Assembly: GCF_009712225.1 (NCBI RefSeq)
Contig: NZ_WASP01000003.1
Span: 62,001-126,000, forward strand
Origin: Desulfovibrio sp.
Lineage (GTDB): Bacteria > Desulfobacterota > Desulfovibrionia > Desulfovibrionales > Desulfovibrionaceae
Direction of reading: 5' to 3'
Length of the DNA stretch: 64,000 nucleotides
The notes under the pieces were generated by a model. The model worked only from the letters and a program-made list of their open reading frames with translations. It was not told where the DNA came from and ran no database searches. A program made the position numbers and the translations under genes. Numbering within the stretch: the first letter of the stretch is position 1; every line of letters starts with the position of its first letter. This document shows positions 1 through 64,000 of this stretch, piece after piece.

Positions 1-2113
1 GTACATCCAGAATGCCGGAGTTTTTGGCGTCCGAGAGGCTTTGCGTGGCGAGGATTACCGCGCAGTTGGCCTTACGCATGACCTTCAGCCATTCGCGTAT
101 TTTCTCCCTGAATATAGGGTGGCCGAGCATGATCCAGGCTTCATCCAGCACAAGGATGGTCGGCGTTCCGTCCAGTGACGTTTCAATGCGGTGAAAGAGA
201 TAGGTCAGAACCGGAATCAAGTTTTTGTCGCCCAGGCTCATGAGTTCTTCAATCTCAAAGACCATGAACGGTGAAAGCGTCAGATCGTCCGTGTCCGCAT
301 CCAGCAGCCGCCCCATTGCCCCTTGCGCGGTATAGTGCTGGATAGCATCCTTAATCTGGTGTTCCTGAACGATGTGGAAAAAGCTGGTCAGGGAACGCAG
401 ATTGTCAGGCTGTGCCGACAAATCCAGCATGGCCGCGTGAATGGCGTTGCGGTGCGTGGGCATGACCGTGATGTGTTGCAACTCCATGAGGGAAGCGATC
501 CACTCTTCCACCCAGGCCCGTTCCGCTTCGGAATCAATGCGCAGAAGCGGCGCGAATGCCAGACCTCCCGCAAGGCGGTCAGCGTTGCCGAGATTGTAAT
601 GCGTCCCGCCGGAGCCGAGGCAGAGCGGAAACATGCTCATACCCTTGTCAAAGGCAAAAATGCGGGCGTTTGCATAGCAGCGGAATTGTGCGGCCAGTGT
701 TGCCAGCAGTGTGGACTTGCCCGCGCCGGTCGGCCCGAAAATCAAGGTGTGGCCGAGGTCGCCCACATGGATGTTGAACCAGAACGGCGTAGATTTATCC
801 GTTGTCAGCACAGCCAGGGGTCGGGAGTTGGACGGATAAAACGGGCAGGGGCAGACGGGAGAACCCGTCCAGACCGAGGCCAGGGGCAAAAGATCAGCCA
901 GGTTCAGCGTATTGACCATAGGCCGCCGCAGATTGGCGTAGCCGTTGCCCGGATGCGTTCCAAGCCATGCTTCCAGGGCGTTGATAGTTTCAACCCGGCA
1001 GCCGAAGCCAAGCGTCTGGATGTTCCGGCGCAGTTCCCGCGCCCAATCTTGGAGCTGCTCCTGATTTTCGTGCATCAACACAATGCAGGAAGTCAGGTAG
1101 CCAGCCCCAACATAGCCGCCCTGCACTTCGGTCAGGGCGTTTTCCGCGTCTTCGGCCATGAGCAGCGCGTCACGATTGGCGCGGGCGTTGGGGTTGTTAA
1201 AAAACTGGTCAAGAAAGCGATACACTTGTTGCCGCCACCCCTTACGGTAGGAGTCTATTTCCTTGGTGGCATCGTACTGGTCAAGGCAGATAAAGCGGGT
1301 GGAAAAGCGGTACTCCAGCGGAAGCGATTCCAAATCCGCGAACATGGCCGGGAAGGATTCTTGTGGCAGCCCGTCAATGGAAAGCAGCGCAAGGTGTTTT
1401 CCGCCAAGCCGGGGAATGACGCCACCGACCAGATCATTGCTGGCAAGAAGGTGATCCAGATACATGGCCCTTTCCGGTACGCGCAGCGGGTGCAGATCTC
1501 CGGAAACGCATTGCTGGATATGGGATAAAAGGTCAGATTGCGTCCAGGCTTCGCCATCATCGCCATACGCTTCATATTCCGAGAGCCGCTGCATGTGCAG
1601 AACGGAAGACAAAGCGTCTTCCAGTTCTTCCAAGGTGTTTTGGAACTGGCCCAGTGCTTTTTCCAGAATCGGAGAAGAAATACCACCCGCCTGAACCTTT
1701 CCGACTAGTTTCGCAGTTTCAAAATTCGGCCTGTAGGTGACGGAAAAAATGGTGCTGGTGCTGAAACAGCGGTTTCCACTGAAAAAGGCCCGGCGTTCAT
1801 CGTCAATGAGCTGCGTCACCGGATCGGGGAAATGCCCTTTCTCCGGCGCGGGGTAGGCCCGATGGCTGCTGCGAATGGAATCCACATGCAGCATCCAGCC
1901 CGTCCCGAGCAACCGAATCGCGTTGTTGAACTGTGCGGACACGAAGGCCAGTTCATCAGGCGTGGAGCTACCCGTGTCCTGTCCCCGGATTTCCCAGCTA
2001 GCCAGAAACGAGCCGTCTTTATTGAGGATGACGCCCGGTGCGATCAGAGCGGCATAAGGGAGCAAATCCGGCAAGCCTTTGGCTTTAGAGCGGTAATCTA
2101 TGAGTTTCAGCAT
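1..2113 (-). CDS. trbE: TrbE/VirB4-type conjugation ATPase, C-terminus cut by window edge
   Basis: The frame is open from the ATG at 2113 to the window edge (about 704 residues), so the C-terminus is missing. The protein starts MLKLIDYRSKAKGLPDLLPY, as VirB4/TrbE ATPases do. A Walker A motif (GPTGAGKS) lies near residue 463, and a Walker B-like LVLDEAWIM lies near the window edge. VirB4 ATPases power assembly of the mating-pair type IV secretion channel at the inner membrane. The start overlaps the end of trbD by 7 nt, which supports one trb transcript. A long opposite-strand ORF over this gene is only its shadow. Family is certain; the TrbE name rests on gene order B-C-D-E. Confidence 0.93.
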   Translation of the reverse strand, partial: MLKLIDYRSKAKGLPDLLPYAALIAPGVILNKDGSFLASWEIRGQDTGSSTPDELAFVSAQFNNAIRLLGTGWMLHVDSIRSSHRAYPAPEKGHFPDPVTQLIDDERRAFFSGNRCFSTSTIFSVTYRPNFETAKLVGKVQAGGISSPILEKALGQFQNTLEELEDALSSVLHMQRLSEYEAYGDDGEAWTQSDLLSHIQQCVSGDLHPLRVPERAMYLDHLLASNDLVGGVIPRLGGKHLALLSIDGLPQESFPAMFADLESLPLEYRFSTRFICLDQYDATKEIDSYRKGWRQQVYRFLDQFFNNPNARANRDALLMAEDAENALTEVQGGYVGAGYLTSCIVLMHENQEQLQDWARELRRNIQTLGFGCRVETINALEAWLGTHPGNGYANLRRPMVNTLNLADLLPLASVWTGSPVCPCPFYPSNSRPLAVLTTDKSTPFWFNIHVGDLGHTLIFGPTGAGKSTLLATLAAQFRCYANARIFAFDKGMSMFPLCLGSGGTHYNLGNADRLAGGLAFAPLLRIDSEAERAWVEEWIASLMELQHITVMPTHRNAIHAAMLDLSAQPDNLRSLTSFFHIVQEHQIKDAIQHYTAQGAMGRLLDADTDDLTLSPFMVFEIEELMSLGDKNLIPVLTYLFHRIETSLDGTPTILVLDEAWIMLGHPIFREKIREWLKVMRKANCAVILATQSLSDAKNSGILDV

Positions 2114-2403
2114 GTGAAACCCCCTACAGCCCGCCAGCGACTTGCCTTTGCCGGGTAAAACTCCTGTTGCTTGATATGCCGTAGCCAAACCCGGCTCATA
2201 ATCGGATCAGCCTTTGCCATGCGCCGGAGCACAAACACGGCAACAATCCAGAAAACGACTGCGGAAACTATGGAAACAGCCGTCAGACCGCCCACGCCCA
2301 CCAGCAGCGCGATAAGGGCACTGGTCATCACCAGTTCCCTTTCCGCGCCGAGGATATGGGCGTGACGGTGCAAGGATTGATGGATAGGAAGCGGCCTGCT
2401 CAT
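2107..2403 (-). CDS. trbD: TrbD/VirB3-like conjugation membrane protein
   Basis: This 98-residue protein has one hydrophobic segment or a hairpin (LIALLVGVGGLTAVSIVSAV and on) about 30 residues from the N-terminus, followed by a basic tail. That is the VirB3/TrbD pattern: a small inner-membrane component that works with the VirB4 ATPase. It lies between trbC and trbE and overlaps both by a few bases, the normal trbC-D-E order. Sequence identity alone is weak; position decides the call. Confidence 0.82.
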   Translation of the reverse strand: MSRPLPIHQSLHRHAHILGAERELVMTSALIALLVGVGGLTAVSIVSAVVFWIVAVFVLRRMAKADPIMSRVWLRHIKQQEFYPAKASRWRAVGGFTC

Positions 2404-2744
2404 ATGACCGCCCCGGAGAAAGAGAAGACACTGTTAACGATGCTGGCAGCAAACGCGATGAAAGAAATGCCAAAAACCACGGATAAAAGCAGCTTGAAAC
2501 CGCCGCTGATGTCGTCCTTGTTCATGATAAAAATGACGCCGCATAGGGCCATAGCTACAATGGAAATCCATTTACCCGCAGGCCCGGTAATGGTGTTTAC
2601 CACCCGTTCCAGAGGGCTGGAAAATTCCGTGATGCCGCCCGATGCCAGCGCCAGTTCAGGGCAGGCCAGCAGGCAGAGGGCCAAAAGGCCGAAGAGGGAA
2701 GGGAAAAGAGACGGTTTACGACCGGAAGTCTGAAGGCTGTGCAT
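2400..2744 (-). CDS. trbC: TrbC/VirB2-like conjugative pilin
   Basis: The 114-residue product has a long N-terminal signal region (SLFGLLALCLLACPELALA), then a short mature chain with two hydrophobic segments (ISIVAMALCGVIFIM and LLLSVVFGISFIAFAASIV). This is the VirB2/TrbC prepilin layout. The ATG at 2744 is chosen because GGAG stands ten bases upstream; the open frame continues to 2867, but that part lies inside the com-like gene. It is likely the subunit of the mating pilus. The end overlaps trbD by 4 nt. Confidence 0.85.
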   Translation of the reverse strand: MHSLQTSGRKPSLFPSLFGLLALCLLACPELALASGGITEFSSPLERVVNTITGPAGKWISIVAMALCGVIFIMNKDDISGGFKLLLSVVFGISFIAFAASIVNSVFSFSGAVI

Positions 2745-2943
2745 GACGATCTCCATTGTGGAGGCCGTCATTTCCCGATTGGGGCGGCGCGAGGTTGGGG
2801 CGTACAGCCCGCAAGACGATTCTGCTTTTACAGCGAGGGCAGAAAAGCTCGATTTCTCCAGCTTCAATGCAGCCCTTTGCCAGAAGTTTTTTGCACTTAC
2901 CGCAGCGAAAAGTGCCGGGGCCGTGCGTCTGTTCAGTGCTCAT
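2716..2943 (-). CDS. Com-like small zinc-finger regulator inside the trb operon
   Basis: This 75-residue protein has two CxxC pairs (CGKC near residue 14 and CPRC near residue 35) in the pattern CxxCxKLLxKG...IExxCPRCKxxI, which resembles Mu-phage Com. Com is a zinc-binding RNA-binding translational activator of mom. Here the gene sits between trbB and trbC, sharing an ATGA with trbB and overlapping the pilin gene start by 29 nt. RNA binding or control of pilin translation would be a guess from family and position. It may also be a passenger cargo gene. Confidence 0.72.
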   Translation of the reverse strand: MSTEQTHGPGTFRCGKCKKLLAKGCIEAGEIELFCPRCKSRIVLRAVRPNLAPPQSGNDGLHNGDRHAQPSDFRS

Positions 2944-3926
2944 GCGCCATGTTCCGCCTTTACGTTGTACAAATACTCTGTGTGATAGGTGTCCGTTTTC
3001 GGGTCAAAGCCGTCCACACGCAGGATGTTGGCTATTTGCCGCCGATTGTCCGGGGTCTTTTCCATGAAGACCACCAGATCAACCGCCCGGCCTATCAACT
3101 TCTGCTTGGGGCCAAGGCCCGCTTCCTCAACCAGTTCTTCCAGCCGGGGAAGGGCTTCTTCCGCGCTGTCCGCGTGAAACGTGCCCACCCCGCCCGGATG
3201 CCCCGTATTCCACAGTTTCAGGAGTTCCAGGGCGGCGGCGTCCCGCACTTCACCTATGAGTATGCGTTTGGGAGCGTAGCGCATACTGACTTTCGCCAGC
3301 TTCCGCATATTAACGTCGGCAATGACCGAAGTACGGAAAAACACGGCGTTGGGGCTTTTGGATTGCAGTTCCGCCGTATCCTCTATGATGATCAGGCGGT
3401 GTGACGGCGTGAGCGTGGAAACTGCGTCAATGACCGCATTGACGAAGGTGGTCTTTCCGCTGGAGGTTCCCCCCACCACCACGATATTCCAGCGCCGGAG
3501 CACGGCGTCATGGATGATTTCAATCACCCGCGCCGTGATGGAGCCGGAGTCCAGGTATTCCTGGAGCGTAAACACGCGGCTGGCCTTTTTGCGCAGCGAG
3601 AATGAAGGCCCAGGCCCGACAATGGGCGGAAACGTCCCTTCAAAGCGGGAACCGTCCAGCGGAAATTCGCCTTCCACTATGGGACTCTTTTCATTGACCG
3701 TCAGATTGAGGCCACTTGCCACCTGAGAAAGAATCAACCGACTTTGAGCAGGCGGAACCGTGCCGACACATTCATGGTCTTGCCCGTACTTTTCAATCCA
3801 GAGTGTACCGTCAGGGTTGAGCATGATTTCTATGACTTCCGGGTCTTCCAGCGCGTTCATAAACACAGGCCCGCAGGAATGGCGCAGCCCGGCCAGCAGC
3901 CGGGGATCATCACAAGCCCGTAGCAT
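2940..3926 (-). CDS. trbB: TrbB/VirB11-type secretion ATPase
   Basis: The 328-residue protein has a Walker A motif (GGTSSGKTTF, near residue 153) and a Walker B/Asp-box region with ILIGEVRD near residue 221, followed by HPGGVGTFHADSAEEAL. These are hallmarks of VirB11-family hexameric traffic ATPases. It acts at the cytoplasmic face of the conjugation channel, switching between pilus assembly and DNA transfer. The start codon overlaps the traM-like stop (TGATG), and its stop shares ATGA with the com-like gene, so translation is probably coupled. Confidence 0.94.
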   Translation of the reverse strand: MLRACDDPRLLAGLRHSCGPVFMNALEDPEVIEIMLNPDGTLWIEKYGQDHECVGTVPPAQSRLILSQVASGLNLTVNEKSPIVEGEFPLDGSRFEGTFPPIVGPGPSFSLRKKASRVFTLQEYLDSGSITARVIEIIHDAVLRRWNIVVVGGTSSGKTTFVNAVIDAVSTLTPSHRLIIIEDTAELQSKSPNAVFFRTSVIADVNMRKLAKVSMRYAPKRILIGEVRDAAALELLKLWNTGHPGGVGTFHADSAEEALPRLEELVEEAGLGPKQKLIGRAVDLVVFMEKTPDNRRQIANILRVDGFDPKTDTYHTEYLYNVKAEHGA

Positions 3927-4369
3927 CAGCGCACCGCCTTCAAAATGAACACAGCCACATTCAACAGCGCGGACAGGCCCACAACCACGGCAGCAAGGGT
4001 CACATTGCTCTTGAAGGTTGCAAGCCGGGCCGCATGGTCGTCAAAAACCTTGCGGATGCCTTCAACAGAAGCCGAGGACAGGCTTGTGGAAAGCTGGTTC
4101 ACCACCGTTTGCACACCGGCAACATAGGCGTCCGTTTTTTCGGCCATGAGCCGGGTCAGCCCCTTTTCGTGCCGGGCCTGGAGCTTGTCCACTTCCGTCA
4201 GATAGGCGTTGAGTATTGTAGCGATCATCAGCGTGGCGTCATCTTTCGGCAGCATCACGTCATGGGCCTTGGACACCACGGAACGGATTTGTTCCAGGGT
4301 AAGGCCCACTCCCGGCGCGTTGCCCAATTCCGCTTCAAGAGGCGTAGGAGCGTCAGCTTCTTGTGACAT
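3926..4369 (-). CDS. TraM-like transfer-region protein with C-terminal membrane anchor
   Basis: The 147-residue product has a soluble helical body, heptad-like around residues 50-110, and one hydrophobic segment near the end (VTLAAVVVGLSALLNVAVFIL). The start at 4369 follows GAGGGGGG. In IncP plasmids traK-traL-traM lie in this order, and the neighbours here are a TraK-like and a TraL-like gene, so position suggests TraM. The sequence shows only a tail-anchored helical protein; its function is not visible. Confidence 0.6.
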   Translation of the reverse strand: MSQEADAPTPLEAELGNAPGVGLTLEQIRSVVSKAHDVMLPKDDATLMIATILNAYLTEVDKLQARHEKGLTRLMAEKTDAYVAGVQTVVNQLSTSLSSASVEGIRKVFDDHAARLATFKSNVTLAAVVVGLSALLNVAVFILKAVR

Positions 4370-4377
4370 AGCCCCCC

Positions 4378-5103
4378 TCACGCGATAGCCGCGTTATTCA
4401 CGGCTTCCACCAATTCGTTCCGGTAGCGTTGCAGGCGGGAGCGCACCACTATGGACTGGCCGGAATTGATAGCAGTCTCAAAGCTCTGGCGCTTGGCGAA
4501 CAGAGTTTCCAGGTCTTTGCCGATGGTGGCCTTGTTGCCTTGAGGGATGGTGATTATGGCGTGGAATTGCCCAGCGAACTCCTGATAGACCTTAAATTCC
4601 TCAAAGGGGCGGCCATCCATGACGATTTCCCCGAAATAGGGATTCAGCCAGACCACAATGGGCGTTGTCGGAAAGCCGAGGGCCAGGGAACGCAGGCCGA
4701 GAACCGTATCTCCAATGGCCTGCCCGCCCGTGATGACCGAATGAAAAAATACGGCGTGTCCGCCTTCTTCCAACATGCCGATAATGCTGTTTTCTTTGAT
4801 ATAGCCGTTGAGAGCCAGGAAAGAGGACGCGCCGTTGTCCACAATGACGTGGGTTTCCGGCTTTTGCTCCATGATCGTGTCGATCAGCGTATCGAACTGG
4901 CGAGGGTCAATGTCACCGTTTTTCAAAATATCAAGGCACGTCACCTCAAATTCCTTGAATCCGGCCAGTGTCGCGTTCACCGGGTCGGTATCGAAGGCAG
5001 CGACCTTTTTACCGAGCAGGCGCAACACCTGATACAAAATCGACGCAATCATGGATTTGCCCACGCCGCCCTTGCCCTGCTGGATGAAATGCACTGTTGC
5101 CAT
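4378..5103 (-). CDS. traL: TraL-like P-loop ATPase of the transfer region (ParA/MinD superfamily)
   Basis: The 241-residue protein opens with a deviant Walker A motif (QQGKGGVGKS, residues 8-17), as in ParA/MinD ATPases, followed by AAFDTDPVNATLAGF. Its length and the lack of a DNA-binding N-terminal domain fit TraL of IncP-type transfer regions rather than a partition ParA. It lies between a TraK-like and a TraM-like gene with gaps of 8 and 19 nt. A role near the relaxosome or channel is inferred from gene order. Confidence 0.72.
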   Translation of the reverse strand: MATVHFIQQGKGGVGKSMIASILYQVLRLLGKKVAAFDTDPVNATLAGFKEFEVTCLDILKNGDIDPRQFDTLIDTIMEQKPETHVIVDNGASSFLALNGYIKENSIIGMLEEGGHAVFFHSVITGGQAIGDTVLGLRSLALGFPTTPIVVWLNPYFGEIVMDGRPFEEFKVYQEFAGQFHAIITIPQGNKATIGKDLETLFAKRQSFETAINSGQSIVVRSRLQRYRNELVEAVNNAAIA

Positions 5104-5122
5104 CGCATAGACTCCTATGGGG

Positions 5123-5461
5123 TTAAATGCCGTCTTCCAGGCTCATTTTGCGCGGGTCGGGAAACGGCTCTTTGACGGCATTGACGATCCGGGGGCCGGT
5201 CGGAAGCGTTTTTGACGCTGACGGTTCTGCGGCATTGGCTGATCCTTGATCTTTAGGGACGCTTGGAGCACCAGTCTGAATTTTTTTCTGCATGATCTGG
5301 CAAAACGTGACATAGGCCATAGAAATGTGCTTTTTTCCTGTCAGCCGTTCATGGATCAGCTTTTTGGAATAGCCTTGAGCCAGAAGCAATTTTATCTCTT
5401 CCAACTGCGCCAGAAATTGCACATAGGCCATTGAGCGCCGCAAGGGCTCATTCTTGGGCAT
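5123..5461 (-). CDS. traK: TraK-like oriT-region protein
   Basis: The 112-residue protein has an N-terminal helical segment (MAYVQFLAQLEEIKLLLAQG) and a helix-turn-helix-like stretch (YSKKLIHERLTGKKHISMAYVTFCQIM), then a disordered Ser/Pro tail. IncP TraK binds oriT DNA and is followed by traL and traM, exactly the order here. The start at 5461 is uncertain; another ATG lies ten codons further in. It overlaps the end of the upstream small HTH gene by 14 nt. If it is TraK, oriT should lie just upstream, near 5655-5776. Confidence 0.58.
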   Translation of the reverse strand: MPKNEPLRRSMAYVQFLAQLEEIKLLLAQGYSKKLIHERLTGKKHISMAYVTFCQIMQKKIQTGAPSVPKDQGSANAAEPSASKTLPTGPRIVNAVKEPFPDPRKMSLEDGI

Positions 5462-5654
5462 GGCCCGACTCGCAGCCGCGTTGAATTTCCCGCAATTTTG
5501 TGTCCAACAACACCTCAATGCGTGAGGGGAGTTCTTCCCCTCTTTCGATTTTTCGCCGTATTTTCCTGTAGTGTCTTGATGTGTATCCAAGTATTTCAGC
5601 TACTTTTTCATGCGAGCCAAACTGAATAAAAAGCGAATTGACCGCGTCACACAT
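5448..5654 (-). CDS. Small helix-turn-helix DNA-binding protein
   Basis: This 68-residue product has a compact HTH core (SHEKVAEILGYTSRHYRKIR, residues 14-33), like Cro/repressor-type folds, and a basic C-terminal helix. It is the first gene of the leftward tra-trb set. It faces another HTH gene across a 122-bp region with two small palindromes, the classic arrangement of a genetic switch. It probably controls transfer genes, and possibly its divergent neighbour. The partner operators have not been tested. Confidence 0.6.
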   Translation of the reverse strand: MCDAVNSLFIQFGSHEKVAEILGYTSRHYRKIRRKIERGEELPSRIEVLLDTKLREIQRGCESGHAQE

Positions 5655-5776
5655 AGGATTTCTCCTAATTTTTATAACAAGAATTTCTTTTGCAATATAC
5701 CTTTATTTTCTTGTAGACAAGGTCAAAAAATCCGGGTAGAAAAAACACGCACTATTGCAATTTTTAAGGAGCTGCC
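5655..5776. promoter_or_regulatory. Divergent control region, candidate oriT/operators
   Basis: This AT-rich 122-bp gap separates leftward and rightward small HTH genes. It holds two palindromes, AAGAATTTCTT at 5679-5689 and CTTGTAGACAAG at 5710-5721. A related perfect palindrome recurs at 6328-6342. Operators for one of the flanking regulators are likely. By analogy with IncP, oriT would also lie beside traK, but no IncP nick consensus is recognisable. Confidence 0.45.
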
Positions 5777-6067
5777 ATGAATGGCGATCATTTTTCCCAG
5801 AAGGTAGAGCGAGCATTTGTAGAGATTGTCATCGAGAGAGCCGAAAGAAAGGGCTTCAAGAAGGGCGAGTTTGCGGCGCAAATTTGGCCGGAAATGTCAC
5901 CAAAGGCAGCGGCTTCGCGGTGGACTTCCATACGACTCAAGGCGTCCAATACCGGGAAGCCTCAATCGGTATCGATTGCGGATGCTCAGCGCATGGCAGC
6001 AGTAATAGGAAAAGAGTTAAGCTACTTGTTGGCGATTGCGGCAGAGCGGGCCAGCGGACAGAAGTGA
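5777..6067 (+). CDS. XRE/Cro-like regulator of the element
   Basis: The 96-residue product begins after an AAGGAG ribosome-binding site. Residues 25-85 look like a lambda-repressor-type fold (KGEFAAQIWPEMSPKAAASRW, then SIADAQRMAAVIGKELSYLLA). The conserved order helix-turn-helix then 'ISLADAQRLA' helix is common in phage/ICE regulators. It is transcribed away from the tra genes. A role in deciding excision or transfer is inferred from position. Confidence 0.6.
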   Translation: MNGDHFSQKVERAFVEIVIERAERKGFKKGEFAAQIWPEMSPKAAASRWTSIRLKASNTGKPQSVSIADAQRMAAVIGKELSYLLAIAAERASGQK

Positions 6068-6092
6068 ATATGCTGACAAAAGGAGTTGGGTC

Positions 6093-6305
6093 ATGACACG
6101 GCAGCAGACGGAAAAAATGAAGGCATACGAGGAAAAGGCGAAAGAATTGGTATCCCTGACCCTCAACGTATGTGAGGAGAGATTGACGCAGCCTGTGGAG
6201 CCTACCACGCTCCAGGGGGATGCTTTGGCGTCCGCCGCAATGAGTGTTCGGGAGTCCGTGAATACGTTTATTGCCGTTTCTCGGCTTTCCGTCGAGGAAA
6301 AGTAG
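6093..6305 (+). CDS. Small hypothetical protein of the element
   Basis: This 70-residue acidic, probably all-helical protein starts at an ATG with GGAG eleven bases upstream. I do not recognise a family. It is 25 bp downstream of the XRE-like gene and probably shares its transcript. No membrane segment or cysteine pair is seen. Confidence 0.5.
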   Translation: MTRQQTEKMKAYEEKAKELVSLTLNVCEERLTQPVEPTTLQGDALASAAMSVRESVNTFIAVSRLSVEEK

Positions 6306-6327
6306 GTATATTTTTTTGGTCTACTTC

Positions 6328-6342
6328 ACAAGAAATTCTTGT
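6328..6342. promoter_or_regulatory. Perfect palindrome ACAAGAA-A-TTCTTGT, candidate operator
   Basis: This 15-bp odd-centred palindrome lies between the small gene ending at 6305 and the excisionase-like gene at 6437. The half-site resembles those at 5679-5689 and 5710-5721. It is likely bound by one of the element's small HTH proteins to control the downstream gene. Confidence 0.45.
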
Positions 6343-6436
6343 AAAATAAACCATGTTTTCATGACGTAAAATCTGCCACTGTTGCGCTATCAAACACCGG
6401 CGGAGCCTTTACCGCCTGCTCGTCTGGAGGAATCAA

Positions 6437-6826
6437 ATGCAGCCTGAAGATTTTTTCCCCTCCCATGGGGACGAATTGGAAAAATATTTGACTGTAGAGC
6501 AGATGAAAGCCCGTATTCAAGCCGAACTCAACGGGAAATTGAGCACCGTCCTAGCCCGCATGGACTCTATGCAGGAAACCTTTGAACGGACGCTCGGACC
6601 GCTGGCAGCTTCCGTGCAGGAAATTGAGGAAATAAAGCGAAAGGTCAATCTCACGCCCGAAGAGGTTGAAAGGGTCTATAGCCTGAACGCTGCGACCTTG
6701 GCTAACAAAAGAGCCAAGGCCGCAGGGCCGCGCTACATCAAGGACGGGGGCAAGATTCTATATCCTCAGAAGGATCTGCAAAAATATCTCAACGAGCGCG
6801 AGATATTGACCCGTGATGACGATTAA
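6437..6826 (+). CDS. Helix-turn-helix protein next to the integrase, possible excisionase/adaptor
   Basis: The 129-residue product begins after GGAGG. Residues 18-65 form a probable coiled coil (KARIQAELNGKLSTVLARMD and on). Residues 75-122 carry a winged-helix signature (LTPEEVERVYSLNAATLANK, then RYIKDGGKILYPQKDLQKYL), as in MerR/excisionase-type domains. Its end overlaps the integrase end by 4 nt in convergent orientation. An excisionase role fits position and fold, but the coiled coil is unusual for Xis. Confidence 0.6.
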   Translation: MQPEDFFPSHGDELEKYLTVEQMKARIQAELNGKLSTVLARMDSMQETFERTLGPLAASVQEIEEIKRKVNLTPEEVERVYSLNAATLANKRAKAAGPRYIKDGGKILYPQKDLQKYLNEREILTRDDD

Positions 6827-8259
6827 CCGGCTTGGTCGACCCAATCCAGAACCGATTGCGGAACTTGCTCAATCCCTTTCTCTTTAATGAGGTGAGTCAG
6901 AATGGCGTTCAACTGTTCTATTGTGGAGTCAGCATCCTTGCTTATCAGGTTTTGCGATTCGGTAATCGGGCACAGGTGGGCATAGCGTTCCGTCATGGTA
7001 GTGGTCTTATGGCCGACAAGGCGGGCGATCTTGAACAAGGGAGTGCCCTTGATGGCCTCCCAGGAACAATAGGTATGCCGCAGCGTATGGAAAACCACCT
7101 TATCGAGCGGGTCAATCCCGGCAGGATTGAGGCCGCATTCGCTGGCGGAGCGGTCAAACGTCTTATTAGTGCTGGAACCTACCGGGATTCCACCCCGGCC
7201 AGTGAATATCAAATCGGAAGAGCATTTACTTACCCATTCTTCAAACACCGGCCTGACAGCCTCCGTAATCCGGTAAGTGCGATACTTCGCGCTGTTCCTT
7301 CTCCGATAGATGATAACCCCACGCTCCATATCAACGCACTCCAGATGCAAATACTTCACATCCGTTGGGAAAAGGCCCGTTTCCTGGGATACGAAATTGA
7401 TAGTGTCCTGAGCAACTTGCCCACTGGTGAAGATGATAATTCTTTTCCGCCGCTCCAGGGCTTCCGTAAAGGCGTTCCAGGCTGCATCGTTCAAGGTAAT
7501 GCTGCGCCGTCCGGTTTTGCCCCGGATCTGCCAGACCCGCGTTTCAGGTTGCAGGTCATGGATCTTCGTCCCGGTGACTTCGCTCAACCGAGCGCCAGTA
7601 TTCAGAGAGATAGTGGAGATCAAAAACCATTTACGGCTGTGCCGGTTGATGGTTTCCAAAAGCAGATCCGCTTCACTTCTGGACAGAAACCTAGTGCGGG
7701 CGTTGTCCACCTTGGGCATATCCACTTGTTGAAAGGGGCTCTCCCCCTTGAACAGCCCCCATTTCTTGAGTTTGTTGATCACGTTCCGCATGTCGCCCAG
7801 GATGAGGCGCACGGAGGCCGGAGCAAGCCCCTTTTTGAGCAGAAAAAGTTTGTAATCCTCCAGTTCCAGAGGAGTGATTTTGTCCACGGGTTTGTTAGCG
7901 AACAGCGGAGCCGTATGAACGCGGTATCTAAGCGCAATGTCATACCCGCCATTTTTCAGGTTCGGGAACCATTTCTCCTTAAATACTTCATAGCCTTGGC
8001 CGAAGGTGATCCCGTTGCTCTTCTTGGTTCGCTTTGGCGTTTCGCCGTTTCGTGCGGCAACCATGAATTCGCTGCGCTTATCCGCCGCATACTGCGCGGT
8101 AACTTTTTCGCTGCGCCATCCGACCTTGTGCCAGCGGAATTTTTTGTCCTCATCTCGGTAACTATAATAAAAGCATTCGTCAGGCTTGCCGTCGAAGCGT
8201 TTTGTATCGCTAACATATCGATATACCCCGACAAACTTGGTCTTAATCATGCCTTTCAT
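6823..8259 (-). CDS. int: Tyrosine recombinase (integrase) of the element
   Basis: The 478-residue protein has a core-binding/SAM-like domain near residues 80-170 and a tyrosine recombinase catalytic domain. Visible catalytic residues are Arg224 (NTGARLSEVTG), the HxxR pair His391/Arg394 (HTLRHTY), His near 417 (LVGHKTTTM) and the nucleophile Tyr426 (ERYAHL). The ATG at 8259 follows GGGAG. It lies about 180 bp from a truncated tRNA-Thr, its likely attachment site. Inverted TTTCTAGCT repeats overlap its start region and may be arm sites or an autoregulatory operator. Confidence 0.95.
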   Translation of the reverse strand: MKGMIKTKFVGVYRYVSDTKRFDGKPDECFYYSYRDEDKKFRWHKVGWRSEKVTAQYAADKRSEFMVAARNGETPKRTKKSNGITFGQGYEVFKEKWFPNLKNGGYDIALRYRVHTAPLFANKPVDKITPLELEDYKLFLLKKGLAPASVRLILGDMRNVINKLKKWGLFKGESPFQQVDMPKVDNARTRFLSRSEADLLLETINRHSRKWFLISTISLNTGARLSEVTGTKIHDLQPETRVWQIRGKTGRRSITLNDAAWNAFTEALERRKRIIIFTSGQVAQDTINFVSQETGLFPTDVKYLHLECVDMERGVIIYRRRNSAKYRTYRITEAVRPVFEEWVSKCSSDLIFTGRGGIPVGSSTNKTFDRSASECGLNPAGIDPLDKVVFHTLRHTYCSWEAIKGTPLFKIARLVGHKTTTMTERYAHLCPITESQNLISKDADSTIEQLNAILTHLIKEKGIEQVPQSVLDWVDQAG

Positions 8260-8307
8260 TTTTCTAGCTCCCTTATAGCTAGAAACGTATTTCTAGCTTT
8301 TTCTAGC
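8259..8307. repeat. TTTCTAGC repeats at the integrase promoter, candidate arm-type sites
   Basis: The palindrome AGCTAGAAA-CGTA-TTTCTAGCT spans 8277-8298. Further direct TTTCTAGC copies lie at 8261-8268 and 8300-8307, giving three direct and one inverted copy in 49 bp. They lie between the integrase start and the att fragment, where integrase arm sites or Xis sites usually lie. Confidence 0.55.
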
Positions 8308-8438
8308 ACGTTTTCGAGCATGCTGCGGGGTAAATTATGACCCGCTGTGAAAAACATGAACTCGAAAGGTCTTGTAATAGCAACAAAAATGAGCCACTAT
8401 TATATCTAGTGACGTGCTGTGATGGTAAGGGAACTTTA

Positions 8439-8483
8439 TTCGTAATCAGCAGGTCAAGAGTTCAAGTCTCTTAGCTGGCTCCA
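8439..8483 (+). other. 3' half of tRNA-Thr(CGT): element attachment-site remnant
   Basis: The anticodon loop TTCGTAA (8439-8445, anticodon CGT), the 3' anticodon strand TCAGC, a variable loop, an intact T-arm (AAGAG-TTCAAGT-CTCTT, 8456-8472), the 3' acceptor strand AGCTGGC and CCA are all present. The 5' half is absent: the bases before 8438 cannot pair with the anticodon strand or the acceptor. Elements that integrate into a tRNA 3' end leave such a duplicate at the far end. The intact tRNA-Thr should therefore lie left of this window. Confidence 0.88.
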
Positions 8484-8492
8484 CAGAAATCA

Positions 8493-8526
8493 AGCCCTTA
8501 CGGTGAATAACCGGAAGGGCTTTTTT
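8493..8526 (+). terminator. Rho-independent terminator of the former tRNA-Thr
   Basis: The inverted repeat AGCCCTTACGGT...ACCGGAAGGGCT (one mismatch) is followed by six T. The stem is nearly identical to the terminator after tRNA-Arg near 40882-40910. Confidence 0.82.
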
Positions 8527-8697
8527 GTTGGTGCTACCGGAGCCACCTGCCAGAAACACTGCAGCGCGCCATATAAAACCAAGCGGCTGGCATTCACCCT
8601 GTCATGGACGAAATGTCAGCCGCCTGTTTTACCCACCCAGCAAGCATGTAAAGGCTGGCCGTGGGACATGATTATTCAAAAAAACTGCCTTTTCCGC

Positions 8698-8862
8698 TCA
8701 GTCACAAACGCCTTCGTGTTCAGGGCCTTCAGGAATAGTGCAGGATTGCAACTTTTTGCCAGTGCCGCTGCACTCAAAACAGTTTGTTCCGTCGTTGTTT
8801 TTTCCACTGCCCTCACAAGCGGCACAAGTGGTGTAGTCATCAACTCGCGAATTCTGGGCCAT
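8698..8862 (-). CDS. Small DnaJ-type zinc-finger protein (54 aa)
   Basis: An ATG at 8862 follows AAGGGGG eight bases upstream. The 54-residue product contains CAACEGSGK (residues 13-21) and CFECSGTGK (residues 28-36), two CxxCxGxG knuckles like those in the DnaJ cysteine-rich domain, and two further cysteines near the end. It probably binds one zinc. There is no J domain, so it is not a chaperone by itself. It sits just outside the element boundary, convergent to the tRNA scar. Small CxxCxGxG proteins are common but rarely characterised. Confidence 0.68.
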   Translation of the reverse strand: MAQNSRVDDYTTCAACEGSGKNNDGTNCFECSGTGKKLQSCTIPEGPEHEGVCD

Positions 8863-9040
8863 AATGTGTCCCCCTTGCTGGAGTTATGCTATCAATCACC
8901 ACTAGCACTACCCCATCAGAGTTACAAGCGCATTTACCAGCGCCCACCAGCATCAAGGCGGCTCCAGTCGCAAGATCATTCTCCTCACGCTGTTTGGCGG
9001 TCTGAGCACAGAATGGCAGACAACAAGCAAATTTCCACAC
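8840..9040 (-). CDS. Possible small protein upstream of the zinc-finger gene
   Basis: This 66-codon frame begins at a GTG (9040) with no clear ribosome-binding site and overlaps the zinc-finger gene by 23 nt. It has a cysteine pair near the N-terminus (CCLPFC) and a hydrophobic middle (GVVLVVIDSI). It could be a real gene coupled to the zinc-finger gene or a chance frame. No family is recognised. Confidence 0.22.
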   Translation of the reverse strand: MWKFACCLPFCAQTAKQREENDLATGAALMLVGAGKCACNSDGVVLVVIDSITPARGTHYGPEFAS

Positions 9041-9384
9041 GATCTGGTCCAGCTTGCCGGAAATTTTTTTAGCCTTTATTCAAGCATGGTTACCGTGCAA
9101 TCAACCCGCGTTCGAAATAAAAGTGCCCATTTTGAGTAAAGTTTCTGACAGAGCCGCCGTAAAACAACACATATAAAAATACCTTTCACAAAAAAACTTT
9201 TTACCTATTGCAAACTATTTAATAATTTTTTAATATTTGGTTTGACTTAAAAAGTCGCTTAATAAATAGGCATAAAAATATTAACAGGTTAATAACTTTT
9301 CAAAATATCAAAATGAGATAGATTCACGATATCGGACTTTGAAGCGCTCACAAAACCGCCAAAATCTTCCTGGTGAGGCACCAT
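9041..9384. other. AT-rich non-coding stretch before the chemoreceptor
   Basis: No convincing gene is seen. The last 200 bp are strongly AT-rich and probably carry the promoter of the chemoreceptor at 9385; no -35/-10 pair can be assigned with confidence. Confidence 0.5.
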
Positions 9385-11205
9385 ATGAGTATCAAATTCA
9401 AAGTGCTGCTCCTTTCCATCATCGGCCCGACCCTGCTGGCGATCACCATCTTTGCATACGCTGTGCAAAGCATCTGGACGTCTGAAGAAGAGGCCGTTGT
9501 GCATTCTGCCAAAGGCATTGTGAGCATGGCAGAATCGGCCCGCAACGAAATGGCACTGAAATTTGACGGAGTCATCAAGCCTCTGGACGAAATTTCACGT
9601 GATAAACTTGTGGACGCAGTGCCGATCATTACGGCCATCAAGATGGCTCGCCAAAACGCCAGCAAACTCGGATATCGCTTTCGGGTACCCAAATATTCCC
9701 CGCGCAATCCCGAAAATGAGCCCAATGCCCTTGAAAGGGCCGCCCTTGACCAGATCAAGTCCAAGGGATTGCCTGAGCTCATAGTGCGCCAGCCCGATGC
9801 GATACACTACTTTAAGCCCATCGCACTTACTTCTGAATGCCTGTTCTGTCACGGCGACCCAAAAGGTTCGCCCGACCCCATTGGCGGTACCAAGGAAGGC
9901 TGGAAAGTCGGCGAAATTCATGGCGCGTTTGAAATCATCTATTCACTTGATGACGCCGTCGCCGAGACGAAAAAGGCCGCCCTTGCCATTGGCGGTGCCA
10001 CGGTTGCAGTGCTGGCGATTGTTGTCTGTGCGGTGTGGTTCATCATGCGAAACAGCCTTGTGGCTCCGCTCATACGGCTGCAGAATTTTGCCCGCGAAGT
10101 TTCGGAAGGCGAACTGGACACCCAACCGCACGGCACTTTCAAGGCAGAGCTACAGGCACTTGAACGGGCCCTGACAGCCATGGTTGTGCGACTGAAAGAA
10201 AAAATACTGTTCTCGGAACAAAAAACCGCCGAGGCAAAGGCATCAGAAGAACGCGCCGCGCACAATGCCCAGGAAGCGTCAGACGCACGCGACGATGCTC
10301 TGAAATCGCGCGCACAGGGCATGGTTGAAGCGGCAGACATGCTTGAAGGCGTTGTAAACTCCGTTATCTCGGCATCGCAGGAAATTTCTGCTCAGGTAGA
10401 GCAATCCAGCAACTTTGCCTCTGGCCAGGCCGCCAGCATGAATTCAGTTGCCGCAGCCATGGAAGAAATGAACTCATCGGCCGTTGAAGTTTCAAACAAT
10501 GCGGCCCAGGCTTCGTCATCCTCTGAGGTGATCAAGACAAATGCGCAAAAAGAACTTAACGCGGTCAAAAATATGGTTGGAGCCATCAGAACAGTGCAAA
10601 CAATGGCCAACAACCTCAAGACCGGCATGAGTGAGCTTGGTCAACAAGCAGAAGATATTGGCAAAATTATGAACGTAATCAACGACATCGCCGATCAGAC
10701 CAACCTGTTGGCCCTCAACGCCGCCATCGAAGCCGCCCGCGCAGGCGATGCCGGACGCGGATTTGCAGTGGTTGCCGACGAGGTGCGCAAGCTGGCAGAA
10801 AAAACCATGTTGGCCGTTACGGAAGTTGGCAATGCCATCAAATCGGTGCAGCTAGGCACTCGCAATAACGTCAACAGCGTGGACATGGCAGTCGAAGCCA
10901 TCTCAAAGGTTAATGGAATGGCAGAAGGGACGGGCGAGGCCATCAGTCAGATCACCTTGCACGTTAATGAAATGGCAGAACAGATTCAGGCCATTGCACA
11001 TGCTGTAGACGAACAAATGCGGGCCTCTGACGAAATAAACAAATCCATTTCCATGGCAGACCATAATTCTACTGAAACTTCTGCGGCACTTCAGGAAATA
11101 TCAACCGCGCTGACAGACCTTGCCCAGCAAAGCCAGGTGCTGGAATCGCTTATTACCAGGCTGCGCACAGGGGCGAAACAGATAACTGTGAAATTCGATC
11201 AGTAG
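9385..11205 (+). CDS. Methyl-accepting chemotaxis protein with c-heme periplasmic domain
   Basis: The 606-residue receptor has TM1 (residues 7-27), a periplasmic domain like the DUF3365/Tll0287 family (about 30-190), TM2 (about 196-218), HAMP (about 219-271) and a cytoplasmic signalling domain with the hairpin tip [20 protein letters not shown]. The periplasmic domain carries CLFCH (Cys152, Cys155, His156), a c-type heme attachment motif. Desulfovibrio DcrA is a known c-heme chemoreceptor that responds to oxygen/redox, so redox or gas sensing is likely here. The ATG at 9385 is preferred over a GTG at 9373 because GGTGAGG precedes it. Confidence 0.93.
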
Positions 11206-11310
11206 CCACTGCATAAACGATGCGGCACGGCCTTGCAGATAATCTGCAGGCTGTGCAAGAGGCACAAAATAATACTCCCTGCTTTGCCAGCGAACCCGCA
11301 TCAATAAAAA

Positions 11311-11360
11311 CAGCCCCTGAACGTCACGCCAGCTTCATGCGGCGTGACGTTCAGGGGCTG
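11311..11360. terminator. Bidirectional terminator hairpin
   Basis: A perfect 20-bp inverted repeat (CAGCCCCTGAACGTCACGCC with its complement, 10-nt loop) lies between two convergent genes, the chemoreceptor and the cupin gene. It is A-rich on the left side, which gives a T-tract for leftward transcripts. Confidence 0.88.
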
Positions 11361-11396
11361 CCTGTGTTTGGATGTTGTGCTGACAGACAGCGGAGC

Positions 11397-11873
11397 TTAC
11401 TGCGTGTTAATGGCCAGATCCTGCCCGGTCACGCCGCAGTAAACCAGAAAAAGCTCCACCCCGTCGCTGCCCGTGTATCCGTAGTGCGGTTTGTTGACCA
11501 TCTCCGCCAAAAAGTCACCCTGCTTGAGCTGCTGCTCAAGGTTGTCGGCTTCGCTTTTTACGGTCAGGCTTCCACTGTGCACGTAGGCAATATTGGGCAT
11601 GGGGTGCGTATGGCTGGCAAGCCGCGTGTTGGGCGGAATAACAATCTTCACAATCTTGATGTCAGCGTTGCCAGCAGGGTACGGCCCATATTCCTTACCA
11701 TCCCATGAGCGCACTGCCTCAAACAGCACGGTTTTGCTGACGGCAGCGGGTGGTGTGGCGGCAAGGGCCAAACCGGCGCCAGCCTGCCCATAAGTTTTTC
11801 CCCCGGCCCAAAAGCCTGCCGCAAATATAACCAGCCCCGCAACAACACTGAAAAACAGATTCCTTCCGCGCAC
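11397..11873 (-). CDS. Exported or membrane-anchored cupin-domain protein
   Basis: The start is taken as the GTG at 11873 because GGAGG stands five bases upstream; the open frame runs on to 12089 without a ribosome-binding site. The 158-residue product has an N-terminal hydrophobic segment (NLFFSVVAGLVIFAAGFWAGG), then a cupin domain with HTHPMPNIAYVHSG. The first cupin motif has its histidines but lacks the usual glutamate. Such single-cupin proteins bind a metal or small ligand in the periplasm; the ligand is unknown. Confidence 0.8.
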   Translation of the reverse strand: MRGRNLFFSVVAGLVIFAAGFWAGGKTYGQAGAGLALAATPPAAVSKTVLFEAVRSWDGKEYGPYPAGNADIKIVKIVIPPNTRLASHTHPMPNIAYVHSGSLTVKSEADNLEQQLKQGDFLAEMVNKPHYGYTGSDGVELFLVYCGVTGQDLAINTQ

Positions 11874-12101
11874 GCAAACCTCCACAAATGGCTGGGCGCA
11901 TCGCCTGCGCACGCGAGCCTGCTGGTTATCCACAAACTGCCCTGCCACCGTCGCCCCAAGGCCATGAAAGACCTTGCACGGCTCAGCGATGCTCCAAGGC
12001 TGGCGGCTTTGTAATTCTTTACTCTGCAAATACACAGAGATGAATTGCCTTGCAACACCCGGCCCCGGCCGTTCGGCAGTGATCGTCAAAACAGCCCCTG
12101 G

Positions 12102-14963
12102 CTATCCCTCTGCCCGGCTGCCCCTGCGCAGCCAGTACAGAATGGTTGTAAACATCTGATCCGGCTCAACCGGTTTGGCAATAAAATCGTCCATTCCGGC
12201 TTCAAAGCAGCGTTCACGATCTTCGTTAAAGGCATTGGCGGTCATGGCGATGATGGGCAACGTCTGGGCAACAGGCATTTTTCTGATCTCGCGCGTGGCC
12301 TCAAGACCGTCCATATTGGGCATCTGCATATCCATCAGAATCATGGAAAACTCGCTTGGTCGAGCTGCCTGCATGACTGCCAGAGCCTCCAGACCGTCCC
12401 GGGCAACTTCTACCTCAAGACGCGCATCTGCCAGTGTTTCTGTAGCAACCATCATATTGATTTCATTGTCTTCAACCAGCAGGATGCGCCTGCCTGCAAA
12501 GTTTGCGGCGATTTCCTGAAAAGCGTTTTTTATCTGTAGCCTTGGCCTCACAGGGCTATCGCCTTCAGCCTTGTCGAACAAGGCCGTAAACCAGAAGGTG
12601 CTGCCCTGCCCCACGGCACTGGTAGCTCCTGCCTGACCGCCCATCATTTCGGCCAGCTTCTGGGTGATGGACAGGCCCAGCCCTGTACCGCCGCACCGCT
12701 TGGACATTGAAGCATCACCCTGCTCAAAAGGAGCAAACAGATTGGGCAGCTTTTCCGGCTCAATACCAATGCCGGTATCAATGACCTCAAAGCGAAGCCT
12801 GATCTGCTTTTCGGTTTCTTCTTCCATCAGCGTACGGATGGTAACGCTGCCCGATGGCGTAAACTTGATAGCGTTGCCCACCAGATTGAGCAGGGCCTGC
12901 GTAATCCGCATGCTGTCGCCACTGAGGGCACACGGCAGCGGATCAGATTCTATGCGCAGCTGCAACCCCTTGGCGGAAGCCCCCTCTGCCAGTATTGACA
13001 AAACATTGTCTGCAATGACCCTCACATCCATGGGTTCGTGAACAATAAGCAGCTTGCCGGCCTCGATCTTTGAAAAATCAAGGACGTCATTGATCAGACG
13101 CAACAAATGTCTGCCAGAAGCCTGAACCCGCTCGAGCTTTTCGGCCGTGTCATTGTCCTGAGATCTTTTTCGCAAAAGGTGGGCAAGCCCGATTATGGCA
13201 TTGAGGGGTGTGCGTATTTCGTGGCTCATATTTGCCAAAAACGAACTTTTGGCCGCATTTGCCGCTTCTGCCTGGGCGCGGGCCTGGGACATCTGGCTCA
13301 TCACCCTGCGCTCGTTTGTGATGTCTTCAATGACGGATACAATGCCCTTGGGACGGTCGCTGGCGTCAACCGCAGTGCCGGTCATACGCGCCCAGACAAG
13401 GCTGCCGTCCCGGCGCACCAGTTCTTCTTCCCTGCGATGGATTTCACCGTCCCATATCCTGTCATAAGGCACCTTGCCCGCATCAATGTACGCGTCCTTA
13501 TTAATATACCATATTTCCACAGATTTTCCGATCAGTTCGCCATAGGGCCAACCAAGCATTTCGTGCAGCCTGCGGTTGGCACGTACGAATTTGCGGTCTG
13601 CGATCAACGCTATGCCAGAGCTGGCACAATCAAATATGGTCTGCAGCTCGGCGGTTCTCGCAGTGAGTTCGGCAGAGCGGATCGCAACCTGCTCTTCCAG
13701 CTGATCGTTTAACTCTGCCGTGGCCTCTTCCGCCAGCTTGCGCTTGCGATTCTGGATTGCCAAAGCAATGGACAGGGCCAACAAAGCAATAATTGCGATT
13801 GTTGCCGCAATGGTAGGATAGCGATATTCGCCCCAGAGGGTACGCGGGCGATGCAGAAAGATGGCATTTGAAGGGAGCAGTTCGGGGTCTGCGCCCCAAC
13901 GCTGCAGCTGCGCCCAGTCAAACATGGGCTGCGAAGGTACTGTTGCATCAGCATTGTTCTTGCCGATTGTGCGCTCTCCGCTCAACAGCTCAAAAGCAAT
14001 CATCCCCAGATGCCTGCCCACAGTTTCGGTAATTACAGCAGAACCACCAACAAGCCCCTGCCGGATATGGGCATCGTAGAGAGCAAAAACCGGCGCGTTG
14101 GCCTGCCTTGCAATTTCTGCCGCAACATCGGCCGGAACAAAGTTGCGCCCTGTTATGTCCTTGAAATAGGTTCCCAGCAAAACAAGGGTATCAGGTGGCA
14201 GCATAGAAACATGCTTGAGCATTTTCTCATAGGGCAGCGCAGCGGTATCCTCAAGTTCAAGATTTTTCGCCACAGACATGCTCACAGCGGCAGTCTGCGC
14301 AAAGAATGATGCCTGCCTGCTGTCCACACCACCCACAACGATCAAACGCCTCGCGTGTGGAAAAAGGGCCAGTCCGTAACGAATGGTTCCTTCAATATCC
14401 CACCGGCTGGTAATGGTCAGCACGGGATTGGGCGGACCTCGCCATGAAACGACAGGGGTGGAAACAAGTGTGGCAAGCACTGGCACATGGGGAGGCACGA
14501 AGCCGTAGCCTTCTTGCGCCAGAAAATCGAGCGCGGCCTGATTCTGGGTAATGACCACCCCAATATTTGCCCTGGAAATCTTGTTTCGCAAAAGTTCGGC
14601 GAGCAGGCTGCGCCACTGCGCGCTGTCGTTACGCACAAGGTCGAGCATCTCTACGTAAACATCGCTGAAGCTAAGCCCCTTTTCACGCAGTGCAGCCACG
14701 GCAGCCGTTGTAAGCGTGTCAGAAACAGGAAGCCCATACTGTGCGCCGGACAGCAGCAGCACAGCCTTGCGCTCTGGCCTCACCTGCCCATCTGACTGGT
14801 TGGCACTGTGACCAACGGCTAGTGCTGACGAAATGCCAGAAACAAAGACAAGCAAAAAAAAGGCGTAGCACAGGGCAACCGGTCGCACTACAAAATTGCG
14901 CGGTGTGTGGGGGGGAGGCAACGTGCTTTTTTGCGCTGCTCCAAAGGCTGGTTGTGATTGCAT
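12102..14963 (-). CDS. Hybrid sensor histidine kinase with ABC-type substrate-binding sensor
   Basis: The 953-residue protein has a signal/TM segment (about 28-48), a periplasmic domain like ABC substrate-binding proteins (about 65-350; KAVLLLSGAQYGLPV, LVGGSAVITE), a TM (about 383-403), a coiled coil, PAS (about 435-555), HisKA with phospho-acceptor His581 (SHEIRTPLNAI), HATPase_c (GTGLGLSI) and a C-terminal receiver with Asp878 (LMDMQMPNMDG). It senses an extracellular ligand and passes phosphate internally. No HPt or separate response regulator lies nearby, so its output partner is unknown. Confidence 0.93.
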   Translation of the reverse strand: MQSQPAFGAAQKSTLPPPHTPRNFVVRPVALCYAFFLLVFVSGISSALAVGHSANQSDGQVRPERKAVLLLSGAQYGLPVSDTLTTAAVAALREKGLSFSDVYVEMLDLVRNDSAQWRSLLAELLRNKISRANIGVVITQNQAALDFLAQEGYGFVPPHVPVLATLVSTPVVSWRGPPNPVLTITSRWDIEGTIRYGLALFPHARRLIVVGGVDSRQASFFAQTAAVSMSVAKNLELEDTAALPYEKMLKHVSMLPPDTLVLLGTYFKDITGRNFVPADVAAEIARQANAPVFALYDAHIRQGLVGGSAVITETVGRHLGMIAFELLSGERTIGKNNADATVPSQPMFDWAQLQRWGADPELLPSNAIFLHRPRTLWGEYRYPTIAATIAIIALLALSIALAIQNRKRKLAEEATAELNDQLEEQVAIRSAELTARTAELQTIFDCASSGIALIADRKFVRANRRLHEMLGWPYGELIGKSVEIWYINKDAYIDAGKVPYDRIWDGEIHRREEELVRRDGSLVWARMTGTAVDASDRPKGIVSVIEDITNERRVMSQMSQARAQAEAANAAKSSFLANMSHEIRTPLNAIIGLAHLLRKRSQDNDTAEKLERVQASGRHLLRLINDVLDFSKIEAGKLLIVHEPMDVRVIADNVLSILAEGASAKGLQLRIESDPLPCALSGDSMRITQALLNLVGNAIKFTPSGSVTIRTLMEEETEKQIRLRFEVIDTGIGIEPEKLPNLFAPFEQGDASMSKRCGGTGLGLSITQKLAEMMGGQAGATSAVGQGSTFWFTALFDKAEGDSPVRPRLQIKNAFQEIAANFAGRRILLVEDNEINMMVATETLADARLEVEVARDGLEALAVMQAARPSEFSMILMDMQMPNMDGLEATREIRKMPVAQTLPIIAMTANAFNEDRERCFEAGMDDFIAKPVEPDQMFTTILYWLRRGSRAEG

Positions 14964-15295
14964 CTATGCACCCCTGCATCGCAAGCCCGGATAGTAAGGC
15001 GATAAATCTGCGCTGGGGGAATCAATGTCGTGTGCGTTGCGCACATTGAGCATCTGATCAAATCATAAAATTTACTCTATATACATACTCAAGTGAAGTC
15101 CAGCGACGACTATTGGTGCACATAAGAAAAGTGCGCATCGGACAGATTGCCGACGCGCAACTATTCAATATATTTCTGTGGATACGTAACATACTGGCAA
15201 ATCACGTAAGCTGAAATTTTTAGTCAGTTTGCTATTGCGGCTCGGCGTTTTCCCGATCTTGCTGCGCACCATGTGTGATAATAGCACATAACGAT

Positions 15296-15370
15296 TTATA
15301 GCAACTGCAAAATCACCATCCCGACAGCACCCAAATCCAGCAGACACAAGGCGTTGATACTGGTATACAT
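15296..15370 (-). pseudogene. 24-codon hydrophobic ORF coupled to the preceding one
   Basis: It starts in the TAATG overlap and encodes a single hydrophobic segment (LCLLDLGAVGMVILQLL). Read with the upstream ORF it resembles one membrane protein split by a frame change. Too short to judge alone. Confidence 0.25.
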
Positions 15371-15510
15371 TACACAACGTGTGGAAATTCCCGCAAAAAG
15401 ATAGCCATCCAGCCACCTTCGAGACTTTGCAGCAGCACATAAACCGACGCCAGCGAAAGTGGAGCAAACACACGCGCCAGATCAATACAGAAACCCAGTT
15501 CAGGTTTCAT
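15370..15510 (-). CDS. Short membrane-type ORF (46 aa), possibly a gene fragment
   Basis: An ATG at 15510 follows AGAGG. The product has an amphipathic/hydrophobic run (LARVFAPLSLASVYVLLQSL) and ends HVV. Its stop overlaps the start of the next ORF by one base (TAATG). It may be a true tiny gene or the 5' part of a frameshifted membrane-protein gene. No family assigned. Confidence 0.35.
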   Translation of the reverse strand: MKPELGFCIDLARVFAPLSLASVYVLLQSLEGGWMAIFLREFPHVV

Positions 15511-16187
15511 TTGTGTACCTCTGGCTTTTTCAGAGCACGTCAGTATTCCTTGGTTACGCCTGCGCTGCCACAGGCCATCACAGTTCTCGCTTTAAACGAT
15601 TTAGCTGAAATGCGACCAATCGCCCACCTAGGGGAATACTGATTAAGGCCTGAGCCACCCAATTGACGGAAGCACATAATATATTTATTTTGCCGACCAA
15701 GTTGATACTCCTCCGACAAATACTTCCATCTTGGTCGGTTGCGCACCTCGCAAAGATAGCCCAGGATGATGCACAATGGATAAGCCGCGTGCACCTGCTT
15801 AAAACGGGATGGTCGGACTGCGAGAAACAAGTTACCGCCGTTTGAAGAAACACAACACGCTAACAACCTGAACGGCGGGCGGCTTTTTGTTCAAACAAGC
15901 AGGCATGAACTATCCAGCCTGATGCAGGAATAAACAGATGCCAGACTAACCGTCAATAATGGCGCAATGGAGAAACGGACAGGATATATTAGTCACAAAA
16001 ATATACAATTGATAGAATTATGCGACCACAACATGAACAGTATGCATTATTGACGAAACAATATTTATTTTATATTATAAACTATAAATAACATAAATAG
16101 CCATCGCAACAACGCATATAGAGTCAATATTTCATATGAAGCAACCAGCATCCTCGCTCATACAAGAACAATAATTGGAACATAACA

Positions 16188-16847
16188 ATGCTAAATGACA
16201 GAAAAAAACAGGCATATAATTTCCTTAGAAATGCAATCATCAGCAATGAGATCGCTGCGGGCTCACCCATTCGCGAGCAGGAGCTGACTAAACGCCTGAA
16301 AATGAGCCGTACTCCCATTCGTGAGGCCATGCGCGAGCTGGAAAAAGATGGACTTTTGATCAGTTATCCTGCCAGAGGCACCTTTGTTTTAGTGGTGACG
16401 CCTTCTGATGTTGCTGAAATTTATGATCTGCGAATTCTGTGCGAGTTATGGGCACTTGAGCAAGGCCTACCACGAATGCACGATAATGAGATTGAAATTA
16501 TCGACAGGCTTACAAACGAAGCCGAAGCAAATGTTGACTGGGAAAAATTCCATCTTTCAGATCTACTGCTGCACAACCTCATTATTGAAAAAAGTTACAA
16601 TAAAAGATTGGTGTCGTTCATACAGGCCATTAACGGCCAGATTGAACGCATCAGAAGGTTCAATGCAAAGGGTAAGGCCAGATATGACCTTGGTATTGTA
16701 GAGCACAAAAAAATCCTCAATGCCCTGTTTAACAGAAACCTACCTGCTGCCAAGAAAGCTCTGGAAGAACACTTACGTACAAGCAGATCTACCGCCATCG
16801 AAATTGCCAAAATGTTTGAGCTACAGTCTGTGCCCCAAAAGTCCTGA
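16188..16847 (+). CDS. GntR-family regulator, FCD (FadR/PdhR) subfamily
   Basis: The 219-residue protein has a winged HTH (about 5-75; IREQELTKRLKMSRTPIREA) and an all-helical FCD effector domain (about 80-210; VAEIYDLRILCELWALEQG). FCD regulators respond to organic acids or acyl-CoAs and bind palindromes of the type TNGTNNACNA. It lies at the edge of the 2-hydroxyacid island and is the only transcription factor in it. The TGTCGACA sites at 32.5-33.0 kb fit the binding pattern of this family, so control of the island is likely but inferred. Confidence 0.93.
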   Translation: MLNDRKKQAYNFLRNAIISNEIAAGSPIREQELTKRLKMSRTPIREAMRELEKDGLLISYPARGTFVLVVTPSDVAEIYDLRILCELWALEQGLPRMHDNEIEIIDRLTNEAEANVDWEKFHLSDLLLHNLIIEKSYNKRLVSFIQAINGQIERIRRFNAKGKARYDLGIVEHKKILNALFNRNLPAAKKALEEHLRTSRSTAIEIAKMFELQSVPQKS

Positions 16848-16919
16848 TTGGCGTGTCTCTACACGGCAATTCCAGACATCATTATGCAACGGCGCACTGA
16901 TGGGCACTTGCTGATCGTG

Positions 16920-16950
16920 TAAAAGCGCCCATGGGAAGGACATGGGCGCT
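16920..16950 (-). terminator. Terminator after the porin gene
   Basis: The stem AGCGCCCATG/CATGGGCGCT (16924-16933 and 16941-16950) is followed on the minus strand by a short T-run. It lies 56 bp past the porin stop. Confidence 0.75.
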
Positions 16951-17005
16951 CAAGGGGAGGGAAAGGCGCGAGGCAAATGCGCCCCTTCCTTGTCGTGGAG
17001 GAGAT

Positions 17006-18520
17006 TTAGAACTGATAGACGAAGGTCACGCCCACATTCCAGGCGTCGCGTACGTTATCGCTCTTGCCATTCATGCGACTGTTGCCCCATACGGTCTTTG
17101 ACTTGTCAAGGTACAGTGCATCATAGTTTGCATCAACGTAGACAACAAAGTTGTCGTACATCTTGTACTTGTTGCTCAAGCCAAATTCGAGGACGGCGTC
17201 ATTGCGCGTCAGATACAGACCTTCACGTCCGGCGATGCTGCCGTCGTTGGCAGACATCCATGACCCAGTGGACCGGTTGATCTTCTTGAGAACACCCGGA
17301 TCATTGGTGCCCCCAATGTAGTTGATGCGGAGAGTGTGGGAAAGGTTGTCGATAAAGCTCATGTCCTTCAACCGGGCGCCTATACCCCAAAGGCCGGACA
17401 TGGACTTGCCCACGATGCTGTCCCGGCCCATAATCGGATCGCCATGAAAGGCAAAACCAGAATAACTGTTGGGGTTATTGGGATGCAGAAAAGGCATGCG
17501 CTCCGAACCGTTGCCCAGGTTGTCGTCGTCGCCCGAAGCATACCAGCCGTAGAGACCAGGGGTGGCCCAGTCCAGTTTGTATTCCATCAGCACAGTACCC
17601 AGCCAACCGGCCCGGTTCATGGAGCTGTCGTCATATTGCACTGAACCGTATTCGAAATCCCACGAGAAGATAAAAGGATCAAGAATTGTAACCTGCCCAG
17701 GCAGGCCCACCCACACGGCGTTGCCGTACTGGGAGAGCTTCTGGTTATGACGCCCGCCGAACAGTGGCAGCAAGCCCGCACGCAACGAAGAACCGGACGC
17801 ATTGCTAGCGTAAGTGTATATCTGCGTGTTGTTGACGGAGTTGTAGTTAATGGCGGGTCCGATGCCAGCGTACATGCCCCAAGGTGTCACCTTGATGCCG
17901 TCAAAGGTCAACGGCACGGTTAGACCGAAGGCATCAAGGTTATCCATGTAATTGACGTAACGGCTGGTCGCCGCTGTGGAGTTGTCATTAAGAATACGGG
18001 CCCAGAATCCAGTGACACCCACGTTATCATTGATAGCATACGAAGTGGTGATTGCCGCCACATCGTCTGCCAGCACCTGGTTGCTGTTAATAAAATCTGG
18101 GAGCTGCATAGGTTGAATACCCATGCGTACCTTCAGATCTGTCTGCGGGACAGCCCAATCAAGATACGACCATTTAACTTTTACCCATGTTCCATCTGCC
18201 CCCAAGGATGCGCCACTTGCATTACTGCCCCAGTATTGGGCTGTCCCTCGGTTATAGCCGCCAATTTCAAAGTGCACGGTTCCCGAAAGGGATTCTGAAG
18301 CGACAGCATCCAACTGCAAACGAACCTGCTGGTTAGCTTCAAACTCGTCTTCAGAGCTGTTGAACCCAGTCCTTCCATTACCGCCTGTGAAGGAACCATT
18401 GGCACCGTAGCTAAAATTGTACGCCCATCGTCCCTTCATTTTGAAATCGATGGCATTCGCTCCAGCCGGCAGTGAAAATAATAAACCTGCCGCCAAGAGT
18501 AGTACTGCTATCTTTTTCAT
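17006..18520 (-). CDS. Outer-membrane porin (Desulfovibrio homotrimeric porin type)
   Basis: The 504-residue protein has a clear signal peptide (KIAVLLLAAGLLFSLPAGANA), many alternating aromatic beta strands, and a C-terminal strand ending in Phe (VGVTFVYQF), the outer-membrane insertion signature. It is a general or substrate-linked porin of the type abundant in Desulfovibrio. It is read in the same direction as the fix/etf genes. Placement next to the catabolic genes suggests uptake of their substrate, though this porin family occurs in many copies per genome. Confidence 0.9.
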   Translation of the reverse strand: MKKIAVLLLAAGLLFSLPAGANAIDFKMKGRWAYNFSYGANGSFTGGNGRTGFNSSEDEFEANQQVRLQLDAVASESLSGTVHFEIGGYNRGTAQYWGSNASGASLGADGTWVKVKWSYLDWAVPQTDLKVRMGIQPMQLPDFINSNQVLADDVAAITTSYAINDNVGVTGFWARILNDNSTAATSRYVNYMDNLDAFGLTVPLTFDGIKVTPWGMYAGIGPAINYNSVNNTQIYTYASNASGSSLRAGLLPLFGGRHNQKLSQYGNAVWVGLPGQVTILDPFIFSWDFEYGSVQYDDSSMNRAGWLGTVLMEYKLDWATPGLYGWYASGDDDNLGNGSERMPFLHPNNPNSYSGFAFHGDPIMGRDSIVGKSMSGLWGIGARLKDMSFIDNLSHTLRINYIGGTNDPGVLKKINRSTGSWMSANDGSIAGREGLYLTRNDAVLEFGLSNKYKMYDNFVVYVDANYDALYLDKSKTVWGNSRMNGKSDNVRDAWNVGVTFVYQF

Positions 18521-18681
18521 CCTCTACTTCTCCTTTCTAAGCAGTGCACGATACACAAACTCCCTGACACCCTATTCTACAGATGCATACAGTGCAGCGT
18601 TCGTTCCTCAATAAACACAACCCAACAATGCATCTTGTAAAAACAAATCAAGCATCAAAAATCACAGTTTATAACTGTATT

Positions 18682-18966
18682 TTATCCAAATCTGTATTCA
18701 ACACCGAGAGTTCCACAGGGATACTCCCATTTTTTTATAATTGTTTTTCCACACAACACTCGGCACGTTCCGCATTCAAGACAGCCTGCGTAGTCAAAGA
18801 ATATTGATCCGTCATCGCCACGCTTGTACAAACCTGCAGGGCAAGCCATCATCAGCTTTCTGAATTCTTCAGGATCAGGGTTGTCTACCAGTTCAATATG
18901 AGCGTTGCTTTCATCCACATAGAATTTATTGACGCCAAGTTTGACATCCACGTTTACGCTGTTCAT
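18682..18966 (-). CDS. fixX: FixX-type ferredoxin-like protein
   Basis: The 94-residue protein has the FixX pattern: CPAGLYKRGDDGSIFFDYAG, then CLECGTCRVLCG. It probably binds one [4Fe-4S] cluster. FixX is the small electron-transfer partner of FixC, like the ferredoxin domain of ETF-quinone oxidoreductase. The start ATG shares ATGA with the fixC stop, so translation is coupled. Length matches E. coli FixX (95 aa). The open frame extends upstream, but that part is fixC. Confidence 0.93.
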   Translation of the reverse strand: MNSVNVDVKLGVNKFYVDESNAHIELVDNPDPEEFRKLMMACPAGLYKRGDDGSIFFDYAGCLECGTCRVLCGKTIIKKWEYPCGTLGVEYRFG

Positions 18967-20249
18967 ATGGACCGCACTCCTTTGAAGCCGTCTTTCATCA
19001 GGTTCAAGGGGCCAACCTTTCTGATCTCGCACCAGAGCTTTTTCCACAGGGGCTGCTCCGGCCCGTTGATGGTGAACATCTGGCGCATAACGCCCGTGAC
19101 CATTTGCGGGTACTCGTTAAAAATTCTTGAATTATCCAAGAATGCTGGCAGATTTTTATAAAGGCTCATGTCCTTCATGATGAAGCTTTCATCCAGAAGG
19201 GTTTTGTAGGAGGCAAGCCCCCTCTCGCTGAAATCGTTTGCCTTGCGGGCGGCCATAACAGCCTTGGCCGCAGCCTCGCCAGAAGCCACCGCCAGATCCA
19301 TGCCGCGCACCGTGTAGCCCACGTTGAGGCAGAAGCCCGCAGCGTCGCCCGCTATCAGCACACCGTCTCCCACGAGCTTGGGCACCATATTGAGCCCACC
19401 CTCAGGCACAACGTGTGCCGAGTACTCAACAAGCTTGCCGCCGCTCACCAAGGGGGCCACAGCCGGATGATTTTTAAAATCTTCCAGCATTTGCGGCACG
19501 CTCTTGTTGGTGAGGCCCACGCTGTGCAAGCCAAACACAAGCCCCAGAGAAACGGTATTTTCGTTGGTGTAAAGAAAGCCACCGCCAAGGAATCCGTTTG
19601 AAGGGTACCCGGCAAACAGCCAGGCCAGGCCATCCTTTCCTTCGCAGCCAAAACGGTCGGCCATCTGGGCGGGGGTCAACTCTATGAGTTCTTTCACACC
19701 AACGGCCACAGTGTGGGGCGTGACCTTGTCGACCATGCCGAGCTGCTCGCCCAGTATGGAATTGACGCCGTCCGCCAGTATGACCACATGGGCCTCAAGC
19801 TCATCATCGCCAGCTTTTACGCCGCAGACCTTGCCGTCGCGCACGATAAGCTCTTCGACCCGCACGCCGGGAATAGGCTGCGCCCCGGCGCTTTCGGCCT
19901 TTTCCATAAACCACTGATCAAACTTGCCGCGCAGGATCGTGTACGACTGCTCCTCGGGTCGCATGGAACGCGCGGTCTGGTAGTCCATGGTCACGGCACT
20001 GTCTGCGGTCAGAAATGAAATCTTTTCGCGGGCGACGCGACGTTCAATCGGAGCCTCGTCAACAAACCCGGGTATGATCTTTTCCAGGCTGTGCGCGTAG
20101 AGGCGCCCGCCAGTCATATTTTTGCTGCCAGCGTAGTTGCCCCGCTCTATCAGCAGAACAGAGAGACCTTCCTTGGCAAGCAGATAGCCAGCGGTGCAGC
20201 CAGCCAAACCGGCCCCCACGATAATTGCGTCAAACTTGTCATCCGACAT
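18963..20249 (-). CDS. fixC: FixC-type flavoprotein (ETF:quinone oxidoreductase family)
   Basis: The 428-residue protein starts with an FAD Rossmann motif (DAIIVGAGLAGCTAGYLLA) and has the second FAD site LIAGDAAGFCLNVGYTVRGMD near residues 310-330. Length is as in E. coli FixC. With FixX it takes electrons from EtfAB/FixAB to the quinone pool, or takes part in electron bifurcation. The ATG at 20249 is preferred because GAGGTGG stands just upstream; the frame opens at 20267. Confidence 0.93.
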   Translation of the reverse strand: MSDDKFDAIIVGAGLAGCTAGYLLAKEGLSVLLIERGNYAGSKNMTGGRLYAHSLEKIIPGFVDEAPIERRVAREKISFLTADSAVTMDYQTARSMRPEEQSYTILRGKFDQWFMEKAESAGAQPIPGVRVEELIVRDGKVCGVKAGDDELEAHVVILADGVNSILGEQLGMVDKVTPHTVAVGVKELIELTPAQMADRFGCEGKDGLAWLFAGYPSNGFLGGGFLYTNENTVSLGLVFGLHSVGLTNKSVPQMLEDFKNHPAVAPLVSGGKLVEYSAHVVPEGGLNMVPKLVGDGVLIAGDAAGFCLNVGYTVRGMDLAVASGEAAAKAVMAARKANDFSERGLASYKTLLDESFIMKDMSLYKNLPAFLDNSRIFNEYPQMVTGVMRQMFTINGPEQPLWKKLWCEIRKVGPLNLMKDGFKGVRSI

Positions 20250-20422
20250 AGCGCCACCTCTCGTCATAATTTTGCATCAGCCCTTGAGCGTCATTCGGGC
20301 CCGCACAACTTGAATCTTTACCCTGCGCTGCTGCATCCCTTGCCCACACCGGTCACGCCTTGCGGCAAAAATCGTCTACAACCGGTATACAGTCACAACA
20401 ACAATGGAGGCTGCCTTGTTTT

Positions 20423-20464
20423 ACGGTTTTCTCGATCGGTGACGCATCCTCTCGAGAAAACCGT
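20423..20464. repeat. 13-bp inverted repeat between etfA and fixC
   Basis: ACGGTTTTCTCGA and its complement TCGAGAAAACCGT are separated by 16 nt in the 270-bp gap between etfA and fixC. No T-tract follows the stem on the minus strand. It could cap the etfBA message, weaken read-through into fixCX, or be a protein-binding site. Confidence 0.55.
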
Positions 20465-20519
20465 TTCCACGGGTTCTTTGCGCCGACACTACATACGTAA
20501 GTCAGCATTTTTACATTAT

Positions 20520-21455
20520 TTATTTTAAAAGACTGGTCAGGCCGGGCAATACCTTATACAGGTCTCCCACAATGCCGTAGTCCACAAAATTGAAGATGGG
20601 AGCGTTTTTGTCCTTACTTACCGCGATGATTACCTTGGAACCGTTGGCCCCAACCATGTGCTGAATCTGGCCGGAAACGCCCACGGCAAAGTACACGTCG
20701 GCCTTCAGCATCACGCCCGAGACGCCAATGTAGCGTTCACGCTCCATCCAGCCTTCGCCTTCAGCCACGGGGCGAGAGCAGCCAAGCTCCGCTCCGATGA
20801 CCGTGGCGAGATTTTCCGCCAGGGCGAGATCTTCTTTTTTGGCAAATCCGCGCCCTACGCAAAGCACCTTTTTGGCTTTACACAGATCAACAGAACTGCC
20901 CTGTTTTGGCGTCTGTCCCACAACCTTGGGCATAATGGCCGGGGGCACAAAAGCGCCCTGCTTCAGTTCGGCCTTGCGTGAAGCGTCCGGGGCTGCTGGT
21001 TCGAACGAGCCGGAGGACAGAGTAAGAACGCAGACCGGTGAGGTGATCTTTTCGCTGCCAGAGGCCAACCCGCCAAAAACCATGCGACCGACGGTAACGG
21101 AGTCGGCAATTTCAACCTTGGTCACTTCATTGGCTACAGCCGCGCCAAGCTGCACGCCCATGCGGGCGGCCAGGGCACGACCGCGCTTGCTGGGGGGCAA
21201 CAAAACCATGGCCTTTTTGCCGCAACCGGCGACCAAGGCGGAAAAGGAGGGGGCGTAATCTTCAAGCATTACGTCTTGCTGCGGGGCAAACGTGTAAACG
21301 ACGCCAGCGCCAAGCGATGCTGCGTACTGGGCGTCCTCGTCGGTGCCCACCACAAAAGCGCACACGTCTTCGCCCAGGGCGAGCGCCCCGGCGATGATTT
21401 CGGGCAGGCGGTCCTTTTTATCGCTGAACACAAAAATTATGGGCATTTTAGACAT
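20520..21455 (-). CDS. etfA: Electron transfer flavoprotein alpha subunit (EtfA/FixB)
   Basis: The 311-residue protein has the ETF alpha C-terminal FAD domain: VGRGFAKKEDLALAENLATV, GVSGQIQHMVGANGSKVIIA and DYGIVGDLYKVLPGL. It pairs with the EtfB gene 16 bp upstream. Length is close to E. coli FixB (313 aa). With EtfB it carries electrons between the acyl-CoA dehydrogenase and FixCX. Confidence 0.94.
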   Translation of the reverse strand: MSKMPIIFVFSDKKDRLPEIIAGALALGEDVCAFVVGTDEDAQYAASLGAGVVYTFAPQQDVMLEDYAPSFSALVAGCGKKAMVLLPPSKRGRALAARMGVQLGAAVANEVTKVEIADSVTVGRMVFGGLASGSEKITSPVCVLTLSSGSFEPAAPDASRKAELKQGAFVPPAIMPKVVGQTPKQGSSVDLCKAKKVLCVGRGFAKKEDLALAENLATVIGAELGCSRPVAEGEGWMERERYIGVSGVMLKADVYFAVGVSGQIQHMVGANGSKVIIAVSKDKNAPIFNFVDYGIVGDLYKVLPGLTSLLK

Positions 21456-21471
21456 TGCTCACTCCTTACAG

Positions 21472-22242
21472 CTAGTTCAAAATCTTTCGGATATTGGCCG
21501 CAAAAGCTGCGATCTGTTCTTCCGAATCGCCCTCGATGATTTCCCTCTTCCGATCAGCCTGATCAGGGGCAAGGATGGAGAGCACTGTGCTGGCGGGGGC
21601 AGAACTATAACCAGCATCTGCCAGCGAAATTTCCTCCACAGGCTTTTTGCTGGCTGCCAGAATGGCCTTCATGCTCGGGATCTTGGGCACGTTGATGTCG
21701 GTGGTGACGGAAAGAACCGCAGGCAAGGGCACTTCGACGATTTCCACTTCGTCCTCCAGATCACGTTCTACCCGTGCAGTGGAACCGTTGATCGTGATTT
21801 TGCCCACGCTGTTGATTGTGGGCACGCCCAAAAGCTCGCCCAAAAGCAGGCCGGTCTGCTGCGCGTAAAGGTCGGCCGAACCTTCGCCGCACAAAATGAG
21901 GTCAAAACCCAATTTTTTTGCGGCTCCAGCCATGATTTTTGCGGTTTCACCGGGCAGGATTCCGGCAAGGGCCTCGTCGCCCACAACGGCAAGGCTGTCT
22001 GCCCCACGGGACAAAATATCCTTGCGAACCTTGGTGTTGCTCGTGCTTACCTTTGCGCCCACAGTCAGGGCAGTTACTGTGCTGCCCTCCTGGGTAGCCG
22101 CCAGTTCCACGCCGGCTTCCAGGGCATTCAGGTCATAAAGGCTGATCTTCAAACCGGCGGTGTCCAGTTTGAGGGTTTTATCGTTATTTACGGATATGTC
22201 CTGTTCTTCAGGAACAATCTTGCAGCAGGAAATGATTTTCAT
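21472..22242 (-). CDS. etfB: Electron transfer flavoprotein beta subunit (EtfB/FixA)
   Basis: The 256-residue protein begins KIISCCKIVPEEQDISVN and contains the ETF beta signature region DLILCGEGSADLYAQQTGLL and VPTINSVGKI. Length equals E. coli FixA (256 aa). An ATG with GAGGAGAA upstream is used. It is the first gene of the etf pair. A partial TTGTGGACAA box lies 48 bp upstream. Confidence 0.94.
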   Translation of the reverse strand: MKIISCCKIVPEEQDISVNNDKTLKLDTAGLKISLYDLNALEAGVELAATQEGSTVTALTVGAKVSTSNTKVRKDILSRGADSLAVVGDEALAGILPGETAKIMAGAAKKLGFDLILCGEGSADLYAQQTGLLLGELLGVPTINSVGKITINGSTARVERDLEDEVEIVEVPLPAVLSVTTDINVPKIPSMKAILAASKKPVEEISLADAGYSSAPASTVLSILAPDQADRKREIIEGDSEEQIAAFAANIRKILN

Positions 22243-22289
22243 AGTTCTCCTCGCGTCTTATTAGTGTAATATTGAGATGCTATGTATTT

Positions 22290-22299
22290 TTGTGGACAA
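22290..22299. promoter_or_regulatory. TTGTGGACAA box upstream of etfB, weak operator candidate
   Basis: It differs in one base from the TTGTCGACAA palindrome found in the ligase/MFS divergent region. It lies 48-57 bp before the etfB start. A one-mismatch match could be chance. Confidence 0.3.
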
Positions 22300-22327
22300 G
22301 CTACGAGACAAATACAGTGTGTATTCG

Positions 22328-23536
22328 CTAAATTCCGTATTCTCTGGCCTCCCTACACTTGTTCAGAACAATGGTCAGGCCAGTCCCCAGACCACCAAGT
22401 AAAATGATAAAGATGGTCATTGGCGCATATGAACCACTGGTGCCGTGTAGCACCCCCGCCACATAGGGCCCCAGAAATGACGCCACAATGAGCACCATAT
22501 TGACCATGCTGAAATTTACCGGATAGTTGGCTTCACCATAAAAAGAGCGGATAAAAACGGCATTCATGGGCAGCACCCCACCAAAGCTCAGACCGATCAG
22601 CACAAAACCAGTTACGGCAAGTCTGATATCGCCAATTCGCAAGGCGTACAGCAGGATGCCCCCTGCAATGCAAAATCCCGCGCCCACAAGCAGCATGACG
22701 CGCGCACGCCCGATCTTGTCGTACAGGCCGCCAACGATCACGCGCCCAAACCCGTTGCAGACGGAAACAATCCCTGCCAGCAGAGCTGCCTCATCCGCAC
22801 CGATGGCCATGCCCGCCATAAAGGGCACGGAATGGGCGATGAGCATGAGCCCGGCGGCGGAAAGCAGGCTCGACCATGCAAAAAATATCCAGAAGCTTGG
22901 CCGCTGCAGCATGAGCGATGCCGTGATGTTCTCCCGCCTCTGCCCCCTGCAGGCTGCGGAATTTTCAGAGTAGACCTGCCCGGCTCTGGGAGGGGCCATA
23001 ACCGTTGAGCACAACAGAATCACAACCGGAAACGCCACGCCGATGGCAAAAAATGTCAGACGCCAGCCGATGTCTTTGACCAGCAGACTGCCCGATGCCC
23101 CTAGAACCATGCCGCCAAAGCCGAAGGCCATCATCAAAAGCCCCGAGATAAAGCCTGTACGGTCAGGGAACCAGCGCAAAACCGTGCTCAAAACCGCGTT
23201 GTAGGCCAGGCCGACGCCAAGGCCCACCAACAGTCCGTAGGTCATGTACAGCTCGGTCAGCGACGTTACGCGCGAGGCAAGGCTAAACCCTGCGCCCATG
23301 GCCAAAGCGCATCCCCACAGGGCAACACGCGAAGAAAATTTTTTTTGCAAAAAACCGGAAATCAGCCCGCCCACACAGAACATTGACATACATATGGAAA
23401 ATGCCATTGATGTTTGAGAGCGTTGCCAGCCAAATTCTTTTTCCATTGGCCCGGCAAAAACAGACCACGCATACACCACGCCAAGGAGAAGAAGCGTAAG
23501 CATTCCTGAAAGTGCTATAAAATTGCGCTTTTGCAT
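22328..23536 (-). CDS. MFS transporter, OFA (oxalate/formate antiporter) family
   Basis: The 402-residue protein has twelve hydrophobic segments and the start FIALSGMLTLLLLGVVYAWS typical of OFA-family carriers, with GRVIVGGLYDKIGRARVM between TM8 and TM9. OFA carriers move small carboxylates, often in exchange for a product. It sits between etfB and the acyl-CoA dehydrogenase, so substrate/product exchange for the pathway is likely. Its substrate cannot be predicted. Confidence 0.88.
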   Translation of the reverse strand: MQKRNFIALSGMLTLLLLGVVYAWSVFAGPMEKEFGWQRSQTSMAFSICMSMFCVGGLISGFLQKKFSSRVALWGCALAMGAGFSLASRVTSLTELYMTYGLLVGLGVGLAYNAVLSTVLRWFPDRTGFISGLLMMAFGFGGMVLGASGSLLVKDIGWRLTFFAIGVAFPVVILLCSTVMAPPRAGQVYSENSAACRGQRRENITASLMLQRPSFWIFFAWSSLLSAAGLMLIAHSVPFMAGMAIGADEAALLAGIVSVCNGFGRVIVGGLYDKIGRARVMLLVGAGFCIAGGILLYALRIGDIRLAVTGFVLIGLSFGGVLPMNAVFIRSFYGEANYPVNFSMVNMVLIVASFLGPYVAGVLHGTSGSYAPMTIFIILLGGLGTGLTIVLNKCREAREYGI

Positions 23537-23740
23537 CAGAGTGCTCGCTTTTCTTGCAATACGTTATTCATAATCAGCTCCAACCCATCTTCTGTTAGTA
23601 TTTGTCTGCCCGGTAATTCTGTATTTTTTGATGGAGCCGACATGTACGCCATGTACGATGCATTTTGTGTTGCCGGATTTGTTACGCGTATCCGGCCCTG
23701 GTGCGGTTGATGCGGCCACAAATGGCGGCCTACGCATTTA

Positions 23741-23773
23741 CCGGCGGTCCCGGCCCACTGCCGGGACCGCCGG
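23741..23773. terminator. GC-rich 14-bp hairpin after the acyl-CoA dehydrogenase
   Basis: A perfect stem CCGGCGGTCCCGGC with a 5-nt loop lies 13 bp past the acyl-CoA dehydrogenase stop. No T-tract follows on the minus strand, so it may stabilise mRNA ends or partly terminate rather than fully terminate. Confidence 0.6.
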
Positions 23774-23785
23774 GCGCATGGCATC

Positions 23786-24925
23786 CTACCCGAGAACGTG
23801 CTTCGCAATGACGATCCGCTGAATCTCGCTCGTACCTTCAAATATTTCGGTGAGCTTGGCTTCGCGGAACAGCCGTTCCACAGGGTAAGATTTGGTGTAG
23901 CCCATGCCGCCGTGCAGCTGGACGGCGTGGTGGGTCACAAACATGGCAGTTTCAGCGCAGAACAGTTTGGCCATGGCCGACTCTTTACTGAACTTTTCGC
24001 CAGCATCCTTCATGGCCGCGGCGCGGTACACCAGCATACGGGCGCAGTCCACGCGGGTGGCCATATCGGCTATCATCCACTGGACGCCCTGATTGGCGGC
24101 AATGGGTTTGCCAAACTGGATGCGTTCCTTGGTATACTTGACGGTGGCGTCCAGAGCGCTTTGGGCCAGCCCAAGGGAGATGGCGGCGCAGCTCATGCGA
24201 CCGCTGTCCAGCGTTTCCATGGCTATCTTGAAGCCCTGGCCTTCCTTGCCCAGCATATTGGAGGCGGGGATGACGCAGTCGCAAAAATCGACGGCGCAGG
24301 TTTCCGACCCGTTCATGCCCATCTTTTCTTCTGGTTGACCGATGGTGATACCCGGAGTGCCCTTTTCAACCAAAAAGGCTGTGATGCCTTTGACTCCTTG
24401 GCTTTTGTCGGTCATGGCCAGCACGATAAACACGGACCCGGCGGGCGCGGCCGTAATCCACAGCTTGGAGCCGTTAATCACATAGGTATCGCCCTGGCGC
24501 ACGGCCGTGGTCTGCTGACTGGCGGCGTCGCAGCCCGCCCCAGGCTCTGAAAGACAAAAGCAGCCGAGCTTGTCGCCATTGATCATGCCTGGGATCAGGC
24601 GCTCCTTGATTTCGTCGTTGGCGTATTTGAGCAGAATAGGCGTGGTCAGCGAGCACTGCGAGCCTATAATCATTGCGTGGGCGGCACTGACTTTGGCGAT
24701 TTCCTCAGTTGCCAGCACATAGCTGACGGCGTCGGCGTTACTGGCGCCGTATTTTTCGGGCAGACAGAAACCAAACAGCCCAAGATCGGCCATGGGTTTG
24801 ATGCTCTCGGAAGGAAACCGGTGGTTTCTGTCGATCTCGGCGGCAATTGGGGCCACATGCTGTTCAACAAATTCCTTGACCATGCTTTTGATCAGGGATT
24901 GTTCCTCGGTAAGTGAAAAATCCAT
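23786..24925 (-). CDS. Acyl-CoA dehydrogenase / enoyl-CoA reductase (CaiA-like)
   Basis: The 379-residue flavoprotein shows the three acyl-CoA dehydrogenase regions and the C-terminal LTEIFEGTSEIQRIVIAKHVLG, in which the Glu of FEGTSE is the usual catalytic base. CLSEPGAGCDAASQ and WITAAPAGSVFIVLA are standard FAD-binding segments. Length matches CaiA (380 aa). Next to EtfAB/FixCX it probably reduces the enoyl-CoA made by the dehydratase, or runs as an oxidase in reverse. The acyl chain is not predictable. Confidence 0.93.
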   Translation of the reverse strand: MDFSLTEEQSLIKSMVKEFVEQHVAPIAAEIDRNHRFPSESIKPMADLGLFGFCLPEKYGASNADAVSYVLATEEIAKVSAAHAMIIGSQCSLTTPILLKYANDEIKERLIPGMINGDKLGCFCLSEPGAGCDAASQQTTAVRQGDTYVINGSKLWITAAPAGSVFIVLAMTDKSQGVKGITAFLVEKGTPGITIGQPEEKMGMNGSETCAVDFCDCVIPASNMLGKEGQGFKIAMETLDSGRMSCAAISLGLAQSALDATVKYTKERIQFGKPIAANQGVQWMIADMATRVDCARMLVYRAAAMKDAGEKFSKESAMAKLFCAETAMFVTHHAVQLHGGMGYTKSYPVERLFREAKLTEIFEGTSEIQRIVIAKHVLG

Positions 24926-25007
24926 ACGAGCTCCTCTTTTTCAGACATTTATGCAGATGATCCGCCGGTAACGGCATGCAGCCGCCCATCTCGCCGCATG
25001 GCAGGCA

Positions 25008-26159
25008 CTAAGGTTTTTCATGCGCACCGTTGCGCTTTGCATAGCCACGTATCTTCATGGGGCCAAAAAGCAGCAGCGGTATAACGGTGAGCACCAGACC
25101 GAACAGGCCCATGTAGGCAAAGCCCTTGGCCACAATAGTCACCAGCCCAAGCTGAGAGACTGCGAACGCATAAAGAAGCGTAATAATTGCGATTATGCAA
25201 TTTCTTGCACGCAATGATGGTATTTTTCCCTCAGGCAGCAGCTTCCAGACCTTGGAGTTTTCAAAACGGCGCACCGAGGCAAACACAAAGGCGAACGCTG
25301 TGGAGATAAAGGCGAAAAACATGGCGATGGTGTAGAACGTACGCAGCAGGTTTTGATCAAGATGCTCAACGATGTAGAGCACCGGAATCGGAATTTTTTC
25401 GCTAAGTACTTCAGGGTAGTAGCCAAGCAGCATAAAGCACACCAGAGCCAGGCACGTGCCGTTGATCAGCACCCCGGTTATGGCGGCCTTTGCGCACTGC
25501 GCACGGCTCTGCAGAGGCTCGGCCACTGAAACAAAAGGCGCGATAAAGGTCTGGAACGAGCAATAAATCAGGGTCATCCACAGAGCGTGGGTCCAGCTGA
25601 AATCGGCCGGGGCGATCTGGTTATGAATGTTGGCGATGATCACGTCCCATTTGGTGTTGATGCCAACCGCCACCACCGCACCCAAAAAGAACAGAAGGGC
25701 AACGGTCTTGATGCCTGCCAGGCGACGTACCAGCTCAGCGCCAAACACAGAGCACAGGAACACAATGGTGGTCATGATCATGGTGCCCAAAAAATACGGG
25801 GTGCCAAACGAGTGCTCCAGAATGGACGAACCACCGGCTATGGCCGCAGCCGGGGGCATGCACAAAAAGATGATGAATACAGCATCCTGAAGATTGGCAA
25901 AAATTTTGTCGAAGGGGTAATAAAAGCGGTCAACCCATGACCGCAGGTCGTAGGATTTGCTGACCCGCGCAAACTCCCACATCATAAAAACGCAGCAGCC
26001 CTGAATGCTCATGGCAAGGAAAGGAAGGAACACGCATGTCCAGCCACTGGTGAGAAAATACCTCACCTCTTGCTGCCCGGAGGCAAAACCGCCGCCGGAG
26101 TGCATGGCAAACCAGAAGGTTGAACACAACAACCAAGCAGGAATGAATTTTTTGGTCAT
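25008..26159 (-). CDS. YkvI-like multi-span membrane transporter (APC-type fold)
   Basis: The product (383 residues from the ATG at 26159) has about ten hydrophobic segments. It resembles YkvI-family proteins of the amino-acid/polyamine/organocation superfamily (PAWLLCSTFWFAMHSGGGFASGQQ, with a Gly-rich first helix). The frame opens at 26258, but the upstream part is cysteine-rich and has no ribosome-binding site. It is read with the dehydratase genes. It is a second candidate uptake route. Confidence 0.78.
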   Translation of the reverse strand: MTKKFIPAWLLCSTFWFAMHSGGGFASGQQEVRYFLTSGWTCVFLPFLAMSIQGCCVFMMWEFARVSKSYDLRSWVDRFYYPFDKIFANLQDAVFIIFLCMPPAAAIAGGSSILEHSFGTPYFLGTMIMTTIVFLCSVFGAELVRRLAGIKTVALLFFLGAVVAVGINTKWDVIIANIHNQIAPADFSWTHALWMTLIYCSFQTFIAPFVSVAEPLQSRAQCAKAAITGVLINGTCLALVCFMLLGYYPEVLSEKIPIPVLYIVEHLDQNLLRTFYTIAMFFAFISTAFAFVFASVRRFENSKVWKLLPEGKIPSLRARNCIIAIITLLYAFAVSQLGLVTIVAKGFAYMGLFGLVLTVIPLLLFGPMKIRGYAKRNGAHEKP

Positions 26160-26264
26160 ACTCAGGCCCATTTTTTCAAAGGGTTGAGAACCGCCCCCGA
26201 CACAGCACTGGCAAGCAGTGCGCCTCAAGCGCCGCCCGTTTTTATAAAACCGCCACACATCAAG

Positions 26265-26297
26265 GTTCCCGCGCCAGAACCGCTCCGGCGCGGGAAC
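26265..26297. terminator. Hairpin after the dehydratase genes
   Basis: The stem GTTCCCGCGCC/GGCGCGGGAAC (11 bp, 11-nt loop) starts 6 bp past the stop of the dehydratase beta gene. No clear T-tract follows, so termination is probably partial. Confidence 0.6.
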
Positions 26298-26302
26298 ACC
26301 GG

Positions 26303-27433
26303 TCAGGCCGAAATCACGTCCGCAAAAGTCTGCAACGCGGTACGCGCCTGTTCAAAGCTGCGCATCTGCTGGTCAACCTCAACACTCACCATGGGAATAC
26401 CAGCCGCATCCAGGGCCTTTTTCACCATGGGGAAGTCAAATTCCTCGGGGTCGCAAAACTTGGTCATCAAAAAGACAACGCCCTGCGCGCCATGCTTTTT
26501 GACCATGTCCACAATCATGGGACCGCGCTTTTTGTCGGGGTCGTACAGTACAGAGCAGCCCTCCATGTCGGAGATCTGTCTGGCCAGGGCATTGAAGGGA
26601 TCGGCATCCGCCGGAACATCGGTGCGGTACTGGCGCGACTCTTGCGCCACTTCGTCCGCAACCACGGCAAACCGGTTGTCGGCCAGAACCTGCAGCAAGG
26701 CCTGGCTATCGGCCAGAATGCCTGTTGTGACGACCTTGTGCCCGTCCCAGTCCTTCATGGGCTGCTGGCGGCACAGTTCAATGATTTGCCTGACAGTGGC
26801 GGTGTGCTCACCCTTGTCCATAAAACCGCCGCTCTTGATGACGGCATTGCGCTGCGCGGGCGAAATCAAATGGGGGTACAGCGCCGCCACATCAGAAAAT
26901 TCACGCAGGGCAGCGCGCTGGGCGTTGCAGATATCAATGGCTTTTTGCAGTGAAGCCGCGTCCACCTTATGCCCCGAAATGGCCGACAGTTTTTCGGCGA
27001 TGGTCACGTACTGCTTGCGCATAAACTCGACGCCTGCGGGCAGTTTGCGGTTTTGAGGATGGATAACGGGAATGAATGGGACGTTTTTGACGCCCACCTT
27101 CCAGTTTTGCCCAAGACACTTGAGCGTGTCGCAGAGCACGGGAATCATGGCGCCCGAGAGCTTGTCGAGCTTGCCGTTCAGGCCCATCTCAAGACAGGTC
27201 TGGGCAATGCCGCAGTAAAAGGAAGGAAAATATTTTTTGGCGCTGGAAATTTCCATTTCTGCGCCCCAGACAGCAAAAGGCGTCATACCGGCGGCGATCA
27301 CCAACTCAGCTGGCGAGTATACCGGGAAACACCCAATGGCCTTTTTGCCCTGCGCCACGATTGCGTTCAGTTGCGCAGCCGGATTGGCCGCCACATCAGA
27401 CAGTTTCTGAAGGGTATCGTTGAGCGTGCTCAT
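26303..27433 (-). CDS. 2-hydroxyacyl-CoA dehydratase, beta-type subunit (HgdB family)
   Basis: The 376-residue protein belongs to the HgdB/BadD/FldC family. Conserved cysteines likely to bind a [4Fe-4S] cluster are seen at CFPVYSPAELV (residue 35), FYCGIAQTC (about 73-79) and LCDTLKC (about 100-106). Two such subunits form the dehydratase that removes water from a 2-hydroxyacyl-CoA by a ketyl radical. The start overlaps the alpha-subunit stop (TAATG). The substrate (lactyl-, phenyllactyl-, hydroxyglutaryl-type) is not readable from motifs. Confidence 0.93.
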   Translation of the reverse strand: MSTLNDTLQKLSDVAANPAAQLNAIVAQGKKAIGCFPVYSPAELVIAAGMTPFAVWGAEMEISSAKKYFPSFYCGIAQTCLEMGLNGKLDKLSGAMIPVLCDTLKCLGQNWKVGVKNVPFIPVIHPQNRKLPAGVEFMRKQYVTIAEKLSAISGHKVDAASLQKAIDICNAQRAALREFSDVAALYPHLISPAQRNAVIKSGGFMDKGEHTATVRQIIELCRQQPMKDWDGHKVVTTGILADSQALLQVLADNRFAVVADEVAQESRQYRTDVPADADPFNALARQISDMEGCSVLYDPDKKRGPMIVDMVKKHGAQGVVFLMTKFCDPEEFDFPMVKKALDAAGIPMVSVEVDQQMRSFEQARTALQTFADVISA

Positions 27434-28656
27434 TATGCTTTCGCCTCCTTATTGGCAGCCATCACTTCGCACAAAGCTTCAATGCGGGTCTGGTACTGAG
27501 CTTCTGAGAAGACGCGGGGGTCAGCCTGGTCGCCATCAAAGGTAACGGTGGGGATATGCAGCGTGTCGCGTATGCGGCGCTCCACTTCGGGCATGATGCC
27601 ACTCCAGAGCTTGCAGCTTCTGTTGGTATGAATGATGGCACCGTCGATTTTGTTTTCGCGACCCACGTTGATGCGCATGTCGGCGGCACGCTCGACAGAC
27701 ACGCAGTTGGGCACGTACGAGTAGGCGCGCATCATTTCGGCGGTGTTGTTGTAAAGAACGCCAAAGGCTGTGGCGTACACCGTTGCTGTGACGTTGATGC
27801 CGTGCTCTTTGAGGGGAGCCGATGTGGCACGCAGGTACGGCCAACAGGCGATGCCTTCAAACAGCACGCGATATTTCTGTTCGCCCTTGTAGGTGGAGGC
27901 GCCGGTTTTGACGGCGGCCTCGTATTCGTCAGCAAGCTGCTCAAAGGCCTCGGCAGCCTCAACGGTACCGCGAGCGCATACCGCGACGGCCATGTGGTTG
28001 AACAGGTCAAAGCCATTAAGGGGTGATGGCACGTATCTGGTGAACTCGGCGGCGCGCAACCAGGCCTTGGCCGTACGCTGCGAGACAGCCATTACTTCCT
28101 TGAAGCGCTCTTCAGAGAACGGCTTTCCGGTAATTTCAGAAAGCTGCTGCATGGCATGGTCAAACTGCGCCTTGATGTACTCCACAGAGGCGTCGTCGGT
28201 TTCGTAATCATTCTTGAACGGAATATCGATGAGGATCATGGGGATATTGCGTTCTTTGGCGATATTTTCGTACCACTTTATCATGCAGTTGCAGATATTG
28301 TTGCAGCACAGGACAAAGTCCGGCTGGGGCATATCCATTTCTTCGCAGCTGCCAATGTCTAGAAAGGCCAGACTGGTGCGCGCATAGGCGCAGATGTCGT
28401 TGGAATACCCCAGGCCCTCGGCATGCTCACACATGCGCAAACCGCCACCTTTGGCCGCAATGGCTGCCGCCTGGTTTTCTGGATAGACAACCTTGATGCC
28501 GAGGGTCTGCGGAATTTCCTGCGGGAAATTCGAGGCGCACCACCCCACCATCTCACCACGTTTCTTGGCCTCCCAGGCCTCTTCGTAAGCTTTTGCGGCA
28601 ATGTCGCGCAGTCGTATTTTTGCCGGCACCGGTTCGCCAACATTCTGTTCACTCAT
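27433..28656 (-). CDS. 2-hydroxyacyl-CoA dehydratase, alpha-type subunit (HgdA family)
   Basis: The 407-residue protein has the same fold as its partner, with WCASNFPQEIPQTLG, MCEHAEGLGYSNDICAYAR and CCNNICNCMIKWYENIA providing cluster cysteines. The ATG follows AAGGAG. It lies between the activator gene and the beta subunit, the usual order activator-alpha-beta. Together they catalyse reversible syn-dehydration of a (R)-2-hydroxyacyl-CoA in related enzymes. Confidence 0.93.
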   Translation of the reverse strand: MSEQNVGEPVPAKIRLRDIAAKAYEEAWEAKKRGEMVGWCASNFPQEIPQTLGIKVVYPENQAAAIAAKGGGLRMCEHAEGLGYSNDICAYARTSLAFLDIGSCEEMDMPQPDFVLCCNNICNCMIKWYENIAKERNIPMILIDIPFKNDYETDDASVEYIKAQFDHAMQQLSEITGKPFSEERFKEVMAVSQRTAKAWLRAAEFTRYVPSPLNGFDLFNHMAVAVCARGTVEAAEAFEQLADEYEAAVKTGASTYKGEQKYRVLFEGIACWPYLRATSAPLKEHGINVTATVYATAFGVLYNNTAEMMRAYSYVPNCVSVERAADMRINVGRENKIDGAIIHTNRSCKLWSGIMPEVERRIRDTLHIPTVTFDGDQADPRVFSEAQYQTRIEALCEVMAANKEAKA

Positions 28657-28672
28657 GGGATGTCTCCTTGAG

Positions 28673-29464
28673 CTAAGATTTTTTGGAACAGCTGTCGTAC
28701 GCGTACAGGGCAGCCCCCAAAGCTCCGCACAGCACGGAGAGGGGCGACACCTGGATTGGCGTATTCAGTTCTTCCGAAAGGATGCGCACAACTTCAGAGT
28801 CAGTAGCCACGCCACCGGTCATGGCGACCAGGGGCGTGACGCCAACCCGTTTCACTAATCCTGCGGTTTTGCTTGCGATCGAATGATGGATTCCATCAAT
28901 AATGTCAGGAATTGATACTCCGCTTGCGAGATGCGAAATGACTTCAGATTCTGCAAATACGGTGCATGTTGAGCTTATTTTGACATATTTAGTCGCTTTT
29001 TTTCCAAGTGATGCCATTTCAGACAACTTGACTTCGAGCACTCTGGACATAACATCGAGGAATCTTCCCGTGCCTGCAGCGCATTTGTCATTCATAACAA
29101 AGTTTTCAAGCATACCTTGTTCTGAAATATGCATGGCTTTTACGTCCTGGCCACCTATATCTATAAGCGTACGTACTCCAGAAAACAGACGCACGGCCCC
29201 ACGGGCATGGCAGCTCAGTTCGCTCATCTCTTTGTCCGCCTCTTTGACCGAGTTGCGACCATAGCCAGTGGCACAGACAAAGGAGATGTCGCCAGAGCTT
29301 TTACCGCAGGCCGCCAGAGCTTCGCCCATGGCCCTGCCGGGGCCGCTGGTACCCGCGCCTACGGGGACCACCGCCTTGGAGACGATGGCTTCACCGTTCT
29401 GCAGAATGATGCATTTGGAAGCGGAAGAACCGATGTCTACGCCCATTGTCAAAATAGAATTCAT
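28673..29464 (-). CDS. Activator ATPase of 2-hydroxyacyl-CoA dehydratase (HgdC family)
   Basis: The 263-residue ASKHA-fold protein has GVDIGSSASKCIIL at the phosphate site and DIGGQDVKAM. It has the two cysteines that bind the shared [4Fe-4S] cluster of the homodimer (NDKCAAGTGRFLD and SSTCTVFAESE). It uses ATP to inject one electron into the dehydratase, which needs a strong reductant such as reduced ferredoxin. The ATG at 29464 is chosen because GAGG stands eight bases upstream. Confidence 0.95.
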   Translation of the reverse strand: MNSILTMGVDIGSSASKCIILQNGEAIVSKAVVPVGAGTSGPGRAMGEALAACGKSSGDISFVCATGYGRNSVKEADKEMSELSCHARGAVRLFSGVRTLIDIGGQDVKAMHISEQGMLENFVMNDKCAAGTGRFLDVMSRVLEVKLSEMASLGKKATKYVKISSTCTVFAESEVISHLASGVSIPDIIDGIHHSIASKTAGLVKRVGVTPLVAMTGGVATDSEVVRILSEELNTPIQVSPLSVLCGALGAALYAYDSCSKKS

Positions 29465-29484
29465 GCACAAAACCTCACTTCACC

Positions 29485-30717
29485 TTATTTCCAGGCGCAA
29501 ACTTCCTTATTGGCGATCATTTCGTCGACCTGCTCCTTGGTGTAGCCAAGGCTGCCAAGAATCTTGTAGTTATCGCCGCCCACAAGGGGAGCCTGCTTGT
29601 ATTCCGGGAGGCCCATTTCTTCAAAATCTATGGGGATACGCACGAGAGTACGGTTGTTACCGTTGGGGTATTGCATCTTGTAGAAGGTCTCGATTGCCCA
29701 TGCCTGCTTGTCTTCGAGGATTTCTTCCCAGGTCTGCGCAATAGAGAAAGGAATATCGTGGGCGGTGAATATCTCGGCCCATTCCTTGACGGTTTTGGTC
29801 TGGAAGGCTTCCCACAAAATGTCGTACAACTCGGGTGAACGCTTGTGCTTGGCCACGACTTCCATCTTGGTGTAGCGCTCGTCTTCAGCCAGATCTTCAC
29901 GCCCTATGCACTTCATGAAGGTGGGGTAATAGGCATCATAGACGGGCATACATATCTGGATGAACCGGTCATCCTTGGTCTTGTAGGCCACAATGAAAGG
30001 ACTGATGGTTTCGCGGCGGTCGATGGGGTATACTTGGCCGTAGTCGGAATACTGCGCACCCTGGATCATGATGCCCTGGGTATAGATGGCTGTGTGCAGC
30101 AGGTTGGTGGAGACTTTTTCCCCTTTGCCGGTGCGCTGGGCGTTGATGTAGGCGGCAAGAATGCCTGCGGCCAGCATCATACCGCACTGATGATCGCCCA
30201 GACCGGGAACCACATTCATGGGCACCGTACCCTTTTGGTACAGGGTGCCCAGCATTCCGCCTCGCGCAAAAAAGGCAGTGTAGTCAAAACCGGGCAGATC
30301 TTTGTCCGGACCTTTCTCGCCGTAACCGGTGGCATTGGCGTAGACAAGCTTGGGGAAAACAGTTTTGAGGTCGGCGTATGAGAGCTTGGCGCGTTCGAGC
30401 GCCTGAGGACGCCAATTGGTTACAAAGATGTCGGCCTTCTCCAGAAGTTGAAAGAGAATTTTCCTGCCGCCGGGCGTCTTCATATCCAGGCCTAGGCTCA
30501 GCTTGTTGGCATTTTCAAGATCAAAGGTGGTATTTTCGTTATGGTCGAGAGGGCGCCCCTCGGTGGGAGCGGTCCAGCGCAAGTTATCACCCTTGGCTCC
30601 TTCGATCTTGATGACCTCCGCGCCCATATCGGCCAGCATGCGCGTAGCGGAAGGAACGGCAATAAAGGTTGCCAGCTCCACAATTTTGACCCCTTCCAGC
30701 AGTTTTCTCTCAGACAT
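29485..30717 (-). CDS. Family III CoA-transferase (CaiB/BaiF type)
   Basis: The 410-residue protein begins LEGVKIVELATFIAVPSATR and has the family III pattern with FDYTAFFARGGMLG, whose Asp (near residue 145) is expected to form the acyl-anhydride intermediate. Length matches CaiB (405 aa) and FldA-type transferases. It would load the 2-hydroxyacid with CoA taken from the reduced product, saving ATP. It lies 20 bp upstream of the activator gene. Confidence 0.93.
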   Translation of the reverse strand: MSERKLLEGVKIVELATFIAVPSATRMLADMGAEVIKIEGAKGDNLRWTAPTEGRPLDHNENTTFDLENANKLSLGLDMKTPGGRKILFQLLEKADIFVTNWRPQALERAKLSYADLKTVFPKLVYANATGYGEKGPDKDLPGFDYTAFFARGGMLGTLYQKGTVPMNVVPGLGDHQCGMMLAAGILAAYINAQRTGKGEKVSTNLLHTAIYTQGIMIQGAQYSDYGQVYPIDRRETISPFIVAYKTKDDRFIQICMPVYDAYYPTFMKCIGREDLAEDERYTKMEVVAKHKRSPELYDILWEAFQTKTVKEWAEIFTAHDIPFSIAQTWEEILEDKQAWAIETFYKMQYPNGNNRTLVRIPIDFEEMGLPEYKQAPLVGGDNYKILGSLGYTKEQVDEMIANKEVCAWK

Positions 30718-30783
30718 TGATTTTCTCCTTAATTGCGTTGGCTACAGAAAAGACAATTTACTATTACCTTAAATGCACTATTG

Positions 30784-32397
30784 CTAAGCACATTCAGCAC
30801 TAAGTCTATCTTTTAAATATTGAATATTAATCTTTCCATTATCGTTTAATGGCATTTCATCAATAATCATAAACTTACTTGGAATCTTATAATGAGCAAT
30901 TTTACCATATAATTCATTTTTTAAATCACTTTCTGTTATTGAATGTCCTGCACAAGGAATAACTACTGCAACAACTTCTTCTCCAAGATCTTTTGAAAAT
31001 ACGCCAAATACTTTTACCTGATACACGTATGGAATTTTTTTCAATGCACATTCTATTTCTATTGGACTTATATTTTCACCTCCACGCACAATAATATCTT
31101 TAATTCTATATGAATAATGCCAATCACCATGTATATCTACAAATCCAGCATCGCCAGTATGGTACCAGCAGGTATCATCCATAACCGTTGATACCTGCCC
31201 ATGCAGCCCTAGATACCCCCTCATCACATGAAATCCACGGGTCCACAGCTCGCCGATTTCACCGGGCAGCAGTTCATCACCGGTATCTGGATCGACGACC
31301 TTCATTTCCACACCGGGCAAGGGCACACCGATAGTGGTGCACTTCAGCTCTATATCCGCATCTGGGAATGTTTGAGTGCAACAAGGTGAGGTTTCCGTTT
31401 GACCATAGGCAATGGAAAGACCATCCATGCCAAGCCTGTTTACTATGGCAGCCACAAGCGCTTCACTGCATTGTGAACCTGCAATGATGCCTTTTTTGAG
31501 AACCAGATTATTTGATTCTCCCACAGATACTGCTTCCAATAATCTTCCAAACATTGTTGGAACGCCGTGCAGAACAGTACATTTATACTCTTCACAATAT
31601 TTTATGACGTCAGAGACCCTGTATCGTTCAAGTATTACCAGCGGAACACCGCAAGCAATGCTGCCAATAAGACACGTCGAAAGACCAAAACAGTGAAATA
31701 GCGGTACCGCCATGCAGCACAAATCTCTTGCGGCATCCAGCCCGAGACGCTGGATGGAGAAAAAAGCATTATTGACCAAGTTGTCGTGCGTGAGCATTAC
31801 GCCCTTGGGGCGGCAGGTACTGCCAGAGGTAAACAGGATGCTCGCAACATGGTGCGGCTGGACGGTTGCGCGGATGCTGGCATAAAAATCGGCGGAAAGG
31901 CTTACGCCGAGCTCAGCCAGGTCAGCAGCCCGCACGGAGGAGGCAATGGCACTGCCGCCGAGGTTGACCGAAAACTTGAGCGTTGATGGTTCTGTGGCGT
32001 CTGCACAATCTACAAACAGCTCATTGACCACTGTCGCGTAATCCACATCGCGGTAGCCGTCCGCATAGCAGATGCAAGCGCATCGGGTGCGGAGGACAAT
32101 GTCTGCAATCTCCGGCCGGGTCAGATGAATACTGACCGGCACAAACACCGCGCCAATCTTGATAGCTGCAAGGCCACAGACAATCAGCGAGACCGAATTG
32201 CACGACCACCCCACAACGGTATCGCCTGCACGCAGCCCTTTGACCCACAACCCCTTGGCATAGGCATCGGTCAACGCGTCAAGCTCCCTCCAGGACAACC
32301 GCTCGCCGGTGCTCGCCTGAATTAGGGCGTCAGTTTCCGGCCAAATTTCAGCGGCATAGCTGAGAAAGTCGCCAATGGTTAAAGCAAAAGGCCTCAT
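30784..32397 (-). CDS. AMP-forming acyl-CoA ligase (CaiC/FadK-like)
   Basis: The 537-residue protein has ANL-superfamily motifs: ILFTSGSTCRPKGVMLTHDN (P-loop), AYGQTETSPC, and GELWTRGFHVMRGYLG with YHTGDAGFVD. The C-terminal lid includes KDIIVRGGENISPIEIE and GKINIQYLKDRL with the catalytic Lys. The ATG at 32397 follows AAGGGG; the frame opens 46 codons upstream, inside an operator-bearing AT-rich stretch. Codon GC content drops sharply in the last 360 bp. It probably primes the pathway with a first acyl-CoA. Confidence 0.93.
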   Translation of the reverse strand: MRPFALTIGDFLSYAAEIWPETDALIQASTGERLSWRELDALTDAYAKGLWVKGLRAGDTVVGWSCNSVSLIVCGLAAIKIGAVFVPVSIHLTRPEIADIVLRTRCACICYADGYRDVDYATVVNELFVDCADATEPSTLKFSVNLGGSAIASSVRAADLAELGVSLSADFYASIRATVQPHHVASILFTSGSTCRPKGVMLTHDNLVNNAFFSIQRLGLDAARDLCCMAVPLFHCFGLSTCLIGSIACGVPLVILERYRVSDVIKYCEEYKCTVLHGVPTMFGRLLEAVSVGESNNLVLKKGIIAGSQCSEALVAAIVNRLGMDGLSIAYGQTETSPCCTQTFPDADIELKCTTIGVPLPGVEMKVVDPDTGDELLPGEIGELWTRGFHVMRGYLGLHGQVSTVMDDTCWYHTGDAGFVDIHGDWHYSYRIKDIIVRGGENISPIEIECALKKIPYVYQVKVFGVFSKDLGEEVVAVVIPCAGHSITESDLKNELYGKIAHYKIPSKFMIIDEMPLNDNGKINIQYLKDRLSAECA

Positions 32398-32476
32398 ACT
32401 TACCCCTTGATCAAATTCAGCATTCATAAATCGCGGCAGACCACGAACCGATAAAAAGCATTCATTTAAAATACAT

Positions 32477-32488
32477 ATTGTCGACAAT
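32477..32488. promoter_or_regulatory. Operator-like palindrome ATTGTCGACAAT, copy 1
   Basis: Perfect 12-bp palindrome 80 bp upstream of the ligase start. It fits the TNGTNNACNA pattern of FCD-type GntR regulators. Confidence 0.65.
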
Positions 32489-32780
32489 GAAAATTCAATA
32501 TCTACGAAAAAAATATTATCTCTACCCACTGACATTAAAATAGATAAAAAATAATCAAATATTATTATAAATAAATATGAAATATATAAAAGTAAAAAAA
32601 TAAATAATTTCTAAAAACAATTTAATATTACATATGTCCTACTACAACTTACCATAATAACACCAATTGCAAAATAAAATTCAAATATTAACTTGACAAA
32701 TATTTTTTTATTAAAGTTATTTTATCATTTATTTTTCAAAATAAATTAATTTTAAATCACTACAGCAAGCATATACATTG

Positions 32781-32791
32781 ATGTCGACAAT
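32781..32791. promoter_or_regulatory. Operator-like palindrome TGTCGACA, copy 2
   Basis: The 8-bp core is perfect. It is followed by the same AATGAAAATTCA stretch as copy 1, which argues against chance. Confidence 0.62.
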
Positions 32792-33005
32792 GAAAATTCA
32801 TTCTCTGTCTCAAAGTCAATAAATAATTTGGCATTTCGTAAATGAAATTTTTCCCTTACATGAAAACTTAATTAAACAAGAATATTATAAACTATTTCTG
32901 ACCACACACCCATAACGACTACTTGCCACCCTGACTGCTACCTCGTGTTTTTTCGACTAGCCCCCTTTTAATTTGCTGTCAACAAGCCAATTTTAAAAAA
33001 TTTAA

Positions 33006-33019
33006 AATTGTCGACAATT
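33006..33019. promoter_or_regulatory. Operator-like palindrome AATTGTCGACAATT, copy 3
   Basis: Perfect 14-bp palindrome on the side of the divergent MFS gene, about 400 bp before its start codon. Confidence 0.65.
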
Positions 33020-33417
33020 GCGATTTTTTTTGCACATCTTATTCTATACCCCTATTTGAGATAAAAATCACAAATAAGCCATAAAAAACTCATATTCTAA
33101 TTTTTTTTGGTTAAAATACATTTAAAAAACATTGTATATTTGTTTTTAAAAAAAAATTGTCACGTGTGAACGATGTTACTATTGCAATTAGTTCTATTTT
33201 AAATTGTATACAATGCAATAAATTAATTTTTACATTATGTGTTTTACATTTACTGCGGACATTTTTTTAAAAATTAGCATTTTTTTAAAAAAATATTATT
33301 TCTTTACTTTTTAAAAACACGATGAGAATTCTCATTTTATCAGAGCATGAAAAAGTTCGTTCCTCAAACGTACTGAAACTGTTTTTGAGGCTGAGAAAAC
33401 AACTGGTGAGGTGGGAG

Positions 33418-34710
33418 ATGGCTCAAGCTATCGACGCAGTTCATGCTCCAAGCAAAATCCGATGGCTTTTGCTTGGAATCGTCTTCATGTCATGCCTTAT
33501 TGCGTATCTGGACCGGGTTAACCTCTCGGTCTGCGCTACGTTCATCATGGAGGATATGAAATTTGACCGAGTTCAGCTCGGGTATGCAATGTCGGCTTTT
33601 TTTGCCGCCTATGCCCTGACCCAAATTCCTGGCGGCATTTTGGCCGAACGGTGGGGTATACGGAAAAATGGCGCATTCGCAATGTTTTGGTGGTCGTTGT
33701 TTACATTTTTGACCCCCCACGCATGGGGTTTTGCAAGCTTTGTTGTAGTGCGGTTTCTCTTTGGCCTTGGCGAAGGCCCGCTGTACCCAAACAACGGCTT
33801 CTTCTTTGCCAAGTGGTTCAGTTCCAAAGAAAAAGCCATTGCAAACTCGTGGATGAGTGCAGGCACACTGCTTGGACCCGCCCTGGGCCCGCCGCTGACA
33901 GTATTTTTGGTAACGCACACCAGTTGGCACTGGGCCTTCTATGTATTTGGCCTTGCAGGTTTTATCGCCACGGCGCTGTGGTGGATCTACGCTAGAGACA
34001 CCCCAGCCGAGCACCCAAAAATCAATGATGCGGAACTGCTGCTCATTACTGAACAGACCAACATTCAGGATGCAGTTTCCGAGGCAACCAAAAAAATCAA
34101 AACCCCCTGGGGCAAGTTTCTTAAAAACCATCGGTTCTGGGCCATAGGCTTTCAGTATATGGCCAACAACTACATAACCTTCTTGTTTATGTCGTGGGTG
34201 CCGCTGTATCTGCAGCAATCACGGGGCGTGAGCTTTACGCAGATGGGCGCACTTGCCGGTTTGCCGTTTTTGGCGGCGGCAATCAGCACGGTTCTCACCT
34301 CCATACTGAGTGACAAACTTGTGCGGATGGGCAAATCCAAGATGCTTACCCGCTCTGCCTTTGGCTTTTTTGGCATGAGCGGCTGCGCTGTGTTTCTCTA
34401 CTTTGCAACCCAGGTCGACACCGTTGCCCAAAACATCATTCTGCTTTCCTTAAGCTACGGGTTCCTTGGCTTTAACCTTACCGCAGCTTGGGCTGCCTGC
34501 CAGGACATTGGCGGAAAGTACGGCGGCACGGTCGCTACCTGGATGAACTTTTGGGGAACCATTGCCGGCGTGGCTGCTCCGGTTTTGACCGCTCTTTTTG
34601 TTGATTGGGTTGGCTGGGAAAATGCCTTCGTCATCAGCACCGCTATCGTCGGTTCTGGTGCACTGACCTGGCTGGTTATCAATCCTGACAAAAAGCTGGT
34701 CGAAGATTAG
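33418..34710 (+). CDS. MFS transporter, ACS (anion:cation symporter) family
   Basis: The 430-residue protein has twelve hydrophobic segments and the ACS hallmarks LDRVNLSVCA after TM1 and AERWGIRK between TM2 and TM3, with FGLGEGPLYPNNGFFFAKWF. ACS carriers import organic anions such as hexuronates, galactonate, tartrate or lactate-like acids with protons. The ATG at 33418 follows GAGGTGGG; the frame opens at 33322 without such a site. It is the first gene of the divergent unit and likely imports the racemase substrate. Confidence 0.9.
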   Translation: MAQAIDAVHAPSKIRWLLLGIVFMSCLIAYLDRVNLSVCATFIMEDMKFDRVQLGYAMSAFFAAYALTQIPGGILAERWGIRKNGAFAMFWWSLFTFLTPHAWGFASFVVVRFLFGLGEGPLYPNNGFFFAKWFSSKEKAIANSWMSAGTLLGPALGPPLTVFLVTHTSWHWAFYVFGLAGFIATALWWIYARDTPAEHPKINDAELLLITEQTNIQDAVSEATKKIKTPWGKFLKNHRFWAIGFQYMANNYITFLFMSWVPLYLQQSRGVSFTQMGALAGLPFLAAAISTVLTSILSDKLVRMGKSKMLTRSAFGFFGMSGCAVFLYFATQVDTVAQNIILLSLSYGFLGFNLTAAWAACQDIGGKYGGTVATWMNFWGTIAGVAAPVLTALFVDWVGWENAFVISTAIVGSGALTWLVINPDKKLVED

Positions 34711-34718
34711 AAAAACCG

Positions 34719-34753
34719 AGCCGGGCAGGCCATTTATGACCTGCCCGGCTTTA
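34719..34753 (+). terminator. Hairpin between the MFS gene and larA
   Basis: The stem AGCCGGGCAGG/CCTGCCCGGCT (11 bp, 10-nt loop) is followed by only two T before A-rich sequence. It may reduce rather than stop read-through into larA. Confidence 0.6.
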
Positions 34754-34781
34754 AAACACTACGCTAGAAGGATGACCGCAT

Positions 34782-36089
34782 ATGCAGTTCAATTTTCCTC
34801 CGATCGACATCCCTGTTGAGGGTCTCGACAAGGTTAAACTCCCCCAAATGTATTCCATTACACAGCGGTACGATGACCAGCGCGTTGTGGACATTTCGGG
34901 ACAGCTTGCGGCGCAGCTTGAATCGCAGATCGGCAACAAGGAAGCATTCAAGGGAAAAAGCATCGCTCTTACCGTGGGCAGCAGGGGCATACCCCACCTT
35001 GACGTCATGGCCAAAACCATCTGCGACCGGCTTAAAGCATGGGGGGCTGCACCATTTATAGTGCCCTCCATGGGCAGTCACGGCGGCGCGACGGCAGAGG
35101 GACAGATAGAGATGCTGGCCGGATACAACATCACAGAGCAGAGCATTGGGGTTCCGATCAAATCATGCATGGATGTAGTGCAGTATGATTCGCTTGAAGA
35201 CGGCACGCCGCTTTACTGCGACAGAAATGCCTGGGGTGCGGACGGCATTGTTGTGTTCAACAAGGTCAAGCCCCACACCGATTTTCGCGGCACACACGAA
35301 AGCGGACTGGCCAAGATGATCGCCATCGGGCTGGCAAAACACAAGGGCGCGTCCATGTTCCATATGAAGGGCTTTGCCTGTTTCCCCGATGTGCTGCCTG
35401 CCATTGCCGAAAAGTTCATCAAAAACGGCCCACAACTCATGTTTGGCGTGGGAGTTGTGCAAAATGCCTACGACGAGGTTTGCAATATCGATGTGTGCCC
35501 CAAAGAGGGCATCATCAAGATGGATGCCGACCTGCTGGTAGTCGCCAAAGGCAAGATGCCGCGCTTCAAGTTTCAGGAATGTGACGTGCTTGTCATTGAC
35601 GAAATAGGCAAAAATATCAGCGGTAACGGACACGATCCCAACATCGTGGGACGCAACAACTCCGGCGACTTTCTCGAGGTATTCACGCTCAAGCGCCTGG
35701 TCATCCTTGGCATTACGCCAGAATCACACCACAACGCCGCTGGCATCAACCTTGCCGATATCACCACCCGCAGGTTGCTCAACGAAGTAGATTGGCGGGC
35801 CACATGGATCAACGTGCTCACCGCCAACCGGCCCAACGGCGGCAAAATTCCGGTCTATGCCGAAACCGACCGCGATGCCGTAATCATGGCCATTCGCACC
35901 GGAGACAATGTTAATTTTGAGCACCCGAGGGTCGCCCATATCAAGAATACTCTCTGTATGACAAGAATCGACGTTTCGGAAGCCATTTACAACGAAATCA
36001 AGGACAGGGACGACGTAAGCTTGATCAGCGGCCCCTTTGAGCTTGATTTCAATACCGAGGGCCGCCTCACACCGATTGAAGAAGCCTGA
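34782..36089 (+). CDS. LarA-family nickel-pincer 2-hydroxyacid racemase/epimerase (DUF2088)
   Basis: The 435-residue protein is in the LarA/DUF2088 family: ALTVGSRGIPHLDVMAKTIC, PSMGSHGGATAEGQIEML and KVKPHTDFRGTHESGLAKMI. A Lys in the last segment may be the cofactor-binding Lys (Lys184 in Lactobacillus LarA), but the usual GGRKG form is absent, so it belongs to a divergent subgroup. LarA homologs racemise or epimerise 2-hydroxyacids. AAGGATG precedes the ATG. larC and larB lie downstream across a chemoreceptor gene. The substrate is unproven; lactate is only one option. Confidence 0.85.
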   Translation: MQFNFPPIDIPVEGLDKVKLPQMYSITQRYDDQRVVDISGQLAAQLESQIGNKEAFKGKSIALTVGSRGIPHLDVMAKTICDRLKAWGAAPFIVPSMGSHGGATAEGQIEMLAGYNITEQSIGVPIKSCMDVVQYDSLEDGTPLYCDRNAWGADGIVVFNKVKPHTDFRGTHESGLAKMIAIGLAKHKGASMFHMKGFACFPDVLPAIAEKFIKNGPQLMFGVGVVQNAYDEVCNIDVCPKEGIIKMDADLLVVAKGKMPRFKFQECDVLVIDEIGKNISGNGHDPNIVGRNNSGDFLEVFTLKRLVILGITPESHHNAAGINLADITTRRLLNEVDWRATWINVLTANRPNGGKIPVYAETDRDAVIMAIRTGDNVNFEHPRVAHIKNTLCMTRIDVSEAIYNEIKDRDDVSLISGPFELDFNTEGRLTPIEEA

Positions 36090-36591
36090 CCAGCTGGCGT
36101 GGCAACCAGCATGGGGCACCCGCCGGTGCTGTGCGCAGATCGCACTGGTGTTTCGAAAAATGCATGACAGCCGCGCTGCAATGCTTTGCTTACAATTTGC
36201 CGCTCATCTTTACCCGTTAGCTTTCGGGCTATCCCTACCGCCTCCGGCAACGGGTAAGGATGACGGCATATAATTTTCCAGTCGCACTGTACTCCCGAAA
36301 GATACGGCAAAATTTCAATTCTTCTGTCACAGTTCAGCAAACATGCTTGCAAAATACAGACTATGAAACAAATATAATTTTACCATATTTATTATTTTTA
36401 TACTTAAAAATACTTTTTAATTCTGTTTTTTTGAAAATTTTATTGTCATATTACCTGCATTCAGCATTTATTTTAAAAGTATTTTTTCCAAAAAAATTCA
36501 AGTTAATACACAATGCATCGCATTTAACCTTAAATACAATATTTTAAAGAATACTGATCAAAAATACGTATGCCACAAGGAGCCTGCAGAA
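36090..36591. other. Intergenic region between larA and the second chemoreceptor
   Basis: An imperfect inverted repeat (ATCTTTACCCGTT at 36206-36218, complement at 36249-36261) may end larA transcription. From 36330 on the DNA is very AT-rich and likely carries the chemoreceptor promoter. No gene is supported. Confidence 0.5.
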
Positions 36592-38625
36592 ATGAAAGGA
36601 AGCGTCAGAATGAAGCTATTGGTGCCTTCCATTGCCATGCTGGTTTTATGCATGGGGGTATCAAGCTATTTTTCTTCCCAAAAATCCGCACACGAGGCAT
36701 CGCAGGTGCTGGTTGGAACGGCCCGTCTTGCAGCGCAGGACGTTAGCAAGAATCTTGATGATATGCTGTCATTTGTGTGCAACGTGCTGGCACTCGAAAG
36801 CGGCAACGAGAGACTTGACGGGCTGCTGACCGACCAGGGGCCGTCTGAGAGTGAATTTAACGATGCGGTCAAGCTGCTCAAAAAACTTGTTGCAACCAGC
36901 AACCTTATCTCCGCAGCCCGCGTCTACAACACGCAGGGCAAATGCATCGTAAGCGATACGGGGATAACCAATATAGATGTCAAGGACAGGGATTACTTTA
37001 AAAAAGTCATGACCGGTCAAACTAACATAAGCAACCCGCTTATAAACCGCGCCAACAATCTGCCGGTATGCGTCATATCAACGCCGATCCTCCGCGACGG
37101 TAAAATCACCGGTGCCCTGATTGTGGGCATAGACCTTTCACCATTTACCGAAAACATGATTGCGCCCACTAAAATAGGCGAGAAAGGTTATGTGTATCTT
37201 GTGGACGGCAACGGCATAACGGTAAGCCACCCAGATGCAGCGCAGATCATGAACCTCGACATCTCCCACTTTGAATGGGGCCGCAAAATGCTTTCCACAG
37301 GCAATGGCAGCATTTCGTACGCCTTTGAGGGGCATGGAAAAACAGCCGTTTATGCCAAAGTCAAATCAACTGGCTGGATTGTAAGCGCCATTGTCAGCGA
37401 AGACGACACCACGGCTGTTGCCAGGGTCATATGGACCTCGAGCATGGTTTTGAGTGGCGTAGGTGTAGGCCTTGTGTGTTTGATTCTCATTTTTATTGTC
37501 AATCCCATCCTGGCCGCTCTGCAAAAATGCGTCGCCTTTGCCGAGGCGGTCACCATGGGCGACCTTGGCAACCAGCTTGAAATCAATCGCAAGGACGAGC
37601 TTGGCAAGCTTGGCAACGCCCTGTCCATCATGGTTGAAAAGCTTAAAGAAATGGTGACCACCGCCGAAGTCAAAACGACGGAAGCCGAACAGCAGACTCG
37701 CAAGGCCAATATAGCCATGGAACAGGCGGAATCCGCCCGTCGCCAGGCGGAAGAAGCCAAGCGCGAGGGCATGCTTGCCGCTGCAGGGCAACTTGAAGAA
37801 GTGGTATCGATCATTTCATCAGCATCAACACAGCTTTCGGCACAAATCGAGCAATCAGACCAGACCACGCGAGAGTCGGCCCAGTGCCTTTCTGAGGCCG
37901 CCGACGCCATGAACCAGATGACCGCCGCTGTGCACGATGTGGCCGCCAGCGCATCGAGTGCGTCAAGCATGTCTGAAAAAACCAAGGCCAATGCCGAGGA
38001 TGGGGCAAACATCGTGCGGGAATCCCTGCAGAGCATTGCCAGGGTCAACGATGTTTCCATGGAACTGAAAAAAGACATGACCCAGCTCAACGAGCACGCT
38101 CAGGCCATCAACCGCATAATGGGCGTTATTTCAGACATTGCAGATCAGACAAACCTGCTGGCGCTTAATGCGGCCATTGAAGCAGCCCGTGCGGGCGACG
38201 CCGGGCGTGGTTTTGCCGTTGTGGCTGATGAAGTTCGCAAGCTGGCGGAAAAAACCATGACCTCAACGCAGGATGTGGGCAACGCCATTACTGCCATTCA
38301 GAGCAGCACGACAAAAAGCGTCTCTGGCATGGACAACGCCTTGCTGCAGGTTGAAACGGCCACAGACTGCGCGGGCAAATCCAGAGAAGCGCTGCAGCTG
38401 ATCGTCAGCGACGTAGAATCCACAGCCGGACAGGTACGGGCCATAGCTGTGGCCTGCGAGGAACAGTCGGCAGCCAGCGAGGCAATCAACAATTCCATCG
38501 AGCACGTCAATAGCATGTCAGAGCAGACAGCCCGGGCCATGAATGAATCCGCACGCGCCGTGGCCGACCTTGCCCAACAGGCCCAAAAACTGAGCGCTCT
38601 AATCAATGAAATGAAAAACGGTTAA
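36592..38625 (+). CDS. Methyl-accepting chemotaxis protein with dCACHE-type sensor
   Basis: The 677-residue receptor has TM1 (about 8-27), a periplasmic double-CACHE domain (about 35-275; [20 protein letters not shown] and [20 protein letters not shown]), TM2 (about 282-305), HAMP and a signalling domain with [20 protein letters not shown]. dCACHE domains bind small molecules such as amino acids or carboxylates directly. It lies between larA and larCB, so the ligand may be the hydroxyacid handled there; this is inference from position. AAGGAG precedes the ATG. Confidence 0.92.
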
Positions 38626-38646
38626 GCGCCAGCAACCATCAGCATA

Positions 38647-38686
38647 AAAAATGCCAGCAATGCAAGGTTGCGTTGCTGGCATTTTT
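38647..38686 (+). terminator. Rho-independent terminator after the chemoreceptor
   Basis: AAAAATGCCAGCAA and TTGCTGGCATTTTT form a strong hairpin ending in five T. It lies only 10 bp before the larC start, so larC needs read-through or a promoter within the terminator region. Confidence 0.88.
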
Positions 38687-38696
38687 AGGGGATACC

Positions 38697-39488
38697 ATGA
38701 ACATACTCTATTATGATTGTTTTTCCGGCATCAGCGGCGACATGAACATGGCAGCCATGATTGATCTGGGCGTCGACCCGCAATACCTGAAGGCAGAGCT
38801 GGACAAGCTTGGCCTGGGCGCAGAATTCGAACTGAAGGTCTCTGTCTGCGCCTGCGGCGGCATTAAAGGCACGCAGGTACATGTTTGTCAGGGCAGCGAG
38901 CCGCACCACACGCAGGAGCACGTTGTCGCTAACTCCGCACATCATGGGCACCCCCACGCCCATCGCAGAAACCTTGCTGCCATCGAAACCATTATCATGT
39001 CCAGCGGCCTGCAGCCGGAAGTAAAGCAGACAAGCCTGCGCATCTTTGGCCTTATAGCGCAGGCAGAGGCCAAGGTTCACGGCAAGCCCGTCAGCGAGGT
39101 GCACTTTCACGAGGTAGGCGCAACAGATTCCATTGTGGATATCGTGGGCGCGGCTGTCTGTTTTCACGCTCTGCGTGTGGACGCAGTTTGGGCCTCACCC
39201 CTCGAGCTGGGCAGCGGTTTTATCCAATGCGCCCATGGCACCATGCCTGTACCGGCTCCGGCAACGGCAGAGATTCTCCACGGGTTGCCCACAACCAGGG
39301 GCGGAACAGACCACGAGGCGACAACCCCAACGGGCGCGGCGATTATAGCGGCGCTGGCCAACCGTTTTACTTCAACACCAGCCATGTCCACCTGCAAGAC
39401 TGGTTATGGCATAGGGCATCGCCCATCCAGCCGCCCCAACATGTTGCGGGTGCACATTGCAAGCGACGACTGCCCTTCCCATCTGTAG
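38697..39488 (+). CDS. larC: LarC N-terminal part (LarC1), nickel insertion protein; LarC2 missing
   Basis: The 263-residue protein begins MNILYYDCFSGISGDMNMAA and has VSEVHFHEVGATDSIVDIVG, EATTPTGAAIIAALA and TGYGIGHRPSSRPNMLRV, the LarC signature, with a His-rich loop (HHGHPHAHRR). It stops right after the point where LarC1 ends in Lactobacillus, where a programmed frameshift adds LarC2. No LarC2 sequence follows: larB starts 21 bp on. Since LarC2 holds the CTP site of this CTP-dependent nickel insertase, the missing part should be encoded elsewhere or replaced. Confidence 0.88.
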   Translation: MNILYYDCFSGISGDMNMAAMIDLGVDPQYLKAELDKLGLGAEFELKVSVCACGGIKGTQVHVCQGSEPHHTQEHVVANSAHHGHPHAHRRNLAAIETIIMSSGLQPEVKQTSLRIFGLIAQAEAKVHGKPVSEVHFHEVGATDSIVDIVGAAVCFHALRVDAVWASPLELGSGFIQCAHGTMPVPAPATAEILHGLPTTRGGTDHEATTPTGAAIIAALANRFTSTPAMSTCKTGYGIGHRPSSRPNMLRVHIASDDCPSHL

Positions 39489-39509
39489 CGCAATGCCCAG
39501 GTAAGACAA

Positions 39510-40253
39510 ATGACAACCGACACATTGCAAGACATGCTGGCAGCCGTTAAAAACGGCGAACTCTCCGTCGCCGAGGGCATGAATGCTCTGCGGGATTTAC
39601 CCTTTCGGGATTTGGGGCATACAAAGTTCGATTTTCACCGCGCGCTGCGGAACGGATTTCCCGAGGTGGTGTACGGCGAGGGCAAAACGCCGGAACAGGT
39701 GGCCGAACTATTTTGCCTGTCGGGAGCGCAAGGCAACATCCTTGCCACGCGCGTTTCGCCCGAAATGGCCAGTCATGTCCAATCCTCATGCCCAGATGCT
39801 GAGTATAGCCATCTGGGGCGCACCCTGACATTGGCCCGACACCCCCGGGTTTGGAAGCAGGGCGAGGTAGCCATTGTCACGGCTGGCACATCCGACCTGC
39901 CCGTTGCGGAAGAGGCGCGCGTTACCTGCGACATATTGGGATGCAAGGCCCGCATAATTTCCGATGTCGGCGTCGCGGGCATTCACCGCCTGTTAACGTG
40001 CCTGCCCGAGATCCGCTCTGCACGGGTTGTCATTGTAGTTGCGGGTATGGAGGGAGCTCTGGCAAGTGTTGTGGGCGGCCTGATACCACAGCCGGTTATT
40101 GCAGTTCCTACATCTGTGGGGTACGGAGCCTCCTTTGCGGGACTTTCAGCCCTGCTTGGCATGCTCACCTCCTGCGCAAGCGGCGTAACCGTGGTGAACA
40201 TAGACAATGGCTTTGGAGCCGCCTGCGCCGCCTGCAGAATAGCCAGTGCGTAA
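39510..40253 (+). CDS. larB: LarB, pyridinium dicarboxylate mononucleotide synthase
   Basis: The 247-residue protein has the AIR-carboxylase-like core of LarB: VAIVTAGTSDLPVAEEARVT, DVGVAGIHRLL, VVAGMEGALASVVGGL and PVIAVPTSVGYGASFAG. LarB carboxylates and cleaves nicotinic acid adenine dinucleotide, the first step of the nickel-pincer cofactor. Length fits the family. larE (the sulfur donor) is not in this window. Confidence 0.93.
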   Translation: MTTDTLQDMLAAVKNGELSVAEGMNALRDLPFRDLGHTKFDFHRALRNGFPEVVYGEGKTPEQVAELFCLSGAQGNILATRVSPEMASHVQSSCPDAEYSHLGRTLTLARHPRVWKQGEVAIVTAGTSDLPVAEEARVTCDILGCKARIISDVGVAGIHRLLTCLPEIRSARVVIVVAGMEGALASVVGGLIPQPVIAVPTSVGYGASFAGLSALLGMLTSCASGVTVVNIDNGFGAACAACRIASA

Positions 40254-40870
40254 CAAGGCAAAAACACTTGCAATAAACGGCAACAGTCTTGCCGCCCCTT
40301 TGTCTTGCGGGCTGGCCGGGCAGATATCAGGCACCAGCCCACTGCAAATTTTTTCAGCAACAGCATGCCATATGGTAGTGCCGTATTTGAGGTCAACGAC
40401 CGGGGAAAAAACAGTCTTTCCTCCGGCCATCGCATCAATCAACAACTCCCGCGACCTCAACGGAAACAAGCTCCCAGCGACATCACGGCAACACTTAAGC
40501 CCATTGGTGCTGCGTCTGTTCTTAAGGGTCGCCAGAACTCGCCGCTTGTCTGCCGCTTTTCTGCACTCAATGCCTAGATGCAACCTCAGGCACATTAGTT
40601 GAAATTGAACGTTTAGAGCCTCCCAGAGCAGCGGCGTTAATGCGTGGGCATAAGTTCGGATACCAACCATGCGCTCCACACAATGCACTGTTTAAACAAT
40701 TATAGTTAACCGCGGGTATCAACTCTTGTGCACACTCTTGCCCTGCCCGCGACTCCGATTCGAAGAAGAGCAACGGGGCCACCCGCATTCGATTTGGCGT
40801 AGTCATATCAAGCTCACGGGAGGCTTGGCGTATCATTAAAAATGGGGAGAGAATTTTGAGGGATATGCAC
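40254..40870. other. Intergenic region without a supported gene
   Basis: Short frames exist on both strands, some running back into larB, but none has a ribosome-binding site and a recognisable product. It separates the lar genes from the tRNA-Arg unit. Confidence 0.5.
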
Positions 40871-40873
40871 AAA

Positions 40874-40910
40874 ACAGAAAAAGCCCTTACGGTGATTAAC
40901 CGTAAGGGCT
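40874..40910 (-). terminator. Terminator of tRNA-Arg
   Basis: A perfect inverted repeat AGCCCTTACGGT/ACCGTAAGGGCT is followed on the minus strand by TTTTCTGTTTT. It is nearly identical to the terminator behind the tRNA-Thr fragment at 8493. Confidence 0.88.
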
Positions 40911-40920
40911 ATATTTCTTA

Positions 40921-40997
40921 TGGTGCGCCCGAAGAGATTCGAACTCCTGACCTACAGGTTCGTAGCCTGTTGCTCTATCCAGCTGAGCTACGAGCGC
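40921..40997 (-). tRNA. tRNA-Arg (anticodon ACG)
   Basis: A full 77-nt cloverleaf is present, read leftwards: acceptor GCGCTCG pairing with CGGGCGC, anticodon loop CTACGAA with anticodon ACG (read as ICG), T-loop TTCGAAT, and encoded CCA. It lies downstream of rpsT and upstream of a strong terminator. Confidence 0.97.
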
Positions 40998-41163
40998 GTT
41001 CAACGAAGAGGAACTTAACTCAAGTCGCAGTCACCGTCAAGCTTTTTTTCAAAATATTTTTTGAAAAGCCTGCGAACTTGTTTAAAAATTTAACTTGCAA
41101 CTTCCCGTAAAGGAATGTGCTGCCTCTCGGGCAAGCACGCCTCAAACCGACAGAAAAAAACTA

Positions 41164-41430
41164 TTAAGCGCTGATGCCGTTAACGGCATGAGCCAGACGC
41201 GAAATTTTGCGAGCGGCTTTTTTCCAGTGCAGGGCGCCCTTACCGGCAGCCTTGGCAAGCACGGAAGCGGCAGCGGACAGGGCTTCGCTGGCCTGACCCT
41301 GTTCGTTGTTCTGGATGGCGGCGCGAACCTGCTTGATGGCATTCTTCACGCGGGTACGGGCGGCGCGATTGCGGCCTGCCCGCTGCAAGCTCTGCTTGTG
41401 ACGCTTGAGGGCTGACTTATGGTTGGCCAC
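41164..41430 (-). CDS. rpsT: 30S ribosomal protein S20
   Basis: The 88-residue basic protein reads (M)[20 protein letters not shown] and carries the S20 helical core. The start is a GTG at 41430, seven bases after GGAGG; the frame upstream is not coding. S20 binds 16S rRNA near the 5' domain. GTG and other weak starts are common for S20 because it is translationally autoregulated. Confidence 0.96.
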
Positions 41431-41627
41431 TTTGAATCCTCCACATATGTTGGGCTTGCCCGCGCAAGCCATGAAATCAGAAATCGGCGCGTTGTCGCGG
41501 AGATGGGTAATTACCACTGGCTCGGGTAGCTGTCAAGCAATCGGGCCATTTTCTCAAATATTTTTCTAAATCTGGTTGCGAGGCGCACAACAGCGCGCCC
41601 CGCGCCCCTTCTAATTACACAACCAAA

Positions 41628-43712
41628 CTACATCTGCAAGGCCGAAAAATCGGCCAGGCGCGCAAACCGTGCCCCAAGGCCGTGCAACATGCTCAGCCTG
41701 TTGCGACGCAGGTCGGCTTCGTCGCACATGACCATTACGCCCGCAAAAAAGGCATCCACAGCTGGCCGCACGTCGCTCAGGCAGGCCAGCGCGGCTGCAT
41801 GGTCGTGGGCAGCCCACAAGGCATCAAGGCGGGGCAGCATTTCTTCCAGCGTGCTGGCAAGAGCTTTTTCCGCGTCTTCACGCAGCAGGGAGGGATCCCA
41901 ATGGTCAGAAAGATCTTCGGCCTGCCCCTGCTTGCGCAGAATATTGGCAACGCGCTTGAAGGTCTGCACCGCTGCCTCGTAATCCTTGGCCTGACTGAAA
42001 GCCGCCAGAGCTGCAAGGCGTGCACCGCAGTCCTTCACGTCTTCAGCGCCAGCACCAAGGGCGGCGTCCACCAGCAGGGTGTCCTGGCCCTGGCTCATGA
42101 AGTAGTTGCGCAGACGCGCGGCAAAAAATTCCATGAGCTTGTCCAGAGCCTCATGCGGGGCCAGCTTCCACTGGCGGTCGCCGTACAGCTGCTGCGCCAT
42201 GGCAAAGAACTGCCGCACGTCGATGGTAAGGCCAAAATCAAGCATGATGCGAATGATGCCCAGAGCGCAGCGACGCAGACCATTGGGGTCGGCAGCACCG
42301 GTGGGAATCATGCCCAGGCCGAAGCAGCCCGCAAGGGTATCTGCCTTGTCAGCCATGGAAAGCAACGCACCAGCCAGCGATTTGGGCAGCGGAGAATCCG
42401 GCCCGGCGGGCAGATACTGTTCGCCCAGGGCATCAGCCACGGCAGAGCTCTCGCCCTTGCGGCCAGCGTAGATACCGCCCATGATGCCCTGCAGGGTATC
42501 AAACTCGCCCACCAGCCCGCTCACAAGATCAGCCTTGGAAAGGCGACCGGCACGCGCTGCATCATCGGCAAGCTTGGGGGCGCAGCTGTCAGCCAGCCAG
42601 CGGCACAGGGCCTCGAGGCGACGGGTTTTGTCGCCCATGCTGCCAAGACCACCGATAAAGATGACCGTATCAAGCTTTTGCAGCCAATGGTCGAAAGTCT
42701 CGCGCAGGTCGGCCTGCCAGAAGAAGCGGGCATCTTCAAGGCGGGCGCGCAGCACGCGTTCCCAGCCGCGCTTGACCACGCCCATGTCTTCGGGCGTGAT
42801 GTTGAGCACAGTAAGAAAATGCGGCAGCAGATCGCCGTTGGGCGCTTCAATGCCAAAGCTCTTCTGGTGGCTCTCCATGCTGGTGAGCAGCACTTCGCGC
42901 GGAACCTCAAGATAGGCAGGATCAAAATCGGCCAGCAGCGGCACCGGATGTTCCGCAAGCCCCTGCACTTCGTCCAGCAGGCTGTCTTTCCACAGCACCT
43001 TACCGCCAGCAGTGGCAGCCTGGGCGTTGCCGCCATCAATAATAACGCTGCGGCGTTGCGCCGGGTCGATGGTGATGGCGCAGGGTCCGGCGAGGGTTGC
43101 CAGAAAATCGTTGGCATGAGCCACCGCAAATGGGCCAGCACCGTGAATACGGTGCCCGCAGGTTTCGCGCCCGGAGGTCATGGGACCCACCGTAAAGGGA
43201 ACTACGGCATCGTCGAGCAGAGCCAGAATCCAGCGCAGCGGACGTGCATAAGCCATGGTGTGAGCGCCCCAGCGCATGCGCTTCTGGAACGAAAGAGCCG
43301 TGATGACCGCAGGGCAGATTTCTGTCAGCAGGTCAGCCGCAGCCGCTCCGCCGGTGCGTTTGCGCACGGCCACGTATTCGCCCTTGTCCGTTTCTACGCG
43401 AAACACGTCTTCAAGCGTGCAGGCATTGGTGCGCACAAAGCCTTCGAGGGCCTTGGTGGGCTTGCCTTCGGCATCATAGGCCACGCGCACGGGTGGGCCG
43501 GAAACCACTTCTTCCCTCTCCACCTGCACGGGGTTGAGATCTTCAATAATAACAACGGCGCGGCGCGGCGTGCTCATGACGCGCACAGCGCCATGTTCAA
43601 GCCCGGCCTCACCCAGAGCGCCGTTAAAACGAGAGGAAAGCTCGTTTTCTTCCGGGGCCAAAAAACGGGAAGGCAACTCTTCGCTGCCGATTTCAAGCAC
43701 AAAGGTCGCCAC
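41628..43712 (-). CDS. glyS: Glycyl-tRNA synthetase beta subunit
   Basis: The 694-residue protein begins TFVLEIGSEELPSRFLAPEE, the family hallmark, and has the HD-like middle region and C-terminal anticodon-binding domain (ADAFFAGVMVMCDEADLRRNRLSML). With GlyQ it forms the alpha2beta2 bacterial GlyRS that charges tRNA-Gly. It begins 3 nt after the glyQ stop. The long opposite-strand ORF here is a shadow. Confidence 0.97.
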   Translation of the reverse strand: MATFVLEIGSEELPSRFLAPEENELSSRFNGALGEAGLEHGAVRVMSTPRRAVVIIEDLNPVQVEREEVVSGPPVRVAYDAEGKPTKALEGFVRTNACTLEDVFRVETDKGEYVAVRKRTGGAAAADLLTEICPAVITALSFQKRMRWGAHTMAYARPLRWILALLDDAVVPFTVGPMTSGRETCGHRIHGAGPFAVAHANDFLATLAGPCAITIDPAQRRSVIIDGGNAQAATAGGKVLWKDSLLDEVQGLAEHPVPLLADFDPAYLEVPREVLLTSMESHQKSFGIEAPNGDLLPHFLTVLNITPEDMGVVKRGWERVLRARLEDARFFWQADLRETFDHWLQKLDTVIFIGGLGSMGDKTRRLEALCRWLADSCAPKLADDAARAGRLSKADLVSGLVGEFDTLQGIMGGIYAGRKGESSAVADALGEQYLPAGPDSPLPKSLAGALLSMADKADTLAGCFGLGMIPTGAADPNGLRRCALGIIRIMLDFGLTIDVRQFFAMAQQLYGDRQWKLAPHEALDKLMEFFAARLRNYFMSQGQDTLLVDAALGAGAEDVKDCGARLAALAAFSQAKDYEAAVQTFKRVANILRKQGQAEDLSDHWDPSLLREDAEKALASTLEEMLPRLDALWAAHDHAAALACLSDVRPAVDAFFAGVMVMCDEADLRRNRLSMLHGLGARFARLADFSALQM

Positions 43713-43715
43713 GGC

Positions 43716-44594
43716 TTACCTCACATCCTTTTTGAGCATGGGATAGCCCAGTTCTTCACGCTGGGCCGCATACAGTCGCGCCACACCGGCCGCCAGGGCA
43801 CGCACCCTGCCGATATAGCCGGTGCGCTCGGTGATGGAGATGGCTCCGCGGGCGTCCAGAAGATTGAAGGTATGAGAGCACTTGAGGCAGTAATCGTACG
43901 CGGGCCAAGGCAGCCCCTGCTCAAGCAGGGCCTTGCACTGTCCTTCAAAATCGCTGAAATGCCGCAGCAGCATTTCGGGATTGCTGGCCTCAAAGTTGTG
44001 GCGCGACTGCTCCACTTCATTCTGATGATAGATGTGGCCGTAGGTGACGTTTTTATTCCAGGCCAGATCGTACACAGATTCCACACCCTGCAGATACATG
44101 GTGAGGCGCTCGAGGCCGTAGGTCAGCTCCACGCTGATGGGCGAAAGGTCAATGCCGCCCACCTGCTGGAAATAGGTAAACTGGCTCACTTCCATACCGT
44201 TGAGCCACACTTCCCAGCCAAGACCCCAGGCACCCAGAGTGGGCGATTCCCAGTCGTCTTCAACAAAGCGGATGTCGTGCTGCGCAGGGTTGATGCCCAG
44301 CGCGTTGAGGCTTTGCAGATACAGATCCTGCACGTTGTCCGGCGAGGGCTTCATGATCACCTGAAACTGGAAATACCGTTGCAGGCGGTTGGGATTTTCG
44401 CCGTAGCGGCCATCGGTAGGACGGCGCGAGGGCTCCACATAGGCCACGCTCCACGGTTCCGGCCCAATAACCCTCAAAAACGTGTTGGGGTTGAACGTAC
44501 CGGCCCCACATTCCACACCCGAAGGCTGTTCAATAACGCAACCCTGGTTGGCCCAGTAGTTCTGCAAAGTTAATATGACATCCTGAAAATACAT
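43716..44594 (-). CDS. glyQ: Glycyl-tRNA synthetase alpha subunit
   Basis: The 292-residue protein reads [20 protein letters not shown] from the ATG at 44594 (AAAGGA upstream) and carries [41 protein letters not shown] and [10 protein letters not shown], the class II catalytic core of GlyQ. It forms the enzyme with GlyS. Confidence 0.97.
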
Positions 44595-44706
44595 GCGCTG
44601 TCCTTTGTTCGTAGCCTTTCTCAGACGCATACGCGCGGCATTTGTTTAAACCGCCGCCCCTGATCCATCCCAAAACCTGAGCCGAAAATATATGGCGCAT
44701 ACGCGC

Positions 44707-45459
44707 TCAAACGTGGCGAAAGTATCCCCCTTCCCACGACAGGCCCAAGTGATATTGCACAAATCCGTCGATTACTTTGGCACAGGCCCGCCGATCTGCC
44801 GCAGGCAGTTCCTCGGCGTGCCAGCCGGATGGAAATTCTTGCTGCACATGGCGCAAAAGGTCAAGTCCGCCCCCGCCCAATTCCACACCGTAACGCGCTG
44901 GCCCCGCCTCGGCGCGGCAAGAGGGGCAACGCAGCTGGGCTTCGTCAACCACAAACTGCGCAGGGCCTGTTATCTCGGTTCCGCACATGCCGCACTTGCC
45001 AAGGTCGGGCGCAAAACCCAGCACCCCGGCAAAACGCAGTCTGAAAAAAAGCGGCAGCAACGAAGGCACGTTTTCCGCTTCTTCAAGGGTTTTGCGCAGA
45101 TCCTCCACCAACTGAAAGGCCTCGTCCGCGCCTTCGTCGTTTACGCCAAGGGCCTCAACAAAACGCAGACAGTTGGCAGCCAGCCCCATGCGCCGCCAGT
45201 TGCGCCGCAAGCTTTGCGGCCCGCCCAGCAGCACGGCTTCCTCAAGATTGAGAAAACCGCCGCGCCCCGATGTTTTAACCCGGCAGTGCAGGCTGTTGAG
45301 CACATCGAGGCAGCCGCAAAAACGACGCCTGCTGCGGCTGCCGCCAAAGGCGAACAACGTCAGCAGGCCGTGTTTGCGACAAAGCATTTTCAGCCACAGA
45401 TCTGATTCGCGAAAGTGCCCGATGCGCAGCACCAACGCGTGATCTGCCCATTCGGTCAT
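44707..45459 (-). CDS. recO: DNA repair protein RecO
   Basis: The 250-residue protein has an N-terminal OB fold (ALVLRIGHFRESDLWLKMLC), a helical C-terminal domain and a zinc site (CGMCGTEITG ... LRCPSCRAEA). It loads RecA onto SSB-covered DNA with RecR. The start shares ATGA with the upstream rodZ-like gene. Confidence 0.93.
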   Translation of the reverse strand: MTEWADHALVLRIGHFRESDLWLKMLCRKHGLLTLFAFGGSRSRRRFCGCLDVLNSLHCRVKTSGRGGFLNLEEAVLLGGPQSLRRNWRRMGLAANCLRFVEALGVNDEGADEAFQLVEDLRKTLEEAENVPSLLPLFFRLRFAGVLGFAPDLGKCGMCGTEITGPAQFVVDEAQLRCPSCRAEAGPARYGVELGGGGLDLLRHVQQEFPSGWHAEELPAADRRACAKVIDGFVQYHLGLSWEGGYFRHV

Positions 45460-46478
45460 TGCCTGTCCGCTGGGGGAAACGTCAGGTTGCGTACCTGACC
45501 GCTCTGCCCTGGCTGGGGCAGCTCTTCGCCATCATAGCGCAGGCGCACGCCACCAGCATTGCCAAGCTTCAGCTCCAGACTCTTGCTGAAAGTAAGGGCA
45601 AAGGTGTCGCCCTTGCGCAACGAAAACTGACGGGTATCGGTTTTATCCGCATTGGAGTGAATCCAGCACTCTTCTGTGGCCGTGATGATGAGCTTGTGCT
45701 GCGAGCCTGGCTGCGTTTCGCCGGTCTGAGCCGGAGCGGCCTGGGGAGCAGTAACCGGTGCCGTAGCAGTCGGAGCGGGTGCCGCAGTGCCACGCACGGG
45801 GGGCAAACCGGCTGCGGGTTGCGCAGGCTGACCAGTGGTCTGGCTGGCGGGCTGACTGGCAGCAGGTGCAACCGCACTGGCCTGAGCAGCCGGAGCCGAA
45901 GCGGGCGCTGCAGGCTTGGCGGCTACGGACGCTGCGGACTGGCCAGACGCTTGACCAGATGCTTGGCCAGACGCCTGGTTTGCCGCAGGTGCAGCAGCAG
46001 GAGCGGAATGGCCAGCCAGATTGCCGGGATCAACAGATTCTGCACTTTGCATGGGCGCAGGCTGCGCCAGACGGCGCGTCTGCCTGCCCAGAAAGTCCAA
46101 GGCGCCCTGCTGCCAGGCAAAGAACACGGCTGCCACAATGCCCGCCATCAGCACGCCGGCCAGTATGGGCTTGAGATTGCGGCGCGGAGTAAGGACCATT
46201 TCGGGTTCGTATACATTTTGCGGAGCCGCAGGCTCTGCCGCAGCTTCAAGCGCGCCGAGCGCCTCGCTGACTTCTTCTGTCGAAAGGCCCACGTATGAAG
46301 CGTATGAGCGGATAAACCCCTTGGTGTACGCCAGAGGGGGCAAGGACTGCTCGTCCCCTTCCTCCAAAGCGCGCAGAAGACGGGCGCTGATTTTCAGCTT
46401 GTTGGCCGCGTCTTCCATATCCAGACCCCGCTTTTCGCGCTCAACGCGCAAAGCAGCGCCCAATTCCACTAAGGTCAT
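45456..46478 (-). CDS. RodZ-like protein: HTH domain, TM and DUF4115
   Basis: The 340-residue protein has an N-terminal HTH_25-type domain (LGAALRVEREKRGLDMEDAA ... LRALEEGDEQSLPPLAYTKG), one TM (about residues 105-123), a long Ala/Pro/Gln linker (about 135-250) with the repeat GQASGQASGQSAAS, and a C-terminal DUF4115 beta domain (HKLIITATEECWIHSNADKT). RodZ couples MreB to the cell-wall machinery. The linker varies much in this family. Confidence 0.88.
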   Translation of the reverse strand: MTLVELGAALRVEREKRGLDMEDAANKLKISARLLRALEEGDEQSLPPLAYTKGFIRSYASYVGLSTEEVSEALGALEAAAEPAAPQNVYEPEMVLTPRRNLKPILAGVLMAGIVAAVFFAWQQGALDFLGRQTRRLAQPAPMQSAESVDPGNLAGHSAPAAAPAANQASGQASGQASGQSAASVAAKPAAPASAPAAQASAVAPAASQPASQTTGQPAQPAAGLPPVRGTAAPAPTATAPVTAPQAAPAQTGETQPGSQHKLIITATEECWIHSNADKTDTRQFSLRKGDTFALTFSKSLELKLGNAGGVRLRYDGEELPQPGQSGQVRNLTFPPADRQ

Positions 46479-46559
46479 GTAAAGCCTCGATAATGGTCTT
46501 GCCGCCCCTGGGGGCGGCTGTTGCCAGCAAAAAGCCCGGAACCGCCCGTGGCGGCCCCG

Positions 46560-47495
46560 CTACATTCGAATGTCGATAACAGCCCTGCTGCGAAGCTGAT
46601 TGGAATAATCCTCAAAACGTTCCATTGCCTTGGGCTGACGCAGAATGCCGTCAATCATGGGCTTGGCCTGCTCAAAGGTGAGCAGCTTCATTTCGCCGCC
46701 ACCGGGGCGGTACAGGCGCACCTGCGCCTTGCGGCCCTGCAGTTCAAAGATGTCGGTCACTTCCCCGGGCTTCATTTTGGAGAGGCGCGCTTCCCATTCG
46801 GGGTTGAGCTTGTCCCACTCAACAGGGCCCATATCGCCGCCGTTTTCCTTGTTGGGAGCGATGGAATACTTGCGGGTAACCTCCTCAAACGAGGCAGCGC
46901 CCGACTTGATCTGCGCCGCAAGGGCAGCAGCGTTTGCATTGGGATGGTACACGAGCAGGGCCATGTGCAGACCAGTGCGGTCGTACATGGTGTCCTTGTG
47001 CGAGTCGTAATAGGCCTTGACTTCTTCGGGGGTAACCACCACGCGGCGGGCCACTTCCATGGCCATGACACGCTGGCGGATCAGGCTTTTTTCAATATTT
47101 TTGCGCAGTTCGGCAACACTGGTTTTCTGCTGGGCCAGCTTTTCCTCAAACTGCTGCTTGTTGAGGTTGTTTCCCTTCATGATCTTGGTAATTTCGGCGT
47201 CCACATCGGAAGGAGAGATGGTAACCTTGAGCCGCTTGGCTTCCTGAACAACCAGAATATCCATGATCATACCGTCCAGCGCCTTGCGCAAAATGGCGTC
47301 AACAGCGGTAGCCTGGGCAGGATCGTTGGGATTGACGCGCGCCCGCATAAGATCGGGTACGGCATTTTTTTGCAGGTCAAACATGGTGATAACCTGACCG
47401 TTTACCACGGCTGCCACCTTGTTAATCTGGGCGGCCTGAGCGCCAAAGGCGGTCATGAAACAGATAACCAGCGCAAAAACAAGCGTCTTTCTCAC
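46560..47495 (-). CDS. SurA-like periplasmic chaperone/peptidyl-prolyl isomerase
   Basis: The 311-residue protein has a signal peptide (TLVFALVICFMTAFGAQA), a SurA N-terminal domain (INKVAAVVNGQVITMFDLQK) and a parvulin-like region (HMALLVYHPNANAAALAAQI). It escorts outer-membrane proteins through the periplasm. It lies downstream of a second SurA-like gene. Confidence 0.9.
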   Translation of the reverse strand: MRKTLVFALVICFMTAFGAQAAQINKVAAVVNGQVITMFDLQKNAVPDLMRARVNPNDPAQATAVDAILRKALDGMIMDILVVQEAKRLKVTISPSDVDAEITKIMKGNNLNKQQFEEKLAQQKTSVAELRKNIEKSLIRQRVMAMEVARRVVVTPEEVKAYYDSHKDTMYDRTGLHMALLVYHPNANAAALAAQIKSGAASFEEVTRKYSIAPNKENGGDMGPVEWDKLNPEWEARLSKMKPGEVTDIFELQGRKAQVRLYRPGGGEMKLLTFEQAKPMIDGILRQPKAMERFEDYSNQLRSRAVIDIRM

Positions 47496-47626
47496 AGTAT
47501 ACTCCCTGATTGCGCGAAAAAATCACGCGCTTTATCTATAAAATTGTATCCCAATCCATCGCAATATGCAATGCGAGCACACAGCCGCGGCAAATGACAC
47601 GACACCGAACACATAAATGCCCTGTG

Positions 47627-48877
47627 TCAGCGTCTTTTTGCGGAACCGTTTTCCCTTTTGTGCGACTGATCGGGGGCTGCTTTTACGGCCCCGTTTTCGG
47701 GGGCATGCCCCTGATTTTCAACCGTGCCGTTTCCTGCACCGCCCTCGGGAATATCGCCTTCGTACACCTCGTCGTGCGGCACGGGCAAGGCCTTTCCATC
47801 ATCCTGTCCGCCGGGTGCGGCAGGTGCGGCTGCCCCCTCGCCGCCCTGCCGCGCATCGCGGTTCGGGGGCACGGCCAGCAGGTCTGGTGCAATGTCTTTG
47901 GCAACCTTGATCTTTGAAGCGGCCAGCGTTTTTTCCAGCCAGCTTTCAAAGGCCTCGGACATTTTCTGCTCGCGCAGAACGTTTTCCACAAGGGGGTAGG
48001 TTTCTGCCAGATTCATCTGGGTGGGCGGACGCTTTTCAATCAGGGCGAGCCCACGCCACAGGCCTTCTTCCTGCCGTGGGGTGGCGCACTGGCCGGGCTT
48101 GAGGGCCCCTGCAGCCTTTTGCCAGCTTTGGGGCAGATCGCCAGCGCGTACGTTCAGGCACTGAAGCTGCACTTTTTTGCGCGCTTCGCTCATGCCTCCG
48201 GGAAAAACCGCGCAAAAGCCTTCCACATCCTTGCGGGATTCTGCCGAAATAAGGCACACGCGCAGGGTTTCGGGCATCTGAAAATCGTCTTCGTGGGTCT
48301 GATAGTAGTCGCGCAGCTCCGGCAGCGAAATTCGTATACCCGAAGCCAGCACCTTTTTCTCAAAGGCAAGCATGGAAAGATGGTCGAGCAGCAAGGCGCG
48401 CCATTCGGCGGGGTCAAGCGATTCCTCGGTCAGGTACTTGTCCAGCCCGTCACCGCCGCCGTAGTCGTTCTTCACCTCGTTAAAGGCGGCTTCAAGCGTT
48501 GCGGGGCTCACGGCCATCTGCAGGCGCTGCAGGTCTTGCCGCACCAGAGCGTAAATGATGAGTGTTCCCAGCGCCTCGCCGTATTCACGGCGCATGTTTT
48601 CCAGCGAGGGTGTGCGCATGGCCCCCAGCGAGGGCGAACGGCTGTCGAGCAGGGTTTGCAGCCTGCGCAGTGTGATGGGTTCGCCGTTGACGATAGCCAC
48701 CACGCCGTCGGGCAGGCGGGCTTCGAAACAGGCGGTCAGCAGCAGGCAACAGCAGCAGACCAGCGCCAGACACAGAGGCCGCGCAGCACGCCGCACCACC
48801 GAAGGCTGTGCGAAGGTTTCAATCTGACGCGCAGGGGCAACAAGGGGCTGCATGAATCGGTTCACCATAATTTCCAT
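47627..48877 (-). CDS. SurA/PrsA-like lipoprotein chaperone
   Basis: The product (up to 416 residues) has a hydrophobic signal ending in a lipobox (LLLTAC), then GVVAIVNGEPITLRRLQTLL as in SurA N-domains and a parvulin-like part, then a long Pro/Gly/Ala/Asp-rich tail. It is probably an outer- or inner-membrane-anchored foldase. The start may be one of three ATGs (48877, 48868, 48853). It lies 50 bp downstream of mfd. Confidence 0.82.
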   Translation of the reverse strand: MEIMVNRFMQPLVAPARQIETFAQPSVVRRAARPLCLALVCCCCLLLTACFEARLPDGVVAIVNGEPITLRRLQTLLDSRSPSLGAMRTPSLENMRREYGEALGTLIIYALVRQDLQRLQMAVSPATLEAAFNEVKNDYGGGDGLDKYLTEESLDPAEWRALLLDHLSMLAFEKKVLASGIRISLPELRDYYQTHEDDFQMPETLRVCLISAESRKDVEGFCAVFPGGMSEARKKVQLQCLNVRAGDLPQSWQKAAGALKPGQCATPRQEEGLWRGLALIEKRPPTQMNLAETYPLVENVLREQKMSEAFESWLEKTLAASKIKVAKDIAPDLLAVPPNRDARQGGEGAAAPAAPGGQDDGKALPVPHDEVYEGDIPEGGAGNGTVENQGHAPENGAVKAAPDQSHKRENGSAKRR

Positions 48878-48927
48878 ATACTCATGACAGTTTCATGACC
48901 GGACAACTGGTTGGCCCGCAATACCGC

Positions 48928-51900
48928 TTACACGCCGGGCGTAACCCTGATGCCCTCAAGGGCTGCGCGCAGTTTGTCCAGCCCCTCTGCAAAGGGCACA
49001 TCTGCGGGCAGGGGCAGGTGCAGACCGGCTGGTGGCAGCATGCGCGCGTCCTTCATGGATGCGGTAAGCGCCACGATGCGCTCTGGCTGCACGGCGTTCT
49101 GCCCGTCGGGCCACACAAGACGCACGTGGTTGATATGCACATCTGCCTTTTGCACCTGCAGTTCGGTGAGGAACTGCTTGAAGTCCAGCACGGCGAGGAA
49201 GTTGCGCAGTTCTTCGGGGAAGGGGCCAAACCGGTCGCGAATGCCCAGTGCGGCTTCTTCGCACGCGGCTCCACCTGCGGCCGAGGTAAGCGTTTTGTAG
49301 CAACGCAAACGCTCGCGCCCGTCTTCAATGTACGATGCGGGAATATGCGCAGGCAAGCCCAAAGTAAGTTCCGTTTCCACGGTATGGGCTTCGGGCGTGC
49401 CTTTGAGGCGGCCCACTGCCTCCTCGAGCATCTCAAGATACAGATCAAGGCCCACACGGCACATGTGCCCCGACTGCACTTCGCCAAGGATATTGCCCGC
49501 GCCGCGCAGGCGCAGGTCTTCCATGGCAACTTGAAAGCCAGCGCCCAGATAGTCCATATCCATGATGATGCGCAGTCGTTCCTCGGCAATGGAAGTAAGG
49601 CGCTCGGCATCGGGCACCACAAAAAAGGCGTATGCCTGCCTGTCGCTACGGCCCACGCGGCCACGCAACTGGTAGAGCTGACCAAGGCCAAACATCTGCG
49701 CCTGATCGACCACCAGGGTGTTGGCACGGGGAAAGTCCAGGCCGGATTCAACGATGGAGGTGCACACCAGCACATCCAGTTCGCCGTGCCAGAATTTGTG
49801 CATGGTGTCTTCCAGCTCGGTTTCAGACATCTGCCCGTGGGCCATACCCACGCGGGCCGAAGGCACGAGGGTGCGCACGTATTCGGCCACCCGCTCCAGC
49901 CCCTGCACACGGTTGTAAACCCAGAATACCTGCCCCTCGCGCTCTATCTCGCGTTCAAGCACCTTGCGCAGCACAGAATCATCGCGGCGCAGCACGGCCG
50001 AAGCCACGGGCTTGCGGTCCTGCGGAGCCGTTTCGATAATGGAAAGCTCGCGTATGCCCGACATGGAGAGCTGCAAGGTACGTGGAATGGGCGTGGCCGT
50101 GAGGGTGAGCACATCCACGTTCTTTTTGAGCGCCTTGAGCTTTTCCTTGTGGCGCACGCCAAAACGCTGTTCCTCATCCAGTATGAGCAAGGCCAGGTTG
50201 GGCAGCTTTACGTCGCTTGAAAGCACGCGGTGCGTGCCGATGAGAATATCCACCTGCCCGGTGGCAGCCGCCTTGAGCACTTCCTTTTGCCTGGGGCGCG
50301 TCACAAAACGGCTGAGCAACCCCACATTGACGGGAAAACCCGCCAGACGCGCGCGGAAGGTCTGGTAATGCTGCTCGGCCAGCACCGTGGTGGGACAGAG
50401 CAAAACAACCTGCCGCCCCTCGGAGGCCGCGCGAAAGGCCGCCCGCAGCGCAACCTCTGTCTTGCCAAAGCCCACATCTCCACACACAAGCCTGTCCATG
50501 GGCTGCGACTTGTCCATGTCGTCCAGCACGTCCTGAATGGCCTTGGCCTGATCGGGGGTTTCCTCAAAGCCAAAGGTGGCTTCAAATTCGTGGTACAGCT
50601 CACCCGGCGGGTCGTAGCGAAAACCCTTGGTCACCTTGCGGTAGGCGTACATCTCCACCAGGTCGGCGGCGATTTTTTCAATGGCCTTGCGGGCCTTTTC
50701 CTTGCCCGATGTCCAGCCCGTGCCGCCAAGGCGGTCAAGCGCGGGTTCCACACCCTCCGAGCCCTTGAACCGCTGGATAAGCCCCATGCGGTCGGCAGGC
50801 ACATAGAGCTTGTCGCGCCCGGAATATTCGATGAGCAGAAAGTCGTTGGCAACGGCGTTCACATCCATGTGGTGCAGGCCCGCAAAACGGCCAATGCCGT
50901 AATCGCGGTGCACCATAAGATCGCCGGGTTTGAGATCGTCAAAGGAATCCAGCCCCTTGAACACGCGAGAAGAAACGCGGGGCGTCTTTTCGGCCTTGGG
51001 GTACAGAATGTCTTCGCCCAGCACCAGAGCATTGTCCCACGCCAGATCAGCGCCCTGACGATAGGGCGAAACAAGAGCGAACAGACCACGCTGGTCGGGC
51101 GCGTAGCGTTGGACCGGAGCAATGCCGTCCTGCTCGGCCAGCTTCAGAAATTTGGCGCGGCTTCTGGCTGACGAAAAGCTCAGCACCACCTGCCTGCGAG
51201 CGCCGTGCCATTCCTTGAGGGCGGCGGCAAGGTGCTGCCACGGGCGGTCCTGCGCGCCAGAAAGCGGAAAAAGATCGCTGAACGAATGCAGGGTTCTTTC
51301 CGCAAAATCCAGGCCGCGCTCCTCCACGCCCATGACAAGGGGCTCGGCGTACACTCGCTGAAAGGCGTTCCACGGTGCGGGCTGCGAACTTTTACGCAGG
51401 GCCAGCGAGGCCGGTTGCGGCAGGGGGGAGTCTTCTATCTCCAGCCTTTCCTTGAGGGCAAGGCGACCATCGCGCAGGGCCTCTGCGCTGTCGGCCTCGC
51501 CGGGCAGAAGCCACAGGCAATCCTGCGGCAGCCAGTCTTCAAGCAGGCTTGGAGCTTCTACGGCGCAGCCCGGCAACAGCCCCGCCCCACCGGCATCCAG
51601 TGCCTTTTTGAAGGAATAACAATCGTTTTCGCCAATGCGGCCTTCGGCAAACATACGGTCAAAGCGCTTGCGCGTTGCCTCGGCGTCGCGCGCGTCAAAG
51701 GCCAGCGGGCTTACCGGCAGCAGGGTCAGCTCGTCGCAGCCCTGAAGCGAACGCTGGGTTTCGGCATCAAAAAACCGCATTTCTTCCAGCGTATCACCAA
51801 AAAATTCAAGCCGCACGGGGCGAGCATAACCAGCGGGGTACAGATCAAGAATATCGCCGCGCCGGGCCATTTCGCCGGGACGCGTGACCATGGTGACACG

Positions 51901-52371
51901 CTCGTAGCCCCACTCCACTGCCTGCTCCAGCAGCAGTTCTGGCGCGTAGTCGCTGCCCTTGCCTATCTCGAGTGTACGGGAATGGAAAAAATTGACTGGC
52001 ATGTAGCGCAGCAGCAGGCTCTCTATGCTGACCACAAGCACACGGGGCTTGCCAAGGCTCAGGGCATACAGTGCCGCCAGACGGGCTGCCCACGAAGGCT
52101 TGTCCTGCCACTGGCTCAGGGCTGGCAAGCCCAGGCAGGGCTGCTGCCATGTCGGGCGCACAAGTGCAGGATCTGCCAGTGAAATTTCGGGAGAAAAAAG
52201 AGTGGCGAGAGCGCGGGCCGCGTTGAATTCTTCGCGGGTGCGAACCACGAGAGCCACGCTGCGCCCTTTGTCCAGAGCCTCACAGGCAAGGCGGCAGCGC
52301 GTGACCATGCCGCTGCGTTCCAGATATATCTGCCTGTCGTTGCTTGAGAGCAGTGCGCCGAAAGTGTCCAT
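48928..52371 (-). CDS. mfd: Transcription-repair coupling factor Mfd
   Basis: The 1147-residue protein has the UvrB-homology N-terminal part, the RNA-polymerase interaction domain (KPGDLMVHRDYGIGRFAGLH), a RecG-like SF2 translocase with Walker A GDVGFGKTEVA and LDEEQRFG, and the TRCF C-terminal domain. Mfd removes stalled RNA polymerase and recruits UvrA. Length is as expected. Confidence 0.97.
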   Translation of the reverse strand: MDTFGALLSSNDRQIYLERSGMVTRCRLACEALDKGRSVALVVRTREEFNAARALATLFSPEISLADPALVRPTWQQPCLGLPALSQWQDKPSWAARLAALYALSLGKPRVLVVSIESLLLRYMPVNFFHSRTLEIGKGSDYAPELLLEQAVEWGYERVTMVTRPGEMARRGDILDLYPAGYARPVRLEFFGDTLEEMRFFDAETQRSLQGCDELTLLPVSPLAFDARDAEATRKRFDRMFAEGRIGENDCYSFKKALDAGGAGLLPGCAVEAPSLLEDWLPQDCLWLLPGEADSAEALRDGRLALKERLEIEDSPLPQPASLALRKSSQPAPWNAFQRVYAEPLVMGVEERGLDFAERTLHSFSDLFPLSGAQDRPWQHLAAALKEWHGARRQVVLSFSSARSRAKFLKLAEQDGIAPVQRYAPDQRGLFALVSPYRQGADLAWDNALVLGEDILYPKAEKTPRVSSRVFKGLDSFDDLKPGDLMVHRDYGIGRFAGLHHMDVNAVANDFLLIEYSGRDKLYVPADRMGLIQRFKGSEGVEPALDRLGGTGWTSGKEKARKAIEKIAADLVEMYAYRKVTKGFRYDPPGELYHEFEATFGFEETPDQAKAIQDVLDDMDKSQPMDRLVCGDVGFGKTEVALRAAFRAASEGRQVVLLCPTTVLAEQHYQTFRARLAGFPVNVGLLSRFVTRPRQKEVLKAAATGQVDILIGTHRVLSSDVKLPNLALLILDEEQRFGVRHKEKLKALKKNVDVLTLTATPIPRTLQLSMSGIRELSIIETAPQDRKPVASAVLRRDDSVLRKVLEREIEREGQVFWVYNRVQGLERVAEYVRTLVPSARVGMAHGQMSETELEDTMHKFWHGELDVLVCTSIVESGLDFPRANTLVVDQAQMFGLGQLYQLRGRVGRSDRQAYAFFVVPDAERLTSIAEERLRIIMDMDYLGAGFQVAMEDLRLRGAGNILGEVQSGHMCRVGLDLYLEMLEEAVGRLKGTPEAHTVETELTLGLPAHIPASYIEDGRERLRCYKTLTSAAGGAACEEAALGIRDRFGPFPEELRNFLAVLDFKQFLTELQVQKADVHINHVRLVWPDGQNAVQPERIVALTASMKDARMLPPAGLHLPLPADVPFAEGLDKLRAALEGIRVTPGV

Positions 52372-52395
52372 GAACCTGTGGGGGGTTATATAACA

Positions 52396-52427
52396 GTGTC
52401 GGGGGCAGCCTGCGCCGCCCCCGACAC
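52396..52427 (-). terminator. Hairpin between the HesB-like gene and mfd
   Basis: A perfect 11-bp stem GTGTCGGGGGC/GCCCCCGACAC has a 10-nt loop, followed by TGTTATATAA on the minus strand. A smaller stem (GGCCAC/GTGGCC) sits at 52428-52445. Confidence 0.72.
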
Positions 52428-52505
52428 GGCCACGAAAGTGTGGCCATGAAACGACGAACCGGGCAGCAGCAGAAGGCCGCCGCCCGGTTCGCTAGTTATT
52501 TGCTT

Positions 52506-52823
52506 CTAGTGTCCGCAGCCGCCGGAGCAGCCGCTGCAACCACCGCCCGTCTGGGGCAGGGGAACTGTAGGCTCAACAGTGAAGCCAGAGTAGGTCAGGT
52601 CAATCTTCACGCCTTCAACCTGGGCAAGAAGCTCCTTGTTGATGCAGAAGGTGAACCCGCCCTGTTCTTCGCTCATATCCTCGTCCGTGGCGGCATCAAG
52701 TGCCAGGGCCAGGTGAGGCCCGCTACAACCGCCAGGGGCGAGATACACGCGAATGGAGCTCTTTTCCTTACCTTCAAAAAAGGCCGCCAGTTCCTTCTGG
52801 GCGCTTTCGGTCAGTTCAAGCAT
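52506..52823 (-). CDS. HesB/IscA-like protein, cysteine version
   Basis: The 105-residue protein begins MLELTESAQKELAAFFEGKE and has the A-type fold core RVYLAPGGCSGPHLALALD, with the conserved Cys at residue 33. It ends in a Cys-rich tail (GGGCSGCSGGCGH). HesB/IscA proteins carry Fe-S clusters or metals, but the single core Cys and extra tail set this subgroup apart. The start follows GGAGG. It is a tandem paralog of the selenoprotein gene just upstream. Confidence 0.9.
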   Translation of the reverse strand: MLELTESAQKELAAFFEGKEKSSIRVYLAPGGCSGPHLALALDAATDEDMSEEQGGFTFCINKELLAQVEGVKIDLTYSGFTVEPTVPLPQTGGGCSGCSGGCGH

Positions 52824-52872
52824 GGTTCCTCCGATGTTTTTCGATAACTCGATATTTATATATTGTAGAGTA

Positions 52873-52907
52873 ACGAAAAACAGGCTGGCCAGCTTCTTCC
52901 GGCCAGC
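52873..52907 (-). terminator. Terminator after the HesB-like selenoprotein gene
   Basis: The stem GCTGGCC/GGCCAGC (10-nt loop) is followed on the minus strand by CTGTTTTTCG. It separates the selenoprotein gene from its Cys paralog. Confidence 0.78.
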
Positions 52908-52922
52908 GGGGACCATCCCGCC

Positions 52923-53249
52923 TTAGGCGTTGCTGCCGCAGCCGCTTGAGCAGCTGCTGCAACCACCACCGTTGCCGTCAGAAGCGAAGGGCACTACGGG
53001 TTCAACCGCAAAGCCCATGTAGGTTAAATCAATCTTTACACCCTGCACTTCACCAAGAAGATCTTTGTTGATGCAGAAGGTATAGCCGGCCTGTTCCTCG
53101 GTTTGATCCTGTTCGTTAGGCTCATCCAGAGCCAGGGCAAGGCGCGGGCCGCCTCAACCTGCGGTCATGTAGACCCGGATGGGTTCCTTTTTCTTGCCGG
53201 TAAAGAACGAATCCAGTTCCTTACGGGCGCTGTCGGTCAATTCGATCAT
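52923..53249 (-). CDS. HesB-like selenoprotein with in-frame UGA (Sec32)
   Basis: From the ATG at 53249 (GGAGG upstream) to TAA at 52923 the frame codes for 108 residues, with one in-frame TGA at 53154-53156. The product reads RVYMTAG-U-GGPRLALALDEP, and U aligns with Cys33 of the paralog next door (GGCSGP). Coding similarity continues on both sides of the TGA and includes the Cys-rich tail (GGGCSSCSSGCGSNA). HesB-like selenoproteins with this AGUGG motif are known. A hairpin just after the UGA may be the SECIS. A naive ORF call would split this gene. Confidence 0.92.
53119..53133 (-). promoter_or_regulatory. Candidate bacterial SECIS hairpin
   Basis: In the mRNA, GGCUC-UGGAU-GAGCC forms a 5-bp stem whose loop holds GG; it begins 21 nt after the UGA. 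Bacterial SECIS elements are short hairpins with exposed G bases some 16-37 nt behind the UGA, so spacing fits. The stem is short, so a longer fold may apply. Confidence 0.55.
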
Positions 53250-53374
53250 ACGTCCTCCATGATTCGGGTGTTTTACTAACTAAGGTCATGCGTGGGGCTT
53301 GTCAATTGCCGCAGGGCTTTTCTTTAAGCGCGAAAACGGCTAGAATGGCAGGCATATCCACCTCTGGAGGAATC

Positions 53375-53911
53375 ATGTCCACGACCCGGTTACTGGCAAA
53401 AGACGAAATGGCGCGCGTGCTTGAACGCCTCGCCTCACAAATACTGGAACGCCACGCCGCCTGCGAAGAAGTGATGCTTGTGGGCATTGAACGACGCGGT
53501 GCAGACCTTGCCCGCCGCCTTGCCGCCCTGCTGCAGTCCCGCCTTGAACGCACCGTGCCCCTGGGCACGCTCGACATCAACCTGTACCGCGATGACTGGA
53601 CCAGCCTTGTGGGCAAACCCAGCATAGGCCAGTCGCACATCACCGAAAGCGTTGACGAAAAGGTCATCATTCTGGTTGACGATGTGCTCTACACGGGCCG
53701 CACAATCCGCGCCGCTCTCGAGGCCCTGCTCGACTATGGCCGCCCCCGCTGTGTTGAACTGCTGACCCTTATCGACCGGGGGCACCGCGAGCTGCCCATT
53801 CACGCGGACTACGTGGGCAGAACCATCAACACAAGCAAACAGGAACATGTAGACGTAATGCTGGCCGAACGCGATGGCGAAGACAGCGTAAGCCTCACCA
53901 CCGCTTCCTGA
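53375..53911 (+). CDS. pyrR: PyrR, pyrimidine regulator / uracil phosphoribosyltransferase
   Basis: The 178-residue protein has the PRPP-binding motif ILVDDVLYTGRTIRAALEAL and the PyrR features VMLVGIERRGADLARRL and DINLYRDDW. PyrR binds pyr mRNA leaders when UMP is high and can have UPRTase activity. The ATG at 53375 follows GGAGG; the frame opens at 53288. No pyr gene or leader is nearby. Confidence 0.93.
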   Translation: MSTTRLLAKDEMARVLERLASQILERHAACEEVMLVGIERRGADLARRLAALLQSRLERTVPLGTLDINLYRDDWTSLVGKPSIGQSHITESVDEKVIILVDDVLYTGRTIRAALEALLDYGRPRCVELLTLIDRGHRELPIHADYVGRTINTSKQEHVDVMLAERDGEDSVSLTTAS

Positions 53912-54225
53912 CACTCCCGTTACCGACGAACAAACCGGCCTCACGGCCTTGTATCAAACTTGCAGGCAGGATAAGAACACACAGCTACCAGACGTATACA
54001 CCGCCCATAGGCGCAAGACATAAGAGCAGAGGAAACCATGCCCAAACGCAAAACCTGACGCACAGCAATGAGCTCCACGTTGTGGAGCTTACGCGAATGG
54101 CGGTCCGGTTTGTGTCTGGCGCATGGTTTCTTTGCCTTGCGCGGCCGATAAGCCCAATCCTCCGTTCGCGTTGCCGGTTCCCCTTCGGCTTCGTAACGGG
54201 CCTGTGGCCCAAAAAGGAGGATTTC
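53912..54225. other. Intergenic region before the selenium cluster
   Basis: No gene is supported. It holds the yedE ribosome-binding site (AAGGAGG at 54214-54220) and probably its promoter. No clear terminator is seen after pyrR. Confidence 0.45.
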
Positions 54226-55320
54226 ATGAAACCAGGCTTCAACTTTTTCGCCACCACAACGGGCATAGTTGCCACCGGGCTTGTTTTCGGCGTGCTTGCC
54301 GTGCTGCTGCAGCAGTCGGGCAACCCCGGCAACATGGGCATATGCGTGGTCTGTTTCAACCGCGATATCGCTGGTGCGCTGGGCTTTCACCGCGCTGCTG
54401 TCGTACAGTATCTGCGGCCAGAGATCATGGGCATGGTGCTTGGAGCCTTTGGAGCGGCGCTGGCCTTTGGCGAGTACAAACCGCGCGGCGGCTCGGCCCC
54501 AATTACCCGCTTTTTGCTTGGCGGTATTGCCGGTATCGGCGCGCTGGTCTTTCTGGGCTGCCCCTGGCGTGTGATTCTACGGCTGGCCGGTGGCGACGCC
54601 TTTGCCCTGTTTGGGCTTGCGGGCCTCATCTGCGGCGTGGGCATTGGCACGGTCTTTTTCCGCATGGGTTTTTCACTGGGTCGCAGCCAGGGGCAGAGCA
54701 AGATTTCGGGCCTTGTGCTGCCCGGCATCATGCTCTCCCTTGTGGCGCTCTATCTGCTCAATCCGCAGGTGGCCGAACAGCCGCAGAGCGGCGTACTGTT
54801 CTATTCTGTCAAAGGGCCTGGCTCACAGCACGCACCCTTTCTCCTTTCCATCGGCGTGGGCCTGATTGTGGGCTTTCTGGCCCAGCGCAGCCGTTTTTGC
54901 ACCATGGGCGCGCTGCGCGACGTACTGCTGTTCAGACAATGGCATCTGGCCCTTGGTTTTCTGGCCATGCTGGGCGCAGCCCTTGCGCTGAACCTGTACT
55001 TTGGCACCTTCAAGCCCGGTTTTGAAAACCAGCCCATCGCCCAGCCCGACAACCTGTGGAACTTTCTTGGCATGGCCACCGCCGGTCTGGCCTTTGCTCT
55101 GGCCGGGGGCTGCCCGGGCCGTCAGCTCTTCATGGCTGGCGAGGGCGACAACGATGCCGCCGTTTTTGCAGTGGGTCTTATTGTGGGAACCGCCGTTGCG
55201 CACAACTTTGGTCTGGCCTCCAGCCCCACGGGCGTTGGCCCTCACGGTATGGTCGCCACCCTTGCCGGGCTTGCCATCTGCCTTTGCATCGGCTTTTTCA
55301 ACTGCAAGAGAGGCGCGTAA
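54226..55320 (+). CDS. yedE: YedE-like membrane protein, putative selenium transporter
   Basis: The 364-residue protein has about ten hydrophobic segments and the YeeE/YedE cysteine motifs GICVVCFNRD, LGCPWR, SRFCTMGALRD and GGCPGRQ. The YedE branch that accompanies selenium metabolism is proposed to import selenium compounds. A nearby selenoprotein gene and the TusA/DUF3343 genes agree. The ATG at 54226 follows AAGGAGG; the frame opens at 54082. Confidence 0.9.
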   Translation: MKPGFNFFATTTGIVATGLVFGVLAVLLQQSGNPGNMGICVVCFNRDIAGALGFHRAAVVQYLRPEIMGMVLGAFGAALAFGEYKPRGGSAPITRFLLGGIAGIGALVFLGCPWRVILRLAGGDAFALFGLAGLICGVGIGTVFFRMGFSLGRSQGQSKISGLVLPGIMLSLVALYLLNPQVAEQPQSGVLFYSVKGPGSQHAPFLLSIGVGLIVGFLAQRSRFCTMGALRDVLLFRQWHLALGFLAMLGAALALNLYFGTFKPGFENQPIAQPDNLWNFLGMATAGLAFALAGGCPGRQLFMAGEGDNDAAVFAVGLIVGTAVAHNFGLASSPTGVGPHGMVATLAGLAICLCIGFFNCKRGA

Positions 55321-55538
55321 TGTCCACCACCATCGACACCAGGGGCCTTTCCTGCCCACAGCCTGTTCTCATGTTTCTTACCGCAGTCAAGGGCGACGAT
55401 CAGGGGCCCTTCTGCGTTCTTGTTGATAATGATGCCAGCCTTGAAAATGTCAGCCGCGCTGCCCGCAACAGGGGCTTTGATGTGGCCGCCACAGCTGAAA
55501 ACGAAGGCGTGACGCGTCTGGACATCACCAAGGCCTGA
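55320..55538 (+). CDS. TusA/YedF-like sulfur or selenium carrier
   Basis: The 72-residue protein begins STTIDTRGLSCPQPVLM with the CPxP motif at Cys12 that carries persulfide or perselenide in this family. Its start overlaps the yedE stop (TAATG), so the two are coupled. YedF-like proteins in selenium clusters share this fold. Confidence 0.9.
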   Translation: MSTTIDTRGLSCPQPVLMFLTAVKGDDQGPFCVLVDNDASLENVSRAARNRGFDVAATAENEGVTRLDITKA

Positions 55539-55686
55539 CAGCCATTGTGATGGGCAAGGGGCGCGGGTGTGCAGCAATGCCCGCGCCCCTGCACCATCAG
55601 GCCGAGCCGTGCACGCTGCAGAGCAGCACACGTTTACCCCCCTGCCCGCAGACGCGCAAGGCGGACCAGCGGATTCTGGAGTATTG

Positions 55687-56301
55687 ATGACGCATAGCCA
55701 ACCACAGGGCGGATTGTTGCACGGGCTTACCCAAAAACTGCTTGGCATTTTTGTTTCCGCCAGCCCGGACAGGCGCAACCCGGAAAACCGCGGCTGCAAC
55801 GACAGGGGCCTGCTGGTTTTTGACCACACTGGCGAGGTTATCCGCGCCGAACGACTGCTGCGCGCTGCCGGACTAGAAGTTGAGGTCAAGGGGCCGCCAC
55901 CGCAGCTGCGCACGGGCTGTGATATGGTGGTGGTGTTTGAGCTGGTGCGCCAGGCACTGGTTATGGAAACGCTGGAGCGGGAGGGGCTGCGTCCAGGCCA
56001 GGTTGTGAGCGCCAACGACATGCTGCTGGAACCGGTGTCACTGTATCAGATCAAGCATCTGGACAACCGCTGGATCATGGTGCGCGCAGCCAACATGAAA
56101 ATCACCCTCGACTCTGCCGATGGACGCATCGTGAACATTTCCGGCGGCGGCTGCCCCGACGTTCCGTGGGTGGCCCACAAGCTGTGCGGTCTGCGGCTTG
56201 ATGAAGCCCCTGAACCGCTGAGCATGGGCCAGACGCTGTGTTGCTACAGCCTGCAAAAGGCCTTTGAGGAACTGCGGAGGCAAGTGGCATGTGGTGCATA
56301 G
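55687..56301 (+). CDS. DUF3343-type putative selenium/sulfur carrier protein
   Basis: The 204-residue protein has a DUF3343-like part (GLLVFDHTGEVIRAERLLRA then LEVEVKGPPPQLRTGCDMVV, residues 40-85), a family often found in selenium operons, and a C-terminal part with GGGCPDVPW and two more Cys-rich spots (CCYSL, ACGA). The ATG follows GGAG. The exact role is unknown; a Se/S relay is the working idea. Confidence 0.78.
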   Translation: MTHSQPQGGLLHGLTQKLLGIFVSASPDRRNPENRGCNDRGLLVFDHTGEVIRAERLLRAAGLEVEVKGPPPQLRTGCDMVVVFELVRQALVMETLEREGLRPGQVVSANDMLLEPVSLYQIKHLDNRWIMVRAANMKITLDSADGRIVNISGGGCPDVPWVAHKLCGLRLDEAPEPLSMGQTLCCYSLQKAFEELRRQVACGA

Positions 56302-57191
56302 CGGGGACCCTGCCTGACGCCGACTTTGCGCTCTGCCCTGCCGGGCTTGACGGGCAAAGCACTGTGGGACATGGCCTGCTCCATCTGCCCGACGGACAGG
56401 CAGTGCCTGTGCAGCGCGGCACTGCGGCACTGGCGGCCACGGCCATTCTGGCCTGTGGGGTGCTCGGTGTTGACCCGCCCCGCCTTCTGCTGGCGGGCGA
56501 CCCCGGCTCCGGTGCTGGCAGCCGCGACATCTATGCGTGGCTGGAGCAAAACCTTGAGCACATCGCCCCCAGCGGTCTGACCTTCCACTATCTTTTTCCA
56601 GATATGGACTGGCACAACCGCGTGCTCATGGCCGTGCAGGCCCTTGCCGCGCGCCCTGTCATGGTGGCAGACGCGGGCTTTATGTATGTGGCAAAAATGA
56701 GCGGCTATGCCGACGCCTACGACCTGTTTACCCCTGATCTGGGCGAGCTGGCCTTTCTGGCAGACGAAAAAGCCCCGCATCCGTTTTATACGAGGGGTTT
56801 TCTTCTGGCGCGCGAGGACGACGTGCGGCCACTTTTGCAGCGCGCCCTTGACCACGGCAACTGCCCGAAAAACATGATAATAAAGGGATCAAAAGACTCT
56901 ATTGTGCTGGATGGCCGGATTGTGGAAACCGTTGACGCACCCTCTGTTGCCAGCATGGAATGCATTGGCGGCACGGGAGATCTGGTAACCGGGCTGGCAA
57001 CGGCTTTTTTGTGCGCAGGGGCCCCCATGGGCGAGTCCTGCATGGCCGCAGCCCGCATGGCACGTTTGCTGGCGCGGCACTGCGCGCCCAATCCCGGCAC
57101 ACAGATTGGCGAACTCATTGAAAAGCTGCCCGAAGCTCTGGACGCAGCCCGCCCGGAGTGGCCGCCCAGCCTTTGTCAGGCTTCCACATAA
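56289..57191 (+). CDS. Ribokinase-fold protein related to NAD(P)H-hydrate dehydratase
   Basis: The 300-residue protein has the fold's glycine-rich anion hole and catalytic Asp (ECIGGTGDLVTGLATAF, near residues 218-234) and MIIKGSKDSIVLDGRIVETV. It starts 13 nt inside the upstream gene after GGAGG, so it is co-translated. It resembles NnrD or small-sugar kinases. Its link to selenium handling rests on position only. Confidence 0.72.
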   Translation: MWCIAGTLPDADFALCPAGLDGQSTVGHGLLHLPDGQAVPVQRGTAALAATAILACGVLGVDPPRLLLAGDPGSGAGSRDIYAWLEQNLEHIAPSGLTFHYLFPDMDWHNRVLMAVQALAARPVMVADAGFMYVAKMSGYADAYDLFTPDLGELAFLADEKAPHPFYTRGFLLAREDDVRPLLQRALDHGNCPKNMIIKGSKDSIVLDGRIVETVDAPSVASMECIGGTGDLVTGLATAFLCAGAPMGESCMAAARMARLLARHCAPNPGTQIGELIEKLPEALDAARPEWPPSLCQAST

Positions 57192-57311
57192 ATGATTCAC
57201 CCTGCTTCAACAGACACGCCAAAACAGTGCGGCCCTCCGTAGTCAACGGAAGGCCGCATTGTCATTTGTACCTGTCAGATTGCGGCAAAGGCCCATGCCC
57301 CTCTCGCGCAT

Positions 57312-58871
57312 CTATTGAAGGGCAGCTTTCTTTCTGCGGGCCCGTAAGCGCAGGGTAACGCGCCATACCCATGAAAGCGCCAGACCCACTGCGATACCCA
57401 AAAAGTCAAACAGGGTCTGTGCTGCCATATGCGGGCGGTCAAATCCCCAGGCAGCGGCCTTGTTCCACGAGGGATGGTACAGAGCCCAGGCGATAAAACC
57501 CGCCATGGCCAGCACACCCAGCGCGCCAAACAGCCAGTAGCCGGGAATGGGCTCTTCCCAGAAAAAGGAAGAGCGGTAAAAACGCCTGCGCGCAAAGCAC
57601 ACGGCCAGCAGTACAACGCTGACCATGCTGGCCGTAATCCACGAAAACCCGTTGAGCAGCGCACCCACGATCCCCAACCCCAGACACATTACAGCAAGCA
57701 GAAAGGCCCGCGACTGGCGGCGCTCAAGCCCGTAGGAAACAAACAGCAGGGTTGCGCCCGAAATGGCCGTGATAAAATGCCCGATGGCAAGCGCCTCGTA
57801 AGGAATCATGCTGCGCAGGGCGTGCAGCATGTGCTTGCCTGGCGGCAGCATGGCGCACACCAGCAGTATTACGCCAGCGGCAAAAGCCATGTAGGCGGAA
57901 ATGGAGTGAGAAAGCACCGAAAGCCAGCGCCCGGTTTCGCGCAGCATGTCGCTGCGCTGGCGCACCTCATACACGGCCAGCAGCGCGGCGGCGGCCAGCA
58001 GCGGTATGATAAAGTAAATGATGCGGAACAGCAGCACCGCAGCAAAAACGGCCTGCGCCTGCGTGGTGTGGGTAAGATGCAGAATGACCAGCTCAAAAAC
58101 ACCCACACCACCGGGAATATGGGTGAGCACCACAGCCACCTGGGCCATGAGGTAGCTGGGCAGAAAATCGAGAAAGCCAATGCCCATGTCGCCGGGCAGC
58201 AGCACATACATGCAGCCAGCAGCAGCGATAATGTCCACTCCGGCCACTATGGCCTGGGCAAAGGCAATGTGCGGCGGCGGAAAAACAAATTCCTTGCCGA
58301 AAAGATGCACGGGCTTGCGCACCGTACAGCACAGAATCAGGTACGAGCAGGCAATGAGAAGCAGCACAACGCCAAGAAGACGCACGTCGGTAAGGGGCAT
58401 CTTTGCCAGCAGATCATCGGGAATGGTGGGCGGGCTGACAATAAAGATAAGTCCGCACAGACCGAGCGCGCCCACCCAGAAGGTAACGGCCAGCATGAGC
58501 ACCAGCCGCACAATCTCTACCAGCGAGAAGCCCCAGGCCGAATAAAAACGGTAGCGCACGCTTGTGCCGCCCAGCAGGGCACCAAAGTTGTAGCTAACAG
58601 CCTGCCCCACAAACGAAACGAGCCCCACGCGGGGCAAGGGAAGATCTTTATGAATGGCCTTGAGTGCCAGCCAGTCGTAGCCCACAAGAATCATATAGTT
58701 GATTACCATGAGCAGCATTGAAAAAAGAATACGCCCATGTGAAATCTGGCTTATGCTTTCACGTATCTGGGCAAGACTGTAACTTTTAAGCTTATGGTAC
58801 AAAAGATATATGGCAAGAAGAAACACCGCCGTGATCAGCACGGTTCCAAGATAACGCAAATATTTTTTCAT
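57312..58871 (-). CDS. YbhN/MprF-N-type polytopic membrane protein
   Basis: The 519-residue protein has about 14 hydrophobic segments and the lysylphosphatidylglycerol-synthase transmembrane signature (VSFVGQAVSYNFGALLGGTS ... LTHIPGGVGVFELVIL). It lacks the soluble DUF2156 aminoacyl-transfer domain, so it is a flippase-like or unknown-function homolog, not MprF itself. The ATG at 58871 is chosen because residues upstream look non-coding. Confidence 0.87.
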   Translation of the reverse strand: MKKYLRYLGTVLITAVFLLAIYLLYHKLKSYSLAQIRESISQISHGRILFSMLLMVINYMILVGYDWLALKAIHKDLPLPRVGLVSFVGQAVSYNFGALLGGTSVRYRFYSAWGFSLVEIVRLVLMLAVTFWVGALGLCGLIFIVSPPTIPDDLLAKMPLTDVRLLGVVLLLIACSYLILCCTVRKPVHLFGKEFVFPPPHIAFAQAIVAGVDIIAAAGCMYVLLPGDMGIGFLDFLPSYLMAQVAVVLTHIPGGVGVFELVILHLTHTTQAQAVFAAVLLFRIIYFIIPLLAAAALLAVYEVRQRSDMLRETGRWLSVLSHSISAYMAFAAGVILLVCAMLPPGKHMLHALRSMIPYEALAIGHFITAISGATLLFVSYGLERRQSRAFLLAVMCLGLGIVGALLNGFSWITASMVSVVLLAVCFARRRFYRSSFFWEEPIPGYWLFGALGVLAMAGFIAWALYHPSWNKAAAWGFDRPHMAAQTLFDFLGIAVGLALSWVWRVTLRLRARRKKAALQ

Positions 58872-59259
58872 AGTCTGCCGTTGTTCATGCAGGTGTTTGT
58901 TGTGATGCTCAAACCGCACGCTCCTGATCGACATTCCAGTACTCCACAGGCTGCCCGCGTGCAGGTCGCAACTCCAACATATACGCTGGTGCACCACCGC
59001 GCAAGCCTCAACATCATGACAATCGACAGCATCTGTATGACAGCCCGGCGCTCTCTCCACCCCGCAGACCTCGGGGCTTGACCGTTTCGTGTGCAGTGGT
59101 TAGGGTGCATTTGCTGTTACGGATCATTGCCGGATTCACCGCCGGAGTTCGCATTCAGTTCACTGCGGCCCGTACAGCCGTTTTTTCGGAAAAATACCCC
59201 CATTTGCTTGCTCCGCTGCCTGGGCAGCGGCGCTTTTTTTTCGTTTGTGAGGTCAGATT
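58872..59259. promoter_or_regulatory. Divergent region and long greA leader
   Basis: No gene is supported. It must hold promoters for the YbhN-like gene and greA. A terminator sits at 59213-59242, directly before greA. Confidence 0.5.
59213..59242 (+). terminator. Intrinsic terminator in the greA leader
   Basis: CCGCTGC-CTGG-GCAGCGG forms a hairpin followed by a run of eight T, and greA starts 18 bp later. In E. coli greA also has a leader terminator that yields the GraL RNA; a similar attenuator or an upstream transcript end is possible here. Confidence 0.78.
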
Positions 59260-59757
59260 ATGGCAACCATGACAAGCATCCCCATTTCCGTGCAAGGCTA
59301 CAAGAAGCTGGAAGACGAACTGGCCCGCCTGAAGAGCGAACGGCCCGCCATCATCCAGGCCATCAAGGAAGCCCGTGAAGAAGGCGACCTGCGCGAAAAC
59401 GCCGGTTACGACGCCGCACGCGAACGCCAGGGCATGGCTGAAGCCCGCATCAAATACATTGAATCGCGCATGGCGCTTTATCAGGTGGTTGATCTCGACA
59501 CCCTGAAGGGCGACAAGGTCATCTTTGGCTCCACGGTTGAAGTGGAAGACGTGGACAGCGGCGAAGCACGCTCCTTCACCATTCTTGGGCCCGACGAGGC
59601 CGATCCCGCCAAGGGCTCCATTTCGTTTCTTTCGCCCGTGGGTCAGGCCCTGCTTGGCCGCGAAGTGGGCGACGAAGTTACCGTGGATATTCCGCGCGGC
59701 CGCGTTACCTACGAAGTGACCGGCATCAGCTTCAAGGGCAGCAATGTGCTGAACTAG
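59260..59757 (+). CDS. greA: Transcription elongation factor GreA
   Basis: The 165-residue protein has the N-terminal coiled coil with acidic tip (EEGDLRENAGYDAARERQGM) and a C-terminal FKBP-like domain (GSTVEVEDVDSG ... SPVGQALLGREVGDEV). It stimulates RNA cleavage in backtracked RNA polymerase. GAGGTC precedes the ATG. Confidence 0.96.
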   Translation: MATMTSIPISVQGYKKLEDELARLKSERPAIIQAIKEAREEGDLRENAGYDAARERQGMAEARIKYIESRMALYQVVDLDTLKGDKVIFGSTVEVEDVDSGEARSFTILGPDEADPAKGSISFLSPVGQALLGREVGDEVTVDIPRGRVTYEVTGISFKGSNVLN

Positions 59758-60121
59758 GGCAGGGCTCCGCTCCTGCCCCTGCCGGTTCCGCCCCCCTGCG
59801 GGTTCGCGGACGGCGCACCCCCTTATTTTTCCGTGGCGCGGCAACGCGCAAACAGTACCGCAGTGCACCAAATGGCGCGCTCTGGCCTCCCTGCACAACC
59901 GCAGGGTAGCGGAGCGCGCCGTTCAAGGCGCCATACCGGTTTTTGCCTGCCTGTTTCATGGAATCTGCGCACCGCGCCAGCAATCGGGGGCTGCAAATCT
60001 TCTGCCGGGCGCATTTGTGCTCTTGAGCCTCTTGGCAGACCCTGCCCGCGTTTGCTATCCTTTCGCGTTTCCATGTTCCGGCGCTATCTGATTTCATCGC
60101 CGACACAACCCAAGGCCTGCT
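59758..60121. other. Intergenic region after greA
   Basis: A short inverted repeat (GGGCAGG at 59757-59763, CCTGCCC at 59772-59778) touches the greA stop and may act as a weak terminator. No further gene is supported. Confidence 0.45.
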
Positions 60122-61228
60122 ATGACTCTAACGCTGCCGCGTCTGCTTTACATCCTGGCTGCGCTCGCACTCTATCTGCTGCTCTGGCCCAATCCGGTAA
60201 CCATATTCATGGCCGCCTGCCTTTCTTGCCTTTCGCTGCCGCTCTACCGGGGGCTGCAAAAAAAAGGACGCCTGTGGCGTAAACGGCTCGAAACCACCGC
60301 TGGCCAGGTTCGCTGGCGCAAGTTCAGAGTAGCCCTTTCAAGCAGCCTGCCACTTTATACATACATAGCCACACTTCTTTTTACCATTCTTATTCCCATC
60401 GCCACCCTGGCCCTGCTGGTCACGCCGCAAGCCGCAGCTGGCTTTGAGCGTCTGCGCGAACTGCAGGCCAACAACTTTCAGTTGCCCCCGGAATGGGTGG
60501 CAAACATACAGCAGTGGCGTATGAGCCTGGCTGAATACCCCCGCATGGAAAAAATGGTCAGCGACTTTCTGCAAAAGCTGGACGCATTTTTTGGCGATGC
60601 AATGAGCCTGTTGCTCAGCAGAAGCATGGATTTTCTTGGTGGAACCATGACTGTGCTGTGGACAGGCTTTCTGTTTTTTACGCTCACGGTTATTTTTACC
60701 AGCTATGCCCGCCATATCCGCAAGATTTCTGGCCGGATATTCCACATACCCCAGTCCATGCTGGCCCGCTTTACCACGGCAATTCACAGGGCCCTGCGCG
60801 GCATTCTGCTGGGCATTATATTAGTGGCAGCGGCACAGGGCATTTTGTGCGGCATAGCCTTTGCGGTGGCTGGAGTACGGCAGCCCGCGTTCTGGGGCCT
60901 GCTGGCTACGCTGGTTGCCCCCATTCCTGTTATTGGCACAGCCATTGTGTGGGTTCCGCTCTGCCTTTCGCTCTGGTTCACGGGCAAGGGCATGGCTGCC
61001 GTGGGGCTGGCACTGTGGGGCGTTGTGGTTGTGGCCGGTGTGGATAACGTACTGCGCCCGCTCTTTTTGCAGCAGGGCATCAAGGCACCGTTCTTTGTAC
61101 TGATAATCGCCATTCTTTGCGGCATGGCCAGCTTTGGACCTGTGGGCCTGATTGCTGGGCCTGTACTGCTGGCCTTTGCCATTCAGGCTGTGGAAGAAGG
61201 CAACTGCACTTATAGGCACAATGTATAA
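60122..61228 (+). CDS. AI-2E/PerM family membrane protein
   Basis: The 368-residue protein has about eight hydrophobic segments and the family pattern, with FTTAIHRALRGILLGIILVA, GLLATLVAPIPVIGTAIVWV and VDNVLRPLFLQQGIKAPFFV. PerM/AI-2E proteins include exporters of small molecules; no function can be assigned here. Its end overlaps the next gene by 8 nt. Confidence 0.9.
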   Translation: MTLTLPRLLYILAALALYLLLWPNPVTIFMAACLSCLSLPLYRGLQKKGRLWRKRLETTAGQVRWRKFRVALSSSLPLYTYIATLLFTILIPIATLALLVTPQAAAGFERLRELQANNFQLPPEWVANIQQWRMSLAEYPRMEKMVSDFLQKLDAFFGDAMSLLLSRSMDFLGGTMTVLWTGFLFFTLTVIFTSYARHIRKISGRIFHIPQSMLARFTTAIHRALRGILLGIILVAAAQGILCGIAFAVAGVRQPAFWGLLATLVAPIPVIGTAIVWVPLCLSLWFTGKGMAAVGLALWGVVVVAGVDNVLRPLFLQQGIKAPFFVLIIAILCGMASFGPVGLIAGPVLLAFAIQAVEEGNCTYRHNV

Positions 61229-62156
61229 GTTAGCACGCATACCCAACGGCGCTGGCAGGTTTGTTTTCAGGGCTCCCCTCCTTTTTTCGGCGGGCAGTGC
61301 ACCAAGACGTCTGGGCGTCTTCTGCGCAATGATCTGCGCCATATGCATTACCCTTCTGGCAGGAGCCCCGGCTGTCCAGGCTGCAAGGGGCACGCGGGCC
61401 GCCATCCTGATTAACATGGACACCGGCAAGGTTCTGTTTGAAAAAAATGCCGACATGTCCATCCCGCCCGCTTCGCTGACCAAGGTCATGTCCATGTTTC
61501 TTGTCATGGACGCAGTAAGCGCCAAGCGTCTGACCCTGGACGAAAAAATCCGCATTACTCCCGCTGCGTCGAAGGTGGGTGGTTCATCCATGCACCTGCG
61601 CAACGGCGAGCGCGTGGCGGTGCGTCAACTGCTCACCGGCGCTGCCGTAGCATCGGGCAACGACGCCATCACAGCCCTGGCACTGCGTGTGGGGGGTAAC
61701 GAACGGCAGTTTGTACGCGCCATGAACCAGAAGGCCAACAGCCTTGGCCTCAAACGCACTGAATTCAAAAATCCCACAGGCTTGCCCGCCGCCGGACAAC
61801 GCACAACCCCGCGCGACATGGCCACGCTTACACGTACCTACCTGCGCTCCCACCCCGGCGCACAAACTTTTCACAGTACCCGCGTATTCACACACCGCAC
61901 CAGGCAGATGTCCAACACCAATTCACTGCTGGGTTCTGTGCGAGGGGTCAACGGCCTTAAGACAGGTTGGACCGTGGCCTCTGGCTATAACCTGATTGTT
62001 ACTGCCCAACGAGGCGGAACTCGGCTTATTGCCGTTGTCATGGGGGGCACAAGCCGCAACGCGCGCGATGCCATGGCAGAACGGCTTATCGAGGCCGGGT
62101 TTGACGGCGGTGGCGACCCAAAAAAAATTCGTCGCAGCATGGGCTACCGACGCTAA
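61221..62156 (+). CDS. D-alanyl-D-alanine carboxypeptidase (penicillin-binding protein 5 type)
   Basis: The product (311 residues from the ATG at 61221) has a signal segment (FCAMICAICITLLAGAPAVQ) and the three serine DD-peptidase motifs: SLTK with Ser85 and Lys88, SGN (VASGND, about residue 142) and KTG (LKTGWT, about residue 250). It trims the last D-Ala of cell-wall peptides. The C-terminal PBP5 domain and membrane helix are absent, so it is a short soluble form. Confidence 0.93.
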   Translation: MYKLARIPNGAGRFVFRAPLLFSAGSAPRRLGVFCAMICAICITLLAGAPAVQAARGTRAAILINMDTGKVLFEKNADMSIPPASLTKVMSMFLVMDAVSAKRLTLDEKIRITPAASKVGGSSMHLRNGERVAVRQLLTGAAVASGNDAITALALRVGGNERQFVRAMNQKANSLGLKRTEFKNPTGLPAAGQRTTPRDMATLTRTYLRSHPGAQTFHSTRVFTHRTRQMSNTNSLLGSVRGVNGLKTGWTVASGYNLIVTAQRGGTRLIAVVMGGTSRNARDAMAERLIEAGFDGGGDPKKIRRSMGYRR

Positions 62157-62184
62157 ATTAATGTAACGAAATTTTTAAATTGCT

Positions 62185-62240
62185 AAAGGTTGTGGAAAAC
62201 TGGCCGGATATCTGGCCGCTTTCCACAACCTTTTTGTTTT
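62185..62240 (+). terminator. Strong terminator after the DD-carboxypeptidase
   Basis: AAAGGTTGTGGAAA and TTTCCACAACCTTT pair over 14 bp, with GGCC repeats in the loop, followed by a T-rich run. Confidence 0.9.
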
Positions 62241-62385
62241 TTGAACGCCACTGAGGCGCATTTTTTTTTGAGCACAGGGCAGACGGTCATTATATAGAAG
62301 GCGGGCTTTCTGCGCAGGAAACACACAAAGACGTGCGTGCCCCAAACAGAGAGCCCGCCTGACGCAGTCAGCGGCCTAAAAGACC

Positions 62386-63648
62386 TTAGCGCGCAAGCGC
62401 CTGATCAAGATCGGCAATAATATCGTCCACATGCTCAACACCCACAGAGAGGCGTACCATGCCGGGGGTGATACCGGCTTCGCGCAGCTGCTCGTCGGTC
62501 AGCTGGCGATGGGTTGAGCTTGCGGGATGCAGTACGCAGGTGCGTATGTCGGCAACGTGCACCTGGAGCGAAATCATTTTGAGGCTGTCGATAAAGCGCG
62601 CGCCAGCTTCTCGCCCGCCCTTGAGGGAGAGGGAGATAACGCCGCTGCAACCCTTGGGCAGGTATTTGTCGGCCAGGGTTTTTTGCGGATGCCCGGGCAG
62701 ACGGGGATAGTTGACGGATTCCACCGCAGGGTGCTTTGCAAGAAATTCCGCCACGGTTTCTGCATTGCGGCAGTGGCGTTCCATACGCAGGGGCAGGGTT
62801 TCGAGGCCCTGGTTGATGTAGAACGCCCCTTGGGCACTCTGGCAGCAGCCCATGTCGCGCATGAGCTGCACGCGGGCCTTGACGATATAGGCAGCCTTGC
62901 CAAAGGCTTCGGCGTACACCAGCCCGTGGTAGGAAGGATCGGGCTCGGTAAATTCGGGAAACTTGCCGGAAGCCCAGTCAAAGTTGCCGCTGTCCACGAT
63001 AACACCGCCCACCTGGAGGGCGTGACCGTCCATGTACTTGGTGGTGGAATGCACCACAATGTCGGCCCCAAATTCAAAAGGACGGCACAGCACAGGGGTG
63101 GCAAAGGTATTGTCGATGATCAGGGGCAGCCTGTGGCGATGGGCCAGATTGGCAAAACGCTCGATATCCAGCACGTCCATGGAGGGGTTGGAGAGCGTTT
63201 CGCCGAACACGGCGCGGGTGTTGGAGCGAAAGGCCTTTTCAAGCTCTGCCTCTGAAGCGCCCTGATCCACAAAGGTAACTTCGATACCCAATTTCTTGAG
63301 CGTAACGGCAAACAGGTTGAATGTGCCGCCGTAAATACTGGCGGCACTGACCACATGGTCGCCGCTCTGGGCCACGTTGAGCAGCGAAAGCATGCTTGCG
63401 GCCTGACCAGAAGAAGTGCACAGCGCGCCAACGCCGCCTTCAAGCGCGGTAATTTTTTGTTCCACGGCATCCACCGTGGGGTTGCCCAGGCGGGAATAAA
63501 AAAAACCAGCCTCGGCAAGGTCAAAAAGTTTCGCCACTTCGGCGGTGGTGGAATATTTGAAGGTGGTACTCTGCACTATGGGCAAAACCCGGGGCTCACC
63601 ATTGGCCGGTTCGTAGCCCGCGTGCAGACAAAGAGATTCCGTTTTCAT
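62386..63648 (-). CDS. metY: O-acetylhomoserine sulfhydrylase (MetY family, PLP enzyme)
   Basis: The 420-residue protein begins KTESLCLHAGYEPANGEPRV and has the Cys/Met-metabolism PLP fold, with the PLP Lys204 in VVHSTTKYMDGHALQVGG. It probably makes homocysteine from O-acetylhomoserine and sulfide, a plausible step in a sulfide-producing bacterium. Family members differ in substrate, so the precise one is not certain. Confidence 0.92.
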   Translation of the reverse strand: MKTESLCLHAGYEPANGEPRVLPIVQSTTFKYSTTAEVAKLFDLAEAGFFYSRLGNPTVDAVEQKITALEGGVGALCTSSGQAASMLSLLNVAQSGDHVVSAASIYGGTFNLFAVTLKKLGIEVTFVDQGASEAELEKAFRSNTRAVFGETLSNPSMDVLDIERFANLAHRHRLPLIIDNTFATPVLCRPFEFGADIVVHSTTKYMDGHALQVGGVIVDSGNFDWASGKFPEFTEPDPSYHGLVYAEAFGKAAYIVKARVQLMRDMGCCQSAQGAFYINQGLETLPLRMERHCRNAETVAEFLAKHPAVESVNYPRLPGHPQKTLADKYLPKGCSGVISLSLKGGREAGARFIDSLKMISLQVHVADIRTCVLHPASSTHRQLTDEQLREAGITPGMVRLSVGVEHVDDIIADLDQALAR

Positions 63649-64000
63649 GCCGTCCTCTGCTGTGCTGGTGGTGGAAAATGCCGCGCTTACTGGCTATACG
63701 CCGCGCACCACGCACCGTAGCTCAAGCCATCGGGCTAGGCAACCACCTTGATTGTGCACGCAAGCCCCCTATACGGCTGATGAAGAGAGAGCAAAAAAAG
63801 TTCCTTCCTATTGACCGTTTGCAACTAGAAGTATAAGCTTCAAAGAAGCAGGTGGTCGCCTTGCGGCGTGTGGCACTCTTGGGGAATGCCTTTTTAAATC
63901 ACGCAGTAACGCACTGCCAGAGTTGCTGATTTTCGTTTGCTGACAGCGCCGCTGATAGCGCGGCTGTTCGTACCACGTTGCGCCGCTGTCTTGACGCGGA
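63649..64000. other. Upstream region of metY
   Basis: No gene is supported. The leader was inspected for a SAM-type riboswitch, and no known consensus was recognised. The window ends here. Confidence 0.45.

Follow-up and report, generated by a model that had tools for sequence, protein, structure and literature searches.

The window, a 64,000-nt stretch of Desulfovibrio sp. DNA, carries on its (−) strand, from 32535 to 18682, genes for a CoA ligase, a family III CoA-transferase, a dehydratase activator, two dehydratase subunits, an APC-fold transporter, an acyl-CoA dehydrogenase, an MFS carrier and FixA-B-C-X, in this order. The functional unit is wider than 18682–32397 and spans 16122–40478; its features and the tRNA gene next to it are listed here.

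16188–16847, (+): GntR/FCD-type regulator close to one end of the shared block (Pfam FCD, GntR; shared block from 16122)
17006–18520, (−): outer membrane homotrimeric porin, DESULF_POR1 (NCBIfam NF033939, 435 bits, cut-off 250)
18682–18966, (−): fixX, ferredoxin-like, 6 Cys (NF011993, E 3e-39; 60% identity to E. coli FixX)
18963–20267, (−): fixC, ETF-quinone oxidoreductase-like flavoprotein (NF007542, 629 bits, cut-off 610; ETFQO_UQ-bd; 7koe_C; 63% to E. coli FixC)
20520–21455, (−): fixB, ETF alpha type, Arg124 kept (ETF_alpha, E 1e-27; 50% to E. coli FixB)
21472–22242, (−): fixA, ETF beta type, without RxGV and SPTxV (NF002888, above cut-off; 56% to E. coli FixA)
22328–23536, (−): MFS transporter, relative of the lactate/oxalate-formate family (NF049980, E 7e-80, below cut-off)
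23786–24925, (−): acyl-CoA dehydrogenase, predicted enoyl-CoA reductase (AcrC/AcdA-like NF042972, 496 bits; 5ol2_C, 436 bits)
25008–26159, (−): APC-fold transporter (no Pfam or NCBIfam match; AlphaFold and Foldseek)
26303–27433, (−): hadC/fldC-type 2-hydroxyacyl-CoA dehydratase subunit (PF06050; 3o3m_B, 417 bits)
27433–28656, (−): hadB/fldB-type 2-hydroxyacyl-CoA dehydratase subunit (PF06050; 3o3m_A, 425 bits, 48% identity; tree)
28673–29464, (−): hadI/fldI-type dehydratase activator ATPase (TIGR00241, above cut-off; 1hux, 300 bits; Cys 130 and 169 kept)
29485–30717, (−): family III CoA-transferase, FldA/HadA-like (PF02515)
30784–32535, (−): AMP-forming acyl-CoA ligase, likely start near 32397 (PF00501; enteric homologue of 545 aa)
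33322–34710, (+): MFS transporter of the anion:cation symporter type (TIGR00893, E 6e-72)
34782–36089, (+): LarA-type nickel-pincer isomerase, group 22, predicted 2-hydroxyacid racemase (NF052515, 474 bits, cut-off 400)
36592–38625, (+): chemoreceptor with dCache sensor domain (Pfam)
38673–39488, (+): larC, N-terminal part only (PF01969, positions 1–235 of 375)
39510–40253, (+): larB (NF033503, above cut-off)
40921–40997, (−): tRNA-Arg(acg), island boundary (synteny with relatives starts at 40869–40878)

The original prediction had placed Cai-type genes, FixA/B/C/X and an HgdABC-type dehydratase together at this locus, and all of these genes are indeed present, intact and collinear, although its list left the MFS carrier (22328–23536) and the membrane protein at 25008–26159 unnamed. 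Product lengths are close to those of E. coli: FixX, FixC (as an ORF), FixB and FixA comprise 94, 434, 311 and 256 aa (E. coli: 95, 428, 313 and 256), the acyl-CoA dehydrogenase 379 (CaiA, 380), the CoA-transferase 410 (CaiB, 405) and the ligase 583 as an ORF or ~537 from its likely start (CaiC, 517), with 376 and 407 aa for the dehydratase subunits and 265 for the activator. The fixX ATG at 18966 overlaps the fixC stop by 4 bp, and stretches of 249 and 252 bp between genes of the cluster mean that several transcripts are possible. The description of three of the enzymes as CaiA-, CaiB- and CaiC-type holds at the superfamily level but not as orthology, with identities to the E. coli proteins of 28%, 26% and 27%, respectively; their scores fall below the CaiA, CaiB and CaiC equivalog cut-offs. 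No gene matching the CaiD hydratase or the CaiT antiporter was found within 16–40 kb.

Both dehydratase subunits retain the conserved cluster cysteines, and the activator has an ASKHA fold with both of its cluster cysteines in place; the three proteins are thus predicted to form an (R)-2-hydroxyacyl-CoA dehydratase of the HgdAB/HadBC/FldBC kind. HadB is 65% identical to its P. russellii homologue versus 48% to C. difficile HadB, and P. russellii has been reported to carry fldAIBC (PMC10968020). The CoA-transferase shares 67–70% identity with enteric and 52–54% with Peptostreptococcus counterparts. The acyl-CoA dehydrogenase keeps the catalytic Glu motif EGTSE and is most similar to partner enzymes of bifurcating Etf (NF042972, 5ol2_C). 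The 25008–26159 product (AlphaFold pLDDT 77) matched AdiC and other APC transporters in Foldseek; homologues of this protein occur in 31 of 80 loci.

FixA and FixC score above the cut-offs of their subfamily models, FixB and FixX fall below the equivalog cut-offs, and the set is, by sequence and by its order A-B-C-X, an enteric-type FixABCX; FixC contains the ETFQO ubiquinone-binding domain (Pfam). The original prediction was that this set could feed the activator by bifurcation. In such a scheme, electrons (from NADH) would be split between a low-potential carrier for the activator and either quinone or the enoyl-CoA reductase, and homologues of FixABCX from A. vinelandii and T. maritima do carry out bifurcation (PMC5861303, PMC10734219). 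However, the two FixA motifs taken as criteria for bifurcation (RxGV and GxxSPTxV; PMC10734219) are absent from FixA of the window, the enteric loci and E. coli, and both are present in 38 clostridial EtfB counterparts. FixX proteins have 4–6 Cys (6 in the window) versus 9 in T. maritima EtfX (7koe_D), which leaves room for one [4Fe-4S] cluster and not the two of a bifurcating FixX. In the alignment, FixB of the window keeps Arg124, which aligns with T. maritima R140, an Arg essential for bifurcation there, but enteric FixB proteins have His. Arg at this position is also found in non-bifurcating ETFs, e.g., human ETF. The retained Arg, the affinity of the acyl-CoA dehydrogenase to partners of bifurcating Etf and the two wide gaps between genes were counted against a quinone-linked model. 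The activator's own demand is small: the dehydratase performs at least 1000 turnovers per single activation (PMC8473912), so the low-potential electron is needed only catalytically and a stoichiometric supply is unnecessary. Bifurcation by the Fix set was rejected on the missing FixA motifs and the shortage of FixX cysteines, and we regard it as quite improbable, leaving this part of the original prediction without support. For a classical Rnf, the rnfC family match in the genome is below cut-off and has stops in it, and no Rnf is claimed.

Leminorella, seven Proteus species, Serratia and Symbiopectobacterium all keep the gene order ligase-hadA-I-B-C-transporter-acad-fixA-B-C-X, and its recurrence in at least 10 Enterobacterales loci argues that the arrangement is not due to chance. 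Three Coriobacteriia genomes also contain the Fix-linked version, and the linkage is found in two Desulfovibrio-type genomes, bringing the total to three phyla; the clostridial counterparts pair the same core with etfBA. The co-occurrence that the original prediction proposed to look for in other genomes is present in Enterobacterales and Coriobacteriia, and the linkage conserved in three phyla supports two of its claims, namely that reducing a 2-hydroxyacid to the saturated acid serves as an electron sink and that FixABCX supplies the enoyl-CoA reductase with electrons. Two unrelated pathways that happen to be neighbours would account for the ~250-bp gaps and for the differing transporters inside the cluster, but such a coincidence is extremely unlikely given the linkage and order kept across 10 Enterobacterales loci, three Coriobacteriia and two Desulfovibrio-type genomes.

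The block 16122–40478 moves as a unit, abutting tRNA-Arg here and occupying a different place in a relative, and is probably a mobile or transferable catabolic island; no repeat of the tRNA-Arg 3′ end that could mark a second attachment site was found nearby in searches of the window and the genome. An ancestral genus trait was rejected: of 79 genomes from the genus, 2 carry a HadB of this kind, and the closest homologues in the rest of the sampled phylum share just ~30–36% identity. Among 20,395 E. coli records, none matched E. albertii hadB or the acyl-CoA dehydrogenase of the window, and even sampling of Enterobacterales yielded no further match in 395 genomes beyond the centre, indicating that the operon is rare in this order.

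The 34782–36089 product is assigned by its family model to the LarA superfamily, group 22 (LarA22), as a candidate racemase. H100, H165, H172, K178 and H194 are invariant in nine sequences, their equation with the catalytic His and the NPN-site Lys/His of LarA being by spacing only, and a PDB search gave no match. In 8 of 80 loci, as well as in locus L061, the gene adjoins hadBC, and the genome has LarB, LarE and a complete LarC. The LarA literature searched contained no characterised group 22 member; if our model is right, the predicted function of this group is to racemise the 2-hydroxyacid substrate of the dehydratase. The putative nickel-pincer racemase, the transporters and the chemoreceptor fit uptake of either enantiomer. 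Lactate itself, converted to propionate by an acrylate pathway with LarA22 as lactate racemase, is an improbable substrate. In favour of lactate, the best-scoring model for the acyl-CoA dehydrogenase is AcrC, an acryloyl-CoA reductase, and that for the MFS carrier is a lactate transporter, neither score reaching its cut-off; LarA is also the founder of a lactate racemase family. Against lactate stand the family III CoA-transferase, where lap/acrylate clusters have a propionyl-CoA transferase of family I (PMC8914356), and the position of HadB nearer the homologue from the fldAIBC species P. russellii than C. difficile HadB. An aryl- or alkyl-lactate is the likely substrate.

We propose, with a probability of about 60%, that the locus is a mobile module for 2-hydroxyacid reduction wired to the quinone pool without bifurcation. 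This model builds on what the sequence itself shows: the genes present, the residues that ligate cofactors, their conserved linkage to one another across genomes, the missing bifurcation motifs and the mobility of the block. A 2-hydroxyacid would enter via three carriers, be brought to the (R) form by LarA22 and be primed as a CoA ester by the ligase, after which the CoA-transferase would sustain the cycle, loading each new hydroxyacid with CoA taken from the saturated product. HadI would charge HadBC once, using ATP and a ferredoxin electron, and HadBC would then dehydrate its substrate to the enoyl-CoA by way of a ketyl radical. Electrons would run from menaquinol through FixC/FixX and FixAB to the acyl-CoA dehydrogenase, which reduces the enoyl-CoA. 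Such a transfer is downhill, since menaquinone lies at −70 to −74 mV (PMC5861303, PMC10734219) and crotonyl-CoA/butyryl-CoA at −10 mV (PMC5861303).

The resemblance of FixC to ETF-quinone oxidoreductase (ETFQO_UQ-bd, 7koe_C), a host genome of the sulfate-reducer type (porin DESULF_POR1) and the presence of a ligase would also suit the oxidative direction, in which a saturated acid becomes enoyl-CoA, electrons flow via FixAB/FixCX to menaquinone and sulfate, and HadBC acts as a hydratase yielding a 2-hydroxyacid that is oxidised further. E. coli fixABCX, however, is associated with crotonobetainyl-CoA reduction. Moreover, Enterobacterales carry the same operon, and so do Stickland fermenters in a version with Etf. 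In the latter it works reductively (PMC6384274) and the CoA-transferase swaps CoA between product and substrate, which makes oxidation unlikely. For the preferred module, we infer the reductive direction, the menaquinol donor, the substrate class and the racemase role. A broader proposal, to which we assign somewhat less than even odds, is that menaquinol-dependent 2-hydroxyacid respiration, encoded on a mobile island with racemase, carriers and chemoreceptor, is common to Desulfovibrio-type bacteria, Enterobacterales and Coriobacteriia; the papers searched held no description of such respiration by a radical dehydratase followed by non-bifurcating FixABCX. If true, 2-hydroxyacids such as phenyllactate and indolelactate, which lactic acid bacteria and clostridia produce in the gut, would be respiratory electron acceptors for Desulfovibrio-type and culturable enteric bacteria, aryl-propionates would arise by a non-clostridial route, and one dehydratase core would have two couplings, bifurcation (EtfBA, clostridia) or the quinone pool (FixABCX). 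The role of enteric-type FixABCX would also become directly testable in operons of culturable strains (Leminorella, Serratia).

Among known systems, E. coli caiTABCDE with fixABCX shares with the window FixABCX at 50–63% identity and the reductase, CoA-transferase and ligase superfamilies, but the window has a radical dehydratase and 2-hydroxy substrates where cai has 3-hydroxy ones; membership of a cai system was rejected on the 26–28% identity of reductase, transferase and ligase. Proteus has both fix sets next to each other. The lap/acrylate cluster of Coprococcus catus (PMC8914356) likewise combines a dehydratase, an enantiomer-converting enzyme and a permease for a 2-hydroxyacid. Its hallmarks, a CoA-transferase of family I and an epimerase acting at the CoA level, were not found here, where a family III enzyme is paired with a predicted free-acid LarA-type racemase. 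Bifurcating FixABCX/EtfABCX of A. vinelandii and T. maritima have the same four subunits and quinone-binding FixC domain, but the window lacks the FixA motifs and its FixX has cysteines for one cluster only; PMC9973337 concerns an Nfn homologue. The Stickland Fld/Had systems (C. difficile; fldAIBC with acdA in C. sporogenes and Peptostreptococcus) share the A-I-B-C-acd order and cluster-ligand cysteines, the C. difficile operon reading hadAIBC-acdB-etfBA (PMC6384274). The operon of the window is a variant rather than a plain member, with FixABCX where clostridia have EtfBA, and with transporters, a chemoreceptor and the putative nickel-pincer racemase instead of a hydroxyacid dehydrogenase/aminotransferase; no FldH/LdhA-type 2-hydroxyacid dehydrogenase was matched among the block's main ORFs. 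Because CaiA/B/C reach only 26–28% identity versus 50–63% for FixABCX, the better reading of the locus is an Fld/Had-type reductive operon in which FixABCX stands in for EtfBA, and not a cai operon that has swapped its CaiD. The open papers searched gave no description of the whole gene set, yet the claim that no described pathway has it stands only in part: the dehydratase/CoA-transferase/acyl-CoA dehydrogenase core is already known from Fld/Had (PMC6384274), and only its Fix wiring is unfamiliar.

Gene-by-gene reading of the window bore out the gene content and lengths of the original prediction. On the minus strand, from 32535 to 18682, genes run in the order AMP-forming acyl-CoA ligase, family III CoA-transferase (hadA), 2-hydroxyacyl-CoA dehydratase activator (hadI), the dehydratase subunit genes hadB and hadC, membrane protein, acyl-CoA dehydrogenase, MFS carrier, fixA, fixB, fixC and fixX; the hadB and hadC frames overlap, and fixX starts at 18966, within the fixC stop region. 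The activator retains cluster-ligand Cys 130 and 169, and both dehydratase subunits their conserved Cys. Divergent from the ligase side, the plus strand encodes an MFS carrier, LarA22 (a nickel-pincer isomerase of the LarA type, NCBIfam group 22, 34782–36089; 474 bits versus a cut-off of 400), a chemoreceptor, an N-terminal portion of LarC, and LarB, while a DESULF_POR1-family porin and a GntR regulator occupy the opposite flank. We found no description of this gene set in the open-access papers searched.

Next, HadB relatives were sought by scanning 11.3 million genome contigs, and most related loci were compared with 10 kb flanks. The nearest relatives (74–79%) were from Leminorella, Proteus, Serratia, Escherichia albertii, Symbiopectobacterium and one deltaproteobacterial MAG, followed by mostly clostridial ones (58–68%). 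The co-occurrence search proposed with the original prediction revealed the dehydratase with fixABCX in Enterobacterales loci and three Coriobacteriia genomes. Specifically, the order ligase-hadA-hadI-hadB-hadC-transporter-acyl-CoA dehydrogenase-fixA-fixB-fixC-fixX is identical in Leminorella, seven Proteus species, Serratia and Symbiopectobacterium, and the three Coriobacteriia genomes carry hadAIBC, a YdiO-like acyl-CoA dehydrogenase and fixABCX in one locus (in one of them the contig stops short of the dehydrogenase). Over flanks of about 10 kb, the remaining eight Coriobacteriia genomes showed no fix genes. Clostridial loci have the same core, then etfB-etfA. In a maximum-likelihood tree, HadB of the window, the MAG and four Enterobacterales grouped together (support, 100/99), with C. 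difficile HadB outside. For the Pfam-unmatched membrane protein, the modelled fold is of APC/LeuT type (model pLDDT, 77; Foldseek E-value to AdiC, 7e-7), and 31 of 80 loci have a homologue of it with the cluster; enteric loci whose transporter was read have a GntP-type carrier in its place. Proteus (L053–L058, L062) carries two fixABCX sets close together, the upstream one E. coli-like, then a YaaU-like carrier, then the Had-linked set.

A termite-gut deltaproteobacterial MAG (G463; L153, L061) has hadIBC-larA22 on one contig and, on another, fixXCBA, an acyl-CoA dehydrogenase, a 517-aa protein (family I CoA-transferase by eye) and a GntP-like carrier; possibly, this is one pathway split by assembly. 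Three genomes of the genus (L154–L156: G003 at 1.733–1.750 Mb, G042 and G025) contain a parallel cluster without dehydratase, comprising a CaiB-like transferase, a YdiO-like acyl-CoA dehydrogenase (61–62% identical to YdiO of E. coli), fixABCX and an AMP-forming ligase, CaiC-like or of another kind, plus, in G003 and G042, an MFS carrier and a chemoreceptor sharing 56–57% identity with that of the window. This cluster resembles a sister module for enoate reduction.

Of 79 genomes of the genus, 2 have a HadB of the window kind. The second, G003, holds window positions 16122–40478 at 84–90% identity, about 0.9 Mb from its glyQ/tRNA-Arg locus; here, the block borders directly on tRNA-Arg(acg), the point at which three relatives become syntenic with this genome and to the left of which G+C is mostly lower. 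Since the block lies at different genomic places, the porin, regulator, racemase and chemoreceptor probably all belong to the functional unit, which would then span the full 24 kb. Two features flank it:

6823–8259, integrase, left of the block
40921–40997, tRNA-Arg(acg), right of the block

The integrase, with T2SSE and ParA-like genes (2940–8259), and the tRNA gene suggest an integrative element; we looked through the window and the genome for a second attachment site, as a repeat of the tRNA-Arg 3' end, and found none nearby. A large hybrid histidine kinase (12102–14963) lies just beyond the block edge.

LarA22 adjoins hadBC in 8 of 80 loci as well as in the termite-gut MAG, it has His and Lys residues that are invariant among nine aligned sequences, and LarE and a complete LarC are encoded elsewhere in the genome; it is therefore a predicted 2-hydroxyacid racemase. 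The window LarC (38673–39488) matches only positions 1–235 of 375, then has a TAG, with larB directly after; the complete LarC is on contig C6 and a further copy on C7.

We then examined whether FixABCX bifurcates to feed the activator, as originally proposed. Conserved group 2 features of T. maritima EtfABCX are the beta-subunit motifs RxGV and GxxSPTxV, an alpha-subunit Arg (R140) and two [4Fe-4S] clusters in EtfX (PMC10734219). RxGV and SPTxV are both present in 38 clostridial EtfB proteins from related loci, and neither was found in window, enteric or E. coli FixA. FixX of the Fix-linked clusters has 4–6 Cys versus 9 in T. maritima EtfX, lacking its extra Cys; the Arg gives a mixed picture, being kept in window FixB and replaced by His in the enteric and E. 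coli FixB proteins that were compared. Because of the missing FixA motifs and FixX cysteines, bifurcation is not expected from sequence by group 2 standards, and the proposal is not supported. Low-potential electron demand is also small, as the dehydratase performs at least 1000 turnovers after one ATP-driven activation (PMC8473912). FixC is ETF-quinone-oxidoreductase-like, with a quinone-binding domain. Most likely, menaquinol would pass electrons through FixC and FixX to FixAB and on to the acyl-CoA dehydrogenase, which would reduce enoyl-CoA; we infer direction, donor and substrate. The potentials of menaquinone (−70 to −74 mV) and crotonyl-CoA/butyryl-CoA (−10 mV) would allow this without bifurcation (PMC5861303, PMC10734219). 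We infer an aryl- or alkyl-lactate as the likeliest substrate class. Dehydratases of the HadBC group are broad in substrate.

The original reading as a cai/fix-like set with CaiD replaced held for the Fix proteins (50–63% identity to E. coli K-12 FixABCX), but identity is only 28% between the acyl-CoA dehydrogenase and CaiA, 26% between the CoA-transferase and CaiB, and 27% between the ligase and CaiC, the dehydrogenase being nearest to AcrC/AcdA/butyryl-CoA-dehydrogenase-type enzymes. The dehydratase shares 48% identity with HadB of C. difficile and about 65% with its counterpart in Peptostreptococcus russellii, for which a complete fldAIBC cluster has been reported (PMC10968020). Judged by gene order and similarity, the set is better described as a Fld/Had operon with an exchanged electron module than as a cai operon with an exchanged hydratase, because its order is identical to C. 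difficile hadAIBC-acdB-etfBA (PMC6384274) if FixA is equated with EtfB and FixB with EtfA, differing in the addition of fixC and fixX and in the inserted carriers.
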